Origin: Pseudobdellovibrionaceae bacterium
Lineage (GTDB): Bacteria; Bdellovibrionota; Bdellovibrionia; Bdellovibrionales; Bdellovibrionaceae
Reading direction: 5' to 3'
DNA length: 64,000 bases
NCBI GenBank assembly: GCA_019637875.1
Contig: JAHBUW010000009.1
Span: forward strand, 1 to 64,000
The translations under genes were made by a program, and so were the position numbers. Positions 1-64,000 of this stretch are shown here, in pieces (within the stretch, counting starts at the first letter, position 1; the number at the start of each line of letters is the position of its first letter). The notes beneath the pieces were generated by a model. That model saw only the letters and a list, made by a program, of their open reading frames with translations, had not been told where the DNA came from and searched no databases.

Positions 1-1119
<1,119 letters not shown>

Positions 1120-1231
1120 AATTCTGTCTTAAGAACAAAGCTTCAAATTTCGCGTTTGCGATTTATTCGAATCATTGTTTTTGGTGTACAAATCTTATTT
1201 CTGTACGACTCAATTCACTAGCTATTCAGAT

Positions 1232-1243
1232 TTCAAAGAGCGC
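1232..1243 (-). promoter_or_regulatory. boxA-like antitermination element in rRNA leader
   Basis: The leader transcript contains GCGCTCTTTGAAA, close to the boxA consensus (TGCTCTTTAACA) that binds NusB/S10 in rRNA leaders. It lies about 115 bases upstream of the 16S 5' end, where boxA usually sits. Confidence 0.5.
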
Positions 1244-1303
1244 TTCAAACTTCGAGCTTTTCAGCTCTTCGTTTCTCAAACTTTCGTTTTTCCGAGAAGC
1301 AGA

Positions 1304-1332
1304 GGTTTATTTCCTCCCCTTCCGCCCGTCAA
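1304..1332 (-). promoter_or_regulatory. Probable rrn promoter with A/T-rich UP region
   Basis: On the minus strand TTGACG (-35, 1327-1332) is followed after 17 bases by TAAACC (-10, a poor 3/6 match). Directly upstream (about 1333-1378) is a run of A and T tracts resembling an UP element, as expected of strong rRNA promoters. The stretch 1120-1450 between 16S and the tRNA holds this promoter, the boxA element and no gene. Confidence 0.5.
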
Positions 1333-1450
1333 CCCCTTTTTTTAATTTTTTCGAAGATTTTTTTGCTCCGAAAAACATCAAAAGTGGCTGCCTTCGCTCA
1401 GGAATCCCATTTTGCCGAAAGCTTCGGCAGAAGCGGGTTTCAAGAGTGTT

Positions 1451-1526
1451 TGGTGGAGGCAACAGGGATCGAACCTGCGACCTTCTGAATGCAAATCAGA
1501 CGCTCTCCCAGCTGAGCTATGCCCCC
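1451..1526 (-). tRNA. tRNA-Ala (anticodon UGC)
   Basis: A 76-base cloverleaf can be drawn on the minus strand: acceptor stem GGGGGCA/TGCCTCC, discriminator A followed by encoded CCA, D-arm with AGCTCAGCTGGGAGAGC, anticodon stem-loop CTGATTTGCATTCAG with anticodon TGC, and T-arm GCAGGTTCGATCCCTGT. It lies upstream of the 16S gene rather than in the usual 16S-23S spacer, and appears to have its own promoter. Confidence 0.97.
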
Positions 1527-1544
1527 AAACGGCGTGAGAGGCCT

Positions 1545-1571
1545 TTTGTACTAAGGGAGAAAAAGGGTCAA
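1545..1571 (-). promoter_or_regulatory. Candidate promoter of tRNA-Ala
   Basis: TTGACC (1566-1571) and TACAAA (1545-1550) on the minus strand are separated by 15 bases, which is short. Transcription would start about 10 bases before the tRNA 5' end. The preceding terminator-like hairpin separates the tRNA from the gene upstream, supporting an independent unit. Confidence 0.4.
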
Positions 1572-1587
1572 CAGAAAATAAAGAGAT

Positions 1588-1613
1588 GCCCAAACGTCGT
1601 TCAGACGCTGGGC
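1588..1613 (-). terminator. Terminator-like hairpin after the 172-aa gene
   Basis: On the minus strand GCCCAGCGTC pairs with GACGTTTGGGC (one bulge) around a short loop. A T-rich stretch (ATCTCTTTATTTT) follows. It sits 27 bases past the stop codon of the gene at 1640-2158. Confidence 0.55.
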
Positions 1614-1639
1614 TAAGTTATTGAAATGAGGTGGGCAAA

Positions 1640-2158
1640 TTAAGCCGAGGCGCGGAAGGCCGAAGGGGTCAAACGCTCCAACCAGCGGCGTTCGAAGTGC
1701 AAATCGAAGCCCGCGAGCTCTCCGCCCTTCAAAATCGCGTGGTACACGCGCTTCAGAATCTCCAACTCGTGCTCCACGAGGGAATCACTCGAGAGAGTTT
1801 CTTCGATCGCCTCGAGAACCGAGACGAGATCGGGAGTGGTGACGACCTTCGGAAGCTTCGTCATATCAAGACCCATCACTTGTTCGGGTTTGAAGCCGAC
1901 AAGATTTTCCGTCAGCAAAACTTTGAGACCCGATTTGAAATTCACCTGAATGAAGACCTTGCCGTCGGTGTCGAAGCGATGAACGACCTCGGAGAGATCT
2001 TGCGGATTGAAGCGGAAACACTTTCCGTCGACCGACTGAGTGACTTGCATACGTCCACCATCGGCTTCGATGAAGCTCAGGCCCTGGGCCTGCCCCACGA
2101 ACGCGGAGACTTCATGAAGAAGCTGGGCGGTATTCACTGTGCTATCCGAGTCGCTCAA
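1640..2158 (-). CDS. Conserved hypothetical protein, 172 aa
   Basis: I do not recognise the family. The predicted protein is soluble, acidic, without signal peptide or membrane segment. Its middle (residues 40-100) alternates beta-like segments (RFNPQDLSEVVHRFDTDGKV, then VNFKSGLKVLL), and the C-terminal half is helical. Translation probably starts at a TTG codon (2156-2158), because a strong AGGAGG lies six bases upstream and no ATG competes. The gene is divergent from the cupin gene and is followed by a terminator-like hairpin, so it is probably monocistronic. The coding call rests on the ribosome-binding site and context. Confidence 0.7.
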   Translation of the reverse strand: MSDSDSTVNTAQLLHEVSAFVGQAQGLSFIEADGGRMQVTQSVDGKCFRFNPQDLSEVVHRFDTDGKVFIQVNFKSGLKVLLTENLVGFKPEQVMGLDMTKLPKVVTTPDLVSVLEAIEETLSSDSLVEHELEILKRVYHAILKGGELAGFDLHFERRWLERLTPSAFRASA

Positions 2159-2411
2159 ACGGAGCCTCCTGTTAACTCACTCATAGCTTCTATCGACGAA
2201 CGCGATATTGAACTGAAGGAAATCCTGATGAATTTTCTCGGACATTCGCGAGCATACCAGGGTGATACGGGAACCCGGGATTTGTGCCCTCCCGCGCGGG
2301 TTTTCAGAGGGGAATCCTCATTCTGAAACAGGCCCTGAGTCCTGCAGGAAAGAATTCCCACGGCACAAGGGCTGTGCTAGAACCGAGTCTCGACAGCAAG
2401 GAAATACGATC

Positions 2412-2717
2412 ATGTTGATTACCCGTTGGCAGGCCCCGAACAAACTTTCGCGTGAACAAGCCCAGATGATTCTGGAGGCGGAAGGACTTGAGTCCTTCGA
2501 AGAAACCCTCGCCCCGCAAAAGAAGGTGAGCGAGCACCGTCACCCCTTCACCGAGGTCCGCATCATTCTGCAGGGCGAGCTGCTTTACAACATCGCCGGT
2601 AATCAAGTGCTTCTACGCGAAGGCGACCGCATCGAGATTCCCGCGAACACCCGCCACTCGCATCTGTGCCAGAGCGGCGAGACCTGCTTTTCGGTCTACG
2701 CGCAGAAGATCGTTTAG
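2412..2717 (+). CDS. Small single-domain cupin protein, 101 aa
   Basis: The protein is one cupin barrel. Motif 1 is seen as SEHRHPFTEVRIILQGE (two His and one Glu, likely metal ligands, near residues 39-50), and motif 2 as GDRIEIPANTRHSHLC (residues 68-83, with the fourth His). Cupins of this size include acireductone dioxygenase-like and mannose-isomerase-like proteins. The HPFTEVR pattern is compatible with acireductone dioxygenase relatives, but I cannot assign a substrate. The ATG at 2412 was chosen because the longer reading frame from 2262 adds residues lacking family character. The gene is followed by a strong hairpin shared with convergent rarA. Confidence 0.85.
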   Translation: MLITRWQAPNKLSREQAQMILEAEGLESFEETLAPQKKVSEHRHPFTEVRIILQGELLYNIAGNQVLLREGDRIEIPANTRHSHLCQSGETCFSVYAQKIV

Positions 2718-2750
2718 CGTTTTCAGGCCAATCACGGAGAGAAACGAAAA

Positions 2751-2780
2751 AACCGGCGGAAGCGCCGGTTTTTTTGTTTT
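2751..2780. terminator. Bidirectional terminator between cupin gene and rarA
   Basis: AACCGGCG-GAAG-CGCCGGTT forms a perfect 8-bp stem with a tetraloop. A T run follows on the plus strand and an A run precedes it, so it can stop transcription from both convergent genes. Confidence 0.85.
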
Positions 2781-2792
2781 GGAACTCTGGGT

Positions 2793-4112
2793 TTATTCCG
2801 TGGGCTCGGTTCCGGGATCGCGGCTCGCAATCTTCGACTGGCGCAGCCACTGGAGATACTCGATGAGTTTCTTCTCCTGACCGCGACCGGTCCAGCTCAT
2901 CACGGGCGTTTCGGCGGTCAGGCCTTCGGGCAGGTAGCGCTGCTTCACCCAGCCCCGCGATTCGTTGTGCGGATTTTTGTAGAGATCTTTGCCCTCTTGG
3001 GTGAGCGGCGCCGGCACTTTCCACGGATAGCCTTGATCCACCCACTTCGTCGCGTTGCCGGAGCTCACGTAGACCGCGTCGGACTTCGGGCAACTCGCGA
3101 GGAAGATCACCGCCTGCGCGATCGTCAGCCGTCCCTCGGGAAGTCCCACCCACTCAAAGCCCTGGGCCGCGGCGACCGCGACCTGCAGCGCGCGCGGCTC
3201 GGCGTTCCCGATGTCCTCGGACGCCGAGATGATGAGGCGGCGAAGGATCAGGCGCGGATCGACCCCGCCCTCCATGAGCTGGGTCGCCCACAGAAGGGCC
3301 GCATCCGGGTCCGAGCCGCGGATCGACTTGATCATGGCCGAGAGGCCCGAGTGGTAGTCGTCCTCGGGAAGCGCCGGGCGGGTCTGCTCGGACAGGATCT
3401 TGAGGGCTTCCTCTTCGGTCAGATCCGTCGCCTGCGACTGCTGGGCCTCCCACAGGAGTTCGAACTGCACGAGCGCGCGCCGGGCATCGCCCGTCGTCGC
3501 TTCGGCCACGAACTGCAGAAGCCCCGTCGGAAAGGCGCGCGCGGCCGGCTGGTCCACACGCAAGGTGGCCTCGGCCCTTTCGAGGAGCGGGCGGATCTCG
3601 TCCGCGGTCAGCTTCCGAAGCTCGAGCGTGCGCAGGCGGCTACGGAGGGCCGGGCGCAGGAAAAAGACCGGATTTTCGGTGGTCGCGCCGAGCACCACGA
3701 TGTTTCCCTTTTCCACGGGGTCCAGCAGCGCCTCTTGCTGCACTTTCGTGAGCCCGTGAATCTCGTCGATGAAGACCAGGGTCTGTTTATTCTCCACAAG
3801 CTTACGGTGACGTCCTTCCTCGGACAGGGACCGCAACTCGGACACCTTCAGCTCCGAGCCGTGGGCGCGAATCCAGACGCCTTTAAAGTGATTTTCAAGA
3901 ACGCTCACGATCGAGGTCTTACCGCAGCCCGGAGGACCGTGAAGCAAAAGACTCGGCCAGAATTCACGTCCCGCGAGCTCTTTCAGCCGGGGAAGGACGT
4001 GGGTCTGCCCCAAGACGTCGCCCCACTCACGCGGGCGCAGGCGCTCGGCCAGCGGAGAGAGTCCGGAGTTTCGTTCGTTCTGCGTAAAAAGGGTCGGTTC
4101 GTTGATCGGCAC
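2793..4112 (-). CDS. rarA: Replication-associated recombination protein A (RarA/MgsA), AAA+ ATPase
   Basis: RarA is a clamp-loader-like AAA+ ATPase acting at stalled replication forks. The 439-aa protein has Walker A (GPPGCGKT, about residue 58), Walker B (LVFIDEIH, about 109), a sensor region (LGATTENPVFFL) with an arginine-rich stretch (RPALRSRLRTLELR), and the C-terminal tetramerisation region with DYHSGLSAMIKSIRGSDPDAALLW and the GNAEPRAL signature. Length matches the family. The start is a GTG; a promoter TTGACC-16-TTAAAT (4120-4147) would place the transcript start almost at this codon, and no Shine-Dalgarno is visible. It lies downstream of the pilus operon but beyond a strong hairpin, so it is likely separate. 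Confidence 0.95.
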   Translation of the reverse strand: MPINEPTLFTQNERNSGLSPLAERLRPREWGDVLGQTHVLPRLKELAGREFWPSLLLHGPPGCGKTSIVSVLENHFKGVWIRAHGSELKVSELRSLSEEGRHRKLVENKQTLVFIDEIHGLTKVQQEALLDPVEKGNIVVLGATTENPVFFLRPALRSRLRTLELRKLTADEIRPLLERAEATLRVDQPAARAFPTGLLQFVAEATTGDARRALVQFELLWEAQQSQATDLTEEEALKILSEQTRPALPEDDYHSGLSAMIKSIRGSDPDAALLWATQLMEGGVDPRLILRRLIISASEDIGNAEPRALQVAVAAAQGFEWVGLPEGRLTIAQAVIFLASCPKSDAVYVSSGNATKWVDQGYPWKVPAPLTQEGKDLYKNPHNESRGWVKQRYLPEGLTAETPVMSWTGRGQEKKLIEYLQWLRQSKIASRDPGTEPTE

Positions 4113-4119
4113 GTCGTGG

Positions 4120-4147
4120 ATTTAACGGCGATGGCCACGGGGGTCAA
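4120..4147 (-). promoter_or_regulatory. Candidate rarA promoter
   Basis: On the minus strand TTGACC (4142-4147) and TTAAAT (4120-4125) are 16 bases apart. The expected start site is within a few bases of the GTG start codon, suggesting a leaderless or nearly leaderless transcript. Confidence 0.5.
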
Positions 4148-4152
4148 CGGAA

Positions 4153-4174
4153 ACGGCCCGGTTCCCCGGGCCGT
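4153..4174 (-). terminator. Hairpin at the end of the pilus operon
   Basis: ACGGCCCGG-(4 bases)-CCGGGCCGT forms a perfect 9-bp GC-rich stem. On the minus strand it is followed by TTTCCGTT, a modest T-rich tail. It lies 39 bases past the stop of the lipoprotein gene that ends the pil operon. Confidence 0.6.
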
Positions 4175-4212
4175 CATACGATCTGGCGGTGAGCGGGAGC
4201 GGCAAACTCCGC

Positions 4213-4806
4213 TTAGAAGATCCCCTGGAACGAGAAGCGGCCGGAAGCGCGTCCCACCAAAGGCGTCTCGCTGCCGTCCGCGCGTTGCTTGATCGCGTAG
4301 ACGATCATGTTGACCGTCCCGCTGAAAGACGAGCGCAGGGTCCCGTCCGTGGCCCGCAGCCCCCCGACCATGATGGACTTCTGGAAGGGGAAGGTCGCCT
4401 GCGCGGGTTTGAGTTTTTCCTCGTCGCGGGAGCCGTTCATCAGGCAGTTCAGATCTTGGCTCGCGATGGTGATCGGCCGGTCGCTGGAGGACAGTCCTCC
4501 CGAGACGACGTTCAGCTTCACGTAAACCACCTTCAGCTCGGTATTGGCCTCGCCGTCCCAGGTGATGGTCATGCGGCCCAGGTTCATGTGCAGCGGCGAA
4601 ACGTCATCCGCCGAAGCATTGTCGATCACCGCGCGGCAGCTTTTGCCGGGCGCATCCAGCAGGATGAACTCCGAAGAGGACAACGCCACGGTGATGTCCC
4701 CACCCGTTTGTTGGAGCGGTTGGCACGAGCACAGAAGCGCCACGGCACTCATCAGCGCCGCGCCCCGGATCCCCATTTTGAATTGGCCAAGAGATGTCAT
4801 CGTCAT
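4213..4806 (-). CDS. Predicted lipoprotein linked to the pilus operon, 197 aa
   Basis: A signal peptide ends in the lipobox LLCSC (Cys near residue 28), so the protein should be lipidated and anchored in the envelope. The mature part is beta-rich (TVALSSSEFILLDAPG, ITWDGEANTELKVVYVKLNVV, SFSGTVNMIVYAIK), consistent with a small beta-sandwich. I do not recognise the family. It starts 28 bases after the pilQ stop on the same strand with AAGGGAA upstream, so it is probably co-transcribed with pilMNOPQ. A role as accessory or pilotin-like lipoprotein of the secretin is a guess from position only. Confidence 0.8.
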   Translation of the reverse strand: MTMTSLGQFKMGIRGAALMSAVALLCSCQPLQQTGGDITVALSSSEFILLDAPGKSCRAVIDNASADDVSPLHMNLGRMTITWDGEANTELKVVYVKLNVVSGGLSSSDRPITIASQDLNCLMNGSRDEEKLKPAQATFPFQKSIMVGGLRATDGTLRSSFSGTVNMIVYAIKQRADGSETPLVGRASGRFSFQGIF

Positions 4807-4833
4807 TGGAAATTCCCTTCCAACACCGCGCCC

Positions 4834-7092
4834 CTAGAACGAGAAATCGTCAGATTCTCCACTGCTTCCTCCAGTTTGACTCGGAATCACCTGGCTATCA
4901 AGCTGGCCGAGGATTCGCGGAGTCAGGAACATCAGCAGCTCGTTCCGCTGCTCGGATTGGTTATTAGATCGAAACAACCAGCCAATGACCGGCAGGCGTC
5001 CCAAGCCCGGGACGAGCGTATCAGTATTACGCGCATCATTTTGATAAATCCCGCCGATGACCGCCGTCTGACCGTTCTTCACCATCACGCGAGTCGACGC
5101 CTTACGACTGTTGATCGAGGGCGCGCCGTCTTGATTGTTCGCGATTTCCCCCGCGAACTCACGCAGCATATCGATCTTCATCATGACCGCGCCGTCGTTG
5201 GTCAGCTGGGGAGTCACTTCCAGCGCGAGTTTCGTGTCCTTGAAGCTGACGGACGTGATCGTCGAGCCGTTCGAGATCTGCGTCTGCCGCACCGGAATCT
5301 GCAGGACCTGCTCGATGTTCGCTTTTTCGTTATGCATGGTCACGATCCGCGGTGAAGATAGAACGCGGACTTTCCCCTCTTGCTCGAAGAGGTTCAGCGT
5401 CGCATTCAGATCCCCCAGGATATCGAAGGTCCCGAGGTTGAATCCCAAGGTCATGGAGCGGTTCGCGGGCACGTCCGGGTTCACCGAGAAGTTGTTGTTC
5501 ATACGGACCGGCCCCTGCGAACTCGAAAGCACGTTGCGGCCCGAGCCGATTTGGGTCGGCGCCCCCGTGAAGTTCCACTGAATTCCCATGGACTCTTCGG
5601 AGTTCTCGACGGCTTCGACGATTTTACCCTCGATCAAGACCTGCTGCGGAGGCACGTCGAGCGACTGCACCACTTTCGCGGCACGATCGATGTTTTCCTC
5701 GAAGTCCGTGATGATGAGCGCCGAAGTCCGGGGATCCGAAACGACGGTTCCCGTTTTGGAGAGCATATTCTTGATCTGCTTCTCGAGGTCTTCGACCTTC
5801 GCGTAGTTCACCTGCAGCGTGCGCACCTTCGGGGCCGCATTCTGACGGCGCTGGGCCTGCAGGTCGAAAGAGTCTTTCTCTTCTTTCTGGATGTCCGCGA
5901 TATTCGCGATCCGCAAGACGTTGCCGCTGCGGGTGTAGCCGAGCTTCTTCGTTTTCATCAGCAACACGAGCGCTTGATCCCAAGGGACGTTCTTCAATTT
6001 CACGCTGACTTTCCCGTCGACGCCGTCCGCGAGGATCAAGTTCACGTTCGCTTCGTCGGAAATCAACTTGAAGACTTCGCGGACTTCGACTTCATCCGTT
6101 TCGATCGAGATCTTTTTGCCGTAGAAAGTCTGGTTGTTGGCCAAGAAGTCCTCGAGATTTTCCGAAGTCATCAGCTTCGACGGCGGAATGTCGGACTCGG
6201 TCGGCCCCTCGTCGTAGTTCTCTTGGTCCATCGAGGTGTTTTGCGCCATGCTGTCCGACGAAGGCATCGGCGGCGACGTCACGACCAAAAGGGCGTTCCC
6301 CTCGGCCTGAATGACCGGCTCCGGGCTGTTCGGACGCAGTTGGACGACGACACGGGTGGTGGTGCTGCCCGCGTTCTGGTAAGCGTCGACCGCCCCGACG
6401 GTGCCGCCGAAATCGCGTGTGTTCAACGGGCGCTTCAAACGCGCCGGCAACTTCGAGTTCGGGATCTCGATGACGAACTGATTCGTGTCCGAATTCAGGC
6501 GTTGGTTGAACTGCATCGGACCGTCGCCCTGAACGACCACCGTGCCGCCGTTGTCGTTCGCACGGAACTGAAGTTCGGTGATATTGACGATTTGTCCCGT
6601 GGGCTCGCCCATCGCGGGCTCATCCCCCATGGGAGGCTGCTGCGCCATCGGATCGGAACCGGGGATGTCCGTCGGCGGAATTTCGGCCGGGGGAATCTCT
6701 TCCACCGGAGCGTCCCCTTGCGCCTGCTGGTCCATCGGCGCTTCTTCCGCCGGAAGGCCGAGCGGATCTTCACCCGCGAACGAATCGCCGCCACCGGGAT
6801 CCACGGCCGCATTGCCGTCTTCGCTGGGCGCTTCTTCGAATTGCGAGAACTCATCCGAGCCGCCACCGCCGGAGCTGTCCTCGGCGATTTCACCTTCGAT
6901 CGCGTCTTCCGCTTCGGTGCCGAAATCGCCGCCGGCGTTATCGCCCGAAGACTCGAAATCCGAGAAATCATCCGCCGCGACGTCTTGTTCGCCTTCAGGG
7001 CTATCCACGGACTGCGTCGAGCAACCGGTCACCATCGCGAAGATGACGATCGCCGAGATCCCCAGGCGCATACTTTTTTTGAATCCGTCCAT
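4834..7092 (-). CDS. pilQ: Type IV pilus secretin PilQ with an N-terminal lipobox
   Basis: PilQ forms the outer-membrane ring through which the pilus passes. The protein (about 752 aa) has: signal segment ending in MVTGCS (lipobox-like); an acidic Gly/Ser/Asp-rich then Pro-rich linker (about residues 30-150); an AMIN domain (about 155-270); a secretin/TonB short N-terminal domain (EVDEVREVFKLISDEANVNLIL); a secretin N1 domain (VRTLQVNYAKVEDLEKQIKNML); and the C-terminal secretin barrel with VPGLGRLPVIGWLFR and RNELLMFLTPRIL. I chose the ATG at 7092, with AGGAG in front, over an upstream in-frame ATG (7134) that would add 14 non-signal residues. It follows pilP by 44 bases. Confidence 0.97.
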   Translation of the reverse strand: MDGFKKSMRLGISAIVIFAMVTGCSTQSVDSPEGEQDVAADDFSDFESSGDNAGGDFGTEAEDAIEGEIAEDSSGGGGSDEFSQFEEAPSEDGNAAVDPGGGDSFAGEDPLGLPAEEAPMDQQAQGDAPVEEIPPAEIPPTDIPGSDPMAQQPPMGDEPAMGEPTGQIVNITELQFRANDNGGTVVVQGDGPMQFNQRLNSDTNQFVIEIPNSKLPARLKRPLNTRDFGGTVGAVDAYQNAGSTTTRVVVQLRPNSPEPVIQAEGNALLVVTSPPMPSSDSMAQNTSMDQENYDEGPTESDIPPSKLMTSENLEDFLANNQTFYGKKISIETDEVEVREVFKLISDEANVNLILADGVDGKVSVKLKNVPWDQALVLLMKTKKLGYTRSGNVLRIANIADIQKEEKDSFDLQAQRRQNAAPKVRTLQVNYAKVEDLEKQIKNMLSKTGTVVSDPRTSALIITDFEENIDRAAKVVQSLDVPPQQVLIEGKIVEAVENSEESMGIQWNFTGAPTQIGSGRNVLSSSQGPVRMNNNFSVNPDVPANRSMTLGFNLGTFDILGDLNATLNLFEQEGKVRVLSSPRIVTMHNEKANIEQVLQIPVRQTQISNGSTITSVSFKDTKLALEVTPQLTNDGAVMMKIDMLREFAGEIANNQDGAPSINSRKASTRVMVKNGQTAVIGGIYQNDARNTDTLVPGLGRLPVIGWLFRSNNQSEQRNELLMFLTPRILGQLDSQVIPSQTGGSSGESDDFSF

Positions 7093-7136
7093 GGCCACTC
7101 CTATCCGGGTCCGCATCCTTGCGGTCCCGCGCAAAT

Positions 7137-7850
7137 CTACTTCCGCATTCCAATCACCCGGGTGTTCGCATTCACATACGTTCCATCCGGATTCGGCTCC
7201 GCCACCACGATTTCGCTTTCACGAATCGCCACGACGACCGCTCCTTCACGTCCCAAGCGGATCTTCTTACGAATCACGTACGTCTTTTTGTCGCCCGCCA
7301 GGATCATCGCCCGCGGTTCGCGCACGCTCCACATCACCGCGACGAGTTTGTACTCGCTGAGCGGGAAGGCCTGGAGCGGATCTTGCGCGTTGTAATCCAG
7401 CTCGGTCACGGGCCGCGCTTCCTCCAGAGGAATTTCGGGGCGCCCCTGTCGCGAGGGGAAGAACGGATCGCGCAAGCCTTCGGGGTTGTAAATGAAACCC
7501 TCGGGATTCACGTTCCGTTGCATCAGCGCATCGGGAGTCTGCATGTCCAGACCTTCCCCCGGAGGCAGATCCGGTGGCATCGCCTGCCCCTCGGGAAGCG
7601 GCATATCCGACGGCGGCGGCGCCCCCATCATATCGGGCGGCAAAGCATCCGACGGAGGAGGCAAAGACCCGTCCGCAGGCGGCGGCAAATCCATGGCCGG
7701 CGGCAAAGCATCGCTCGGCGGCGGGAGCGCGCCGTCGACCTGCGCTTGCGCGCTCGAGCCGCGGCCGCTGGCGAAGTAAAGTCCGCTAGCGACGCCTAAA
7801 AGCATCATGCCCGCGGCGATTCCCTTTTGGATGGAGAGCTTGGAATTCAT
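7137..7850 (-). CDS. pilP: Type IV pilus assembly lipoprotein/linker PilP with proline-rich N-terminus
   Basis: PilP links the inner-membrane PilNO complex with the PilQ secretin. This 237-aa protein has an N-terminal membrane anchor (residues 9-27, GIAAGMMLLGVASGLYFAS), then about 75 residues of imperfect proline repeats (PPPSDALPP-type), and a C-terminal PilP beta-sandwich (GLRDPFFP, FPLSEYKLVAVMW, AMILAGDKKTYVIRKKIRLGREGAVVVAI). There is no clear lipobox, unlike classical PilP. The stop-start overlap with pilO (4 bases) shows coupling. The repeat part is also visible in DNA (7600-7740) and is a plausible site of length change. Confidence 0.95.
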   Translation of the reverse strand: MNSKLSIQKGIAAGMMLLGVASGLYFASGRGSSAQAQVDGALPPPSDALPPAMDLPPPADGSLPPPSDALPPDMMGAPPPSDMPLPEGQAMPPDLPPGEGLDMQTPDALMQRNVNPEGFIYNPEGLRDPFFPSRQGRPEIPLEEARPVTELDYNAQDPLQAFPLSEYKLVAVMWSVREPRAMILAGDKKTYVIRKKIRLGREGAVVVAIRESEIVVAEPNPDGTYVNANTRVIGMRK

Positions 7851-8476
7851 CTTCCGGCCCCCCGGCGCGAATTGCTGCGCTTCTCTTTCGCTTTCGGCTC
7901 GGGTCCGACGAACTTGAAGCTCGCGATCTCGGCGTCCATGGTCATGCGGTTCGCCGCGGTTCCGCCACGGCGCTTTTCCGTGGGACCTTCGAAAGTAAAC
8001 GACCGAACGCGGTACACGCGCTCGATCGTGGAAAGATTGAAGAAAAACATCGTCATTTCCGAGAAGCTGCCCTCGGCGGTCACGCGGATGGGATACGACT
8101 CAAGGATGTCCTCGCGAATCGCCGCTTTCGGCTCTTTCGTTTTGATGGTGATCCCCGACGTTTTCGCCATCGTATCGACGGTACGGATAACTTCCGCGGA
8201 ATCCAGATCCGTCGGAATCTGCGAGGACACGATCTGGAACTGTTCCGAGAGCGCCTTGTAGCTGGCCTCAAGCTGCGAGCGGCGGGCGAGGGCGCGGTCG
8301 GTCTCTTTCTCTTTTTCGCGCTCGACATCGAGCTGCTTGCGCGTTTCGGCGATACGGCGACGAACCGCCGATCCGTCGTCGTAAGCCGCGCCGTAATAGA
8401 TTCCGGTGATGATCAAACCGATCACCAAAGCTTTACCCGTCGTGAGGCTAGCGATGCGCGCGAGAATAGGATTCAT
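7847..8476 (-). CDS. pilO: Type IV pilus inner-membrane protein PilO
   Basis: PilO pairs with PilN in the inner-membrane alignment platform. The 209-aa protein has one membrane segment (about residues 15-32), a coiled coil (about 37-80, rich in Glu/Arg: RRRIAETRKQLDVEREKEKETDRAL), and a ferredoxin-like C-terminal fold (ESYPIRVTAEGSFSEMTMFFFNLSTIERVYRVRSF). The sequence fits PilO family length and topology. It overlaps both pilN and pilP by four bases in ATGA-type junctions. Confidence 0.95.
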   Translation of the reverse strand: MNPILARIASLTTGKALVIGLIITGIYYGAAYDDGSAVRRRIAETRKQLDVEREKEKETDRALARRSQLEASYKALSEQFQIVSSQIPTDLDSAEVIRTVDTMAKTSGITIKTKEPKAAIREDILESYPIRVTAEGSFSEMTMFFFNLSTIERVYRVRSFTFEGPTEKRRGGTAANRMTMDAEIASFKFVGPEPKAKEKRSNSRRGAGR

Positions 8477-9114
8477 TGGGACCGATCCATGTTACAGACA
8501 ATTTCGAATCTTTTGACCGCGCCAATTTCCGCAACCGTCGCTTCGGTGGATCTGACCAATTGAATTTCTTTAAGGTAGGCACTCCGCTGCAGACCTTCCA
8601 TGAAGGTCGTCAGTTCAGAGTCCGTCGTGGCATATCCCGCGATGCTGAGGCGGCCTTGATTCAGATCCATCCGTTGCAGCCAGACTTTTTCGGGAATTTC
8701 GCGTTGAATATAGTCCAGCACCCGAACCTCACGTAGACGATCGCGCTTGATCGCTTCGATGGCATTGATTTGGTTTTGCAGGACCGTTTGCTCGGACTCG
8801 AAACGCGCGATCTCTTTCACGACGTCCGCGGCGCCGACGTTCTTCTTCTTCACTTCGTCGAGCTGACGGCGAAGGGACGTCGCCGACGAGCGAAGCGGGG
8901 GCACGTTCGACTGCTCGTAAATGTAAAGGGCCAGTACGCCGATCAACATCAACACCAAATTGATGAGCAATGTGCGGTTCGTGTTGTCTACGCTCGCGAA
9001 TTCATCCGCCAGGCCCGCATCCGAGATGCCCCCCGAGCGCAACGAGAAGTTGCCGAGCCCACCGCCCGACTTCTTTCCGCCCATCCCTTTTTTGGCGAGG
9101 TTGACCTTAATCAT
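8473..9114 (-). CDS. pilN: Type IV pilus inner-membrane protein PilN
   Basis: The 213-aa protein begins MIKVNLAKK, the short cytoplasmic PilN motif (I-N-L) that docks into PilM. A 45-residue Gly/Ser-rich insert follows, then a membrane segment (LLINLVLMLIGVLALYIYEQ, about residues 50-69), a coiled coil (about 75-115), and a periplasmic fold (VWLQRMDLNQGRLSIAGYATTDSELTTFMEGLQ). The glycine-rich spacer between the PilM-binding motif and the membrane helix is longer than in textbook PilN. It overlaps pilM by four bases. Confidence 0.95.
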   Translation of the reverse strand: MIKVNLAKKGMGGKKSGGGLGNFSLRSGGISDAGLADEFASVDNTNRTLLINLVLMLIGVLALYIYEQSNVPPLRSSATSLRRQLDEVKKKNVGAADVVKEIARFESEQTVLQNQINAIEAIKRDRLREVRVLDYIQREIPEKVWLQRMDLNQGRLSIAGYATTDSELTTFMEGLQRSAYLKEIQLVRSTEATVAEIGAVKRFEIVCNMDRSQ

Positions 9115-10163
9115 CCGTCGCCCAGCTTTCTGAGCCCCAAACCGAACGCCACCGCGCAGAAGGGCGCGATCTGCTCCATGTACATGGTCGAGATTTTTTT
9201 ATTCCCTGAAACCACGCGCTGGCAGGGATTTAAATATTCGAAATTAAGGCGGGTCGCTTGCGACAAATTCCGAATCAAGCCCGGCGTCGCGGCCGCGCCC
9301 CCCGTGTAATAGACCTGCGAGATATTCAATCCGCCGGAGCTTCCCGCGAAGAAATCGAAGCTGTTGCGAATCTCTTCGGAAAGCACTTCGGTCGTCGAGC
9401 TGAGAACGCTGTGGACTTCGTCCGGCACCGCGCCGCCCGAAGCGGCCGACAGCTTCAACGACTCGGCCTCGCCCAAAGACACGCCCATCTCTTTGTGGAT
9501 GTCGTTGGTGTAGTTCTGCCCGCCGATCGGCATATCACGGCAGAAGACAACTTCGCCGTTCGCCACCACGACAAAATTCGTGATCGCCGAGCCCACGTTG
9601 ATCAAGCCGACGGCCTGCCCTTCCGGACGGCCGTAGTTGAATTCGAAGACGTTCGCGAGAGCGAACGCGCTGACGTCCAGAACCCCCATCTTCAGATCGG
9701 CGTTCTGCACGACTTGATAGTACTCGGCGACGAGCTCGTTCTGCGCGGCGATCAGCAGGATGTCCATCGTCTCGGAGGCTTCTTTGGGATTGATCACATG
9801 GTGCGCGAGCGAGATCGAGTTCACGTCGAAGGGGATGTACTGCTCGGCTTCCCATTTCACCTGTTCGTTCACGAGCTTCAAATCGATCCGTGGAATCGTG
9901 ATCTTCTTCACGATGACGGCGGTACCGAACATGCCGACCGCGGCGTTTTTGCGTTTGGCTTTGATTTCGGCGCAGACGGTTTTGATCGCGACCGCCAAAG
10001 AACTGACATCCGCGATGTCCCCACCGTTAATCGAGTTCGGTGGCGTCTGGATCATGCCGAAGTTCACGAGCTTCGCCCCGCTCTTCGAGACGTCGAGTTC
10101 GGCCACTTTGATGGAGCTCGAGCCAATGTCGAGTCCTAACACTTTATTGGCGCTGAAAAACAC
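9111..10163 (-). CDS. pilM: Type IV pilus assembly ATPase-fold protein PilM
   Basis: PilM is an actin-like cytoplasmic protein that binds the PilN N-terminus. The 350-aa protein shows the phosphate-1 motif GLDIGSSSIKVAEL near the N-terminus, LINVGSAITNFVVV (phosphate-2), and the adenosine motif YYTGGAAATPGLIRNLSQ. The start is GTG (10161-10163); no ATG is available in frame close by. It is the first gene of the pilMNOPQ operon, with a good promoter 42 bases upstream. Confidence 0.96.
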   Translation of the reverse strand: MFFSANKVLGLDIGSSSIKVAELDVSKSGAKLVNFGMIQTPPNSINGGDIADVSSLAVAIKTVCAEIKAKRKNAAVGMFGTAVIVKKITIPRIDLKLVNEQVKWEAEQYIPFDVNSISLAHHVINPKEASETMDILLIAAQNELVAEYYQVVQNADLKMGVLDVSAFALANVFEFNYGRPEGQAVGLINVGSAITNFVVVANGEVVFCRDMPIGGQNYTNDIHKEMGVSLGEAESLKLSAASGGAVPDEVHSVLSSTTEVLSEEIRNSFDFFAGSSGGLNISQVYYTGGAAATPGLIRNLSQATRLNFEYLNPCQRVVSGNKKISTMYMEQIAPFCAVAFGLGLRKLGDG

Positions 10164-10204
10164 GACGATGATCCCCCAACAGAAAGTCCTATTCTGATCT
10201 TCAA

Positions 10205-10233
10205 ATTATTGAATTCACATGTTTCGTTGTCAA
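10205..10233 (-). promoter_or_regulatory. Promoter of the pilMNOPQ operon (sigma70-type)
   Basis: On the minus strand a perfect TTGACA (10228-10233) is followed after 17 bases by AATAAT (10205-10210). The start would be near 10198, giving a leader of about 35 bases before pilM. An inverted repeat GGCTGGAC/GTCCAGCC (10242-10249 and 10281-10288) lies just upstream and could be an operator or the end of the pilD transcript. Confidence 0.75.
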
Positions 10234-10338
10234 AGCGAAGGGGCTGGACGGACGAAAGGAGCCCCCAGCTCTGGCACGAAGTCCAGCCGAACGGATATTT
10301 CCTGGTCTAGGTCCAGGTGGGATGTAGGTCCAGTTCCC

Positions 10339-11145
10339 TTATCCCGGAGGCGGGAAAAGCCAAGCGAGGGAGCTCGTCGAGATCCAATCCCCCGCAAAAA
10401 GCAGAATGAGTGCCGCCAGCGCCAGGTAAGGCCCGAAGGGAATCACGGCCTTCATTCCCGATTTATCCCGCAAGGCGACGATCAAGCCGCCCACGCTGCC
10501 GAGAATGCTGCTGCAAAGAATGACGAAGGGAATGCTCTGCCAGCCGAGCACGGCGCCGATCCAGGCCAGAAGTTTCATGTCGCCACCGCCCATGCCGTCT
10601 TCTTTGCGCACAAGAAAGTAAACGTAAGCGAGTGACCACAGAAAACCGTAACCGAACACCGCGCCGATCAGAGCGTCCCAGAAACTGCGATCGGGATTTA
10701 GGGCGCCGCCCACGAGCCCGATCACGATTCCCGAAAGCGTCAAGATATCCGGCAGCAGAAAGTGATCAAGGTCGATCACCGAGGCCGTCACCAGCGCGAA
10801 GATGAAAGGCAAACTTTCCGCGAAACTCCAAGTCCACCCGAAGCGCCAGAAAGCGAGCGCGAAAAGCGTCCCCATCAACAGTTCGACCATCGCGTAGCGA
10901 ATCGAAAACTTCGCGCCGCAGTTGCGGCACTTCCCCCGCAGGATGAACCAGGTCAGGATCGGGATATTGTCGTACCAAGCGATCTGCTTTTTACAGGAGT
11001 TGCAGCGGCTGCGGGGGGTGACGACGCTTTCCCCCTCGGGCCAGCGGAGGATGAAAACGTTCGCGAAACTTCCCCAAAGCGCACCGAACACGAAGAAAAA
11101 AACGATCCCGTAAATCGGCGGAAGCGCCGTGATAAGCTCAAACAA
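10339..11145 (-). CDS. pilD: Prepilin peptidase / N-methyltransferase PilD (A24 family)
   Basis: PilD cleaves the leader of type IV prepilins and N-methylates the new N-terminus. The 268-aa membrane protein has the N-terminal domain with two CxxC zinc pairs (CNSCKK, CRNCG), and both aspartates of the aspartyl peptidase: VIDLDHFLLPD and the GGGDMKLLAWIGAVLG (GxGD) motif. Multiple membrane segments follow. A TTG at 11143-11145 preceded by GGAGG is the best start. It overlaps the end of the upstream permease gene by 8 bases, so pilD is probably translated from the ABC-transporter transcript. It would process the prepilin-like proteins at 26177-30298 as well as the pilins. Confidence 0.95.
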   Translation of the reverse strand: MFELITALPPIYGIVFFFVFGALWGSFANVFILRWPEGESVVTPRSRCNSCKKQIAWYDNIPILTWFILRGKCRNCGAKFSIRYAMVELLMGTLFALAFWRFGWTWSFAESLPFIFALVTASVIDLDHFLLPDILTLSGIVIGLVGGALNPDRSFWDALIGAVFGYGFLWSLAYVYFLVRKEDGMGGGDMKLLAWIGAVLGWQSIPFVILCSSILGSVGGLIVALRDKSGMKAVIPFGPYLALAALILLFAGDWISTSSLAWLFPPPG

Positions 11146-11899
11146 GGTCCCTCCGAGAGAAGGACCATGACGCCAGCACCAAGAACAGCGCGAGCCAAAG
11201 TCCAAAGTGCAAACTTAGCATCGCGGCGGTCACTTCGGCCGCCCCGATTTCCAAAAATCTTTCCGAACGGAAATTCAGCAAATACAAATTCGGGAAAACC
11301 CGCTGGAACACGTCCGCGAGCGCCTCGAACTCTTGGCTTTTCTGCTTTTCCGCGAGGAACTTCATTTCTTCGAGCCAGTTCCCAACCAGGAAAAGGCCGA
11401 TGCCGCCGAAGACCGCCACGATGGGGCGTACCCATTGCGCCAGGAACAGCACGAACGCGAGCAGCACGAGGTTTTCGGCGAACATGCCAAGCAGGACCGC
11501 CGCGAATCGGCCCGCCGGAGCCTGGCCGCCCAAAAGCAAATACAGCAGTATGCCCTGCAGGAAAATGTGCGCGCCCACGAGGAGCGCCACCCCCAGGAAT
11601 TTCCCGAGCAGGAAAGCGGTGCGACTGACCGGACGCGCCAGCACCATCAAACAGGTCTGACGATCGATTTCACGCTGGAGGGTGAACGCGCCTTGAAAAA
11701 TAACGAGGCCGAATGCCGTCCAATGAATCGCCCCGAAACCGAGGTGAATCAAAATCCGGCGCTGTTCATCCAGCGACAGCGATCCCAGGAAGGATGACAG
11801 GACGACGAGGACGATGGCCGAAAAGAAAAGCAGCGAAACCGTCCGGTCACGGACCATTTCACGCAAGACATTGGCGGTCAGCACCCAAATCGTTCTCAT
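11138..11899 (-). CDS. ABC-2 type transporter permease, 253 aa
   Basis: Six membrane segments are visible (e.g. VSLLFFSAIVLVVLSSFLGSL, GFGAIHWTAFGLVIFQGAF, FLLGKFLGVALLVGAHIFLQGILLYLLL, LLGMFAENLVLLAFVLFLAQW, IVAVFGGIGLFLVG, LSLHFGLWLALFLVLASW). The motif REIDRQTCLMVLARPVSRTAFLLGKFLG is typical of ABC-2 membrane proteins that pair with DrrA/YhaQ-type ATPases. Its start overlaps the ATPase gene by four bases. The substrate cannot be told; the location before pilD may be incidental. Confidence 0.9.
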   Translation of the reverse strand: MRTIWVLTANVLREMVRDRTVSLLFFSAIVLVVLSSFLGSLSLDEQRRILIHLGFGAIHWTAFGLVIFQGAFTLQREIDRQTCLMVLARPVSRTAFLLGKFLGVALLVGAHIFLQGILLYLLLGGQAPAGRFAAVLLGMFAENLVLLAFVLFLAQWVRPIVAVFGGIGLFLVGNWLEEMKFLAEKQKSQEFEALADVFQRVFPNLYLLNFRSERFLEIGAAEVTAAMLSLHFGLWLALFLVLASWSFSRRDLV

Positions 11900-12786
11900 G
11901 AGCCGCTGTCCTTCGTGCCGCGCAGGGATTTAAATGCGATCTCGAGACCGACGTGCTCGCTGCCCATCCCCAAGATGCGCGCGTTCTGCCCCTGGAGTCC
12001 CTGCAGGGCTCCGATCACTTCCTCTTGTTCGCAAATGAGCTCCGAGGGCGAACGTTCCGTCGGAAGCTGGTACGCGATCCGCACGCGACTGGTCCCGCGC
12101 CCGACGAGATCGAGCGTGGGTCCCTGATAAAGAATTTTTCCTTGATCAATCACGATCAGGTCTTCGCAAAGTTCTTCGACATCGCTGAGGTAGTGCGTGC
12201 TGAAAAATACCGTGCGTCCGCGCTTCTTTTCTTCGCGCAGAATGTCTTTGATCAGGTAACGACCGTCGGGATCGAGCCCCGACATCGGTTCGTCCAGAAT
12301 CAACATTTCCGGATCGCGCAGCAGCGCCTGCGCGAAGCCCACCCGTTGCATCATCCCTTTGGAGAACGTGCGGATGCGCTTGTGTTCGGCGTGACGCAAG
12401 TTCACGCGATCGAGCGCGCGCGCCCCGGCCTGCGGAAAGTCCGCGCCCCCACCCGTCAGCTCCCAATGAAACTTCAAAAATTCGTGCGCGGTCAGATATT
12501 CATAAAGATAAGGACGCTCGGGAAGATAACCGATCTTCGAACGCACGCTCAGGTCCGACTGCGGTCGACCGTAGATCGAGACCTCGCCCCGCTGGGCGTG
12601 GATAAAACCGAGAACGCACTTCAGGCTTGTCGTTTTGCCGGAACCGTTCACACCGATGAAACCGGTCGTGACGCCCGCGCGGACGCGAAAAGAAACGTCG
12701 AAAAGCACCTGACGGGACTTTTCAAACGCGGACCCAGGGAAAGATTTGTTCAGGCCCTCGACCTTGAGGGCGAACTCTTCACTCAT
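11896..12786 (-). CDS. ABC transporter ATP-binding protein, 296 aa
   Basis: The protein has Walker A (GVNGSGKTTSLK, about residue 43), a Q-loop region (IGYLPERPYLYEYLTAHEFLKFHWELT), the signature TFSKGMMQRVGFAQALL, Walker B (MLILDEPMSGLDP) and the H-loop (VFFSTHYLSDVEELC). The C-terminal 70 residues are those seen in DrrA/CcmA-type exporters. It forms a transporter with the permease immediately downstream. Two palindromes (ATTGCAARGCAAT) sit 33-70 bases before its ATG. Confidence 0.93.
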   Translation of the reverse strand: MSEEFALKVEGLNKSFPGSAFEKSRQVLFDVSFRVRAGVTTGFIGVNGSGKTTSLKCVLGFIHAQRGEVSIYGRPQSDLSVRSKIGYLPERPYLYEYLTAHEFLKFHWELTGGGADFPQAGARALDRVNLRHAEHKRIRTFSKGMMQRVGFAQALLRDPEMLILDEPMSGLDPDGRYLIKDILREEKKRGRTVFFSTHYLSDVEELCEDLIVIDQGKILYQGPTLDLVGRGTSRVRIAYQLPTERSPSELICEQEEVIGALQGLQGQNARILGMGSEHVGLEIAFKSLRGTKDSGS

Positions 12787-12818
12787 CGTGCCGCTATTGC
12801 AGCACGATCGAACTCTCT

Positions 12819-12855
12819 ATTGCAAGGCAATGAGCTCACTCATTGCAAAGCAATG
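12819..12855. promoter_or_regulatory. Pair of 13-bp palindromes upstream of the ABC transporter
   Basis: ATTGCAAGGCAAT (12819-12831) and ATTGCAAAGCAAT (12842-12854) are nearly identical palindromes with centres 23 bp apart, about two helical turns. The second overlaps the last codons of carB. A further half-site (ATTGC) lies at 12795. The arrangement suggests an operator for a dimeric repressor controlling the ABC genes; no regulator gene is adjacent. Confidence 0.45.
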
Positions 12856-15800
12856 GAATTAGACAACGGGGACACTTCGAACTGACCGGTCCGGGCATTT
12901 TTCAGCGCGAGGATGAACGCCTCGGCCGTGTCGGTTTCGGTCAAGCACGGCAGCATCAGATCGATGCACGCGCGACGAATATCGAAGCTCGCTTCCACCG
13001 ACTTGCGACCGCGGGTCGTGTTGATCACGAACGACACGTTGCCCGAACGCAGACGATCGACGCAATGCGGTCGACCTTCGTGAACTTTGCGGAGCGCGAG
13101 CGCCTCGACACCGTTGTCCTGCATGTACTTCGCCGTTCCGCTGGTCGCCGAGATCGTGTAGCCAAGCGACACGAGCTCTTTCGCGAGGCCAAGCATCTTC
13201 TCTTTATCCTTTTCCCGCAGCGAGAAGAAGACTTCGCCGCCCGCCGGGAAAGTGACCTGACTCGACAAGAGCGCCTTCATGAGCGCCTCGGGGTAACTTT
13301 CGCCGCGGCCCATGCTTTCGCCCGTCGATTTCATCTCGGGGCCCAGGATCGAGTCCGCCTCCGGGAATTTTTTGAACGGGAAGACGACGCCTTTCACCGC
13401 GACTTGATCGCCCAGACGCCAGCTCAAGGGAAGGCCGGGCAGCTCGGCTTTACGCATCCCGAGCGTCGCGTGGACGCCGAGATCGATGAGCGGCATGCCG
13501 GTCGCCTTCACGATGAAGGGCACCGAACGCGAGCTGCGGGGGTTCGCCTCGAGCACGTAGATGACGTCATCTTTGATCGCGAGCTGCAGGTTCAAATGCC
13601 CCAGGACGCCGATGCGGTTGGCGAGCTGGATCGACAGCTGTTCGATTTTTTCGCAGGTTTCATCTTTCAAGCGCTGCGGCGGCAAAACCCCCATCGAGTC
13701 GCCCGAGTGCACGCCCGCGGCCTCGATATGCTCGACCACGCCGCCGATCACGCACCAGTCGGGACCGCGGACCAAGTCCACGTCCACTTCCAACGCGCCC
13801 TCAAGGAACTGATCGATCAGGCAAGGACGATCCGGCCCGAAGGCCTCGGCGTGACGTTCGAAGTAAGAAACGAGTTCTCCGTCCGTTTCGATGACCTCCA
13901 TCCGGCGCCCCCCGAGCACGAAGCTGGGACGGCAGATCACGGGGTAACCGAGTTCGGGCATGACGTTCAGCGCTTCGTCGATGTCCGCGGCCATCGCCGA
14001 TTTCGGGATGGCGAGGTTCAGCTCGCGGCAAATTTTCGCGAACAGGCCGCGATCTTCCGCCAAGTCGATGACGTCCATGCTGGAACCCAAAAGCTTGAAT
14101 CCACGGGCCAAAAGACCCCGCGTGAGATTGATCGGTGTCTGTCCACCGAGCTGCGAAACGAAACCGTCGACGCGCGCGAACTCCAGAACGTCGGTCAGAT
14201 GCTCGAGCGTGAGCGGCTCGAAGAACAGGTAGTCCGAGGTGTCGTAATCCGTCGAAACCGTTTCGGGATTCGAGTTGATCATCGCGACCTTATGGCCCAG
14301 CCGCTGGAACGCGCGCACGCCACGAACGCAGCTGTAGTCGAACTCGATCCCCTGCCCGATGCGGTTCGGCCCGCTGCCGATGACGGCGACGACGTTTTTC
14401 GGCTCGAGTTCGAAAGTCGGCGCCGACCAGTACGTCGAGTAGAAATAAGGCGTCTCGCTTTTGAATTCGGCGGCGCAGGTGTCGACCTGCTGGAAGCTGG
14501 CCTTCACGCCCAGCTCGCGCCGCAGATTGAAGATCTCGTCCTCGCTGCGTTCGGTGAGTTTGGCGATGCGGGCGTCCGAAATTCCGAAACGTTTCGCGCG
14601 CAGCAGCTGCGGAGCCTTCAGCGCGGCCTTCGGGTCGGCCTTGATCTCGTTTTCGAGGCGGATGACGTCTTCGATTTTTTCGAGGAAGTAGGGATGGATC
14701 TGCGTGAGCTCCGCGAGTTCCGCGACCGTCTTCCCGTCGCGCATCGCTTGGAACAGGTGGAATATCCGGCGGCTGTTCGGGAACGAGATCTTCTCGAGTT
14801 CGCAGGCGATCTCGGGCACGCCCTCGGGATGCCCCTCCAGCGAGTGCAGCGCCTTCATCATCGACTCTTGCAGCGTGCGACCAATCCCCATGACTTCGCC
14901 GACCGACTTCATCTGCGTCGTCAGGATGTCTTTCGCGCCGGGGAATTTCTCGAACGCAAAACGCGGAATTTTGGTCACGACGTAGTCGAGCGCCGGCTCG
15001 TAGCAACTGGGCGTCACCTTCGTCACGTCGTTGCGGAGCTCGTCGAGCGTGTAGCCCACCGCGAGCAGGGCCGCGATCTTGGCGATCGGGAAGCCGGTCG
15101 CTTTCGACGCCAGAGCGGAAGAGCGGCTGACCCGCGGATTCATTTCGATGACGACGCGCTGGCCGGTCACGGGATGGGTGGCGAACTGGATGTTCGCGCC
15201 GCCCGTTTCCACGCCGACCTCGTTCAGGATTTTGCAGGCTTCGTCGCGCATCGATTGGTATTCGGCATCGGTCAACGTCTGCTGGGGCGCGACCGTGATG
15301 GAATCGCCGGTGTGGACGCCGCAGGGATCGAAGTTCTCGATGGTGCAGACGACGACGAACGTGCCCGCGCGGTCACGCATGACCTCGAGCTCGAATTCTT
15401 TCCAGCCCAGGATGCTCGCTTCCACAAGGACCTCGCTGGTCGGGCTTTCGTGGAGTCCCGTCGCGAGCATGGTTTTGTACTCTTCGGGCGAATAGGCGAT
15501 GCCGCCCCCGCCCCCGCCGAGCGTGTAGTTCGGGCGCAGGACGATCGGGTAGCCCAGGCGATCGCCCGCCTCGACGCCTTGCTCGAAGGTGCGCACCATT
15601 TCCGAGGCGGGATATTTCGCGCCGACTTTGTCCAAGATTCCGCGGAAGGTTTCACGATCTTCCGCCGCGCGAATGACTTTCGGATCCGCGCCCAACAGCT
15701 TCACGTTGTACTTTTCGAGGATGCCTTCCTCGTGCAGCGCGAGCGCGAGGTTCAACGCCGTTTGGCCGCCCAGCGTGGGGATGACCGCGTCGGGGCGCTC

Positions 15801-16040
15801 CTTCGCGATGATTTTCTCGAGGAAGGGCGTCTTCAGGGGCTCGACGTACACGCGCGTCGCGATCTCGGGATCGGTCATGATCGTCGCGGGGTTCGAATTC
15901 ACCAGGATGACTTCAAGTCCCTCTTTCATCAGCGCCTTGCAGGCTTGAGTTCCGGAGTAATCGAATTCGCAAGCCTGACCGATGACGATGGGGCCAGAAC
16001 CGATGATGAGGACGCGTTTCAATTCTTGACGACGGGGCAT
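12840..16040 (-). CDS. carB: Carbamoyl-phosphate synthase large subunit
   Basis: CarB makes carbamoyl phosphate from bicarbonate, ATP and the ammonia delivered by CarA, for pyrimidines and arginine. The 1066-aa protein has the two tandem ATP-grasp halves ([27 protein letters not shown] and [20 protein letters not shown]), the central oligomerisation domain, and the C-terminal MGS-like regulatory domain ([25 protein letters not shown]). Length fits the family. AAGGAG precedes the ATG. It is the last gene of pyrB-carA-(unknown)-carB. Confidence 0.98.
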
Positions 16041-16050
16041 GTTCGTCTCC

Positions 16051-16719
16051 TTAAGCGCGGGCTTCGTCCGAGTAAATCTTCTGCACGGAAACGTGTTTGT
16101 ACTGTTCCGTGCGCATGTTCATTTTCAAAAGGCGGAGCATGAGATCCTGCGGACTGAGATCCGGATCTTTGCGATGCGCTTTCACTTCGGCCAGGATGTA
16201 CTTGCGCGCGTCCTGCGGATGGAAGCAAAAGCCGCGCATGAAAATCCAATTTCCACCGTTGGGAACCAAACGCGCTTCGAAGATCTGTTCACTTTCCACG
16301 CCGAAACCGAAGTTCGGGTTCACGATCTGCAGTTTTTCGTTTTTCAGCAGATCCAGGAAGATCACGGTGTCGCCCTTGGTCTTCACGTACTCGAACAGAC
16401 CGTGGCGATGGTGGCGCATGTGATCGATCAGGACGATCTCTTCCGGATCGAACCGCAGTTCACGCGTCAGGAAAAGCGACTCCAAAGGCGTTTGGCGAAA
16501 GCCGTTCAACGAGCGCGTGAAAAAGTACCAGTCGAAAAACTGCGACATCCGCATTTCGAACTGGGGTGAAGACTCTTCCGGCACCGAAAGCGGCTGGAAG
16601 AAACGCACTTTCGCGTCCTGAACCTCGTCTTTGTGCAAGGGACCCGCGAAGTGCGCGAGCGACTTCTGAATCACCGCCGCGTAATCGCCGAACAGCTCTT
16701 TCGGAGTTTTAATCGTCAT
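16051..16719 (-). CDS. Unknown 222-aa protein inserted between carA and carB
   Basis: I do not recognise this protein. It is soluble, with no signal peptide or membrane segment. It is rich in aromatic and charged residues, with a His-rich patch ([15 protein letters not shown], about residues 100-114). The ATG at 16717-16719 overlaps the carA stop (ATGA junction) and has AAGGGAAG upstream, so translation is coupled to carA. The carB start is 10 bases after its stop. A longer frame extending to 17067 lies inside carA and is a shadow. Its place in the operon suggests a role tied to carbamoyl phosphate or pyrimidine supply, but nothing in the sequence shows an activity. Confidence 0.85.
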
Positions 16720-17807
16720 GACTTCCCTTTCATGGGTTGGTCCTGGATCATCTGACCCACGAAGAAATCGAACAGCGGACTCGCATCGTGCGGACCCGGG
16801 CGGCTCTCCGGATGGTATTGGATTCCCAGACACTTCCGCTCGGCCGAAAAAAGACCCGCCACGGTCATGTCGTTGAGATTCGTCTGCGTGACCTTCACGT
16901 CTTTCGGCAACGTGAGCGGGTCGACCGCGTAGCCGTGGTTCTGGCTGGTCATGTACACGCGGTTCAGCAGATCGTCCTTGATCGGATGATTGCTGCCACG
17001 GTGACCGAACTTCAGCTTGTAAGTCTTCGCGCCCAGCGCGAGGCCCAGAATCTGGTGCCCCATGCAAATCCCGAAGACCGGCAGTTCGCCGATGAGCGAG
17101 CGCACGGTTTCCGGAGCTTTTTGGACATCCGAAGGATCGCCGGGGCCATTCGTCAGCATCAGCCCCTGGGGTTTCACGGCCAAGATCTCTTCCTTCGTCG
17201 CCCGCGAAGAGAACACGGTCAGCTCCGAGCAGCGCTGCTCGAGCTCGCGCAAGATGTTCTCCTTCGCGCCGAAATCCATGACGGCGAGTTTAGGTCCCGC
17301 GGGATTGGTCCCGCGGCGGACTTCGACGCCACGGCGTGAGGCGGCCCAAACCCAGTCTTTGTCTTTCACTTTTTCTTTGGCGATGAGATCGCGCGCGAGG
17401 GCCCGCGCTTCGTCCTCTTTTTCGGCTTTCACGAGGGCGCCCCAGGGGGTTCCGCCTTCGCGTAGACGCAAGGTCAGACGGCGCGTATCGAGTTCCGCCA
17501 TCGAGGGGATGCCGAATTCGGCCAGCCGATTGACCCAGGTCTTATCGCGTTCGTTGTCCTGGATCTGGAGCGCCATGAAGCCTTGGATCCAGTATTTGCG
17601 CGACTCCCAGACCGCTTTGTCGACGCCGTAGTTGCCCATCATCGGCGCGGTCATCAGAACGATCTGCGAGTAGTACGAGGGATCGGTCGCGATTTCTTCG
17701 TAACCCGAGTGCGAGGTGTTGAAGACGACTTCGCCGGCACGGTTTTCACCGCCCTTCCAGACGCCTTCGAAACTTTCGCCGGACTCAAGAATCAAAAAGC
17801 CCTTCAT
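16716..17807 (-). CDS. carA: Carbamoyl-phosphate synthase small subunit (glutamine amidotransferase)
   Basis: CarA hydrolyses glutamine and passes ammonia to CarB. The 363-aa protein has the N-terminal CPSase_sm domain (SFEGVWKGGENRAGEVVFNTSHSGYEEIATDPSYYSQIV) and a C-terminal class I GATase. The nucleophile Cys is in PVFGICMGHQILGLALGA and the His/Glu pair in IQYHPESRPGPHDASPLF. It overlaps pyrB and the next gene by four bases each. Confidence 0.97.
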   Translation of the reverse strand: MKGFLILESGESFEGVWKGGENRAGEVVFNTSHSGYEEIATDPSYYSQIVLMTAPMMGNYGVDKAVWESRKYWIQGFMALQIQDNERDKTWVNRLAEFGIPSMAELDTRRLTLRLREGGTPWGALVKAEKEDEARALARDLIAKEKVKDKDWVWAASRRGVEVRRGTNPAGPKLAVMDFGAKENILRELEQRCSELTVFSSRATKEEILAVKPQGLMLTNGPGDPSDVQKAPETVRSLIGELPVFGICMGHQILGLALGAKTYKLKFGHRGSNHPIKDDLLNRVYMTSQNHGYAVDPLTLPKDVKVTQTNLNDMTVAGLFSAERKCLGIQYHPESRPGPHDASPLFDFFVGQMIQDQPMKGKS

Positions 17808-18700
17808 TGCAAATCCCCTTTCAGCACCGCACGGAGGAGCGCCTCACGCAACCACACGCCGTGCGCGACCTGGTCCAAAATCAAACTACGATGGTCACGA
17901 TAGACCTCGGTGTCCAGCTCGACCCCGTGATTGACGGGGCCGGGATGCAGAATCAACGTCGACTCCGGAATCCGCGCCAGATGTTCTTTCGTCAACGCGA
18001 AGTCGCGGCGAATCTCCGCCAGAATCTTCGAATCGCTCGCTCCCGAGCCGTGCCGTTCATTCTGATAGCGAAGCGCGATCACCACGTCCGCCCACTCGAG
18101 CGCCTCATTCACATTCGCAAAACGTGCGACGCCCGAATCCGGAAGCATCGAAGCGGGGCCGCAGAAACGAACCTCGCCCCCGAACTTCGGCCACAACTCC
18201 AGATGGGATCCCGCCACGCGGCTGTGTTTCAGATCCCCCAGAAAAACGACCTTGAGACCTTCGAGGGGACGGCGCTCGCCGATGGTGAACAGATCGAGCA
18301 AGGCCTGCGTGGGGTGCCCGCGCTTCCCCCAACCCGCGTTGATCACCGGAATTTTGAAGTCCCGCGCGAAAGTGTCCAAAGCCAGCTCATCGCCCCCGCG
18401 CACGATCATCACCGAAGGCCCCATCGCCGCCACATTGGCGAAGGTATCCTCGGGCGTTTCGCCCTTTTCCATGGAGGTCCCCGCCCCACCTTGGAAAACC
18501 AAGGGGCCGAGCCCCGCACGGTAACAGGCCGATTCGAAGCTCAAGCGCGTACGCGTGCTGGCCTCGAAGAACAAAAGGGCCGCGGTTTGGCCCAAAAAAT
18601 CGGGACGACCGGGTTTATTTTTAAGGGAACGCGCCAGGGAAAAAAGGCTCTCCGTTGATGTTTTGGAGATTCCGCTCAGAGAGAGTAGGCCGTTGGTCAT
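17804..18700 (-). CDS. pyrB: Aspartate carbamoyltransferase catalytic subunit
   Basis: PyrB joins carbamoyl phosphate and aspartate to carbamoyl aspartate, the first committed pyrimidine step. The 298-aa protein has the carbamoyl-phosphate loop LLFFEASTRTRLSFESACYRAG, the GDLKHSRVAGS motif, and HPGPVNHGVELD near the C-terminus. No pyrI (regulatory subunit) gene is adjacent. It begins the pyrB-carA-unknown-carB unit, 98 bases after the end of a signal peptidase gene on the same strand. Confidence 0.96.
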   Translation of the reverse strand: MTNGLLSLSGISKTSTESLFSLARSLKNKPGRPDFLGQTAALLFFEASTRTRLSFESACYRAGLGPLVFQGGAGTSMEKGETPEDTFANVAAMGPSVMIVRGGDELALDTFARDFKIPVINAGWGKRGHPTQALLDLFTIGERRPLEGLKVVFLGDLKHSRVAGSHLELWPKFGGEVRFCGPASMLPDSGVARFANVNEALEWADVVIALRYQNERHGSGASDSKILAEIRRDFALTKEHLARIPESTLILHPGPVNHGVELDTEVYRDHRSLILDQVAHGVWLREALLRAVLKGDLQ

Positions 18701-18798
18701 TAAAAACCCAAGCTAGCGGCCACCCCGGCCCCCGTCAATGAAACCCGTGTCAGTTCTTTTGCAATTTGGGTCAAGACGCTTCTCGAGTGAAAAAGCGA

Positions 18799-19497
18799 CT
18801 AATCGACGCGCATCCAAAGGCGGTCCGTGCGCACCGAGGGCGGCCACTTCGCTTTCGAGCCCGCCCAGTCCAGGGACAGCCAGATCAAAAACACGCGGCC
18901 CTCGATCCGCTCGAGCGGGACCGAGCCCCAGTACCTGGAGTCATCGCTCGAATCACGGTTGTCGCCGAGAAGGAAAACCTGTCCCTGGGGCACCAAAATC
19001 GGCCCGAAATCCTGGCGGACCGCGTTCCGCTTGAGCAGAACCTCGCGGGCTCCCTCCGTGGCCATCTCACGGTAAACGTCGAGACCGTCAAAACCGGGAA
19101 GGTCGCGGATCAGTGACGCGTCCCCGGGCTCGTACTTCATTTGCACGCCGTTCACTTCGAGCCGACCCGCTTTGATCTGCACCAGATCACCCGGCAGCCC
19201 GATGACGCGCTTCACATAGTTCACGCGTGGTTGATCCGGAAAGGTGAAAACGACCACTTGGCCACGGCGGGGGGCCTCGATGCCCACTTTGATTTGCGTC
19301 AGCGGAATTTTCAGGCCGTAAGGAAGTTTGTAACTGAAAATGAAGTCACCCGGCTTGAGCACCGGCGCCATCGTGCTGGTCGGGACACGGTAGCCCGAAA
19401 CGACGAACGTGCGCACGACCAGCGCGAGCAGCACGGCGATCAAAATGCTTTCGACGTAGTCCTGCCAACGGCGCAGGCCTGGAGAGTTCTTCTTCAC
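18799..19497 (-). CDS. lepB: Signal peptidase I paralogue with Thr at the nucleophile position
   Basis: The 232-aa protein has one membrane helix (residues 17-34) and an S26 signal peptidase fold. The general-base Lys is present (NYVKRVIGLPGDLVQI, K96), as are boxes D/E (LLGDNRDSSDDSRYWGSVP). Where active enzymes have PSGSMxP, this one reads VPTSTMAP (residues 38-45), so Thr42 (codon 19372-19374) replaces the catalytic Ser. The paralogues at 19505 and 20256 keep Ser. It may be a slow enzyme, an enzyme with altered substrate range, or a non-catalytic partner. It lies 7 bases downstream of the second copy. Confidence 0.9.
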   Translation of the reverse strand: MKKNSPGLRRWQDYVESILIAVLLALVVRTFVVSGYRVPTSTMAPVLKPGDFIFSYKLPYGLKIPLTQIKVGIEAPRRGQVVVFTFPDQPRVNYVKRVIGLPGDLVQIKAGRLEVNGVQMKYEPGDASLIRDLPGFDGLDVYREMATEGAREVLLKRNAVRQDFGPILVPQGQVFLLGDNRDSSDDSRYWGSVPLERIEGRVFLIWLSLDWAGSKAKWPPSVRTDRLWMRVD

Positions 19498-19504
19498 ACG
19501 TTGT

Positions 19505-20248
19505 TTAGTCTACGCGCTCATGAATGGATGTCAAAAGGCGGGTCCAGCGAATCGTTTCTGGATCGCAAACGAAAGGCGCCGTCGCCAGCGTGTCCCGGCA
19601 CGCGAGCCAAATGAAAGATGCACGTCCCAGGACATTGTCGCGGGGAACGAAGCCCCACACGCGCGAGTCCGCCGATTCGTCGCGGTTATCCCCCATGACA
19701 AAAAGGGAGTCGGGCGGCACCTCGAAGTCCTCGGCGGGATTCTGGATCATGTCTTCGTCCGCTTGAAAGCGCACCCAGTGGTCATTCTCGGTGAAGTATT
19801 CGTAATCGTGATCGGCGCCTTCTTCCGGCGACCGAATATCATCCGGCAAAGAGGACAGATCCGCTTTCGCCCGGCGCGCGACTTCTTTTTCGTTGATGAA
19901 AAGACGGCGACCGTCGACGCGAATGCGATCTCCGGGAAGTCCGATGACCCGCTTCACGTAAAAGACTTCGGGATTTTCCGGATAGTGAAAAACGATGACG
20001 TCGCCACGGGCGGGCGCGCGCCAAGTGACCATCCACTGCCGCGAGAACGGAACCCGAATTCCGTAAGAGAGCTTATTCACGAAAACGTGATCGTGGATCA
20101 GCAAGGTCGGAATCATCGACCCCGAAGGGATCACGTAGGGTTCGATCAACAGCCAACGACTGATGGCGATCAGAAAGATCGGCAGGAAGAAAGAAAACAG
20201 GGCCCGGGGCCATGTCGTTTTCAGGCTGGTCCCGGTCGGCGCGGACAT
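19505..20248 (-). CDS. lepB: Signal peptidase I (second copy), 247 aa
   Basis: This S26 family enzyme cleaves Sec signal peptides at the outer face of the inner membrane. It has a single N-terminal membrane segment (residues 16-36), the catalytic PSGSMIPTLL (Ser44), Lys99 in VFYVKRVIGLPGD, and VMGDNRDESADSRVWGFVP. It is most like the third copy at 20256, which starts upstream, and their spacing is 7 bases. The region between box C and box E (about residues 115-155) has an acidic insert (SSLPDDIRSPEEGADHDYEY) different from its paralogues. Confidence 0.95.
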   Translation of the reverse strand: MSAPTGTSLKTTWPRALFSFFLPIFLIAISRWLLIEPYVIPSGSMIPTLLIHDHVFVNKLSYGIRVPFSRQWMVTWRAPARGDVIVFHYPENPEVFYVKRVIGLPGDRIRVDGRRLFINEKEVARRAKADLSSLPDDIRSPEEGADHDYEYFTENDHWVRFQADEDMIQNPAEDFEVPPDSLFVMGDNRDESADSRVWGFVPRDNVLGRASFIWLACRDTLATAPFVCDPETIRWTRLLTSIHERVD

Positions 20249-20255
20249 GCGCGAC

Positions 20256-21053
20256 TCAATTCACGCCGTGGAAGAAACGGGTCCAGCGCAAGGTCAGCGG
20301 GTTACACAGGATGTTCACGACCGGCAGGGTCTCTTCGCACGAGAGCCAGACGATGCTCGCCCGCCCCAGGATCAGGTCACGGTGGAGCATGCCCCACACG
20401 CGGCTATCCGAGGAGTTGTTGCGGTTGTCGCCCATCATGAAGAAATGCTCGGCCGGCACGGTCACCGGACCATAGGTATCGAAGTTTTCGCCCTTGCGGA
20501 CCAGAATGGAGTGCTCTTTGTTTTCGAGCACTTCCGTGAAGTGCACGTAGTTTTCCAGAACGTCCTGGCGTCCGCCGTCGGTACCGAGGTCTTCGTCACG
20601 CATCCACTGCAGATCGTCGTTCGACACCGGGGGCTTGCGCTCCATGGGTTTGTCGTTGATCCACAAGACGCCGTTTTCATAGAAGATCTTATCGCCCGGA
20701 AGACCCACGATCCGCTTGATGTAGAAGATGTCGGTGTCGTTCGGATATTTGAAGACGATGACTTCGCCGCGCTGGGGTTCGTTGAAGCGGGTCATCCACT
20801 TCGAGCTGAACGGAACGCGCAGACCGTAGGTGAACTTGTTCACGAAGATGTGATCGTGGATCAAAAGCGAAGGCAGCATTGAACCCGAGGGGATCACGTA
20901 GGCTTCGAAGAAACCCCAACGGATGAACAGGGCCAGCAGAACCGCCAGCGCGATCGAGCCCCAGCCTTCTTTCCAGAAATACGCGCTCCGGATATTCCAG
21001 GTGTCCGCGTTTTTAGAGGTGTCGGTCTGAGTCTCGGTCGGTTTTTCAGCCAC
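20256..21053 (-). CDS. lepB: Signal peptidase I (first copy, after lepA), 265 aa
   Basis: This is the copy in the classical lepA-lepB position: its ATG directly abuts the lepA stop codon. A hydrophilic N-terminal tail (residues 1-28) precedes the membrane segment (33-49). The catalytic Ser58 is in PSGSMLPSLL, the Lys in FYIKRIVGLPGDKIFYENGVLWIN, and box E is MMGDNRNNSSDSRVWGML. It is likely the housekeeping enzyme. The three tandem copies suggest heavy or specialised secretion. Confidence 0.96.
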   Translation of the reverse strand: MAEKPTETQTDTSKNADTWNIRSAYFWKEGWGSIALAVLLALFIRWGFFEAYVIPSGSMLPSLLIHDHIFVNKFTYGLRVPFSSKWMTRFNEPQRGEVIVFKYPNDTDIFYIKRIVGLPGDKIFYENGVLWINDKPMERKPPVSNDDLQWMRDEDLGTDGGRQDVLENYVHFTEVLENKEHSILVRKGENFDTYGPVTVPAEHFFMMGDNRNNSSDSRVWGMLHRDLILGRASIVWLSCEETLPVVNILCNPLTLRWTRFFHGVN

Positions 21054-22853
21054 TTAATCTTCGACTTTCAGAATGGCCAAGAAGGCTTCTTGCGGGACAT
21101 CGACCGTGCCGATCTGCTTCATCCGCTTCTTTCCCTCTTTTTGGCGTTCAAGAAGTTTACGCTTCCGAGAAATATCTCCCCCGTAACACTTTGCGGTCAC
21201 GTCTTTACGCAAAGCTCCGAGAGTCTCGCGCGCGATGATCTTCGCGCCGATCGCCGCCTGAATCGCGACTTGGTACTGCTGCCGAGGAATGAGTTCTTTC
21301 ATCTTTTCCGTGAGCTTGCGACCCTTCGTCACCGCCTTCGAACGGTGGACGATCAACGAAAGCGCGTCGATGGCCTCGCCGTTGATCAAGACGTCCATTT
21401 TCGCGAGGTCGGACTCTTCGAAGTCCATGAATTCGTATTCCATCGAGGCGTAGCCTTTGGAAATCGACTTCAAGCGATCGTAGAAATCCATGACGATCTC
21501 GTTCATCGGCAGTTTGTACTCGATCATGACTTTCTTTTCGGTCACGTAATCGAGCTTCAACTGCACCCCACGCTTGTCCTCGCACATCTTGAGGATCGCG
21601 CCGATGTATTCGGTCGGCGTGTGGACCGTCATCTTCACGTAGGGCTCTTCCATCTTAAGGATTTTCGGCTCGGGCGGAAGCTGCGACGGATTGTCGAGAG
21701 TCATGTGCGTGCCGTCGGTCAAATGGACTTGGTAAACCACCGTCGGCGCCGTCGTGATGAGGTTCAAGTTGAACTCACGCTCCAGACGCTCCTGAACGAT
21801 CTCCATGTGCAAAAGCCCCAAGAAACCGCAGCGGTAGCCGAAGCCCAGGGCTTGGGATTTCTCGACTTCGAAAGTCAAAGACGAGTCGTTCAAGCAAAGT
21901 TTGTCGAGAGCGTCGCGCAGGCTTTCGTATTCGCTGGCCACCACGGGGAACAGCCCCGCGAAGACCATGGGCTTCACGCGCTGGAAGCCGGGCAAAGGCG
22001 CGGCCGCCGGCTTCTTCGAGTCGGTGACCGTATCCCCGACTTTCACGTCACGGATGTCCTTGATCCCGCAGATGATGAAGCAGACTTCGCCGGCTTCGGC
22101 GCCTTCGATCATTTGTGGGAAAGGAGCATACTTACCGATGCGCAAGATCTCGTAGTCACGATCGGTCGCCATGAACTTGATCTTGTCGCCCTTCTTGAGA
22201 CGACCTTCGACCATACGGACCAAGACGACGACGCCCTGATAAGCATCGAACCAGGAATCGAAGATCAGTCCGCGCATCGGCGCGTTCGGATCGCCCTTCG
22301 GCGGCGGTACGCGTTTCACGACGGATTCGAGAATATCGCGAATGCCGACTTTCTCTTTCGCCGACGCCTTGATGATGTTCGTGCAGTCCAGGCCGATCGT
22401 TTCTTCGATCTGCTTCGTGACCCCTTCGGGGTCCGCGGCGGGCAGGTCGATCTTGTTCAGGACGGGAATGATCTCGAGATCGTTCTCGATCGCGAGGTAA
22501 ACGTTCGCGAGGGTTTGCGCCTCGACGCCTTGACCGGCGTCGACGACCAGGATCGCGCCCTCGCAGGCGGCCAATGAGCGCGAGACTTCGTAACTGAAGT
22601 CCACGTGCCCGGGAGTATCGATCAGATTGATCTGGTAGGTTTCCCCGTCGTCGGCTTTGTAGTTCAACGAGACGGTCTGCGCCTTGATCGTGATGCCACG
22701 CTCGCGCTCCAGCTCCATATTGTCGAGGAACTGGTCTTTCTTTTCACGATCGGAAAGCGCGCCCGTTTCACCCATCAGGGCATCGGCGAGCGTCGACTTC
22801 CCGTGGTCGATATGGGCGATAATGGAGAAATTCCGGATTTTACTCTGATCCAT
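21054..22853 (-). CDS. lepA: Elongation factor 4 (LepA), ribosomal back-translocase GTPase
   Basis: The 599-aa protein has GTPase motifs [12 protein letters not shown] (G1), DTPGHVDF (G3) and NKIDLP (G4). These are followed by EF-Tu domain 2, EF-G-like domains III and V, and the LepA-specific C-terminal domain ([41 protein letters not shown]). Length matches the family. The start is preceded by AGGGGA, which lies in the descending arm of a hairpin centred on the metK stop codon, so lepA translation may depend on metK translation. Confidence 0.97.
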
Positions 22854-22859
22854 GAGGTC

Positions 22860-22879
22860 CCCTGGCGATTACGCCAGGG
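22860..22879 (-). promoter_or_regulatory. Hairpin spanning the metK stop and the lepA ribosome-binding site
   Basis: On the minus strand CCCTGGCG-TAAT-CGCCAGGG forms a perfect 8-bp stem. The loop holds the metK stop TAA, and the 3' arm includes part of the AGGGG preceding the lepA ATG (22853). Ribosomes finishing metK would melt it, so it could couple lepA translation to metK. It has no T tail and is not a typical terminator. Confidence 0.5.
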
Positions 22880-24026
22880 TCTTTGCCGCGTCTTTGAGTT
22901 GATCGACTTTATTCAGCTTCTCCCAAGCGAACTCGGGACGACCGAAGTGACCGTAAGCCGCGGTCGGCGAGTAGATCGGCTTCAGCAGATCGTAGTCGCG
23001 CAAAATCGCGCCGGGCTTCAAATTCCAAGTCGCGCGAACGGCTTTTTCCAGTTTTTCGCTACCGACTTTCGAAGTGCCGAAATCGTTGACGTAGATTGAA
23101 ACGGGATCCGCGACGCCAATCGCGTACGCCAGCTGAACCATACACTTTTCCGCCAGGCCCGCGGCCACGACGTTCTTCGCGACGTGACGAGCGGCATAGG
23201 CTGCCGAACGGTCCACCTTCGAAGGATCTTTGCCCGAGAACGCGCCGCCACCGTGAGCGCCGTGCCCACCGTAGGTGTCGACGATGATCTTACGGCCGGT
23301 CAAACCGGCGTCACCCATCGGCCCACCGGTCACGAAACGACCCGTCGGGTTGATGAAGTACTTGGTTTTCGCGTCCAACCAGTTCGTGGGGAGCGATTTT
23401 TTGACCAGCTCTTCCATGATGAATTCTTTGATCTGGCCTTGCGATACGTCTTCCGCATGCTGGGTCGACAGAACGACCGCGTCGATCCGCTTCGCTTTGC
23501 CATCCACGTACTCGATCGTGACTTGAGACTTCGCGTCGGGGCGCAGCCAATTCACCTTGTTCGCTTTGCGCAGGCTCGCGAGGTCGCGCACCAGTTTGTG
23601 CGAAAGCGCGATCGAAGCCGGCATCAGCTCTTCAGTTTCGTTCACGGCGTAACCGAACATGATCCCTTGGTCGCCCGCGCCCTGCTCTTCCGAAAGGGTC
23701 TGCTTCACGCCCATGGCGATGTCGGGGCTTTGCGCGCCGAGCGCGACCATGACCGCACATGTGTTGTAGTCGAAACCTTTGTCCGAATGATCGTAGCCGA
23801 TTTTTTTGACGGTCTCGCGGACGATCTGCGCGACATTGATGTGGGCTTTGGTGGTCACTTCGCCGCCAACGACGACAAGTCCCGTGGTCAACATCGTTTC
23901 ACAAGCCACGCGACCCGTCGGATCTTGCGCGAGAATCGCGTCCAGAACCGCATCGCTGATTTGATCGGCCATTTTATCCGGATGGCCCTCGGAAACGGAC
24001 TCACTGGTGAACAGAAAATTCGACAT
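22869..24026 (-). CDS. metK: S-adenosylmethionine synthetase
   Basis: MetK makes SAM from methionine and ATP. The 385-aa protein has the three repeat domains with [27 protein letters not shown] at the N-terminus, [12 protein letters not shown], and [40 protein letters not shown] precedes the ATG. I found no SAM riboswitch in the 127 bases upstream, only the end of the hpf unit with a hairpin. Confidence 0.98.
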
Positions 24027-24082
24027 GAAGACTCCTCAGTATGAATCCCGTCAGAGCTATCCCATGTCCCCCCTGAATGCAA

Positions 24083-24109
24083 GAAGGCAGGGTCCTTGGC
24101 CCTGCCTTC
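24083..24109 (-). terminator. Hairpin after hpf
   Basis: GAAGGCAGGG-(7 bases)-CCCTGCCTTC is a perfect 10-bp stem located 45 bases past the hpf stop on the minus strand. The tail (TTGCATTC) is only weakly T-rich, so it could also protect the hpf 3' end. Confidence 0.65.
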
Positions 24110-24153
24110 GAAAGATGCAGTAAAAACGAGTTTGGAATGCGGCGAGTCGCCCC

Positions 24154-24528
24154 TTAGGCGCTCTTCCGGAAGGACGTCGGATCGTATTCGAGCATATCGT
24201 TGACGTTCTCCAGCTGTCCGGCACGTGAGCGCATCGGGCTCTTGTGGGTTTGCAGTTGATCTTTGCGGCGCTGAAACTGCTTTTCGAGCTTCTGCGCGGC
24301 TTGATCGACGGCGACGTAAAAGTCGGCCGCGGTCGCGGTGGCCTTGAAGTGACCCCAGGGTCCCGAAACATTGACCTCGACGTTGTAATCGTAACGGCCC
24401 ATCGAAAAGGCGACATTCCACCGGCTGTCTTTCAGCAGCAGGCGACCCACACGTTCAAATTGCTCTTGCGAGTACGCGTTGAGCGAAGTGGATACGTCGA
24501 CATGGCGATAGGTGAAGTTGAACTTCAT
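24154..24528 (-). CDS. hpf: Ribosome hibernation promoting factor (short HPF/RaiA type)
   Basis: HPF binds the 30S decoding region and shelves ribosomes in non-growing cells. The 124-aa protein shows the S30AE fold: MKFNFTYRHVDVSTSLNAYSQEQ at the start, VEVNVSGPWGHFKATATAADFYVAVDQAAQKLEKQFQRRKDQL after it. A short disordered tail follows but no long-form C-terminal dimer domain, so it is the short form. The ATG at 24528 has AAGGAG seven bases upstream; a longer frame to 24636 is not needed. It is downstream of an ACCGATAAT promoter element. Hibernation fits a predator's non-replicating phase. Confidence 0.95.
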   Translation of the reverse strand: MKFNFTYRHVDVSTSLNAYSQEQFERVGRLLLKDSRWNVAFSMGRYDYNVEVNVSGPWGHFKATATAADFYVAVDQAAQKLEKQFQRRKDQLQTHKSPMRSRAGQLENVNDMLEYDPTSFRKSA

Positions 24529-24549
24529 GCAAGCTCCTTGGTTACTTCT

Positions 24550-24558
24550 ATTATCGGT
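24550..24558 (-). promoter_or_regulatory. Candidate hpf promoter -10 element
   Basis: The minus strand reads ACCGATAAT about 22 bases before the hpf start. GATAAT is 5/6 to the sigma70 -10, while ACCGATAA is 7/8 to the sigma28 -10 (GCCGATAA). The matching -35 region (TTATCC or TTAT) is weak for both, so the sigma factor cannot be decided. Confidence 0.4.
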
Positions 24559-24605
24559 CTTTTCGGAGCCTGGATAAAGGGCCGGAAGCGAACTCCCGTG
24601 ATTTT

Positions 24606-26009
24606 TCACTCTTCGGTCAACCACTGAGCGCTGCAAGGCGAGACGGAAGAGAAGTCCGTATTGGGACGGAAGGCGCTATTGGGAATGATCTCTTCGGTGC
24701 CGTCGGGTTTCGTCCAAAAGAGCTTCAAATAGGACTGCCCCACCAACGCCGAATACTCGATCACGATCGGATAGTGATAACCCTTCGTCAGTTCGTAACC
24801 GATCGAATGCGCCTCGCGGATGGCGTTCTCGCCCTTCATCAAAAAGATGGGTTCGGATTCGATCGAAATCTTCAAAGGATCCATCCCCTGAACCCGGAAA
24901 ACGTAAACCCCGTCCGTCGGCGGAATCAGAAAGCCCGTGTAACGAACCGAGAAATTGTCAGTCGAAACCCCCGCCACCGGAGCCGAAGCCCCCCAGTTGA
25001 AATTGATGTAAGGCTCGATCTTTTCGACCCGGACGTCACGGAAATCGGTGCCTTCCGCGTACCGTGCGAAGAGCCCCCGGGAGGGATCCAGCGTGGGCGC
25101 CGTTCCGCCATCCGAAATCGGCGCGTAACCGTACATGATCCGCACCGAGTTGATGTCTCCCAGAGACAACCCCAGACGCTGCCCGATCGTGATTCCCGCG
25201 GGGACGGCCACTTTCGGCGTGATGGTGTCGGACACGAAGTCCGAGGCGAACGCATTCCGGGTGTAGTGCATGATCGAGCCAAAGTCGTAGAAGTTGTAGT
25301 TCTGGTACCCGTCCACGATCTCGAAGTTCAGCTTATACGCCGGCGCGATGTTCGAGTAGTTGATGGTGACGTAGTTGTTTCGGTCCAAGCGATTCTGCTC
25401 GTGATCGAGGCCCACGATGTGGCCGATTTCGTGCGCGACGTTCCCCGCGCCGCAGTCCGGCCCCACGTTCACGGGGTGAATGCCGTCTCCGGCCAGGAAA
25501 CCCACCGGCGCCGAGCAGCCGCTGTTCACTTTCGTGAAGCGCAGATAGTCCGACTGAGTCGTCCGCGGAATCAGGGAAATGACACCGCTCAAATTTTGAT
25601 TCCAATGCGTGATGGCGTCCGTCACCCGTTGCTTATCCGGCAGCGTGGGATCGATCTCGTAAGGAATGACCCCGTCCTTCCAGCGACCCGAGGCCGGCAC
25701 TCCGACCCCTTGCGATCCCGGAAGCGGTTGGGACGGCAAAATGCCGCCCTTCACTTTCAGCAGGCGGTCCCCGTCGACCAGAATCCAATCGTCTTCTTGC
25801 GGAATGTAATGGACTTTGCTTTGGCCGATATAGCCCACACGGTAGTCGTCTTGCCGGTATCCCGACAAATGCGTCTCGTCTTGGCGACACATCGATTGCA
25901 GATCGAGGTCATCGTCATTCGAGAATTGAAAATTACGAGAGCAGGCGTTCCCGAATCCCATAAGGACGACGATCGAGACCAGCCACACCCCTAGAACCTT
26001 GCGACTCAT
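24606..26009 (-). CDS. Secreted astacin-type zinc metalloprotease lipoprotein with C-terminal PA14 domain
   Basis: The 467-aa protein has a lipoprotein signal (GFGNACS, Cys near 23) and a propeptide-like region. The M12A catalytic domain (about 105-290) carries the full zinc site HEIGHIVGLDHEQNR (three His, Glu base) and the Met-turn SIMHYTRNAF with its Tyr. A PA14 domain (about 310-455, LFARYAEGTDFRDVRVEKIEPYINFNWG, then FSVRYTGFLIPPTDGVYVFRV) follows and probably binds carbohydrate. It would act at the cell surface on host or prey envelope or on its own adhesins. It is divergent from the prepilin-like adhesin genes, with 167 bases between them. No Shine-Dalgarno is visible; a GCCGATAC element 10 bases upstream suggests a nearly leaderless transcript. 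Confidence 0.93.
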   Translation of the reverse strand: MSRKVLGVWLVSIVVLMGFGNACSRNFQFSNDDDLDLQSMCRQDETHLSGYRQDDYRVGYIGQSKVHYIPQEDDWILVDGDRLLKVKGGILPSQPLPGSQGVGVPASGRWKDGVIPYEIDPTLPDKQRVTDAITHWNQNLSGVISLIPRTTQSDYLRFTKVNSGCSAPVGFLAGDGIHPVNVGPDCGAGNVAHEIGHIVGLDHEQNRLDRNNYVTINYSNIAPAYKLNFEIVDGYQNYNFYDFGSIMHYTRNAFASDFVSDTITPKVAVPAGITIGQRLGLSLGDINSVRIMYGYAPISDGGTAPTLDPSRGLFARYAEGTDFRDVRVEKIEPYINFNWGASAPVAGVSTDNFSVRYTGFLIPPTDGVYVFRVQGMDPLKISIESEPIFLMKGENAIREAHSIGYELTKGYHYPIVIEYSALVGQSYLKLFWTKPDGTEEIIPNSAFRPNTDFSSVSPCSAQWLTEE

Positions 26010-26018
26010 GTCTAGTTA

Positions 26019-26026
26019 GTATCGGC
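26019..26026 (-). promoter_or_regulatory. Sigma28-like -10 element before the astacin gene
   Basis: GCCGATAC matches 7/8 of the FliA -10 consensus GCCGATAA. The -35 position (TGATTTCC, 11 bases upstream) is a poor match to TAAAGTTT. The start would be about 3 bases before the ATG. Confidence 0.35.
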
Positions 26027-26125
26027 GAATTCGAGACGGAAATCATGGAAGCTCCGTCGAAAAATGTCTCGCGTTTCAAGGTGATGCGAACGTCTTAACC
26101 AAACCTTCGAAGTGGTGAAAAAAGA

Positions 26126-26152
26126 TCAAGACCTGGCCCAAACTGCCGATCT
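26126..26152 (+). promoter_or_regulatory. Sigma28 (FliA)-like promoter of the adhesin cluster
   Basis: TCAAGACC-N11-GCCGATCT has exactly the FliA spacing (consensus TAAAGTTT-N11-GCCGATAA), with 3/4 of the -35 core and 6/8 of the -10. The start would be near 26160, directly before AAGAGGAG and the GTG start at 26177. A TATTAT at 26153-26158 is an alternative sigma70 -10 without a clear -35. Confidence 0.45.
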
Positions 26153-26176
26153 ATTATTCAGCAAGAGGAGAACTCC

Positions 26177-28492
26177 GTGCAGTTGAACCACCGTGTCTCG
26201 AAATTAGACCGCCGAACTCAACGCGGATACGTGTTGGTGGAGGCCTTGCTCGTCACCGTGGGTATCGGATTTCTCGCCGTGGCCTCGATCAGCTTGCAAG
26301 ATACGTTGACCCGCAACCAAGCGAAGGTTTCGATCCACTCGCAGCTTTCGGAAATGCGCCGGATGGTCATGGAGAACCTCAACAATCCCGGCGTCTGGGA
26401 ACAGATCGTTCAAAATCCCGAAAACGGAATTAAACAATGTCTGTCGGACTCGGATGAGGTCTGCGACTACCGTCCGCCGAAAGCGATCGGTCTTGAAGTC
26501 AGCGCGGCCTCGAAACTTTATATTGATCCGAAGAAACCCGAGATCGGCTTCGGGATGAACCTCGAGGGTTGTGAAACCTTCGAACTGAAAGAAAGTCCCG
26601 CCACCGCGTGCCCCTTCCAAGCGAGTCTGCTGTGGCAACCCATCTGTTCGGTCGGGGGGGATTGCAAACAAGTCGAAGTCTCGGTCGATCTGAAGGCCGA
26701 TCCGCGCTTCGAAAAGCTGTACTCTTTTTCGTCGGAGTCCTACTCGCTGAAAATCAAGAAAAACGTCAGCCTGAAGAGAACCGAAATGGTTCCGGGCAGC
26801 CGCACTTTGAGTTTCAAAGCGGACTCGAGCGCGCCGAAAGCGGTCAAAGTCTTTCTGATCGTCGATAACTCGACCTCCATGACCGATAACCGCGAGACGA
26901 TGGCGAAGGGACTCGAAAGCTTCGTCGAAGGCATGAAGGGTTATGACGTTCAGTACTACGTTTACACCACGGAATCGATCGTCAACGCCATCTGGAATTA
27001 CTATCCCTACATCGACGAGACCGAACTTTCGCCGACCCGAGTTTGGGACTACGGCCCCGGAATCTGGACGATGCCGGATAACTCGACCAAACCGGGCCGC
27101 TTCGATTGGATGACCGTTCCCAGTCAGAAATTCAAACGTTGGGACGGACGGATTCAGCTCGCGCCCGACATGGGTCAACGCTGGAACCTCGATCTTCACC
27201 AAGATGCGAACGAAACGAATCTTGCGGGAATCAAAGCGACGCTCACCAAAATCATGAGGGATGTCGAGAATCCGAAGGCCGATCTCGAGGGCGGTCTTTG
27301 CACCATGGCGCACATCCTGAACGATACCGGACCGAACAGCCCCCTCAAACCGGGCGATAGCGCGATCTTTCTGACGATGTCCGACGAGGACGACGTCGGT
27401 TTCACAAACGACGGCGGTTACAGTACGATCTGTCCGGGAAATATCGGCGTTCGTCCGAATGACGAATCTCTCGTTCACCACGCTCACTGTGATCGGAGTA
27501 GGCCCGAGACTTGCGACTCGATGCAAATCTCTTTGCGTAAGCCAGACAAGTACTACAAGACCCTCTACTTCCAGTGGAAGCAGAAGGATTCCGTGTGGGA
27601 CGCGTGGGCGGACACCTGCGAAAGCTTCGTAAAAGGCGAATGCGGCGAGACCGGAACGGAAATGGCCTGCACACGCGCCGAAGTTCCCTGGGCGGACCCG
27701 GACGGCTGGAAGTGGAACAATAAATGTACCGCCAAAGTCCAGCGATCGACTCAGGAAGAGTGGTGGCTCCTGGATCGAAAAGACCTCGATAGCGGAAACG
27801 TGAATCCCAACAAAGACTACTGCACGCAGCCTTTCACCTACAAAGGCGTGAACTATACCGACGCGAAAGATTTCGCCGTCCGCTTCGGCAAGATCGACCT
27901 CGCGTCCCTGCACGCAACCAAACCGACGTGCTGGCTCAACTTCTACACGCACGAACCCTTCCAGGAAGCGCAATGGGCGATTCTGAACTCGGAGCACGAA
28001 ACCGGGAACGATCTATGGGACTGGAAAAAGTATCAAAAACCAATGGAGACTCTGTACGCGTCCATCCCCGGGAAACTGCGCGAAACCTTCGGTCAGGATG
28101 GATACGGTGTTTACACGGTGGTGCACGACAAGGATCGCGATGCCTCGGCAGGTTGCGTGCTCGCGGAGGACTCGGGTTCTTACGGCAGCAAATACAAAGA
28201 CGTTCTTCTGGCCACCGACACGCCCGGGAACTTGATCAGCGTCTGCCAAGACAACTACTCGGCGTCGATCGAACACATGCGAACCCAGGCCCAACAGATC
28301 GCGCGGGATACGTACGTCCTCGATCCGTTTGATCCGAACACCGAGAGGGTCTATTCGGTGCAGGTCCAGCGCGGCGGCGCACCGCTGATCTTGACCAAAG
28401 CCGACTACGGAATCTCGGGCAGCAACGTCCAGTTCAAGGCGGGCTTCATTCAGGGAAGCGACCAGATTACGGTTGTCATCGTTCCGAAATAA
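26177..28492 (+). CDS. Prepilin-like protein with C-terminal von Willebrand A domain (predicted tip adhesin)
   Basis: The 771-aa protein begins with a class III (prepilin) signal: RRTQRG then YVLVEALLVTVGIGF, with cleavage after Gly17 and Glu at +5. Residues about 40-210 form a minor-pilin-like domain with paired cysteines. Block motifs NNPGVWEQIV and CPFQASLLWQPICS are shared with the gene at 29732. From about 220 a vWA domain follows, with the MIDAS start FLIVDNSTSM (Asp230) and LTMSDEDDV (Asp403); a long Cys- and Trp-rich insert (about 430-640) may be a second adhesive part. The start is GTG with AAGAGGAG six bases upstream. It heads a three-gene unit. PilC/PilY1-like or pilus-tip vWA adhesins are the closest known idea, but this fusion is different. 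Function inferred. Confidence 0.9.
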   Translation: MQLNHRVSKLDRRTQRGYVLVEALLVTVGIGFLAVASISLQDTLTRNQAKVSIHSQLSEMRRMVMENLNNPGVWEQIVQNPENGIKQCLSDSDEVCDYRPPKAIGLEVSAASKLYIDPKKPEIGFGMNLEGCETFELKESPATACPFQASLLWQPICSVGGDCKQVEVSVDLKADPRFEKLYSFSSESYSLKIKKNVSLKRTEMVPGSRTLSFKADSSAPKAVKVFLIVDNSTSMTDNRETMAKGLESFVEGMKGYDVQYYVYTTESIVNAIWNYYPYIDETELSPTRVWDYGPGIWTMPDNSTKPGRFDWMTVPSQKFKRWDGRIQLAPDMGQRWNLDLHQDANETNLAGIKATLTKIMRDVENPKADLEGGLCTMAHILNDTGPNSPLKPGDSAIFLTMSDEDDVGFTNDGGYSTICPGNIGVRPNDESLVHHAHCDRSRPETCDSMQISLRKPDKYYKTLYFQWKQKDSVWDAWADTCESFVKGECGETGTEMACTRAEVPWADPDGWKWNNKCTAKVQRSTQEEWWLLDRKDLDSGNVNPNKDYCTQPFTYKGVNYTDAKDFAVRFGKIDLASLHATKPTCWLNFYTHEPFQEAQWAILNSEHETGNDLWDWKKYQKPMETLYASIPGKLRETFGQDGYGVYTVVHDKDRDASAGCVLAEDSGSYGSKYKDVLLATDTPGNLISVCQDNYSASIEHMRTQAQQIARDTYVLDPFDPNTERVYSVQVQRGGAPLILTKADYGISGSNVQFKAGFIQGSDQITVVIVPK

Positions 28493-28517
28493 GTTTCTCA
28501 TTGAAGGGATGGGAGCG

Positions 28518-29744
28518 ATGAACGACCGCTACGGACAACATGGATTTTCATTGCTCTCGGTCGTCGTCGCCAGTCTGATCATGACGATCAGCTTTCTATT
28601 CATCAGTCAGATCCTTCTGCAAACCCAGACCATCGGCCAACAGCAAGAGCGTTTCGCGCAGTTCAACGATCTGCGCGACGACATGATGGCCCAGCTTTCG
28701 AACAAATGCGCCATTGCCAATACCGTGATCGCCCAAGACAACGCCGAAGGAATGCGTTGTCTGTACGAAGGCGATTGCCGCGCCGGCGAACCGCGCGTGC
28801 TCAATCTGCGCGATGACCGCAACGAAAGCGTTTACGACGAAAAGTCGACGAAGAATCGCCAATTGAACGGCCAAGGTGCGCCCTGCACCCCCGAGCGCAA
28901 CGACTGCAGTCACGAGTTTCACATGCAGTACACGTTGAAATGCGCGGACGGTTCGGCCTGTAAACTTCCATTCCTTCTGGTGGAAGGTAAGTTCCAGGAG
29001 TTTCCCCAGAAAAAAGACGATCCGAAAGAGGAAGGCGAGGAAGCGCCTCCGACTCACGGAAAGAACTCGGTGAACTACAACCTCTACCGTTTCGAAAAGC
29101 AGGTCGTTTACTCGCGCCCGTACAAGAACTGCAAGGAAGTCATGTCACGCGGACTCGCGCAGTCCCCGCCGATCCAAATGGCCTCGGGCATTTACACTCT
29201 GGATCCCGATGGGGCCGGTGGCGAGTGTCCCTTCGAGGTCTACTGCGACCTTGCCCCCACCAGTGATGGCGGAGGCTGGGCCCTGGTCGCGAACCAAGGA
29301 CTCGCTTCGGAAATTCTGACGGAACGAACCCCGCCGCTTCACCAAGGCATGACCGGGCGACTGCCGGAAAAGATCTTCAAAGTGCTTCTCGAAAATTCCG
29401 CAAGCCCCGGCCACAACAACGTCCGTCTTAAAATCGACAGTCGCATTTCGCGAAAACACGTCCTGAGCTTCAGCATCCCGAAATCCGCCACCCCCGGCTC
29501 CTACGTGACGGCGCAAACTTACTGCCAGTCCGTCGAGCCTCAGGCCGAAAGCACGAGCTTTGAAAAGGGCGGGGTTTATTCCTTCCGCGCCGCCAGCCCG
29601 GCGACAACGATCGGTTTTTCGGATCAGAAGTTTCAATGCAATTCGTGTGACCCGACGGTCGTCAATACCGTCTGCAACGAAATGCCGAACGCCGGCTGCT
29701 GTTCCGCGACCACTCCGGTGGAAGGCTCCGTATGGATTCGCTAG
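28518..29744 (+). CDS. Prepilin-like protein with C-terminal fibrinogen-like (YCD...GGGW) domain
   Basis: The 408-aa protein starts MNDRYGQHG then FSLLSVVVASLIMTISFLFI, a prepilin leader cut after Gly9. The +5 residue is Ser, not Glu, as in tip-type minor pilins (GspK/PilX class). Residues 35-195 contain the same cysteine framework as its neighbours (CTPERNDC, YTLKCADGSAC, YNLYRFEKQVVY). From about 203 a fibrinogen C-terminal-like module follows: NCKEVMSRG, SGIYTLDPDGAGG, FEVYCDLAPTSDGGGWALV, with six or more later cysteines. Such modules bind sugars or proteins in animals and occur in bacterial surface proteins. The start was placed at the ATG with AAGGG nine bases upstream; the ATG at 28509 is possible. 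Its stop overlaps the next gene's start. Confidence 0.88.
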   Translation: MNDRYGQHGFSLLSVVVASLIMTISFLFISQILLQTQTIGQQQERFAQFNDLRDDMMAQLSNKCAIANTVIAQDNAEGMRCLYEGDCRAGEPRVLNLRDDRNESVYDEKSTKNRQLNGQGAPCTPERNDCSHEFHMQYTLKCADGSACKLPFLLVEGKFQEFPQKKDDPKEEGEEAPPTHGKNSVNYNLYRFEKQVVYSRPYKNCKEVMSRGLAQSPPIQMASGIYTLDPDGAGGECPFEVYCDLAPTSDGGGWALVANQGLASEILTERTPPLHQGMTGRLPEKIFKVLLENSASPGHNNVRLKIDSRISRKHVLSFSIPKSATPGSYVTAQTYCQSVEPQAESTSFEKGGVYSFRAASPATTIGFSDQKFQCNSCDPTVVNTVCNEMPNAGCCSATTPVEGSVWIR

Positions 29745-30298
29745 CGCCCCGCTACCTACGGGATCAGCGCGGCTTCGGCTTCGCCCAACTCATGGTCATC
29801 ATGCCCATCGTGTTGATCATCATGGGGTCTGCGGCCAGCTACTTTTACGACAAACTGCTGACCAACATTCAAGTGCGCGCGCGCTCAAATTTCGAAATCC
29901 ATCACCAGAACATGATGACGGACCTCGAGAACCCGATGGTGTGGGACGAAATTCTGCGCGTGAATGAAGCGTTTCATTGCATGGAAGACGAGACCTGCTC
30001 GACCGTCGCCAAACGGGACTTCATCGTGGTCGGCGTCGACGGCAAATATCTTTCAGGCCCGACCACGCCCGGCTATCGAATGGATGGCACGCCCTGCAAA
30101 CCACCTCAAGCCGGTGAAGAAGATCAAGTCTGCCCGATCCGGTGGCGCTTCCAGTGGCGGCCGATGTGCTCACGCGCGGACCAGTGCCCTTCGGATAGCG
30201 AGGTCGAATTTTTCGGAGAGCTGGTCGAAGACGCGCTTTTCGAATCAAACCTCAATCTTGATCGCTACAAGATCGTCCTTTACCGTCGGCTGTTCTGA
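29732..30298 (+). CDS. Minor-pilin-like protein without extra domain, 188 aa
   Basis: The prepilin leader ends RDQRG, then FGFAQLMVIMPIVLIIMGSAAS; the +5 residue is Gln. The body repeats the layout of the N-terminal part of the vWA protein: ENPMVWDEIL, two cysteines (HCMEDETC), CPIRWRFQWRPMC, and a final DRYKIVLYRR. It is therefore the bare version of the same module. It overlaps the previous gene by 13 bases (coupled). Its last 54 bases are antisense to the 3' end of potC. Confidence 0.85.
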   Translation: MDSLAPRYLRDQRGFGFAQLMVIMPIVLIIMGSAASYFYDKLLTNIQVRARSNFEIHHQNMMTDLENPMVWDEILRVNEAFHCMEDETCSTVAKRDFIVVGVDGKYLSGPTTPGYRMDGTPCKPPQAGEEDQVCPIRWRFQWRPMCSRADQCPSDSEVEFFGELVEDALFESNLNLDRYKIVLYRRLF

Positions 30299-31054
30299 GC
30301 CTAAAAGCCCGCGCAAAATACGCGTCCGCGACAGCCACAACACCAAGAGTCCCGAAATCAGACTCATTAGAAATGCCAACGCGTTGGTCTCGTTCGTCAT
30401 GCCGGTTTTCATCGACGAATAAAGTTTAATCGGCAACGTATCCGAGCCGACCCCGTTCACGAAAAACGAAATCAGAAAGTCGTCGAACGACAGCAAAAAG
30501 CAAAGCATGCACGAGGCGCCCAAACTGGGCAAAAGAAGCGGCAAAGTCACACGACGGAAGGTCTGCCAGCCGCCCGCGCCCAGATCCGCCGCGGCCTCGA
30601 ACAGCGCCGGATCCAAACGTTCCAGTCGGCTGCGCAAGATCCAGAACGCGAAACTGACCGAGAACGTGATGTGCGCGAGGATCAGCGTGTTCAGCCCCAG
30701 CCGCAATCCCAGCGCCGAGAACCACAACAGCAGCGTGAGCGCAAAAACGATCTCGGGCATGACCATGGCGGCCGCCATCATCGCGCCCAAGACGCCAGGA
30801 CGACGGTTCGCGAGCGCGAGCGCCGCCAGCAGACCCAGCAGCGTGCTCCCGACCGCACTCGCCAACCCCAGCCACACGCTGCGCACCAAAGCGTCCATCC
30901 AGTAAGGATTCTCGAGCACGCCGACGAAGGCCGCGAAGTCCCAACCGTCAGGCCCGCGAAAGGCGCCCACGGCCATATTCACGAGCGGAAAATTCAAAAG
31001 AATCAAAGTCAGAATCAGCAGCGCGAAACAGGCGCGCGGAGCGGCGGGTCTCAT
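30245..31054 (-). CDS. potC: Polyamine-type ABC transporter permease (PotC-like)
   Basis: The 269-aa permease has six membrane segments and the binding-protein-dependent permease EAA loop (ALFEAAADLGAGGWQTFRRVTLPLLLPSL). The sequence FDDFLISFFVNGVGSDTLPIKLYSSMKTG is typical of PotC. The ATG at 31054 overlaps the potB stop. Upstream in-frame residues to 31144 lack permease features. The 3' end overlaps the minor-pilin gene on the other strand by 54 bases. Confidence 0.93.
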   Translation of the reverse strand: MRPAAPRACFALLILTLILLNFPLVNMAVGAFRGPDGWDFAAFVGVLENPYWMDALVRSVWLGLASAVGSTLLGLLAALALANRRPGVLGAMMAAAMVMPEIVFALTLLLWFSALGLRLGLNTLILAHITFSVSFAFWILRSRLERLDPALFEAAADLGAGGWQTFRRVTLPLLLPSLGASCMLCFLLSFDDFLISFFVNGVGSDTLPIKLYSSMKTGMTNETNALAFLMSLISGLLVLWLSRTRILRGLLGSEQPTVKDDLVAIKIEV

Positions 31055-31860
31055 GATTCGCGTTCTCCCCAGCGGCGGAAAGCCCCGACGAAAAAGATCA
31101 TGATCGCGACAAGGACCACCGCCAGTGCGGCGCCAAACGGCCAATCGCGACTTTTCAGGAACTGCTCGGTCACCAGCCCCCCGGCCATCATCGAGCGAGC
31201 CCCGCCAAGCAGATCCGGAATGACGAACTCACCCAGCGCCGGCACAAAAACCATCACCGAGCCGGCCGCGACGGGTTTGCGTAGCTGCGGCCAGATCACG
31301 CGACGAAGCTGCGTCCATGAGCTCGCACCCAAGTCCTGCGCCGCTTCGATTTGCAGATAGTCGAATTTTTCGAACGCCACGTAGACCGGAAAGAACATGA
31401 ACATCAGGTAGCTCGAAACCATGCCGTAGAGGACCAGCCCCCACTCGGCCCCCACGGCCGCGATCCAAGTCCCCAAAAACGCGAGGGGTCCATCATACCC
31501 GAGCACCCCGCGAATGGCGTAAATGCGGCTGATCAGATTCACCATGAACGGCAACGCGAGCAGGATCAGCCAGGTCAGACGCTGACTCGCGGGGCGGGTC
31601 GCGATCGCCCACGCCAGCGGGATGGAAAGAACCAAACACAGAAGCGTCGTCGCCGCCGCAAGCCCCAAACTCTTCGCGAAGATGAGCAGGTAAAGACCGT
31701 CGAAGAGTCGCAGGTAATTTTCGTGAGTCAGGGTCCACTCGACCCTGCCGTAAAGCCCCCGGGTCGCGAAGCTCATTGCGACCAGGATGCCCATGGGCGC
31801 GACCATGAAGACGCCGAACCAGGCCAGCGGCAACCAGCCCGTCTTGGGGGAACTTTTCAT
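31051..31860 (-). CDS. potB: Polyamine-type ABC transporter permease (PotB-like)
   Basis: The 269-aa permease has six membrane helices, the EAA loop (IEAAQDLGASSWTQLRRVIWPQLRKPVAAG), and the PotB-type motif FVPALGEFVIPDLLGGARSMMAGGLV. It is coupled to potA and potC by four-base overlaps. Confidence 0.94.
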   Translation of the reverse strand: MKSSPKTGWLPLAWFGVFMVAPMGILVAMSFATRGLYGRVEWTLTHENYLRLFDGLYLLIFAKSLGLAAATTLLCLVLSIPLAWAIATRPASQRLTWLILLALPFMVNLISRIYAIRGVLGYDGPLAFLGTWIAAVGAEWGLVLYGMVSSYLMFMFFPVYVAFEKFDYLQIEAAQDLGASSWTQLRRVIWPQLRKPVAAGSVMVFVPALGEFVIPDLLGGARSMMAGGLVTEQFLKSRDWPFGAALAVVLVAIMIFFVGAFRRWGERES

Positions 31861-32960
31861 GTGGCGGCCCGGGCCGTGACCGTTTCGGTCGCGGACCAGA
31901 AAATGCGGGTGTCGGCCGGATCGAACGCGACTTCGACGCGCTCACCAACTTGGTAACCGGCGCCCCCCGCCTTCACGGGACGGTAAAACGACAGGGCGTC
32001 GCCCGCTTCGGTTTCCAGCAGAACTTCGATCCAGCCGCCCCGGAAGGTGCTCTGGCGAACCACGGCCGACAGCGAGTTCATCCCCTCGGCCGCGGAATCG
32101 CCGCAAGTCAGGCATTCCGGGCGGATGACCGCGTAGGCCTGCCCCTCGCGGCTGGCGCCAACCGGCATTCCGCGCAGAAGGCGACCGCGATAATCCACTT
32201 CGACCTGCTCCGCGCCCTGCGAGGACACCACGCCCAACGGCAAACTGGCAGCCGCTCCGACGAAACGGGCCGAGAACAGGCTTTGCGGCTGCAGATAAAG
32301 CGAGAGCGGATCACTGATCTGCTCGAAGCGGCCTTCGCTCATGACCGCCACGCGATCAGACATCGAGAAGGCTTCCTGCTGATCGTGCGTGATGTAAACG
32401 AAGGTGATACCCAGATTTTTTTGCAATTGGCGAAGCTCCAACTGCATGGATTCACGCAGCTTTAAGTCCAGCGCGGACAGCGGCTCGTCCAAGAGGATCA
32501 CCTGGGGACGGCCCGCAATCGCCCGGGCCAGCGCCACGCGCTGGCTTTGCCCGCCGGAAAGCGAGTCGGGTTTACGATTCGCGAATTCGGTCATTTTGAC
32601 CATCTTCAGCGCGTTTTCCACGCGCTCGCGGATCTCGGTCGGGGGCAGTTTTTGCAAACGCAGGCCGAACGCGACGTTCTCGAACACCGTCAGGTGCGGA
32701 AACAGGGCGTGACGCTGGAAAACCATGTGGAAAGGGCGCTCTTGGGGGCTGAGGTCCGTGATGTCACGGCCATTGAACAGCACTTTTCCCGCATCCGGCT
32801 TCTCGAGCCCGGCGAGAATACGCAGCAGCGTCGTTTTTCCGCAGCCCGACGGCCCGAGCAGCGAGAAAAACTCTCCAGACTCGATCCGCAGGCTGATGTC
32901 GTTCAGCACGGGAGTCGTAGAGTTGACAAAATTTTTCCGAATGGAAACAATCTCGATCAT
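31857..32960 (-). CDS. potA: Polyamine-type ABC transporter ATPase (PotA-like)
   Basis: The 367-aa ATPase shows Walker A (LLGPSGCGKTTLLRILAG), signature LSGGQSQRVALARAIAG, Walker B (VILLDEPLSALD), the H-loop ITHDQQEAFSMSD, and a C-terminal TOBE domain (about 280-360). It heads the potABC operon and is divergent from potD with 38 bases between start codons, so their promoters must overlap. Confidence 0.95.
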   Translation of the reverse strand: MIEIVSIRKNFVNSTTPVLNDISLRIESGEFFSLLGPSGCGKTTLLRILAGLEKPDAGKVLFNGRDITDLSPQERPFHMVFQRHALFPHLTVFENVAFGLRLQKLPPTEIRERVENALKMVKMTEFANRKPDSLSGGQSQRVALARAIAGRPQVILLDEPLSALDLKLRESMQLELRQLQKNLGITFVYITHDQQEAFSMSDRVAVMSEGRFEQISDPLSLYLQPQSLFSARFVGAAASLPLGVVSSQGAEQVEVDYRGRLLRGMPVGASREGQAYAVIRPECLTCGDSAAEGMNSLSAVVRQSTFRGGWIEVLLETEAGDALSFYRPVKAGGAGYQVGERVEVAFDPADTRIFWSATETVTARAAT

Positions 32961-32998
32961 TTCGAAAATGTGTGTGACTGAAGCGAGGGAAAATCACA

Positions 32999-34081
32999 AT
33001 GAAAAATCGCGTGCGGGACGGCTTCAGAAAATTATTTAACTTCGGAAACCTGGGTTTGCTCCTCGCGCTCACGCTCACGGCGTGCACGGGCAAATCCGGC
33101 GAAGAAAAATCCGCCAAGCGCCAGCTTAATCTCGCCATCTGGGGCAACTACTTCGAGCCCGGCGAAGAAAAACGTTTCGAAGAGCTGACCGGCATCGACG
33201 TGCAGATCACCAACTACTCGTCGAACGAGGAGCTCCTGGCAAAGATCCAGGCCGGCGCGGGCGGCATCGACGTCGCCGTCCCTTCGGACTACATGGTCGA
33301 TATCCTGATCAAACAAGGGATGCTCTTCCCGATCGAAAAATCGCAAATCAAACACCTGAGCGAGATCGACCCCCAGTACCTGAAACAAGCCTACGATCCC
33401 GAAAACCAGTTCTCGCTGCCCTACGCGTGGACCACGACCGGAATCGCCGTCCACCGGGATCTCTTCAAAGGCGACGTGGGTTCTTGGAAAAAACTTCTGG
33501 AATCCCCCGAGCTCAAAGGCAAAGTCTCGATGCTCGACGACACCCGCGAGGCCTTCGCGGTGGCGCTGAAAATCCTTGGCTTTTCGGTCAACGAAAAGGA
33601 CGAAGCCAAGATCGTTCAGGCCAAGGATTACCTGGTCAAAATCCGCCCGCAGGTGAAGGCCTACCGCTCGGATGTCATCGACCTGATCCTACGCAAGGAG
33701 GTCGCGGCGGCGCACGCTTACGGCACCGAAGCGGTCCAAGCCTGGAAGAAGTCCGGCGGCAAGATCGAGTACCTCTTGCCGGAAGAGGGCGGTACTTTTT
33801 CGATCGACAACATGGTCATCCTGAAGTCGGCCGAAAACGTCCAAGAAGCCCACGCGCTGATCGACTTCTTCCTGACCCCCGAAACCAACGTGAAGTTCGT
33901 CGAGCGGATCCTGGCCGGCCCGGTTCTGAAAAAAACCCGCGACATGCTGCCCGCGGATCTGAAGAACCATCCCGGGCTTTTCCCGCCCACGGAGGCGCTG
34001 AAGAAGTTCGAACGTATCGAAGATATCGGCGAAGCCACGCGCGTGTATGATCGCGCGTGGACCGAGCTGAAGAGCCGGTGA
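32999..34081 (+). CDS. potD: Polyamine-type substrate-binding lipoprotein (PotD-like)
   Basis: The 360-aa protein has a signal peptide with lipobox LTACTG (Cys near residue 29), then a type II periplasmic-binding fold: NLAIWGNYFEPGEEKRFEELTGIDVQITNYSSNEELLAKI, DVAVPSDYMVDILIKQGML, PYAWTTTGIAVH, and EGGTFSIDNMVILKSAENVQEAHALIDFFL. PotD of enterobacteria is a free periplasmic protein, whereas this is probably membrane-anchored. It is transcribed away from potABC, with GAGGG upstream of ATG. Spermidine or putrescine is the likely ligand by family; not proven. Confidence 0.93.
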   Translation: MKNRVRDGFRKLFNFGNLGLLLALTLTACTGKSGEEKSAKRQLNLAIWGNYFEPGEEKRFEELTGIDVQITNYSSNEELLAKIQAGAGGIDVAVPSDYMVDILIKQGMLFPIEKSQIKHLSEIDPQYLKQAYDPENQFSLPYAWTTTGIAVHRDLFKGDVGSWKKLLESPELKGKVSMLDDTREAFAVALKILGFSVNEKDEAKIVQAKDYLVKIRPQVKAYRSDVIDLILRKEVAAAHAYGTEAVQAWKKSGGKIEYLLPEEGGTFSIDNMVILKSAENVQEAHALIDFFLTPETNVKFVERILAGPVLKKTRDMLPADLKNHPGLFPPTEALKKFERIEDIGEATRVYDRAWTELKSR

Positions 34082-34082
34082 C

Positions 34083-34532
34083 ATGAAACGCGCCTACGCC
34101 CTGCTGCTCGCGCTGTCCTTCTTCAACCCCGCGCCTGCCGCCGCGTCCACGACGCTGCCGCGGCCGGGCCTCACGCCGACGCCGGAGCCCGCGTCGCCGC
34201 CCTATCTGGAACTTCTCAGTACCGATTTGCGGACTCCGAAAACCCTCAGCCACGAAGCCACCGAGAGGGTGATCCGCGCCACGCTCGCCGATCTGCGGGC
34301 CTGCCATCGCAAGCACCGCCCTCACCTTGCCGGTCGGCGGATCGCGGGACGCCTGCACGTCACCGTCGGAGCCCGAGGCAAAGTAACGAGCGTGCGTTTT
34401 GAATCGAAGGACGCGGTCGAAGACGAACTCCGTCGCTGCATCGCGGACCGCGTCTCGCGGCAGCGCTTTCCCGACCCGACGGCAGAAGCCCCCGCCGACG
34501 TGAGCGTGACGCTGACCTTCACCGAAGAATGA
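34083..34532 (+). CDS. Small secreted protein with AgmX/PglI C-terminal (TonB-like) domain
   Basis: The 149-aa protein has a signal peptide (residues 1-20, ALLLALSFFNPAPAAA), a short Pro-rich spacer, and a C-terminal domain (about 60-148) resembling the end of the FHA protein at 39459: RVIRATLADLRACHRKH, GRLHVTVGARGKV, and RQRFPDPTAE. Such domains occur at the periplasmic end of gliding and TonB-like proteins. Here it stands alone, with no membrane anchor or motor. It follows potD by one base, so it is probably co-transcribed. Confidence 0.8.
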   Translation: MKRAYALLLALSFFNPAPAAASTTLPRPGLTPTPEPASPPYLELLSTDLRTPKTLSHEATERVIRATLADLRACHRKHRPHLAGRRIAGRLHVTVGARGKVTSVRFESKDAVEDELRRCIADRVSRQRFPDPTAEAPADVSVTLTFTEE

Positions 34533-34536
34533 AGCC

Positions 34537-35967
34537 CTAGAAAAGTTTTTTACGGCGCGACGAGGGCAAGATCTTCAGCAAATCGCGATATTTCGCGACC
34601 GTGCGGCGAGCGATCTGGATGCCCTCTTTCTTGAGCAGATCCACGATCTCTTGATCCGAAAGGGGGGACTTGATGTCTTCCTTCGAGATCAGCTCTTTGA
34701 TCTTGAGCTTCACCGACTCGGAAGCGAGCGACTCGCCATCCGTCGTCGAAATCCCCGAATTGAAGAAGTACTTCAGCTCGAAAATCCCTTGGTGGGTGTG
34801 AACGTATTTATTGGTGGTAACCCGCGAAACGGTCGACTCATGCATCCCGATGTCGTTCGCGATATCGCGTAGAACCATGGGTTTGATGAAGGCCGAGCCC
34901 TTATCGAGGAAATCGCGCTGGTGCTTCACGATCGACTCGGTCACCCGGTAGATCGTGCGCTGACGTTGGTGGATCGATTTGATCAGCCAGACGGCGGATT
35001 TCAACTTCTCTTGGATGTACTCTTGAGTCGTCTTTGTCCCGTCCCCGCCCGCGCCTTTCAGCATGTTGCGGTAGAAGTTCGAGATTTTCAGACGCGGAAG
35101 ACCGTCTTCGTTCAGCGAAACGACGTAGTCATCGCCGACTTTGTAGACGTACACATCCGGCGTCACGTAGTGCGTATCGGGAACCGCGTAAGCGCGTCCC
35201 GGCTTGGGATCCATCGCGAAGATGATTTTACACATATCCGCGATTTCACGAATATCGCGGCCCATCGCCTTCGCGATGCCGTCGTAATTTTTCTTCTCAA
35301 GATCTTTCAGGTGATTGTTGATCAGGTTCACCAGATCCGACGTGTCTTCCTCGACGGCTTTCGCCTGGATGAGCAGACATTCGCGCAAATTGCGCGCGCC
35401 GACGCCCGGAGGGTCGAATTCTTGCACGAACGGAAGAACGTCTTCCAGATCCTGCACGGTGACCTTTTCGCTTTCCGCGATCTCTTCCAGCGGGGTCAGG
35501 ATATAACCGTCGTCATCGACGTAATTGATCAACATCTCGGCGAGGTTCAGCTCTTCATCGTTGAAGCCGAACATCTTCGCCTGCCACATGAGGTGATCGA
35601 ACAACGTCTGTTGCGTCGAGATCACGTTCTCATAGTTCATGATCTCTTCGTTACCGCCACCCGACTGTTGCGGCGGTTTATAATTGTTATCGAGGTAGTT
35701 TTCCCACTCGAACTCATCCTGACGCTGCGGATTTTGATCCGCATCTTGGCTGGCGGGCGTGACTTCCGCGTCCGCCTCTTTCAGACGGTTTTTGTCCTCG
35801 TCTTTGAGATCGAGGGTTTCTTCCAGGATGGGGTTTTCATCGAGCTCGGTGCGAACGGCATTTTCAAGTTCCATGCGCGACAGCTGGAGCAATTTGATGG
35901 CCTGTTGCAATTGAGGAGTCATCCTCAATGTCTGGCTCATCTTCATTTGCTGACTCATCTTAGCCAT
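34537..35967 (-). CDS. rpoN: RNA polymerase sigma-54 factor
   Basis: The 476-aa protein has the Gln/Leu-rich region I (MSQTLRMTPQLQQAIKLLQLSRMELE), an acidic region II, the core-binding domain (DPPGVGARNLRECLLIQA), the HTH (TVSRVTTNKYVHTHQGIFELKYFF) and the RpoN box (ARRTVAKYR, near 460). It ends the lptC-lptB-rpoN unit and faces the AgmX-domain gene with four bases between stops. It would serve the FHA activator at 58884. Confidence 0.98.
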   Translation of the reverse strand: MAKMSQQMKMSQTLRMTPQLQQAIKLLQLSRMELENAVRTELDENPILEETLDLKDEDKNRLKEADAEVTPASQDADQNPQRQDEFEWENYLDNNYKPPQQSGGGNEEIMNYENVISTQQTLFDHLMWQAKMFGFNDEELNLAEMLINYVDDDGYILTPLEEIAESEKVTVQDLEDVLPFVQEFDPPGVGARNLRECLLIQAKAVEEDTSDLVNLINNHLKDLEKKNYDGIAKAMGRDIREIADMCKIIFAMDPKPGRAYAVPDTHYVTPDVYVYKVGDDYVVSLNEDGLPRLKISNFYRNMLKGAGGDGTKTTQEYIQEKLKSAVWLIKSIHQRQRTIYRVTESIVKHQRDFLDKGSAFIKPMVLRDIANDIGMHESTVSRVTTNKYVHTHQGIFELKYFFNSGISTTDGESLASESVKLKIKELISKEDIKSPLSDQEIVDLLKKEGIQIARRTVAKYRDLLKILPSSRRKKLF

Positions 35968-35979
35968 TACGCCGTACCC

Positions 35980-36702
35980 CTATAACTTAAAATTTTCGCC
36001 CAAGTAGAACTTTTTGGCCAGCTCGTTGTTCGCAATCTCATCCGAGGTCCCCTGGACCTGAATGCGGCCTTCTTTCAGGATATAGGCGAAATCGCAAATT
36101 CCCAAGGTTTCACGGACATTGTGGTCGGTAATCAGGACGCCGATGCCGCGTGCTTTGAGCTGACGGATGATTTCTTGGATATCCGCGACCGCGATGGGAT
36201 CAATTCCGGCGAAAGGCTCGTCCAACAGAAGAAATTTTGGTGAACCCGCCAGCGATCTTGCGATCTCGACCCGACGGCGCTCACCGCCCGACAGGGCGTA
36301 ACCGAAGCTATCGCGGATGTGCTGGATACGGAAATCGTTCAGCAGCTCTTCGAGCTTGTCCTTTTTTTCGGCGCCGCTGAGGCCCTGCGCTTCCAGCGCG
36401 ACGATCAGATTTTCGGTCACGGTGAGCTTGCGGAAGATGCTCGCCTCTTGGGGCAGGTAGCTCAGGCCGATGCGCGCGCGGCGGTACATGGGCTCGGTGC
36501 CGATGGACTCACCATCCAGGACGATGTCCCCGCTGTCGGGCTTCACGAGCCCCACGACCATGTAGAAGCTGGTGGTCTTGCCCGCGCCGTTCGGGCCCAG
36601 CAGTCCCACGACCGCCCCCGACTCCACGGAAAACGAAACGCCCTGAACGACTTTGCGCTTCTTAAAGCTTTTCGAGATGTCTTCGACCTTGAGGATACTC
36701 AC
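35980..36702 (-). CDS. lptB: LPS export ABC transporter ATPase LptB
   Basis: The 240-aa ATPase has Walker A ([18 protein letters not shown]), the LptB-type Q-loop region ([25 protein letters not shown]), signature [16 protein letters not shown], Walker B ([16 protein letters not shown]) and H-loop ([11 protein letters not shown]). It powers lipopolysaccharide transport with LptFG and LptC. It overlaps lptC by four bases and precedes rpoN as in proteobacteria. Confidence 0.98.
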
Positions 36703-37637
36703 TTCTTACTTTCCACTTTCACTTTTTTGCCGCCATCGATGAACGTGATCTGCTCACCGTTGATCTCGTCTTGATTCTGCACCAGACGAGGCCCTCCCGA
36801 CAGTACAAACTGATTCAGCTCGGGGTCAAAACGCACGGTTTCAGCGGTGGCATATTTGTCGATATCGCTGACTTTAACGCCCCCGCGAATCAACACGGAG
36901 CGCAGAAAATCCGTTCCGGAGCGATATTCAAAACGGGCCTCGGGCCCCTCGATTCGCATCGAGTCGACCTCGATCCGGACCTGATCGGTAAAATGCGCCG
37001 AGGTATTCTGCCCACTGAGTTTCAAGCGCCCCGACTGGACGGAAAATGAGCGCCCCCGTCCCAACTCCCGGCGCGCGGTGACGCCGCTCTTAATCAGAAT
37101 TTCTTCCGCGTCGACGCGCGACTCCAGCTGACCACCGGTCACATGAAGCTGGCCGCCCTGCTCATCCTTCGGGCCGACGACGGTGACCTTCGAGCGACTG
37201 GAAAGAAAACGCCGCTCGGCTTGATAATCCATTTCACTGGTTTCGAAAGTATAGCCATTCGAGGATTTCGTGCGGACATTGCCTTCAATCCGCAGATCCC
37301 GCGTTTTGGCGTCGATCCGTCCGCGATTGCCGGTGACGACGAACTCCATTTTTTGATTCGAATAGAACTGCACGCGGACCTGCTGCAGCTCCCAATTGCC
37401 TGCGCCCTCCGAGCCCGTGGCTTGATCGGCGAAAAGCTCCCAATCGCGATTGCCTTCACGGCTTTCCACGAGGTGAACCTTCTGCATGACTTGGGATTGC
37501 TCGGGTCGAGAGAGAACTTCTTGCGCGAGGGGATCAGGCTCGGGCGCTTGCTCCAGGTGGATCGGAAAGCCGATCAAAACCTGAAAAAAAATCGCCGCGA
37601 GCAAAAGAGCAAAGATGACTTGTCCGATACGGGTCAT
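36699..37637 (-). CDS. lptC: LptC, probably with an LptA-like C-terminal part
   Basis: The 312-aa protein has an N-terminal membrane anchor (residues 5-24, [20 protein letters not shown]) and LptC-like beta-jellyroll repeats. A second stretch (about 190-305) reads like the OstA/LptA domain, ending [33 protein letters not shown]. LptC proteins are usually about 190 aa, and no separate lptA gene lies between it and lptB. A fused LptC-LptA bridge is the simplest reading. An unlinked LptA elsewhere cannot be excluded. Confidence 0.85.
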
Positions 37638-37690
37638 TCAAGCATTTCCCCGGCATTTTCGCCGCTGGCACGTGGCGAGTGTCGAGTTGA

Positions 37691-38281
37691 TTACTCGGTA
37701 TCGCTCCGCTTCATGACCGCGAAATTGATTTCGCTCGCGCCAGCCTCGGTGACCGTATACATGACCTTCTTGACGGTCAAGAAATCGATCCCTTTATCGG
37801 CTTGAACGGTGATTTTGCTCCAGGGCGTGGGCTCGTCGGGAACCGGCTCACCCGGCGCCGTCGGCGGTTGAATCGCCTGACGAAGCTGATTGCCCAGTTT
37901 CGCTTCGTGCTTTTGCTTGGCCAACTCGATCGCTTTTTTCAGCGGCTCGGACAGGGGTTGCAGCAGCCAGTCTTCCTGGGTGCGCACGGCATCGAACGTC
38001 ATCACCGGCGTTTTGTCGATCAAGAGTTCCTTGGTGGAAATCGTGACGACGACCGCGGGTTTCAGTTCTTTGATTTCGGTGGCCTTCGGCAGCGTAACTT
38101 CCTTCGGGATGTAGATGATCTCGCCCGTGGACGAGTAGCTCTGCAGCAGGAAGATCACGAGCACCGTGAACATGTCGACCATCGCCGTCAGCGACAGCGC
38201 AGCGACCATTTCGCGCTTGCCGCCCCGACGAGACAGCAAACGGTGGTAGCGGAATTTTTCGCCTGGACGATGGATTGCCAT
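37691..38281 (-). CDS. ExbD/TolR-type motor protein (second copy), AglS/AglQ-like
   Basis: The 196-aa protein has a single N-terminal membrane segment with the proton-site Asp (LTAMVDMFTVLVIFLLQSY, about residues 32-50) and a periplasmic TolR-like fold ending in PWSKITVQADKGIDFLTVKKVMYTVTEAGASEINFAVMKR. It has a long insert (about 110-145). It pairs with the ExbB and ExbD proteins upstream in a proton-driven motor, and by context with a gliding machine. Confidence 0.9.
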   Translation of the reverse strand: MAIHRPGEKFRYHRLLSRRGGKREMVAALSLTAMVDMFTVLVIFLLQSYSSTGEIIYIPKEVTLPKATEIKELKPAVVVTISTKELLIDKTPVMTFDAVRTQEDWLLQPLSEPLKKAIELAKQKHEAKLGNQLRQAIQPPTAPGEPVPDEPTPWSKITVQADKGIDFLTVKKVMYTVTEAGASEINFAVMKRSDTE

Positions 38282-38282
38282 A

Positions 38283-38756
38283 CTAGTTCGGGCCCCCTGT
38301 GAGGACGGAAATTTGCGGGAACTGCGCTTGGATCATGACATCCATCGCTTTGATCAAATACTCGTAGGGAAGTTCATCCGACATCGCCACCGCACCGTCT
38401 TTTTTGTTCGGGTACTGTTGTTTGGCGTAGTCGAGCTGCTGTTTCAGCGCGACATCGTCGTATTGTTCACCCAATTTAGGAATCTGGTACGTGTTCTTCG
38501 CGAGCACCAAAACGTATCCGTTCGGACGCACGTCCAAACGCAGCGGCACGTCCGCTTCCTCGGGAACAGGCGGAGGAGGAGAATTCTCCGTTTTCTTCCC
38601 GTAAATGGAAGTACCGATCTGGATCATCGAAACTTGCGTCCACACCGCGGTCAGCAGCAGGAACGTGATGAGGACGGACATCAAGTCGATGAAGGGGACG
38701 AGGTTCGGTTCGAATGTCTTCTTTCGTCCCCCGCCGGATTCCTGAACTTCTGACAT
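38283..38756 (-). CDS. ExbD/TolR-type motor protein (first copy)
   Basis: The 157-aa protein has the membrane segment with the conserved Asp in LVPFIDLMSVLITFLLLTAVW (residues 20-40) and a short periplasmic domain (LDVRPNGYVLVLAKNTYQIP, YEYLIKAMDVMIQAQFPQISVLTG). It is three bases downstream of the ExbB gene and one base before the second ExbD. Two different ExbD proteins with one ExbB match the AglR-AglQ-AglS layout. Confidence 0.92.
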   Translation of the reverse strand: MSEVQESGGGRKKTFEPNLVPFIDLMSVLITFLLLTAVWTQVSMIQIGTSIYGKKTENSPPPPVPEEADVPLRLDVRPNGYVLVLAKNTYQIPKLGEQYDDVALKQQLDYAKQQYPNKKDGAVAMSDELPYEYLIKAMDVMIQAQFPQISVLTGGPN

Positions 38757-38759
38757 TGT

Positions 38760-39443
38760 TTACTCCCGGATCTTATCCCGGTTTGCGGTCACGAGATTCA
38801 TCAGGCTCATCGAGCTTTCGAGAATTTCGTTTTCCGCGCGTTGGATTTTCTGCATGAAATAACCGTAAGCAACGATCGAGATGATCGCGACCGAAAGACC
38901 GAACGCCGTACAGTTCAGGGCGTGCGAGATACCTTTCGAGAGTTCTTCCGCTTTCGAAGCGGGATCCGCCGCCGCGACCGCCGAGAACGATTGGATCATA
39001 CCGATGATGGTTCCGAGCAGACCCGCGAGGACCGCGATGTTACCGGTGACCGCCAGATAAGCCGCCGAACCTTCGATGCGGGGCTGTTCGCGCAGGACCG
39101 AAGCATCCATCGCCACTTGTACTTCTTCGTCGGGACGTTTGTTCATCGCCTGCACCAAGCCGGCCTTGATGACGTTGGGAAGCGGAGCCGGACGCGCATC
39201 ACAAAATGCGATGGCCTGGCGGATATCGCCGCGGATGACCATTCCGAAGATCTGATCCATGAAGTCTTTGCGATCAACCAAAAGGCTGCCGAAGTCCATG
39301 AAGCGCTTCGCGATGATACCGATCGTGGCGATCAAGATCAGCAAGATGATGATCATGACGGGGCCACCCTCTTGGAAGGCCTTGATCAGCCAAAACTGAT
39401 GCTCTTGGGGGACTTGGGCGACTGCTGCTGCTGTAGGTTCCAT
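38760..39443 (-). CDS. ExbB/TolQ/MotA-type motor protein (AglR-like)
   Basis: The 227-aa protein has three membrane segments (residues 28-48, about 125-145 and about 165-190) and the TolQ signature region YLAVTGNIAVLAGLLGTIIGMIQSFSA. It would form the proton channel with the two ExbD-like proteins encoded next. In Myxococcus the equivalent AglRQS complex drives gliding. Confidence 0.95.
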   Translation of the reverse strand: MEPTAAAVAQVPQEHQFWLIKAFQEGGPVMIIILLILIATIGIIAKRFMDFGSLLVDRKDFMDQIFGMVIRGDIRQAIAFCDARPAPLPNVIKAGLVQAMNKRPDEEVQVAMDASVLREQPRIEGSAAYLAVTGNIAVLAGLLGTIIGMIQSFSAVAAADPASKAEELSKGISHALNCTAFGLSVAIISIVAYGYFMQKIQRAENEILESSMSLMNLVTANRDKIRE

Positions 39444-39458
39444 ATTTCTCCTCGTAAA

Positions 39459-41606
39459 TTACTTTTGCATTCCGAAAACAAAGGGATAATCCACTTCCGC
39501 GATCGTTCCCGCGGGCGGATCGGGGAAGCGCTGTTCGCGAATCCGCATCGCGACGCAGGCCTCGACATCACGATCGTTCAACGTCGAGCTCTTCGTATCC
39601 GCGCGACGGACGCGGCCTTGCTCTTCGATCACGAACCGGATGACGACTTTACCTTCAAGGCCCGAGTTGTTGCGTAAGCGACGCTCGTAGCACGACTTGA
39701 TCTGTGACAGGATACTGCGGATCACGCGACGAACGGCCTCGCGATCGATCGATCCTTCGAAGACTTCTTCCGATCCTCCGGCATCAATCGCGACCGAGCC
39801 CTTACCGCCCGATCCGATCCCACCGTACGCCGAGGTTCCGCCCGCGCGGCCTTTGGTGCCGACGCCCGCGATCCCTTCGGTCGCGGTGCCTTTACCACCG
39901 GCGCCCGAGTCTTTGAAACGTGAACCGATGCCGTCACCGGCGCGGTTTTCGTTCTGACCCGAGGTTCCGCTCGACTTATCCGCCATCCCCAGAAGCTCGC
40001 CGGCTCCCGAGTAGGCTTTATCCAGTTTGGAGTTGATCCCGCCGCCACCGAAGGCGCTGAGAAGTCCCGTCTTCGTCACGTCTTTCGCGGACTGCGCATT
40101 CGCGCCGGCCTTTTCACCCATTTTCACCGCGCCACCTTGGCGGGTCGATGTCATGGTCTTTTGTCTATCCAGCGAAGGCTTCGGACGCACTTCCGCCGCA
40201 CGAGTCGCCGCACGCTCCGCGGTGGCTGCTTGCGAGGGATTCTTTGCCTGCGCGGCCTTGGCCGTCTCGGACACCTTGATCACCTTCGGCGGAGGCGTCG
40301 GCGTGGGACGCGGAGTGGGCGTCGCGCGCGGAGGCGGCGGAGGTGTGGGTTGCGGGGGCGGAGGCGGCGTGGGCGTCGGCGTGGGAGTCGGGTTCGTCGG
40401 CTTGTTGTAGACGAACTGCGCGACCCGCATTTCTTCTTCGGGCTTCGGCTGCTCAGGCGGCGTCAATGTCGACACGTACACCGAGAACAGAATCGCCAAG
40501 ATGATCGAACCGACCATCGCCGTCAGCTCACCCGCGCTCAAATTGATCGGCGAAGCGAGGATCGGCACCGGTGCGGCCGGCACGAAGCGAACGAAAATTT
40601 GAAAGTTGCCGTCACCGAAAGTCATCGCGACCAGATCACCCTGATCCAAACGGATCGCGGTGCCCGCCGCCTGGCGAGTCGCCTTCCCTTGGCGCTGCAG
40701 TTCGTTCATGTCCGCGCGACCGCTCAGATTGATCGTCTCGGCGGTCACGGAATCGGGAACGAAGATACGTGTTCCACCCTGCAGTTCGATGAACGGCATG
40801 GGCTGCGGAACGTATTGAATCGGCGCAAAGACGTCGCCCTTCGGTCCCAGGTTCAGAACGCGGGTGCCGACGAAGTGGTGCGTTTGCAGAATGCGCTCGC
40901 GCCAAGCCGTAATGACCTCGACGATGGGTCCCTTCGTGGGACGCAGGTAATCGCGAAGGTCCTTGATCTCCGACGGGGGAGCGAAGCCTTCTTTGTGTTT
41001 CGTTTTATGAGTGCCACCCACGCTCGGCGTGCGCACGGAATCCGGCAACTTCGGCGGAGCCGACGAGGCCGGAGTCGTAACCGTGGCGACGGAAAGACCG
41101 CCTCCACCCTGCGAGGGGATTGACGGAGGAGCCTGGGGCGTCGTCGCCTTCGCGGCGGGAGGCGTTTGCACCGCCCAAATCTGCGGAGTCGTCGAAAGCC
41201 CTTCGTTGGGATTCAGATTTTTCGTTTTTTCGGTCGTGGCGTCCAAGGCCGCCGGGGGCGTCGGTGTCGCTCCGGGAACCGTCACGCTCGGCGGCGCCTT
41301 CGGTTTCGGTACGCCGACGAAGAAATGAATGGTGAATGGACCAAAACCGATTTGATCGCCCGAAGAAATGGGCTCATCCAAAATCGGCTTACCATTTTTG
41401 GTCGTTCCCGACTGCGAACCCAAATCACAGATGTAATAACCCGAATCGCGCAATTCGATCAGCGCGTGAATCGGCGATACGGACGAGTCCGGAAGATCGA
41501 CGTGAACTTCACCTTCGTGACCGAAGATGATCTGGTCGAGGTCGTATTGTTTGACCTCGAGAAGATTCCCGCCTTTAAAGATCCGGAGAATAATCGGTGT
41601 CTTCAA
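39459..41606 (-). CDS. FHA-domain transmembrane protein with periplasmic AgmX/PglI C-terminus (GltG-like)
   Basis: The 715-aa protein has an FHA domain (about 20-95: IIFGHEGEVHVDLPDSSVSPIHALIEL, DLGSQSGTTKNGKPI), a Pro/Thr/Ala-rich spacer, a second folded region (about 215-345), one membrane segment (355-377), a Pro-Thr rich rod (about 400-435), Gly-rich linkers and the C-terminal AgmX/PglI domain (about 622-715: VRRVIRSILSQIKSCYERRL, EQRFPDPPAG). This order (FHA in, TonB-like end out) is that of the Myxococcus gliding protein GltG/PglI. It overlaps the small secreted protein gene by four bases and is upstream of the motor genes. Confidence 0.93.
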   Translation of the reverse strand: MKTPIILRIFKGGNLLEVKQYDLDQIIFGHEGEVHVDLPDSSVSPIHALIELRDSGYYICDLGSQSGTTKNGKPILDEPISSGDQIGFGPFTIHFFVGVPKPKAPPSVTVPGATPTPPAALDATTEKTKNLNPNEGLSTTPQIWAVQTPPAAKATTPQAPPSIPSQGGGGLSVATVTTPASSAPPKLPDSVRTPSVGGTHKTKHKEGFAPPSEIKDLRDYLRPTKGPIVEVITAWRERILQTHHFVGTRVLNLGPKGDVFAPIQYVPQPMPFIELQGGTRIFVPDSVTAETINLSGRADMNELQRQGKATRQAAGTAIRLDQGDLVAMTFGDGNFQIFVRFVPAAPVPILASPINLSAGELTAMVGSIILAILFSVYVSTLTPPEQPKPEEEMRVAQFVYNKPTNPTPTPTPTPPPPPQPTPPPPPRATPTPRPTPTPPPKVIKVSETAKAAQAKNPSQAATAERAATRAAEVRPKPSLDRQKTMTSTRQGGAVKMGEKAGANAQSAKDVTKTGLLSAFGGGGINSKLDKAYSGAGELLGMADKSSGTSGQNENRAGDGIGSRFKDSGAGGKGTATEGIAGVGTKGRAGGTSAYGGIGSGGKGSVAIDAGGSEEVFEGSIDREAVRRVIRSILSQIKSCYERRLRNNSGLEGKVVIRFVIEEQGRVRRADTKSSTLNDRDVEACVAMRIREQRFPDPPAGTIAEVDYPFVFGMQK

Positions 41607-41908
41607 TTTGAACCCCGCCCGCGCTGCACGTCTTCAGATGTTCTTCTCATTTCCGGCACAAAATTCTCACGGAGTTTGATGAGTCGCTTGAAGTTGAAGT
41701 TCTTCTTTTGGAAGAGGTAGAACAGCTCGGGCTTCGCCGTCGCGCCTTCGACCAATTCATCTTCGAAGCTCAGCGACTTGGTTTTTTCACCCGCGGCGGG
41801 TTTACCCTTGGCTTGTGCTTGCGCATTCTCGAATGCACGCACGAATCCACCTCTCTGAAAAGAGGCGAACGACACGAATAGAACTAGAATCGTCGTCAAT
41901 AATTTCAT
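41603..41908 (-). CDS. Small secreted protein of the gliding-type cluster, 101 aa
   Basis: A signal peptide (MKLLTTILVLFVSFASFQRG) is followed by a charged mature part with SFEDELVEGATAKPELFYLFQKKNFNFKRLIKLRENFVPEM. I do not know a named family for it. The ATG at 41906-41908 was chosen because the signal peptide begins there; the longer frame overlaps the upstream gene. Its stop overlaps the FHA gene start. Its position matches the small GltF-like gene in myxobacterial clusters, but no homology can be claimed. Confidence 0.8.
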   Translation of the reverse strand: MKLLTTILVLFVSFASFQRGGFVRAFENAQAQAKGKPAAGEKTKSLSFEDELVEGATAKPELFYLFQKKNFNFKRLIKLRENFVPEMRRTSEDVQRGRGSN

Positions 41909-41927
41909 GCTGCAATTCCCGCGCTCA

Positions 41928-42821
41928 CTACTTATTAGAGCCTGACTTTGCTTTATTTTCCAACGCATTAATTCGGTCCCTCATACCATCAGCCAGACCG
42001 AGGAAGCGGAGCTGATTCAAAGTATCAAGCCCACCATTCCAATCGTTCAGATGATCTACCTGTAGGATTGCGAAGTTAAAAAGGGCGTCCCTATTGTTAC
42101 GGTCGAGTTTGATCGCTTCTTTGTAGATCTCTTTCGCGTCTTCGTACTTCCCGGTCGCGGTCAAAGCGATCCCGTAGTTGTTGAAAATCCGCGAATCTTT
42201 GATCCCCGCCTTGATCGCGCGGTCGAGGACCATCTGCGCTTTGACGTAATCGCCTTCCGCCGAATAGATCGAACCCAAGTTCGCCGCCGCCGCGCCGTCA
42301 TTCGAGTTGAGCTCCATCGCTTTTTTGAAAGAGCGAATCGCATCCCGACGTTCATCCAGCGCAAGCTGCGTGAGCCCCATATTCGTGTAGCAGTCGCTCA
42401 TGTTGGGATTATGTTTCAAAGCATTGTTGAAGTAGTACATCGCCGCCAGATAACGGCCACGGCGATAGTTCACGAGTCCCAATGCATGCAGCGCCTTCGC
42501 ATCCGAAGGATTTTGCGCGAGCAGCCCCGAAGCCACCCGTTGCAAAAGCTCATCATCATTTTTCCGATGGGCATCGTTGAGCGCACTCGCCGCCTGCTGG
42601 GCCGTGGGCGCCTTCGCTGCCGGAGCCGTTGGGGCCTCCGTCGCGCTATCCGTTTTCGATGAGGATGCCGACGAAGGCGTCTCGACCGAAATCGTATCGC
42701 TACCGCCTGCGCCGCCTTCACTCTCCGCGGACTTCTCGCTGGAAGAACACGCCGCCAGGGTTGAAACCAACAGTGCGGCCGCCAACAACTTCATTTCGGA
42801 TTTCATATTCGCGGTTCCCAT
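41928..42821 (-). CDS. TPR lipoprotein (GltE/AglT-like), 297 aa
   Basis: It has a lipoprotein signal (LAAALLVSTLAACSS, Cys near residue 25), an Ala/Ser/Thr linker, and from about 85 a row of TPR repeats (ALHALGLVNYRRGRYLAAMYYFNNALKH, DCYTNMGLTQLALDERRDAIRSFKKAME, DGAAAANLGSIYSAEGDYVKAQMVLDRAIKAG, RIFNNYGIALTATGKYEDAKEIYKEAIKL). It probably bridges periplasmic parts of the machine. Starts at 42806 or 42794 are also possible; no strong ribosome-binding site decides. Confidence 0.88.
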   Translation of the reverse strand: MGTANMKSEMKLLAAALLVSTLAACSSSEKSAESEGGAGGSDTISVETPSSASSSKTDSATEAPTAPAAKAPTAQQAASALNDAHRKNDDELLQRVASGLLAQNPSDAKALHALGLVNYRRGRYLAAMYYFNNALKHNPNMSDCYTNMGLTQLALDERRDAIRSFKKAMELNSNDGAAAANLGSIYSAEGDYVKAQMVLDRAIKAGIKDSRIFNNYGIALTATGKYEDAKEIYKEAIKLDRNNRDALFNFAILQVDHLNDWNGGLDTLNQLRFLGLADGMRDRINALENKAKSGSNK

Positions 42822-42823
42822 GA

Positions 42824-45800
42824 TTAGTTCGCCCAGCCCGTCTGTTTAAACTCCGAGGCCCGCTCGCCACCGAAGTAAACTTCCTTCGGCTCCCATTTGC
42901 CCAGCATCTCACGCGCTTTCTTATACTCGGGCGAGTAGGTCTCGAACTCGTTGCCTTTGTCGATCGCGGCCTTCAAAGATTCTTTCGCCTTCGCGAAGAA
43001 CGGATCGGCCAGCTTCTGCACGCCCGCCTTGTACTGCGCGATCTCTTCCGGCGCTTTCAGTTCGCCCGGAACCGGCGATCCGGTCAGCGACTCGCCCATG
43101 TGCAAGTTCGCCTGACCCAGCAGATACAAACTCGCCACGACCTCTTCCGGAGAATCGTACGCGATCACGTTGGCCAGTTCCTTGTTCAGACGGGTCAGGA
43201 ACGAGATCTTTTCATCCACGTTTTGCTTCAGCTTGCTGGGGTTGCGCAGCGAGATCCGACGAAGCTCGGTGTACGTCTCTTGGGTATCCAAGAACTTGAT
43301 CTTCGCGGCGTAGCTCGCGCCCACGCCCTTCTTGTTCGGAGCGTAGCGCGCCTGCATGCCGACCGTCTTGCGTTTCCACTCTTCCGCGTCGGTCGTGCGT
43401 CCCACGCGACGACTCAACTCGTAGATGTGATACGCGCTTTCGACGTTCTTTTCTTGCTCGGTTCCGCCGTAGTTCAGGAACTCTTTGTAATGCTCGATCG
43501 CGCGGGTCAGACGCTTGTTCTTGCGGTGAATCGTGGCGATGGAATAGTGCGCATCCGCGCGGTCCTTCGCCTTCTTCGTCTTCGCCATGAACGCTTCGTA
43601 GTTCTTCACGGCGGCGGTATCGCGGCCCAGGGCCTCGTTGATCACCGCGGCGTTGAAGAACAAGTTGCCCGCGATGGGATCGTTACCGGCTTCGATCGCC
43701 GTCTGCTCAAACGCGGTCGCCGCTTCTTCCAGCAGACCCGAATCTTGATACAACTTGGCGATGATCCGGCGCGAACGGGGCTTATACTTCGTCGCGTTTT
43801 TGTCGTTCGACTTCAGGATCGCGTTGTGCGCGCCAATCGCTTTGGCCGTCGCCCCCGCACGCTCGTGGTTGATCGCGGCGTTGAACATCGCGGTCAAAGC
43901 TAAATCCGACTTCGGATTCTGACGGGCGAAAGCGTCGAACTGATCGGCGGATTTGCCGTATTCCTTCTGGGCTTCCAGCTCTTGCGCTTTTTTGAAGTTC
44001 GCCTTCTCGAGGATGCCGCGGATATCCGCGCCCACCTGCGAGTTTGCGAGGGGACCTTGCAGAAGTTCCCGACCGGTTTTCTCCAGGCCGGCGTAGTCTT
44101 TCTTCAGGTTGTACAAATCCAGCAGCAGGTTCGCCGAGTACTCCGCGTACTTCGTTTTCGGATACTTCTGGATGATTTCCTTGAAGGCCGGTTCCGCACG
44201 ATCGAACTGGTTGTGCTGATAAAGCAGACGCGCGATACGGAAGCGAATCTCGGGCGTCTTTTCCGTATTCGGGAACTTCTGCACGTACCAAGCTCCCGCC
44301 TGGACGAACTTTTCCACTTTGGGATCGAGCGGGACGGGGTCGACGGTTTTGCCGACCTTCTCGACGATCTCTTCATCCTTGGGGACGTTCTTTTCCAATG
44401 CGAGGACCATGTTTTCGCCCGCTTTGGCCGCGAACTTCGAAGTGGGAGCGTTATCCACGACCCACTTGTACCGCGCGCCGGCGTCGTCGAAACGACCCAT
44501 GTCGTACAAAAGTTCCCCGTAATAGAAGTGCATGTCCGGCGCCTGCGGTGCCGAGCCGAACTCGGTCAGATACAAACGATAGCCTTCGTAGGCCAGACCC
44601 TGCGCGAAGGGCGTCCGCGCGTTCTGCGCCGTCTGGTGCTGTTGCAGAACCCAAGTGCGCAGCGTCTGTTCGCGCAGCTTGTTCGAGTTGTCCACCAGGT
44701 CTTTGTTCGCCTTGTTCGCCTGTCCCCACGCCGTCGTCGCCGAGAAGTCCTTCACCCAAGAGTAAAGTTCTTCACGGAACTCACGCGTACGGTTCGCGGT
44801 CGAATAGGTTTGCACGATCTGGTACTTGTAATCGAATGCCTTCGGCGAGGTCGGATTGCGCTCGATCAAGTAGTTGAACAGGAAACGCGCGCCTTCGCGG
44901 TTTCCTTTGTCCGCGTAGAAGTACGCGAGTTTTTCCAGATAATTGCCCGCATCTTTGCCGGCGAGCGACTGGAAGTAGCGGGGCGCATTCTGCGCATCGC
45001 CCACTTCCGAGTAGAAAAGGACCATGTCACGCAGACCCTCGGCCTCGAGACGTCCTTTGTTCAGCTTCTTGTTCCCCGCCTCGGCCACCATGGCTTCCTG
45101 CTTCGATTCACGAATCAGGCGCTCCATGACGACCAAAGCTTGCTTCGCATTGCCGCCGCGGAACAAACACCACGCCGATTTGTACATCGAGAAGACGTAC
45201 AAACGATGCTTACGATTGCGGGTGACTTTGTCGTAGAAGGTTTTCGCTTCGGCCCACTTTTCGTTCTCGAAGTAGAACTCCGCCAGAGCGAACGACGATT
45301 CAACCAGGTACGGGCTACGGGGATAGTTTTCGGTCAAACGGGTGTAGTACTCGGTCCCCTTCTTGGTGTTGCCGACTTCGTAGTAGTTGTAACCCAGGAA
45401 GAAAAGCGCTTGATCGATCTTGGGATCTTTCGGGAAGTCGCGCACGAACCATTCGTAAAGCTGGATCGCCTTCTGGTTGTACTCGCGGGCTTCCGAGGCA
45501 TCGAGTTTGGGGCGAACTTTCGTTTTGCCTTCCTCGAACGCTTTCAATTTGGCGTCGTATTCATCCTGTTTGCGGAAATCGATGATCCCCGCCTTTTCCA
45601 CATATAGTTCCGCCAAGCGCAACCACAACTCCCCGCGCTGGGGCGAGGACTTAAAGCGTTGGGTCAGCTTGAAAAGTTCGTTGATCTGACGATCGGTGAT
45701 CGACTCGAGGCGCGCTTTGTCGTCATTGCCGTCCTGATAGAAATTGCGCGTACGGGGCGGCTTCACTTCCCCCAGATTCACGTTTGACGTGGCTTTCTGG

Positions 45801-46075
45801 TTGAAAAGATCCTTCTGCACGGTGGGCAGCGAGGTATCGCCTTTGTTTCCCAGATCGACGTTCTGACCGCGATCCGCGCTTTTGAAGAGCTCACCCACTG
45901 TCTTACGCTGACTCGAAACCCCTTGCTGCGACGGCGCTTTGCCGCGGGCCGCGGGTTTCGCCTTGGACTTCGAGCGGTTGTTCTGCGCGGAAGCGCTCGT
46001 GCCCGCGGCAACCAAGGCCGTCAGCACGGTCACGAGAAGGAACTTCGGAATGGATTTCGGCTTTTGCACTGTCAT
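42824..46075 (-). CDS. Large periplasmic TPR protein (GltD/AgmU-like), 1083 aa
   Basis: A signal peptide (residues about 10-30, FLLVTVLTALVAAGTSASA) is followed by a basic, Lys/Ser/Gln-rich stretch and then about 1000 residues of degenerate TPR/Sel1-like helical repeats (ELWLRLAELYVEKAG, DQALFFLGYNYYEVGNTKKGTEYYTRLTE, PEIRFRIARLLYQHNQFDRAEPAFKEIIQKY, ADAHYSIATIHRKNKRLTRAIEHYKEFL). It is predicted periplasmic. Size and context match AgmU/GltD of Myxococcus, a scaffold of the gliding complex. It starts three bases after the 548-aa gene. Confidence 0.9.
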   Translation of the reverse strand: MTVQKPKSIPKFLLVTVLTALVAAGTSASAQNNRSKSKAKPAARGKAPSQQGVSSQRKTVGELFKSADRGQNVDLGNKGDTSLPTVQKDLFNQKATSNVNLGEVKPPRTRNFYQDGNDDKARLESITDRQINELFKLTQRFKSSPQRGELWLRLAELYVEKAGIIDFRKQDEYDAKLKAFEEGKTKVRPKLDASEAREYNQKAIQLYEWFVRDFPKDPKIDQALFFLGYNYYEVGNTKKGTEYYTRLTENYPRSPYLVESSFALAEFYFENEKWAEAKTFYDKVTRNRKHRLYVFSMYKSAWCLFRGGNAKQALVVMERLIRESKQEAMVAEAGNKKLNKGRLEAEGLRDMVLFYSEVGDAQNAPRYFQSLAGKDAGNYLEKLAYFYADKGNREGARFLFNYLIERNPTSPKAFDYKYQIVQTYSTANRTREFREELYSWVKDFSATTAWGQANKANKDLVDNSNKLREQTLRTWVLQQHQTAQNARTPFAQGLAYEGYRLYLTEFGSAPQAPDMHFYYGELLYDMGRFDDAGARYKWVVDNAPTSKFAAKAGENMVLALEKNVPKDEEIVEKVGKTVDPVPLDPKVEKFVQAGAWYVQKFPNTEKTPEIRFRIARLLYQHNQFDRAEPAFKEIIQKYPKTKYAEYSANLLLDLYNLKKDYAGLEKTGRELLQGPLANSQVGADIRGILEKANFKKAQELEAQKEYGKSADQFDAFARQNPKSDLALTAMFNAAINHERAGATAKAIGAHNAILKSNDKNATKYKPRSRRIIAKLYQDSGLLEEAATAFEQTAIEAGNDPIAGNLFFNAAVINEALGRDTAAVKNYEAFMAKTKKAKDRADAHYSIATIHRKNKRLTRAIEHYKEFLNYGGTEQEKNVESAYHIYELSRRVGRTTDAEEWKRKTVGMQARYAPNKKGVGASYAAKIKFLDTQETYTELRRISLRNPSKLKQNVDEKISFLTRLNKELANVIAYDSPEEVVASLYLLGQANLHMGESLTGSPVPGELKAPEEIAQYKAGVQKLADPFFAKAKESLKAAIDKGNEFETYSPEYKKAREMLGKWEPKEVYFGGERASEFKQTGWAN

Positions 46076-46078
46076 CGC

Positions 46079-47725
46079 TTACTCGCAGTTCTGTTTTCCG
46101 AGATAATGATAGTTCCCGATTTCATCGATCCAGTATTCACCCTGGAACGGCCAGTATTCGAATCCGTTCTGGATATAGAAATCGCGGTCGATATTGTCGT
46201 CCACGGCCTCATTTTCTTTACCGGCGATTTTCTTCTTCAGGATTTCCTTCTTACCGTTGATCGTCTCGTAACGGATGAAGCTCGCCTGTTCGAAGAAGTC
46301 GCGCATATCCGAACGGATGTTTACCAGGTGCGCGCGCACCATCTCGCCGACCGCGATTTTGGTGTTTTTGAAGCGGTTCGAAAGGACCTTCAACGAATAG
46401 ACGCCCAGCGGGCTACGCGCGAAGCCGCCGTAGCTCTCAAGCTTCAAACGCTCGTCGTTCAGCGACCGCATATATTGGAAGGAACGTTTCACGTCCCCCT
46501 CGTCCAGGATACGACGCGAAACCATGTACGGGACTTTCAAGCCCATGATGGGCTTGCGGTCGCGACGAATCGTGTAGGCACGTTCAATTTCATTGAAATA
46601 ATGGATCGGATCTTTCACCGACTGCAGGTAGCGGTCGATCGAGGTCAGCACGGGCTGGTAGGTCTTCTCGAACAAGTTGAGCGTCTTGTCGGTCTCGTCA
46701 AACTTACAGATGTAGAGGTAAACGATCCCGCGAACGAGCAAACTTTCGGGGATGAAGTAGTCCTCGTAGAAGGCCGAGTGCAGGGACTGCAGCGCGCTCA
46801 ACGTCGTCCGGAATTTCGCCGCCCGCAGCGACGCCCAGGTCGATTCGAACAAAGAGTCATGCCAGATCTCGGTATCGCGCGGGATATCGCGGTAATACTC
46901 CAGCGCGCGATCCCAGTCCTGCATCTGGTAGTACGAACGGGCCAGGGCGATCTGCGCCTGCACCTTCGTCAAATCCGTCACGGGAGCACCCGCGCGGCTG
47001 TTCAAGATGTCTTCGAAAATCGGAATGGCTTCTTTGGGGCGGTTGCCTTCAAGTAGCGCCGTCCCGCGACGGTACTGGGCCGCTTGGTAGTACCGGCTGT
47101 TCTGGGTCACCCGGCCGAAAAGCTGTTCCGCTTCGGTGGGATTGCGGTTTTTCTGCCGAATCTCGCCCAAACGGTAATAGACGATGTCTTTCTGGTTCGG
47201 CGGGAACTCATCCACGCGCACTTTCGAAATCGCGTAGTTCAAAAGCGTATCGTCGCCGAGCTGATCGGCCACGATCGAAAGCTTCTCGAGGGCCTGACGG
47301 ACGTACTTGCTATCGCCGCGACGAACGACGTCGACGAATTGGAACGCGGCGATTTGGTAAAGCTTCAGTTCCATTAACGAGACGCCCAAGATGTACTTAA
47401 TCTGCATCCGCTCGCTGGTGAACTCCGGGCGACGGGACAGGCTGTAAAGTTGGGGCGCGGCCTGCAAATGTTGACCGGCGCGCACGAGTTGCAACGCTTG
47501 AGTCAATTGATTCGCGGGCGTGACTCCGGAGCGGCCCGTGGCGGGACGTGCCGGACGCGAGGGGCGCGCGGTTCCCGTATTCGGACGTTTCACATTCTGC
47601 TTACCGCCCGCACCGGGACGGATCACGCGACCCGATTTCCCACGCGATCCCGAGGATTGCGCGTAAGCTTCACCGGTCATCAAAGTCAGACAAAGGCCGA
47701 TTAGAATCAGGTTTGATTTTCTCAT
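46079..47725 (-). CDS. Periplasmic TPR-type protein (GltC-like), 548 aa
   Basis: A signal peptide (LILIGLCLTLMTGEAYA) and a basic Gly/Arg/Pro-rich region (about 25-70) precede helical repeats (LTQALQLVRAGQHLQAAPQLYSLS, VQAQIALARSYYQMQDWDRALEYYRDI). The C-terminus ends with a distinct motif rich in aromatic residues (FYIQNGFEYWPFQGEYWIDEIGNYHYLG). It is overlapped by an outer-membrane barrel gene upstream and the giant TPR gene downstream, as GltC is placed near GltAB in myxobacteria. Confidence 0.85.
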   Translation of the reverse strand: MRKSNLILIGLCLTLMTGEAYAQSSGSRGKSGRVIRPGAGGKQNVKRPNTGTARPSRPARPATGRSGVTPANQLTQALQLVRAGQHLQAAPQLYSLSRRPEFTSERMQIKYILGVSLMELKLYQIAAFQFVDVVRRGDSKYVRQALEKLSIVADQLGDDTLLNYAISKVRVDEFPPNQKDIVYYRLGEIRQKNRNPTEAEQLFGRVTQNSRYYQAAQYRRGTALLEGNRPKEAIPIFEDILNSRAGAPVTDLTKVQAQIALARSYYQMQDWDRALEYYRDIPRDTEIWHDSLFESTWASLRAAKFRTTLSALQSLHSAFYEDYFIPESLLVRGIVYLYICKFDETDKTLNLFEKTYQPVLTSIDRYLQSVKDPIHYFNEIERAYTIRRDRKPIMGLKVPYMVSRRILDEGDVKRSFQYMRSLNDERLKLESYGGFARSPLGVYSLKVLSNRFKNTKIAVGEMVRAHLVNIRSDMRDFFEQASFIRYETINGKKEILKKKIAGKENEAVDDNIDRDFYIQNGFEYWPFQGEYWIDEIGNYHYLGKQNCE

Positions 47726-48594
47726 CTGTACTTCGCCTCCGGGAAGAAGAAGCTGGCGCCGATCGTCAGCAAGAGGTTGTTGAACTGACTTTCCCCGGGG
47801 GGCGTTCCCGTCGATCCGGGAGGCGGGTTCGGAGTCGCGTTATAGAAATTCCAGCTCAGATCCCAACGGAAGCCGATGCCTTTCGACATTGCGAAGATCT
47901 GACCGCCGCCCACGTGAAACGCGGTCGCCGAGGACTGCTTCGCGTTCGTGATGCCCGCCTGTCCGCCCCCGATCGAGAAGTACATATCGAACGGCACGAT
48001 CCGGCGGTTGAACAGACTCATCTTGCCGTAGATCGGCGACCAAACCAAATCGGCGCCCAGGTAGTTTTGCGCCGAGATGATCGAGTCGGTTTTGACCAAG
48101 TTGTTATTGCGCAGATCGCGAACGGCGTCTTTTTCCGAACTCGACAGGAAGGCGAAGTTCGCTTCGATCGCCAGGGACTCGGTGAAGTGATAGCCCAGAC
48201 GGCCCGCGCCGCCGACGCCCCAGAACCAGGGATCATTCGAGATCGCGGTAAAGCCCATGAAGAACTGAAAACGTTCGGTCTTCGGCAAGAAGCGACGTTG
48301 GATCACCGACACTTCACTGAAAGGTTGGAGCTTACCGAGATCCGAAAGCCGCTCGGGCTCTTTCAAATTCGGCTCAGGAGTTTCTTGAGTTTTCGCCGGA
48401 GCCTGTGTGCCGCCCGGGGCCGAACCACCGCGATCGATTTCCGCTTCGATGGTGTCGAGGTCAACATCCGGTTCTTCACCCATATCTTGCGCGAAGGACG
48501 GACGCGCGACGGCGAACACGAGAAGGCTGAGACAAATTGTCTTCGCCCAAAAAATACGAAATGGTGGGACAAAACCCGAGCGCGGTTCGATCAT
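47722..48594 (-). CDS. Outer-membrane beta-barrel protein (first type), 290 aa
   Basis: A long N-terminal signal (residues about 15-36) is followed by an acidic linker and alternating beta strands ending in an aromatic/hydrophobic strand (FNNLLLTIGASFFFPEAKYR), typical of barrels. Strands such as RFQFFMGFTAISND, AGRLGYHFTESLAIEANFAFL and RRIVPFDMYFSIGGGQAGIT fit the outer-membrane beta-barrel domain of myxobacteria and bdellovibrios (GltA/GltB type). It has its own candidate promoter at 48613-48640. Confidence 0.85.
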   Translation of the reverse strand: MIEPRSGFVPPFRIFWAKTICLSLLVFAVARPSFAQDMGEEPDVDLDTIEAEIDRGGSAPGGTQAPAKTQETPEPNLKEPERLSDLGKLQPFSEVSVIQRRFLPKTERFQFFMGFTAISNDPWFWGVGGAGRLGYHFTESLAIEANFAFLSSSEKDAVRDLRNNNLVKTDSIISAQNYLGADLVWSPIYGKMSLFNRRIVPFDMYFSIGGGQAGITNAKQSSATAFHVGGGQIFAMSKGIGFRWDLSWNFYNATPNPPPGSTGTPPGESQFNNLLLTIGASFFFPEAKYR

Positions 48595-48612
48595 GTGCGG
48601 ATTGCTCCTGTC

Positions 48613-48655
48613 ATTCTAAGATAGCGAAGCGACTTGCAAAAAAGTAGTTTGCAAG
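48613..48655 (-). promoter_or_regulatory. Internal promoter overlapped by an inverted repeat
   Basis: On the minus strand TTTGCA (48635-48640) and TAGAAT (48613-48618) are 16 bases apart, a good sigma70 fit. A perfect 7-bp inverted repeat CTTGCAA/TTGCAAG (48633-48639 and 48649-48655) covers the -35. It lies in the 102-base gap between the two barrel genes, where a regulator could act. Confidence 0.5.
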
Positions 48656-48696
48656 CGCAGCTCTCGACCTCTGTCGATGTTAGAAGGACTATTCTG

Positions 48697-49416
48697 TTAC
48701 AGAAGGATGGTGAAGCCGGCGTCGAGGATTGTGCCGAGATAAAATTTGTCTTCGAAATCGCTGGGCGACGGCTTGGGATTTCCGGTCAAGATGCCTCCGC
48801 GCAAGAACGGATTCACCCCTTGGGCCATTTGCAATTTGAAGTCGAAGCGTAAGGCGACGCTGTTGGTGAAGTAAAACTTCATGCCCAACCCCGCGTTCAC
48901 GCCCGGATAGACCTTGTGCGTGTACTTGGACATACCGATGCCCATGATCGGGTACAAATGCAGATTCGTGACGGCGTATTTCGACATCGACATTTTGCCG
49001 TAGTAAGCCTTCATCTCGTAGTTTCCCCACACGGCCATTTCCAAATTCGGCGCGCGGTTGAAATCAAGACCCTGTTTCGCCAGAAGATCGGTGTACTGCG
49101 CGTTTCGCCCGTCCATCCACTTCACGAAATTGATCATGAAGGCGTGGGTTTCGTCGAAGTGGTAGCCCAGATTCAGGCCCGCCTTCGTTTGATTATAGAT
49201 CGGCTCGGTGAAGTTCCAACCCGCGTAGGCCCCGAGTTCCAGACGGCCCGCAGTCGTCACCAAACGATTCTTCACGGCCTCGCCACGCTCGAAACGAGGC
49301 AGGACGGATTCCTTCGCGAGTTCCTCTTCGGGAACGTCGAGCTGAGCGAAAGCCACCGATGACAAGGACAAAGCGAGCATCAGGAAAGCGGATTGCAGGA
49401 AGTATTTCGAAGCCAT
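48697..49416 (-). CDS. Outer-membrane beta-barrel protein (second type), 239 aa
   Basis: A signal peptide (residues about 8-25) and strands typical of a small barrel: GRLELGAYAGWNFTEPIY, AGLNLGYHFDETHAFMINFVKWMDG, VALRFDFKLQMAQGVNPF, with the C-terminal FYLGTILDAGFTILL. It resembles the 290-aa barrel in strand pattern and is likely a second outer-membrane part of the same machine. It begins one base after the kdsC stop. Confidence 0.85.
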   Translation of the reverse strand: MASKYFLQSAFLMLALSLSSVAFAQLDVPEEELAKESVLPRFERGEAVKNRLVTTAGRLELGAYAGWNFTEPIYNQTKAGLNLGYHFDETHAFMINFVKWMDGRNAQYTDLLAKQGLDFNRAPNLEMAVWGNYEMKAYYGKMSMSKYAVTNLHLYPIMGIGMSKYTHKVYPGVNAGLGMKFYFTNSVALRFDFKLQMAQGVNPFLRGGILTGNPKPSPSDFEDKFYLGTILDAGFTILL

Positions 49417-49417
49417 G

Positions 49418-49936
49418 CTATTTGTCCTTACCCGTGGCCGGTTTCGGCGTTGCGTGTTTCATCAGAAGTTCGCAGATTTCCCGAACCGCCCCATTCCCGG
49501 CGGGGCGTTTCGCGACGTAGTGCGCGCACTTCTGCGCGCTCTCCATGGCGTCACTGACCGTGGCGGCGAACCCCACGGCTTCGAGGATCGGGACGTCAAA
49601 TTCATCGTCGCCCATATAGGCCATTTCTTCGAACTTGAGTCCGGACGTCTGCGCGAGCTCTTGAAGACAAGACATCTTTTCGAGATGCCCTTCGTAAAAA
49701 AAATCAATTTGCAAATGGCGCACGCGCTCTTGAATATCGCGCGCCTTCGATCCGGTGATCACGGCCGTCTTGAAACCCGCCTCTTTCAGGCGGGCGATCC
49801 CGTAGCCGTCGCGAATCGAAAAGAAACGCCGCCACTCTCCGCTCGAATCCATAAAGACTCGGCAGTCGGTCATGACGCCATCGACATCCAGAATCAACAT
49901 CCGGATTTTCTTCAATCTTTCGCTCAGATCAGCCAT
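49418..49936 (-). CDS. kdsC: 3-deoxy-D-manno-octulosonate 8-phosphate phosphatase
   Basis: KdsC removes phosphate from Kdo-8-P in LPS core synthesis. The 172-aa HAD-family protein has motif I (LILDVDGVMTDC, residues 14-25), motif II (AVITGSKARDI) and motif IV (MAYMGDDEFDVPIL), without a cap domain, as in KdsC. It follows kdsD by about 4.6 kb here, instead of directly, and is separated from lptC by the gliding-type cluster. Confidence 0.95.
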   Translation of the reverse strand: MADLSERLKKIRMLILDVDGVMTDCRVFMDSSGEWRRFFSIRDGYGIARLKEAGFKTAVITGSKARDIQERVRHLQIDFFYEGHLEKMSCLQELAQTSGLKFEEMAYMGDDEFDVPILEAVGFAATVSDAMESAQKCAHYVAKRPAGNGAVREICELLMKHATPKPATGKDK

Positions 49937-49987
49937 CTGACTTATTGTTTGGAAAATTCACGCCAAGGGCAACCGCACGCGCGTCCC

Positions 49988-50007
49988 CTCACGACTTACG
50001 TCGTGAG
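49988..50007. promoter_or_regulatory. 20-bp perfect palindrome between kdsC and the PilZ-GNAT gene
   Basis: CTCACGACTTACGTCGTGAG is an 8-bp perfect inverted repeat around TTAC. It lies in the divergent intergenic region, 51 bases before kdsC and 79 before the PilZ-GNAT start. It could be an operator or an RNA hairpin; it does not fit the CT-N12-AG pattern of classical lux boxes. Confidence 0.45.
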
Positions 50008-50086
50008 AATGAATCAAAGTCCGCGCGAATTGCGTAACACCTCGATTATGAGTCAAGCCGCCGATCCCGCCCGTCGATAATCAAAA

Positions 50087-51529
50087 GTGAGCACCGCCCG
50101 CCAGCTGAAACCCAAAAACCCCGAGATGACCCAGCGACATCAAAGTCGTTTGGAGATCCGTCTCAGTGACGGGATCAAGGCCCACGTTATCCTCAGCCCC
50201 ACCGATCGTTTTGAAGTCGAAGTCTTCGACCTCAATTCTTTTGGCGCAAGCATCGTCTATCGCGGAAGCGACGACTCGCGTTTCCAGCAAGGAACCGAGA
50301 TCAGCCTGCATATTCACTTCCCGGACGGCGCCGCACTTTCTTACACCGCGCGGGTCTGCTGGATCGCGCCGTTGGGTTCGGCCGCCCGCATCGGCGTCGA
50401 ATTCGCGGGACAAGTCGGCGTGCCGCACCCGTGGAAATCCGAAAGCGATGTTGTCCGGTTCGAACTTCCCGACTACTTCGCGATTACCGGATTTTTCTAC
50501 AAGCCCTATATGTTCCTGGAGCGCGGGCACTTGCGGGTGTCCCATGTCTCGGCGACGCATCTGGGATTCATTTTTTATGACTCGGAAGTCATTTTATTCC
50601 GAGGGCAAAAACTGAAAGTCTGGATTCTGGGAGGTTCGCGGGACAGCGACGGACTGGAAATCGAGATTCAAAATGTTCGTCGTGGCGACGGGCGCTCGGT
50701 CCTGGTCGATGCCACGATCACGCGCGCGCCCAAGTCCTTCCTGGAGTGGCTGGCGCACCAGCTCATCTTCATTTGCGAAAAATCCCCCTCCGACGTTCGC
50801 AAATACGGATTCACCGTGAATCGCGTCAGCAACGGGTTTCGCTTTCGTTTCGTCCGCACGCAAGAGGAATACGAAGCTGTCCTCGACCTTCGCTACCAAG
50901 CCTATCTGGAGGCAGGCAAAATCGACGCGACCAAAACTCCGGCGGATATGGCCGCGCCCCTGGACCCCAAAAGCCGCATTCTGGTTTGCTATCATGGCGA
51001 CCGGATCGTCGCGTCGGTCGCGATCTCGTTCCCGAGTCACGACGACGAAGTGTTGGATACCGAACGCGCCTTCGTCGGCGGCTACCCGAAACCGATGCCG
51101 CCCAAAACGCAGATGGTGGAAATCTCGCGTCTGTGCACGGATTCCGACTATCGCAAAACGGATCTGCTGAATCGCATGTTCGAGTACACCTACAAAGTGA
51201 CCGTCTGCGGGGACCGCGACTATATCACGACCTCGACCGACGCGAAATTGTGGCCGCTCTACAAAAAACTCGGCTTCAAAAAGACCGGGATGAGTTACGC
51301 GCATCCCTACCTCTCGGGTCTGGAGCACCACGTGATCGTGGGCAAACGCACGCAGCCCGATTTCGGCAATCAGATTTCGCCGCTGGTGTGGAACTATCTG
51401 TGGCGGGACATGAATCAGTTCATGGATCAACGCGGTCTGATCGAAATGACCTGGGGACGTCGCCTCAAGAACCGAATGATGGTGGCCTTAGGACGACTTC
51501 TGAAGATTCAAACCGACCGCATGTACTGA
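50087..51529 (+). CDS. PilZ-domain protein fused to a LuxI/FeeM-like acyltransferase (GNAT) domain
   Basis: The 480-aa protein starts with a PilZ-type c-di-GMP binding domain (about residues 16-110): RHQSR (RxxxR) and DLNSFG, where the usual second motif is (D/N)xSxxG and here Ser3 is Asn. A second barrel-like stretch (125-220) follows. The C-terminal GNAT domain (about 260-400) reads RYQAYLEAGKID, then RILVCYHGDRIVASVAISF, VEISRLCTDSDYRKTDLL, and WPLYKKLGFKKTG, like N-acyl amino acid or homoserine lactone synthases. The start is GTG at 50087 or ATG at 50126 (no Shine-Dalgarno for either). The idea that c-di-GMP controls a signal-molecule synthase is inference. Confidence 0.85.
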   Translation: MSTARQLKPKNPEMTQRHQSRLEIRLSDGIKAHVILSPTDRFEVEVFDLNSFGASIVYRGSDDSRFQQGTEISLHIHFPDGAALSYTARVCWIAPLGSAARIGVEFAGQVGVPHPWKSESDVVRFELPDYFAITGFFYKPYMFLERGHLRVSHVSATHLGFIFYDSEVILFRGQKLKVWILGGSRDSDGLEIEIQNVRRGDGRSVLVDATITRAPKSFLEWLAHQLIFICEKSPSDVRKYGFTVNRVSNGFRFRFVRTQEEYEAVLDLRYQAYLEAGKIDATKTPADMAAPLDPKSRILVCYHGDRIVASVAISFPSHDDEVLDTERAFVGGYPKPMPPKTQMVEISRLCTDSDYRKTDLLNRMFEYTYKVTVCGDRDYITTSTDAKLWPLYKKLGFKKTGMSYAHPYLSGLEHHVIVGKRTQPDFGNQISPLVWNYLWRDMNQFMDQRGLIEMTWGRRLKNRMMVALGRLLKIQTDRMY

Positions 51530-52204
51530 CGCGTCCGCGCCGAACATCTTTTCGCCGTTCTCGAAAGCCGCTTCCAGCATCCGCGTATGCAGCACGATGC
51601 ACTCACGCAAACATCCCAGGAAAAGCTTACGTTCGTCTTCCGTGCGTACGACCTCGCTCAGGTAAGTGCGCATCAACTTCAGATGATTGATGTCGACCGT
51701 CGAATGCTCGTGCAGAAAGGTCAGCGCGCCCTCGGGAACGCCCTTCGCTTTCAGCATTTGCATGATCGCGGGCCCGTTCTGGGTCGGCGTGTATTCCAAA
51801 TGAAAGAGGTAGGAAAGATAAGACGCCGGTCCACGCGATTGAATGCTGTAAACCGTGTTCGCGAAAAAAGCGCGGGTTTCGGGTAAAGGTTCCGACGACA
51901 GAACTTCAGTGCGCGCAACGCCCAAGGCTTCCAAATCTTCAATCGCGAGCAGATCGTGACCCAGCTCCGAAATCGCGTGCTGGAAGAACTTTTTGAAAGC
52001 GTCACGCGGCCGCCCGTCGATGAACAGCGTCGCGTAGGCCTGCAGTTGCGGATTCAAGCCGGCGTTATGATACGTTTCGAAGAGGAAGCCTTTGTAGTGA
52101 GCTAGACCAAGGTCCCCGCTCGCCAGGCGGCGATTCCAAGGACGGGTCGCCTGCTGCGCCATCTCTTGGTTCCATACTTCAACCGCGTCTTCGAAAAGCC
52201 CCAT
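51488..52204 (-). CDS. Haem-oxygenase-like / iron-containing redox enzyme family protein, 238 aa
   Basis: The protein is all-helical with metal-ligand-like motifs HAISELGHDLLAIEDLEALG, FHLEYTPTQNG and LHEHSTVDINHLKLM, typical of the haem-oxygenase-like di-iron family (TENA/PqqC superfamily). Length of about 240 aa fits. AGAGGTG precedes the ATG at 52204; in-frame residues before it (to 52339) lack family features. Its last 42 bases are antisense to the 3' end of the PilZ-GNAT gene. The substrate is unknown; some relatives act on fatty-acyl or amino-acid compounds, which might link to the neighbour. Confidence 0.85.
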   Translation of the reverse strand: MGLFEDAVEVWNQEMAQQATRPWNRRLASGDLGLAHYKGFLFETYHNAGLNPQLQAYATLFIDGRPRDAFKKFFQHAISELGHDLLAIEDLEALGVARTEVLSSEPLPETRAFFANTVYSIQSRGPASYLSYLFHLEYTPTQNGPAIMQMLKAKGVPEGALTFLHEHSTVDINHLKLMRTYLSEVVRTEDERKLFLGCLRECIVLHTRMLEAAFENGEKMFGADASVHAVGLNLQKSS

Positions 52205-52290
52205 ACGTGCACCTCTGCGGTCAGTTTCCGTGAGGATTCGGACGATGACAAACGCGCCTCGACCGAAGCTGGTCGTACGTCGGTCGGATT

Positions 52291-52316
52291 TAAAATTCTT
52301 AATGTTCTGCCGATAG
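52291..52316 (+). promoter_or_regulatory. Sigma28 (FliA)-like promoter before the adenylate cyclase
   Basis: TAAAATTC (52291-52298), ten bases, then GCCGATAG (52309-52316): -35 core TAAA perfect, -10 7/8, spacer one base short of the usual 11. The transcript would start about three bases before the ATG at 52326, so it may be leaderless; no Shine-Dalgarno is seen. Confidence 0.5.
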
Positions 52317-52325
52317 ATAGAGTGG

Positions 52326-54554
52326 ATGGCCGCCCTCAATTACGAACTCACCAAACAGCACTTTCACGTTCGGATCTATCGATCCTACCTGAAGTATTTG
52401 GCGGATCACTACCCCACGGTCGACACGCGCGCGCTTTGCGAAAACGCGGGTCTACCTTTCGAGTATCTGCAAAGCGCCGACGGTTGGGTTTCGATCGAGT
52501 TCAACTCGCGCTTCATGGCCGAGATCCGCAAACACGTTCATGAACCCGACTTCGAATTCCAGGTCGGTCAAATCTCGTTCAGTCCGCAGATCATGGGCCC
52601 CGCGTATTACGCGATGAAGCTCATGCCGCTGGAAGAGATCTACGCGAACATCTGGCGCCTGACCGGACAGTTCAACAAGGCCCTGCGCTTCGAAGCCCGG
52701 AAGGTGGGCCTGGGTCAAATCGAAATCCGGATTCTCGCCTCGGACAACGAACTCACGAAAACGGAACGCCAGATTCTGGTCGACTCGATGAGCGACATCG
52801 TACGCAACTCGATGGGCTTCTACGCCGGTTTCGCGAAAGAGAAAAACGTCTCGGACGTGCGTTCCTCGACCACGAAGGTTTCAGACCTCGAGTACAAACT
52901 GAACCTCAGCTATCCCATCGCCGATCGGCGCGTTCTGCGTGGAGTCTTCTACCCTTCGCTCGCCGCGATCCTCGCGTTCGCATTCGATCAGTGGATCGTC
53001 GGGGACTCCCTTCTGACCGGCGGCGCGCTGGCCGGCTTCGGCTTTCTGGCCGTGTATATGTACTTCGCCCGCCGCAGCACCCAGGATCTGCGTTCGGCCC
53101 TGAACGAGTCCGAACAGGCGCGCACCCACGTCGACACGCAATACCGTATGCTCGTGGACGCGAAGATTTCGCTGCAACGACGCCTGAGCGAAGCCGAAGC
53201 GATCAACCAACTGACCGCCGCGCTCTCGCACACCTCGAGCGAGGACGAGATCTTGCAAAAGGCCACCGAGGCTTTGACGACGGTTCTTTCATTCGACCGC
53301 GTCGTCTTGATGCTCGCCAACAGCGAAATTCAAATGCTCGAGGTTCGCGGCTATTCGGTTTTGGATCCACAGATCACGCAAGACGTGAAGTTGTTCAAAC
53401 TGCCGATCGACATCTCGAGCAGCGATCCGACCAAAGTTTCCAACATCTACCGCTTCGGTCATCCCGTCTTGATTTCCGACGTGGCGGCGCACATTGATTC
53501 TTTGAATTCCGAGTCCCGCGCGCTACTGCAAGCCTCGCAGTCGAAATCCTTCGTGGCCGTGCCGATTCGGTCCGCCGAAAAGGCGCATGGCGTGCTGTTG
53601 GCGGATACCTTCTACTCGCAACGCGAACTGACTGTCGAGGACAAGGACATCCTGACCCTGGCCGGACAACAGATCGCCATGGCCCTCGAAAAGCATCATG
53701 CGCAGGCCGAAGCCGTCGAAGCATTCGTCGAACTCGAGATGATGGCGAAGTCCTACAGTCGTTTCGTCCCTTTCCAGGTCATCGAACTTCTGGGTTACAA
53801 AAAGGTGACCGACATCGAAGCCCGCGCGGGCAAAGAGATTTCGATGGCGGTCCTGTTCTGCGACATCCGCGGTTTCACCTCGATGTCCGAGATCATGTCC
53901 CCTGCGGACGCGATCGCCTTCCTGAATTCCTACTTCACGCATCTGGCGCCCACGATTCAGAATAACAACGGTATCATCGACAAATTTATGGGCGATGGCA
54001 TCATGGCGCTGTTCATGGATCCCAAGGACGCGCTACGCGCCTCGTCCGAATTCCAGCATGCCTTGCGGAAATTCAACGAGGTTCACCGCTCGGGCGGCGT
54101 CCGCAAACTGATCCGCACCGGCATGGGCATCCACTTCGGTCGCGTGATCTTGGGCGCGGTCGGTTACGAGGATCGCCTTTCCATCAGCGTCGTTTCGGAT
54201 TCGGTCAATCTGGCTTCGCGACTGGACGGCCTGACGAAAAAATTCGGGGTCGATATCGTCTGCTCGGAAGAAACTTATGCCTTTGGCGAGCCCGAAAACT
54301 TCCGCCTGATCGGCCACCTCAGCGTCGACGGTCGCCAAGGCTTGAATCGCATTTACGAATATTTCGGACACCTGAGCGTCGCGGACAAACAGAAACGCCG
54401 CGCCTCGAAGGAACTTTTGCGGCAGATCGTGGAATCCGAGAATGAAGAACGGATCTTCGAGGTGCCGGCGACGCTTCTGGAAGATAGCGTCTTCCGTTAC
54501 TACGCCGAGCAGGGGCGCATTCACGCCCCCGGCATCGACCGGCGCGGCGCTTAG
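52326..54554 (+). CDS. Membrane-bound class III adenylate cyclase with sensor and GAF domains
   Basis: The 742-aa protein has an N-terminal domain of about 175 residues (unknown ligand; IYRSYLKYLADHYPTVDTRALCENAGLP, reminiscent of ligand-binding domains of AraC-type regulators), two membrane segments (about 208-248), a coiled coil (250-295), a GAF domain (295-455) and a class III cyclase domain (500-690). Metal aspartates Asp513 (FCDIRGF) and Asp557 (DKFMGDG) are present, as are adenine-selecting Lys553 and Asp in VVSDSVNLASR. cAMP is thus the likely product. It faces kdsD with 17 bases between them. A role in phase switching is suggested only by the sigma28-like promoter. Confidence 0.93.
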   Translation: MAALNYELTKQHFHVRIYRSYLKYLADHYPTVDTRALCENAGLPFEYLQSADGWVSIEFNSRFMAEIRKHVHEPDFEFQVGQISFSPQIMGPAYYAMKLMPLEEIYANIWRLTGQFNKALRFEARKVGLGQIEIRILASDNELTKTERQILVDSMSDIVRNSMGFYAGFAKEKNVSDVRSSTTKVSDLEYKLNLSYPIADRRVLRGVFYPSLAAILAFAFDQWIVGDSLLTGGALAGFGFLAVYMYFARRSTQDLRSALNESEQARTHVDTQYRMLVDAKISLQRRLSEAEAINQLTAALSHTSSEDEILQKATEALTTVLSFDRVVLMLANSEIQMLEVRGYSVLDPQITQDVKLFKLPIDISSSDPTKVSNIYRFGHPVLISDVAAHIDSLNSESRALLQASQSKSFVAVPIRSAEKAHGVLLADTFYSQRELTVEDKDILTLAGQQIAMALEKHHAQAEAVEAFVELEMMAKSYSRFVPFQVIELLGYKKVTDIEARAGKEISMAVLFCDIRGFTSMSEIMSPADAIAFLNSYFTHLAPTIQNNNGIIDKFMGDGIMALFMDPKDALRASSEFQHALRKFNEVHRSGGVRKLIRTGMGIHFGRVILGAVGYEDRLSISVVSDSVNLASRLDGLTKKFGVDIVCSEETYAFGEPENFRLIGHLSVDGRQGLNRIYEYFGHLSVADKQKRRASKELLRQIVESENEERIFEVPATLLEDSVFRYYAEQGRIHAPGIDRRGA

Positions 54555-54571
54555 CGTACGATCTTTGAGTG

Positions 54572-55558
54572 CTAACGCACTTTCGCTCTGATGAGATCTT
54601 GAACGTGGATCACCCCGACGGGGCGACGCGGATTTGGCGCCTCTTTATCCAGAACGAACAGCACGTTGATACGGAATTGCTCCATCAAGAAGAGCGCTTT
54701 TTCCGCAAGCTCTGCGGCGTCGATGGTGCGGGGATTCTTGGACATCAACTCCGAAGCCGTACCCGAGAACGGATCCTGATCGCCATCCAAACGACGGCGG
54801 ATGTCCCCGTCGGTCACGATACCGATCAACTGTTCTTTTTCATCCAACACGCCCGCCGCGCCACGAACGTCGCCCCGGCTCATGACCGAAAAGACTTCGC
54901 GCATCGGCGTCGTCAGCGACAGAATCGGCAGTCCCGCGCCCCCGTGCATCAGGTCGCGCACTTGCGACAAACGGAAGCCGATCCCCCCGCCCGGATGGTT
55001 CTGGAAGAAGTCCTCCGAGCGGAAACCTTTCGCGTCCAGCACGACCATCGCCAGCGCATCGCCGATCGCGAGCGTCGCGGTGGAAGACGCCGTCGGCGCC
55101 AGCCCCAAAGGGCAAGCCTCTTTCGGGATTTTCAGATCCACGATGACCTGCGCACGTTTCGCCATTTCGCTTTCGGGATTCGCCGTCAGCGCGATGAGCG
55201 GTACGCCCTTGCGGCTGCAATAACTCAAGATCGGCAACAGCTCTTGCGAACCGCCGCTGTAACTGATCGCGACCACGAGGTCTTTCTTTTCGACGAACCC
55301 CAGATCGCCGTGGGAACTTTCCGCGGGATGCAGGAACATCGCGGGCGTACCGGTCGAAGACATCGTGCTCGCGATTTTACGCGCGATGTGACCGCTTTTA
55401 CCGATGGCCGTCCACACGACCTTCCCTTCGCAAGCCAAGATCAGCTCGACGGCTTTCTGAAAATTCTCGTCCAGCCGGTCCTTCAAGGCGAGGATCGCCT
55501 GCGATTCGATCTCGAGGACTTTGCGCGCCAGTTCTAAATTGTGTTCGGTACGGGACAC
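54572..55558 (-). CDS. kdsD: D-arabinose 5-phosphate isomerase
   Basis: KdsD makes arabinose 5-phosphate, the first precursor of Kdo. The 328-aa protein has the SIS domain (VVWTAIGKSGHIARKIASTMSSTGTPAMFLHPAESSHGDLGFVEKKD), followed by two CBS domains (about 205-265 and 275-325, ending GVIHVQDLIRAKV). Length is standard. It is 26 bases downstream of pyrG on the same strand. Confidence 0.96.
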   Translation of the reverse strand: MSRTEHNLELARKVLEIESQAILALKDRLDENFQKAVELILACEGKVVWTAIGKSGHIARKIASTMSSTGTPAMFLHPAESSHGDLGFVEKKDLVVAISYSGGSQELLPILSYCSRKGVPLIALTANPESEMAKRAQVIVDLKIPKEACPLGLAPTASSTATLAIGDALAMVVLDAKGFRSEDFFQNHPGGGIGFRLSQVRDLMHGGAGLPILSLTTPMREVFSVMSRGDVRGAAGVLDEKEQLIGIVTDGDIRRRLDGDQDPFSGTASELMSKNPRTIDAAELAEKALFLMEQFRINVLFVLDKEAPNPRRPVGVIHVQDLIRAKVR

Positions 55559-55584
55559 TCGGTAACGCCTTCCTAAGATGGACT

Positions 55585-57360
55585 CTAAGACTGGATATTC
55601 AGCGCTTTCGCGCCCGCACGGGTGGCGGCGGATGTGGTTTTCACACTCGACGTCGAACGGCGCTCCAGCAGCTCTTTGCTCTTCAAACTCGCCTTCACGA
55701 ATTGCGTGAACAGCGGATGCGGAGCCAGGGGTTTCGATTTGAATTCAGGGTGGAACTGCACGCCGATGAACCACGGATGATCGACAAGCTCGACGATCTC
55801 GACCAGATCGCGCTCTTTGCAGATTCCCGCCGCGTTCATCCCCTTCTTTTCGAACAACGCTTTGTACTTGTTGTTGAATTCGAAGCGGTGACGGTGGCGT
55901 TCGAAAATCAGATTCGACTTGTAGACCTGATGGGCTTTCGAGCCGGGCATCAGATTGCAGCTATAGGCGCCCAAGCGCATGGTGCCGCCCTTGTTCTGGA
56001 TCCCACGCTGCTCGTTCATGATGTCGATCACGAAACTTCCACGCGCGTTCTTGTCCTCATGCCATTCACGCGAAGTCGCGTCACGAATACCGCAAACGTT
56101 GCGGGCGAATTCGATCGCCGCGAGCTGCATGCCGTAGCAAATACCGAAGAAGGGAATCTGGCGCTCGCGCGCGAACTTGATCGCCGCCAGCTTGCCCTCG
56201 ACGCCGCGGGCGCCGAAGCCCCCGGGTACCAAGATGCCGTGAACCTGCGATAGCGCCTGCACGACGTTGCGGTCGTTCACTTTGTCGGAGTCCACGTAGA
56301 CGATTTCGACACGCGAGTTATTCGCGATCCCGCCGTGCACGATCGACTCGTGCAGCGACTTGTAGGACTCACGCAGATCGACGTATTTCCCGACGACGGC
56401 GATACGCACGGTCTTCGCGGGACGTTTCAGGATCTTGACGATATTTTCCCAACCGCGGATGTCCGGTTTGCCGCCTTCGAGCCCCAGGCGCTCAACCAAA
56501 AGACCGTCGAGATTTTCGTGGGACAACTTCAACGGCACTTCGTAGATCGTCGACGAATCCTGCGCGGCGATGACCTGTTCGGGTTTCAGCGAGCAGAACA
56601 GACCGATCTTCGCTTTCAGTCCTTGATCGAGCGGCTTCTCGGTACGGCAAACCAGGAAGTCCGGCTGCAGACCGATTTCGCGCAGCTCTTTCACCGAGTG
56701 CTGCGTGGGTTTCGATTTCAACTCACCGACCACGCCGATGTACGGCACGTAGGTGACGTGGATCAGTACCGAGTTCTCGTGTCCGATATCGGTGCGCATC
56801 TGACGAATGGCTTCCAAGAACGGTAGCGATTCGATGTCACCCACGGTCCCGCCGATTTCCACGATTGACACTTCCGCGCCCTGCGAGGCTTCGAAGATGC
56901 GGGCTTTGATTTCGTCGGTGATGTGGGGAATGACTTGGACGGTGCCGCCCAAATAGTCGCCGCGACGTTCGCGCGAAATCACGGTGTCGTAGATCTGCCC
57001 GGTGGAAACCGAATTCGACCGCGTCAGGCTCACGTTCGTGAAACGCTCATAGTGCCCCAGATCCAGATCGGTCTCGGCGCCGTCCTCGGTGACGTAGACC
57101 TCACCGTGTTGCAGCGGCGACATGGTCCCCGGATCGACGTTGAGGTAAGGGTCCATCTTCATGAGGGAGATACGGATCCCGCGCGCTTCCAGCAACGAAC
57201 CCAGCGACGCCGCCGTCAGTCCTTTACCGATGCCCGAAACGACCCCGCCCGTCACGAAGACGAACTTCTGCTGGAATCCTTTTTTGGTCGTTTTTTTGGT
57301 CGAAATTTTCGCGCGCGCGGGTCGGGATGCCGTTTTGGTTTTCTTTTTCGAAGTCTTCAT
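55585..57360 (-). CDS. pyrG: CTP synthase with Lys-rich N-terminal extension
   Basis: PyrG makes CTP from UTP. The 591-aa enzyme has the synthetase domain ([29 protein letters not shown]) and a C-terminal GATase (nucleophile Cys in [20 protein letters not shown], His/Glu in [12 protein letters not shown]). It carries about 30 extra N-terminal residues rich in Lys, Thr and Ala ([18 protein letters not shown]) before the usual start at the KFVFVTGG region. Its start overlaps kdsB. A tail of about 35 residues follows the GATase domain. Confidence 0.97.
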
Positions 57361-58100
57361 TCATCCCTCCAGATTTCATTCAGTTTTACAAGATCGTCCG
57401 GGGTGTCAACTCCCAGGCTGCGGCCTTCAACGCGGGTCACGAAGATCCGCTCCCCCATCTCGAGCGCCCGCAGCTGCTCCAGGCTTTCCGCCCGCTCGCA
57501 GTAGCTCGGAACGGTGCCGCAGAACTCATCTAAAAAGCCCTTCCGGTAGGCGTAAAAGCCCATATGCTTCAGCACGGGACCGGCGCCCATCTCCGCGAAG
57601 CTCTGCCGCGAATACGGCGCGGCGTAGCGGGTGAAGTAGATCGCGTGGGATTTGGAGTTCACGATGGCCTTCACGGCATTCGGCGACTCCAGGTCTTCGG
57701 CCCCCAGATCGTGCGCGATCGTCGACATGCGCAGCGAAGCGTCGCGCTGAAACGGACGGATCAACGCTTCGATCCACTCGCGGCGCACCTGGGGCTCATC
57801 GCCCTGAACGTTCACCACCAGATCGTCCGCGCCCAAACCCAATTGCGTCGCGGCCTCGTGAATGCGATCCGAACCCGAGGGATGGTCGGTGCGGGTCATC
57901 GCGACCTGAAAGCCTGCGGCCTCGACCGCCTGGCGAATCCGCTCGTCATCGGTTGCGACCACGACCTGTGCTTCGGGCCAAGCCGCGCGCGATTTCTCCG
58001 CGACTCGTACGATCATGGGTTTTCCCTGCACCAGCGCCAGCGGCTTACCCGGAAAACGGGTCGAGGCAAAACGCGCGGGAATGACGATCGCAATTTTCAT
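57357..58100 (-). CDS. kdsB: 3-deoxy-manno-octulosonate cytidylyltransferase
   Basis: KdsB activates Kdo with CTP, supplied by the next gene pyrG. The 247-aa protein starts [21 protein letters not shown] and includes [36 protein letters not shown] and [16 protein letters not shown], all typical of KdsB. It overlaps engB and pyrG by four bases each. Confidence 0.97.
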
Positions 58101-58729
58101 TCGCCCTCCACCGCTTCGTCGGCGACGGGTTTGGTCTTTTTCTTCGCGTTCAGCGCGGGCAACACCCAGCTCTTGAAAAGAAATTCTTCGACTTCTTCCG
58201 CGCCGATTTTTTTGGTGTTCGAAACCATGAAGACCGGGCTCCCCGAAGCCTTACGCAAAGACTGCTCGAGCTTGCGGACCTCGTTCGGTTTCAATTTGTC
58301 GATTTTGGTCGCGACCACGCAGAGCGAACGCCCCGTCGTGTTCATGAATTCTTTGAGCGCCTCTTCGTCCTCGGACCATTCGCGGCGGCAGTCCATCACG
58401 AGGATCGCGCCCACCAGACAGTCCCGATCCGCCAAGTACAGCTCGATCATCTCGGCCCATTCGTCGCGCTCGGCGTGGCCGCGGGCCGCAAAGCCGTATC
58501 CGGGCAGATCGACCCAACGGTATTTGCCGTTCGCGGCCTCGAAAAAATTGAGTAAACGCGTCCGGCCCGGAGCCTGACTCACGCGCGCGACGTCGCTTTT
58601 CGCCCAGTGATTGAGGAAGGAACTTTTGCCGGCGTTGGACCGACCGGTGATGGCGATTTCGGGTTTATTCCCGTCGGGAAAATCTTTGCTCCATTGAGCG
58701 CTCTTCAGGTAACGGACAACACGGCTCAT
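58097..58729 (-). CDS. engB: Ribosome biogenesis GTPase EngB/YsxC
   Basis: The 210-aa GTPase shows G1 (GRSNAGKSSFLNHW), G3 (WVDLPGYGFA) and G4 (ATKIDKLKPNE). The C-terminus has a short basic/acidic tail. It begins the engB-kdsB-pyrG-kdsD unit. It is divergent from the sigma54 activator, with 154 bases between the starts. On the minus strand TTGTCC-17-TAGTCT is a fair promoter. Confidence 0.96.
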   Translation of the reverse strand: MSRVVRYLKSAQWSKDFPDGNKPEIAITGRSNAGKSSFLNHWAKSDVARVSQAPGRTRLLNFFEAANGKYRWVDLPGYGFAARGHAERDEWAEMIELYLADRDCLVGAILVMDCRREWSEDEEALKEFMNTTGRSLCVVATKIDKLKPNEVRKLEQSLRKASGSPVFMVSNTKKIGAEEVEEFLFKSWVLPALNAKKKTKPVADEAVEGE

Positions 58730-58883
58730 GGGATTTAAAGACTAGTCGATTCTTCGAATTTGGACAACGAGTCTTAGACAATAGAAGTCCGCGGCAATCC
58801 CCTCGCCTCATCTCGAAAATACGGGCCCCTGAGGCCTTTCCGGCTTGGAACTGCTTTTGAAATGACCGCTTCGCGAGGTGATT

Positions 58884-60206
58884 ATGAACGAATTCCAACT
58901 CCGCTTCCCCGGCCGTACGCAAAGTCTCGAGCTCTCCGAGCATACCCCCCTCGGCCGCGAAGCCCAATGGCCCGGGGCCACTGAGCCTAAAGCGAGCGAC
59001 CGCCACGCCCGTATCGAACGCAAAGAACAAGGTTATCTGATCCGCGACCTGCGCAGTGAGCACGGCACCTTCGTCAACGGGACCCGCGTGAGCGAAGCCT
59101 GGCTGCAACCCGGCGACGAAATCCGCATCGGTGACGCCATCGGCCTTTTCCAAGCCATCACCGTCGAGCCCGTTTTCGGTTTGACCTCGAAATGCCCCGC
59201 TTGGAAGGAGCAGCTGAAACGGGTCGCCTCGGTCGCCCAATCCCCCTTCCCCGTCCTGCTTTTGGGTCCCTCCGGTACGGGGAAAGAAGTCCTCGCCGAA
59301 AGCATTCACAATTATTCTTCCCGTCGCGATGGCCCCTTCGTTCGCGTGAACTGCAGCGCCCTCACCGAAACCCTCGTTGAATCGGAACTCTTCGGTCACG
59401 TGAAAGGCAGCTTCACCGGCGCCATCGCCGACCGCAAAGGGGCTTTCGAGAGCGCCCGTGGCGGCACCCTGTTTTTGGACGAGATCGGCGACCTGCCCTA
59501 CGGGCTTCAAGCAAAACTTCTGCGCGCGCTGGAAAACAACGAGATCCGCTCGGTCGGAAGCGACCGCACGATCCAAACCGACGTCCGCATCTTGGCCGCG
59601 ACTCACCAAAATCTGATCGAAAAGATTCACGCCGGAAGTTTCCGTACGGATCTTTACTATCGTCTGAACGTCGTCGCGATCCAGCCTCCGGCATTGAACG
59701 AGCGGATGGACGATTTCGAGGATCTTCTGTACGGATTTGCGAAGCAGATGCGCGTGCGTTTCTCGCACGGCGCGATCCAAAAACTCAAAAAACACACTTG
59801 GCCCGGAAACATCCGCGAGTTGAAAAACACCGTGGCGCGGGCCTCCGCCTTCTTTCCGCAACGCCAAGTGGAAGAGACCGACGTCGTCGAAATCTTGGAC
59901 CGCGCGAGCGTCGGTACACCCTTGCCGAGTTTCCCGGGCGCAGCGCTCGCCCCCGCCCCGGTTCCCGTGGACCTTCCCGTCATCAAAGAGATGGAGCGCC
60001 AGATGATCGTGAAGCGGCTGATCGCCAATCACGGCAACCAGCGCCGGACCGCGCAGGATCTGGGAATGCCCAAAAGCACCCTGCACGACCGTTTGAAACT
60101 CTACAATATCGACCCCCGCCAGTACGCACCCGGATACCCGGGCCTGGAAGGCGCCATCCGTGAAGCGATGGCGATTCCCGAGGCGCAAGGGGCGTCAGGA
60201 GTCTAA
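58884..60206 (+). CDS. FHA-domain sigma-54-dependent transcriptional activator
   Basis: The 440-aa protein has an N-terminal FHA domain (about 5-95: LGREAQ, SDRHARIERK, RSEHGTFVNGT), an AAA+ sigma54 activation domain (about 110-335: Walker A LGPSGTGKEVLAES, sigma54 loop KGSFTGA, Walker B GGTLFLDEIGDL), and a C-terminal Fis-type HTH (RRTAQDLGMPKSTLHDRLKLY, about 395-415). It lacks a receiver domain, so it probably responds to phosphothreonine signals. The loop reads GSFTGA instead of GAFTGA. GAGGTG four bases before the ATG at 58884 supports this start. It ends four bases inside a convergent lipoprotein gene. Confidence 0.95.
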   Translation: MNEFQLRFPGRTQSLELSEHTPLGREAQWPGATEPKASDRHARIERKEQGYLIRDLRSEHGTFVNGTRVSEAWLQPGDEIRIGDAIGLFQAITVEPVFGLTSKCPAWKEQLKRVASVAQSPFPVLLLGPSGTGKEVLAESIHNYSSRRDGPFVRVNCSALTETLVESELFGHVKGSFTGAIADRKGAFESARGGTLFLDEIGDLPYGLQAKLLRALENNEIRSVGSDRTIQTDVRILAATHQNLIEKIHAGSFRTDLYYRLNVVAIQPPALNERMDDFEDLLYGFAKQMRVRFSHGAIQKLKKHTWPGNIRELKNTVARASAFFPQRQVEETDVVEILDRASVGTPLPSFPGAALAPAPVPVDLPVIKEMERQMIVKRLIANHGNQRRTAQDLGMPKSTLHDRLKLYNIDPRQYAPGYPGLEGAIREAMAIPEAQGASGV

Positions 60207-60670
60207 GGATTCACGGCCAAAAATTCGAAGTAAAGCTGCGCGGGACGCGGGACCTTGGCGCCGCAATCGTTCATCGTGTTCGCGCCCTCGCCGTTCAAGA
60301 CCTTGTACTGCAACGACTCACGGGGTTTGATCCCGCCGGTATCGCGTTCTTCGAGCCGGATCTCTTCGAAGTCCTCGAAGGACATGTAGCGTAGAACGCC
60401 GTTGTGGTAGGTCGCCCAGCCTTTGGGGCGATCGGGATCCTCCGACGTCCAGATCAAAGCTTCGTTGATATAAAGTTCGACCCGACGATTTTCGATCGGC
60501 CCGAGTTTGAAATAGTACTGCGTACGTCCCATCGGGATGAACGAGAGCGTACATGGAACCGGCTCATTTTCGGGAGGCCGCTGGGCCGCCCGTTTCAATT
60601 CTTCCCAATCGCATCCAGACAAAATAAGAACCACCGCGGACAATAAAAGACCGCGCCAGGCGTTCGCCAT
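60203..60670 (-). CDS. Predicted lipoprotein, 155 aa
   Basis: The N-terminal signal ends with the lipobox LILSGCDWEELKRAAQ (Cys near 20). The mature part is beta-rich with two Cys (PCTLSFI, NDCGAKV) and the strand-like repeats YYFKLGPIENRRVELYINEALIW. I recognise no family. It follows the 156-aa lipoprotein gene by 36 bases on the same strand and converges on the sigma54 activator. Confidence 0.82.
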   Translation of the reverse strand: MANAWRGLLLSAVVLILSGCDWEELKRAAQRPPENEPVPCTLSFIPMGRTQYYFKLGPIENRRVELYINEALIWTSEDPDRPKGWATYHNGVLRYMSFEDFEEIRLEERDTGGIKPRESLQYKVLNGEGANTMNDCGAKVPRPAQLYFEFLAVNP

Positions 60671-60706
60671 GACTGACTCCTTCGTGAAATGTGTTAAGGG
60701 GACCGT

Positions 60707-61177
60707 TTATTCGCTAAAAATTTCCGCGCACTCGGGATTCGCCGTGAGCAAGGTCTTCAACGTCGGCGCGAGCTCCTGAAGCGGGGGAAGCTGGCCGCAG
60801 GCTTTCGCGTCCAAAGCGTTCAGGCAGGCACCCAATGCCGGGCCGTCGACTTTCACGCTTCCCTCACGCACACCGATCGCGACCGCGCGACTATCAGTGA
60901 ACTTCGTCAGCCCGAAATGTGTCGGCAGCGTATCGGTCCCGAGCGTCCGCTCGCGGCAGTCGGCTCCACGGAGCGGTGAACCGCAGCGCTGAAGCGCGCC
61001 GCAGAGGCCCTGATCGATCAGCAGAATCGCGGGGTTTGATTGCGCGCAGTCCGTGTCATTTTCGCTTTCGCAATAACCGCTGTTCACGGGCATTTCCAAA
61101 CCGGGGTTTCCCGAGTCCGTCCCTTTGAACATGCAGCCCGAAAGGGCGAAGCCGAGGATGAGAAGCAGTGCTTTCAT
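60707..61177 (-). CDS. Lipoprotein with GTDSGNPG motif, 156 aa
   Basis: The signal peptide ends in the lipobox FALSGCMFKGTDSGNPG. The GTDSGNPG stretch right after the Cys is found in many lipoproteins paired with TIGR02147-type regulators in Bdellovibrio and related genomes (known from general experience, not checked here). The mature part has four or more Cys (YCESENDTDC, LCGALQRC, ADCRERT, ACLNALDAKAC), suggesting disulfides. It overlaps the upstream regulator by four bases, so they are co-translated. Confidence 0.85.
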   Translation of the reverse strand: MKALLLILGFALSGCMFKGTDSGNPGLEMPVNSGYCESENDTDCAQSNPAILLIDQGLCGALQRCGSPLRGADCRERTLGTDTLPTHFGLTKFTDSRAVAIGVREGSVKVDGPALGACLNALDAKACGQLPPLQELAPTLKTLLTANPECAEIFSE

Positions 61178-62031
61178 GAGTTTCCTTTCTTCAGTTGCGC
61201 CACGGGAAAAAGCTGCAAGTTCAACTGAAGGACGTTTTCGGCGGTATCCGCCGCTTCGGAGAGTTCGAGAATTTCGTCTTTCAATTTTTGAATTTTTCGG
61301 CGCGCCAGTTCGTAGGCTTCGGGCGTCAGACGCACGGTGACCGCGTGGAACTCACGCTCGTGCGCCTTGAATCGACCGAGAGCTTGCTTCGCTAAATCGA
61401 GGATCTCGAGGTGGAAACCGAAGAGCGCCGAATTGATCACCCGGTCGCCCGAGCGTAAGGTTTGGTGGCGCACGCGCAGGAAGCCTTGGCCGTCGCTCGC
61501 GATGAGTCCCAGCTTTTGCAGATGCACGATCCCCTCGTGAATTTGCGCGCGCGAAAGCCCCAGGCTGACTTTTTCGTATATCTCGTCGGCGTTTTGAAAA
61601 CCCTCGCGCAACGTCAGCACTTCGCGCAAAACCACGTAGGCCCATTTGCGGTGATACTCGAATTGATCTTTGGCTAAAATCGAAGTCGCCAGCCGTGGCT
61701 TCAATCCGACGAGCTTTTCGGCGTAGTGAAGTTTATCGGTCAGATCTTTCGCGCGTTGGAACTGCACCAAGGCGCGGAAGTAGTCCCCCTCGGCGACCGA
61801 AAGTTTGAACATCTGCACGACCTTCTCGGCGCCTTCGGCGGTCAGCTCGCGTTCTTGATCGATGACGAGCTTGAAGAAGTTCGGCGAGGTGTAGCCCGCC
61901 TGCTGCGCCATCCACCGGTAAGAGCAAGGAAGACCGCGGGCCTTGCGTTCGGCCATCAACTTCGCGAGCAACGCGCGGTAGTCGTCGTATTCAAAAAAGT
62001 GACGCGAAGGCGTCGTGGGCTCCAGGTTCAT
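61174..62031 (-). CDS. TIGR02147/DUF4423-family protein (probable transcription regulator)
   Basis: The 285-aa protein starts with FFEYDDYRALLAKLMAERKARGLPCSYRWMAQQAGYTSPNFFKLVID, an N-terminal helix-turn-helix-like part typical of the TIGR02147 family. A long helical domain follows, then FHAVTVRLTPEAYELARRKIQKLKDEILELSE at the C-terminus. The family is abundant in Bdellovibrio and Fibrobacter. It is coupled to the GTDSGNPG lipoprotein gene. A regulatory role is inferred from the HTH and the pairing. Confidence 0.9.
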   Translation of the reverse strand: MNLEPTTPSRHFFEYDDYRALLAKLMAERKARGLPCSYRWMAQQAGYTSPNFFKLVIDQERELTAEGAEKVVQMFKLSVAEGDYFRALVQFQRAKDLTDKLHYAEKLVGLKPRLATSILAKDQFEYHRKWAYVVLREVLTLREGFQNADEIYEKVSLGLSRAQIHEGIVHLQKLGLIASDGQGFLRVRHQTLRSGDRVINSALFGFHLEILDLAKQALGRFKAHEREFHAVTVRLTPEAYELARRKIQKLKDEILELSEAADTAENVLQLNLQLFPVAQLKKGNS

Positions 62032-62124
62032 GTCCCTAAGTATCGGGGACCTCTGATGGAATTCAAGGCAAGGACGTGCAAATGCGTATTCAACCCGGAA
62101 TACGCACCTGGACCATGGGCCAGG

Positions 62125-63093
62125 TCACGGCTTCAGCACGATGGTTTTGATCCGCAAGCCGCGCAGCTGCCCTTGGCTTAGATTGCGGTTCAGATCTTTG
62201 AGGAGATCTGCGGCCATCCCTTGCTTGCCGGGCGGCGTATCCAGGACATCGAAGCTGTACTCTTCGATTTTGCGCTGCATGCGATCACGGAAAAAGGCTT
62301 CCCGCGATTTCAACTCGAGGATGGATTCGGGACTCATTCCTTCGGCGAAAAATTCGACCGCGAGCATCGGGTTTTCGCCCGAATTCGAGCTGGGCCGGAT
62401 GTTGACCACCATCTTCGTGATCAAAAGAAGGTTCGGTGTGGACCGGACGTTGTCGAAGAAAAGCTCCGGTTTTTCCGCCGGGTCGTATTCGAAAACGGGA
62501 GCGCCTTCGTCGGCGAAGTTCGCGATGAAAAGCTCTTTTTGTCCCGGCAGGAGGCGTCCCGTGAACGCGAAGTAGACTCCGTAGCCCGCGCCCGCGATGA
62601 CCGCCAAAGTCGATACCAGCAGGAGCTTCCGTTTCAGGCTCATCGCGCCGAAGCTCTTCAGCCCGCCGCCCACGCCCTCTTTCAGCGAGGATGCGGCTTG
62701 GACCACGCCTTTGCGTGTCCCCTTCCACAGTCCGAGCGCCAAGTCGTGCGCCCGATTTCGCGAGGCGATGGCGAGCGCCACCGCTTTGGCCGCGAGCTTC
62801 GCGCGGAGTTTCCGCAGCCCCAGCACCCAGCCCGGCAAGAAGGTCAGATTGCGGTAGATGAATTTCCAAACCGGCTTACCGTGCTCCCACTTCGCGATCT
62901 CGTGGCGGAGCTCTTCGGCGACGTCTTCCTCGGGAACCTCGGCCAACTTCAGGTTTTTGTCGGCCGCCAGATCCTTCATCCGCGCGGCGAACTCGGGATC
63001 TTGTTCGTCGAGAAAACGATCGATCTCGGCCTCATCGGGCTCGTGATCCTCCGGAAGGAGTTCGTCGGGATTCGGATTGGCTTCGTCCTGCAT
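62125..63093 (-). CDS. Membrane protein with C-terminal FliL-like domain, 322 aa
   Basis: The N-terminal 75 residues are acidic and disordered (LLPEDHEPDEAEIDRFLDEQ), a basic helical region follows, then one membrane segment (about residues 153-173, KLLLVSTLAVIAGAGYGVYFAF). The periplasmic C-terminal part (about 205-322) resembles FliL: LLLITKMVVNIRPSSNSGENPMLAVEFFAEGMSPESILELKSREAFFRDRM, LKDLNRNLSQGQLRGLRIKTIVLKP. FliL proteins support flagellar stators; usual FliL is about 160 aa, so this is about twice as long, and there are no flagellar genes nearby. It may be a stator-associated protein of a different motor. Confidence 0.8.
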   Translation of the reverse strand: MQDEANPNPDELLPEDHEPDEAEIDRFLDEQDPEFAARMKDLAADKNLKLAEVPEEDVAEELRHEIAKWEHGKPVWKFIYRNLTFLPGWVLGLRKLRAKLAAKAVALAIASRNRAHDLALGLWKGTRKGVVQAASSLKEGVGGGLKSFGAMSLKRKLLLVSTLAVIAGAGYGVYFAFTGRLLPGQKELFIANFADEGAPVFEYDPAEKPELFFDNVRSTPNLLLITKMVVNIRPSSNSGENPMLAVEFFAEGMSPESILELKSREAFFRDRMQRKIEEYSFDVLDTPPGKQGMAADLLKDLNRNLSQGQLRGLRIKTIVLKP

Positions 63094-63140
63094 CAGTTTC
63101 CAGTCTTCAGTCGAGGGAGATCCTGCAGATAGTCTAAGTT

Positions 63141-63160
63141 TTGCCGACCTTCACCGGCAA
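63141..63160. promoter_or_regulatory. Inverted repeat in the promoter region of the FliL-like gene
   Basis: TTGCCG-(8 bases)-CGGCAA is a perfect 6-bp inverted repeat between the divergent FliL-like and lipoprotein genes. On the minus strand TTGCCG could serve as a -35, with TAGACT 18 bases on, so a bound protein would block transcription. Confidence 0.35.
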
Positions 63161-63212
63161 CTGAATTTCGCGCGCGCAAGTTTCGTGTAGACTTGAGGAA
63201 TCGGAGGCGTCG

Positions 63213-63791
63213 ATGAAATTGGGGTTGCTGGCACTGTCTTTGGTCCTGAGCGCGGGTTGCACCCACTTCGAACGCAGCACCGGCAGCGGATATTCACCCG
63301 CGGCCAGCCCGAAAACCCAGGTTTACCGCACGAAGCCCAACGTCCGCGATCAGGAGTGGGGTTCACTGCAAACGAAAACCCGTATCAAACAGCTCGAAAA
63401 CTCATTGCGCACCCGTAAGGAGCTCGATCAGTACTCGAAGGTACTGCCGCTTCTGAAAAGCGACCAAGAACGCATCGAATTCCTGGAGCTGAACAACTTC
63501 GAAGCGCGCAGCCGCTGGATGAACCAAAACAAAGTCCCGGCGCGCAACCAACTGCAGCAAGAAACGATGCGCGAGCTGATCGAAGCCCAGGACATCGCCG
63601 TCGGCATGCCGCAGAACCTGGTGAAAAAATCTTGGGGCGATCCCGAAAACATCGAAGTCTCGGGCAATCCCGAGTTCCGCAACGAGCGCTGGCGCTACTC
63701 GAAGTACGTCAGCACGCCCGACGGTTACAAACTCGAGCGCAAGGTCGTCTACTTCGAAGCCGGCAAAGTCGTCGGCTGGGAAGTGGAATAA
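63213..63791 (+). CDS. Predicted lipoprotein, 192 aa
   Basis: The lipobox is LSAGCTHF (Cys near 16). The mature protein has a helical middle (IKQLENSLRTRKELDQYSKVLPLLKSDQERIEFLELNNFEARSRWM) and a C-terminal beta part (IAVGMPQNLVKKSWGDPENIEVSGNPEFRNERWRYSKYV), recalling the SmpA/OmlA (BamE) fold with its G-M-x-x-x-x-V-x-x-x-x-G-x-P pattern. GGAGG precedes the ATG. Outer-membrane assembly or stress lipoprotein is a reasonable guess only. Confidence 0.85.
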   Translation: MKLGLLALSLVLSAGCTHFERSTGSGYSPAASPKTQVYRTKPNVRDQEWGSLQTKTRIKQLENSLRTRKELDQYSKVLPLLKSDQERIEFLELNNFEARSRWMNQNKVPARNQLQQETMRELIEAQDIAVGMPQNLVKKSWGDPENIEVSGNPEFRNERWRYSKYVSTPDGYKLERKVVYFEAGKVVGWEVE

Positions 63792-63821
63792 CGGCGCCAT
63801 GTCGGTCGCCGGCAAAGCCGA

Positions 63822-63891
63822 ATGCGTCGACGGCGGAGCCGTAACGTGCATACGGTGACGTGGATGCGTCGACGGCGAAGCAGTGACGTGC
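63822..63891. repeat. Two imperfect 28-bp direct repeats, 42-bp period
   Basis: Copies at 63822-63849 and 63864-63891 share ATGCGTCGACGGCG-AGC--GT-ACGTGC (25 of 28 identical). They fill the gap between the convergent lipoprotein and polA ends. No gene is present here. Confidence 0.7.
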
Positions 63892-63893
63892 GG

Positions 63894-64000
63894 CTAGTGG
63901 GCTTCGGACCAGTTCGGCCCCTGGGCGGCGTTGACCTTCAACGGAACCGCGATCTTCACCACGGACTCCATGATGCGGATGATTTCGGGAGTCGCCTCGC
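63894..64000 (-). CDS. polA: DNA polymerase I, C-terminal 35 residues (partial)
   Basis: Reading the minus strand from the right edge to the TAG at 63894 gives EATPEIIRIMESVVKIAVPL and then KVNAAQGPNWSEAH. This matches the conserved end of family A DNA polymerase I (M-E-x-x-x-x-L-x-V-P-L-x-V-x-x-x-x-G-x-N-W-x-x-A-H). The rest of the gene lies beyond the window. It converges on the lipoprotein gene. Confidence 0.9.
   Translation of the reverse strand, partial: EATPEIIRIMESVVKIAVPLKVNAAQGPNWSEAH

Follow-up and report, generated by a model that had tools for sequence, protein, structure and literature searches.

Pilins that carry extra functional modules have already been published as a kind, with 264 architectures listed in one survey (PMC8179133). 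The best-described example is found in S. sanguinis, in which PilB (with a vWA domain), PilC (with a lectin domain) and PilA were modelled as a three-subunit complex at the tip of a type IV pilus (PMC8179133, PMC9934059). In Myxococcus xanthus, multiple FimU/PilVWX-PilY1 minor-pilin clusters have been proposed to give different tips (PMC7541494). GspK and PilX, proposed tip subunits of known complexes, do not have a glutamate at mature position 5 (Glu5) (PMC7541494). Mosaic adhesive trimer (MAT) fibres, MIDAS lipoproteins and pilus retraction are the known means by which Bdellovibrio relatives recognize and hold prey or surfaces, and they leave the occupant of the pilus tip unaddressed. We found no papers on a six-cysteine pilin family or on the Bdellovibrionota proteins presented here in the open-access literature, and pilins are absent from the main text of a 2024 comparative genomics paper on Bdellovibrionota.

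Here, we analyzed three adjoining genes (B, C and D) located within the window, that is, the whole stretch of 64,000 nucleotides shown above. Gene calls and Pfam searches agreed with the gene positions given in the first-pass annotation, and also with the divergent gene (A) for an astacin-PA14 lipoprotein next to the pilin trio. The features of the locus are as follows:

24606-26009, minus strand: gene A (467 aa), probable lipoprotein with astacin (M12A) and PA14 domains (Pfam)
26177-28492, plus strand: gene B (771 aa, GTG start), modular minor pilin with leader, six-Cys pilin body, vWA/MIDAS and beta-sandwich module (family HMM, AF2)
26177-26227, plus strand: prepilin leader of B, MQLNHRVSKLDRRTQRG^ (sequence, family alignment)
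26228-26767, plus strand: mature six-Cys pilin body of B, with Glu5 (family HMM, AF2)
26789-28489, plus strand: vWA (I-domain-like) module of B, with a long Cys-bearing insertion and a terminal beta-sandwich (AF2, VIA)
26864-26878, plus strand: predicted MIDAS motif of B, D230-N-S232-T-S234 (homolog alignment)
28509-29744, plus strand: gene C (411 aa), modular minor pilin with six-Cys body (Ser5) and fibrinogen-like tail (NCBIfam, family HMM, AF2)
28545-29039, plus strand: mature six-Cys pilin body of C (family HMM, AF2)
29178-29288, plus strand: core of the YCDxxxxGGGW fibrinogen-like domain of C (NF040941, E=2.6e-11)
29732-30298, plus strand: gene D (188 aa), minor pilin that has the six-Cys body (Gln5) but no added domain (family HMM)

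Gene C starts at the ATG at 28509 or, alternatively, at 28518, preceded by GGGAG. Since B and C are separated by 16 nt, C and D overlap by 13 nt and all three lie on the plus strand as a tight unit (26177-30298), they very probably form one transcript. Gene A diverges from B across an intergenic region of 167 bp.

Each of the three proteins begins with a basic leader whose last residue is Gly, and a hydrophobic helix comes next; the cleavage regions are RRTQRG^YVLVE in B (Glu5), GQHG^FSLLS in C (Ser5) and RDQRG^FGFAQ in D (Gln5). When the prepilin signal was checked with the Pfam N_methyl model, the trio itself did not pass (C at E=0.015, below the cut-off; B and D without a match), but the signal did hold across the family, where 34 of 63 members matched the model and the Gly at the cleavage site was kept in 114 of 120 relatives. 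Glu5 was present in 75 of 119 relatives.

To delimit this family, the first 205 residues of B were used as the seed of an iterative HMM search over loci of related genomes, which collected 63 proteins at E < 1e-30 and later 120. Six columns of the alignment were Cys in 119, 118, 120, 120, 111 and 105 of the 120 members, and all six were present in 104, together with the conserved motifs W-x-x-T, G-F and C-P. The earlier proposal of three consecutive genes with prepilin-type leaders and a common cysteine-framed body is therefore upheld by these columns. In Pfam and NCBIfam, the family was covered by nothing other than the N-terminal motif and helix-based pilin models, the latter matched weakly by its members, and the PDB profile matches of the body were pilins, over the N-terminal helix only. 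The body thus supplies a motif (six Cys, WxxT, GF and CP) for proteins that databases label only 'prepilin-type N-terminal domain'.

In line with a pilin-like fold, the AF2 models of the B and C bodies consisted of a long N-terminal helix (alpha1) and a beta-sheet, with pLDDT values of about 67-97 (about 82-97 over residues 11-170 in C). Foldseek and VIA searches with the C model gave no confident structural match: the top hit, at Z 4.4, was to an unrelated chain, and the values of about 3 against the CFA/III pilin and S. sanguinis PilA are not evidential. The six cysteines probably form three disulfides within the body, in a pairing that we infer. In a FastTree phylogeny of the bodies, neither B, C nor D had close relatives (distances over 2). 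We assign B, C and D to a new Bdellovibrionota family of modular minor pilins, whose genes are usually arranged as tandem groups of two or three.

The first-pass annotation had assigned a vWA/MIDAS domain to one of the three proteins, a YCD..GGGW fibrinogen-like domain to another and no extra domain to the third, and this distribution was recovered in B, C and D, respectively. For B, Pfam did not detect the vWA domain, and the assignment stands on a DxSxS motif and on structure. In the AF2 model, residues 205-771 form a vWA/I domain interrupted by a long, poorly predicted insertion and followed by a beta-sandwich. By VIA, this model matched integrin and VWF A domains at Z 13-14.5 overall; the integrin alpha2 I domain scored 14.5 (B residues 220-711; 189 residues, rmsd 3.4) and the integrin beta3 headpiece 13.4 over residues 205-771 (253 residues, rmsd 5.2), while the pilus tip protein PitA reached 13.4 (rmsd 11.1) and Mfa5 13.1. 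Within D230-x-S232-x-S234, the D and the first S were invariant in 11 homologs and the third position was S or T; E404 and D406 were also invariant in these proteins. The Thr that usually completes a MIDAS was not found in the B module. As modelled, this module is a vWA/I-type A domain with a predicted MIDAS. The NCBIfam model of the Bdellovibrio MIDAS adhesins (NF052240) scored B at 14.5 bits, far below its cut-off of 700.

The tail of C was recognized by NCBIfam GGGWT_bact (NF040941) above the cut-off, whereas Pfam Fibrinogen_C matched over only the first ~48 of its 221 positions and fell just below the cut-off, so that the fibrinogen-like label is backed by the former model and only in part by the latter. 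The AF2 model of this tail was of low confidence. B, with its vWA domain, and C, with its GGGWT domain, each combine a pilin module with a functional module that is not specific to pilus biology, the combination that defines modular pilins; D has no such module.

Across the family, the six-Cys body was joined to at least nine kinds of tail. In addition to the vWA and fibrinogen-like modules, Pfam identified RCC1 and Laminin_G_3 (locus L050), bacterial-Ig Big_9 (L053 and L062), Peptidase_S74 (L112), thrombospondin-1 TSP1 (L120 and L122) and Calx-beta (L118), as well as collagen-like tails just below the cut-off (L067 and L111). Given one body and many interchangeable modules, possession of several sets could enable a cell to alter the specificity of its tips.

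We also determined how widely the body is distributed. With the 63-row profile, at least 203 of 369 genomes of the phylum matched at E<1e-8, a count that includes helix-only matches, and about 56 matched at E<1e-15, in families f1, f4, f6, f7, f10, f13, f20 and f26; eight candidates were scored per genome, so a genome without a match may still encode the body. The large family f16 was sampled through eight genomes with every candidate scored; none showed a full body, and their matches lay within model positions 1-113, reaching from the helix region no further than the second Cys column. The genome studied here has five full members, three of them in the window and the other two paired on contig 16.

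The co-localization expected from the earlier proposal was observed for the pilin genes, which recur in relatives as tandem sets: 39 loci held at least two body members and 22 at least three. Neighbouring pairs were on the same strand in 50 of 59 cases, 44 of these 50 had a gap under 60 nt, and the median same-strand gap was 2.5 nt. Members with and without Glu5 were mixed in 29 of the 39 multi-gene sets. Trios in the order Glu5 / non-Glu5 / Glu5 were seen eight times compared to 3.2 expected with shuffled labels (p=0.010, as one of four measures, the others giving 0.04-0.06, in a homology-chosen sample). This order resembles, by analogy, the I/J/K arrangement with its Glu5-less GspK, which is suggestive but not strong; the window trio (E, S, Q) falls outside the pattern. 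Apart from a generic ABC transporter family, no neighbours of the window trio were conserved across relatives.

The candidate assembly machinery for such pilins is encoded in the same window, as had been annotated, although about 15-25 kb from the trio:

4837-10163, minus strand: pilQ, pilP, pilO, pilN and pilM, candidate assembly machine, not in the same operon as the trio
10489-10806, minus strand: Peptidase_A24 match within a 291-codon frame, prepilin peptidase PilD

PilD is the only full-length prepilin peptidase found in the genome; the other A24 match is smaller and on another contig. No pil genes were seen beside other pilin sets among the loci looked at. No PilY1-sized gene lies beside the trio, and a search with PF05567 (PilY1) was uninformative, as control genomes had no match either.

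On balance, and by analogy with described tip complexes, B, C and D are probably an exchangeable set of type IV pilus tip adhesins. The proposal of a pilus-tip or pseudopilus adhesin complex is favoured by sequence, fold, tandem organization and recurrence at the phylum level; its protease part is not supported. B, C and D would sit, as minor pilins, at the tip of a type IV filament, the likeliest candidate being a type IVa pilus built with the pilMNOPQ and pilD products of the window. PilD would cut after the leader Gly of each protein, and the bodies would co-assemble into a small complex, start the filament and remain at its tip. There, B would show its integrin-like vWA/MIDAS module and C its fibrinogen-like domain toward outside partners, presumably for adhesion, with D as an undecorated subunit. 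Prey may be the binding target of the trio. Some observations speak against this reading: C and D have Ser5 and Gln5 instead of Glu5, which could weaken incorporation, and at least about 15 kb separate the trio from the pil genes in a genome whose type II secretion system (T2SS) offers an alternative machine.

That machine could be the actual partner if the trio capped a T2SS pseudopilus in the manner of GspHIJK, loading or pushing out substrates rather than acting as tip adhesins. The genome does have a T2SS pseudopilin operon, the N-terminal helix of a few family members matches Gsp models, and one relative (L068) has a six-Cys pilin gene near T2SS-like genes. We nevertheless regard this as unlikely: the operon already includes its own GspG-K-like set, the tails are of adhesion or carbohydrate-binding types, and the sets are scattered and otherwise not seen with gsp genes.

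Alternatively, the proteins could be unpolymerized envelope adhesins, for which the pilin N-terminus and a lipoprotein anchor would be exchangeable means of attachment. Indeed, the vWA module was also found on proteins that begin with a lipobox-like sequence (L061, L069, L070 and L072-L074), and most of the length of the C tail on probable lipoproteins (L193 and L194), each module thus occurring on both kinds of carrier; many members, moreover, do not have Glu5. Against this, the conserved six-Cys body and the presence of undecorated members in the tandem sets point to the packing of subunits, which makes a mere anchor rather improbable.

The first-pass annotation had also included the product of gene A in a contact system that binds and trims its partners. 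Gene A matched Pfam Astacin (E=1.3e-37) and PA14 (E=3.3e-19) and encodes the HExxHxxGxxHE site HEIGHIVGLDHE and the Met-turn SIMHY, both invariant in three orthologs except for an I/V third-turn residue. Its divergent position, with a gap of 167 bp, and its probable nature as a surface lipoprotein with PA14 would suit a joint contact-and-trim function with the pilins. However, full-length orthologs with 44-46% identity in two related genera (G008 and G018) have hpf, metK and lepA as neighbours, just like A itself, and no adjoining pilin, and no astacin neighbour was detected by phmmer with A at the other pilin-set loci fetched. A joint pilin-astacin system is not supported because the orthologs of A are syntenic without pilins and the other sets are without an astacin; it is very improbable, and A is probably a neighbour outside the pilin system. 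In G008, pot-like ABC genes come next after the astacin block, while in the window the trio sits between A and pot-like genes, a layout that is consistent with insertion of the trio at this point or its loss in relatives. Nor did a sigma-70 scan of the region, examined for a promoter shared by A and B, perform better than shuffled sequences. Full-length relatives of A occur in records of Bdellovibrio sp. and Bdellovibrionaceae bacterium. Finally, the tip of a DNA-uptake (competence) pilus is scarcely credible, as the ComGE model matched 11 of 63 members but such likeness is unspecific among pilin helices, the tails are of adhesion types and we noticed no competence genes adjacent to the sets.

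If the tip adhesin reading is extended to the phylum, Bdellovibrionota might own a phylum-specific exchangeable pilus-tip system, with specificity as judged from PDB, Pfam and NCBIfam, in which nine kinds of module are swapped on one six-Cys body, some of them also on lipoprotein anchors, and several sets per cell alter the surfaces or prey that are gripped. We put this forward tentatively, as somewhat doubtful in its full extent. A defined pilin body with readable tips would make sequence-based predictions of specificity possible.

Compared with known systems, the trio resembles S. sanguinis PilABC in that a vWA or other module is grafted onto a pilin and accompanied by an undecorated partner (PMC8179133, PMC9934059). 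It differs in its six-Cys body, without a Pfam family past the N-terminal motif, in a fibrinogen-like instead of a lectin module, in its diderm host and in the many alternative sets across a phylum. The statement that no system with this exact set had been described is literally true, but tip pilins with vWA and lectin modules were already described in S. sanguinis (PMC8179133, PMC9934059). With the FimU/PilVWX-PilY1 clusters it shares alternative clusters, a vWFA domain at the tip (for the trio, a presumed tip) and a subunit without Glu5 (PMC7541494), yet here the vWA is on the pilin itself and not on PilY1. Similarly, the Kil Tad pilus of the predator Myxococcus has exchangeable minor-pilin tip complexes (PMC12075869), built however from Tad/Flp pilins and assembly proteins and not from six-Cys type IV prepilins.

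Within Bdellovibrio, the MIDAS adhesins (Bd0875 and Bd1483; NF052240) have a MIDAS-type vWA (PMC11003981), and a related module occurs on probable lipoproteins in relatives; those adhesins carry a lipobox, whereas the module of B is joined to a pilin. The MAT fibres likewise present many tips on one scaffold, with an S74 chaperone in some (PMC10769870), but they are trimeric beta-fibres with signal peptides and no pilin. The trio represents a new, diversified family within the already known kind of modular pilins.

The source genome carries a second set of six-Cys pilin genes, together with two further prepilin-like sets:

contig 16, about 45.7-48.0 kb (locus L111, 5753-8013): second six-Cys set
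L038, 5707-9166: large prepilin-like genes with many cysteines
L040, 14-6960: large prepilin-like genes with many cysteines

In L111, two overlapping genes on one strand encode a 296 aa protein with Gln5 and a collagen-like end, and a 459 aa protein with Glu5. The L038 and L040 sets fall outside the six-Cys family. The first gene of the latter encodes a Cys-rich protein of 954+ aa, which matched nothing in a Pfam search and could be a PilY1 counterpart.

Among relatives, a vWA six-Cys pilin of genome G121 occupies two open frames (315 aa and 447 aa; L043, 5659-7964) and is a frameshifted or broken copy; intact copies are present elsewhere in that genome.

Eight six-Cys pilin loci (L049, L066, L068, L075, L123, L124, L127 and L137) share a neighbouring protein family of roughly 360-570 aa, of which the four members tested matched no Pfam family. 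A GT2 glycosyltransferase, possibly linked to pilin glycosylation, is common to four loci (L049, L066, L125 and L137).

Further genes were recognized in the window, the first two groups by eye:

18799-21053: three signal peptidase I (lepB-like) paralogs in a row
37691-47725: ExbB/ExbD-like genes, accompanied by FHA and large repeat-type proteins
50087-51529: fusion of PilZ and N-acyl amino acid synthase-like (FeeM) domains

The lepB-like paralogs have syntenic counterparts in locus L192. Judged by eye only, the ExbB/ExbD-like group resembles a motility or envelope-energising cluster.
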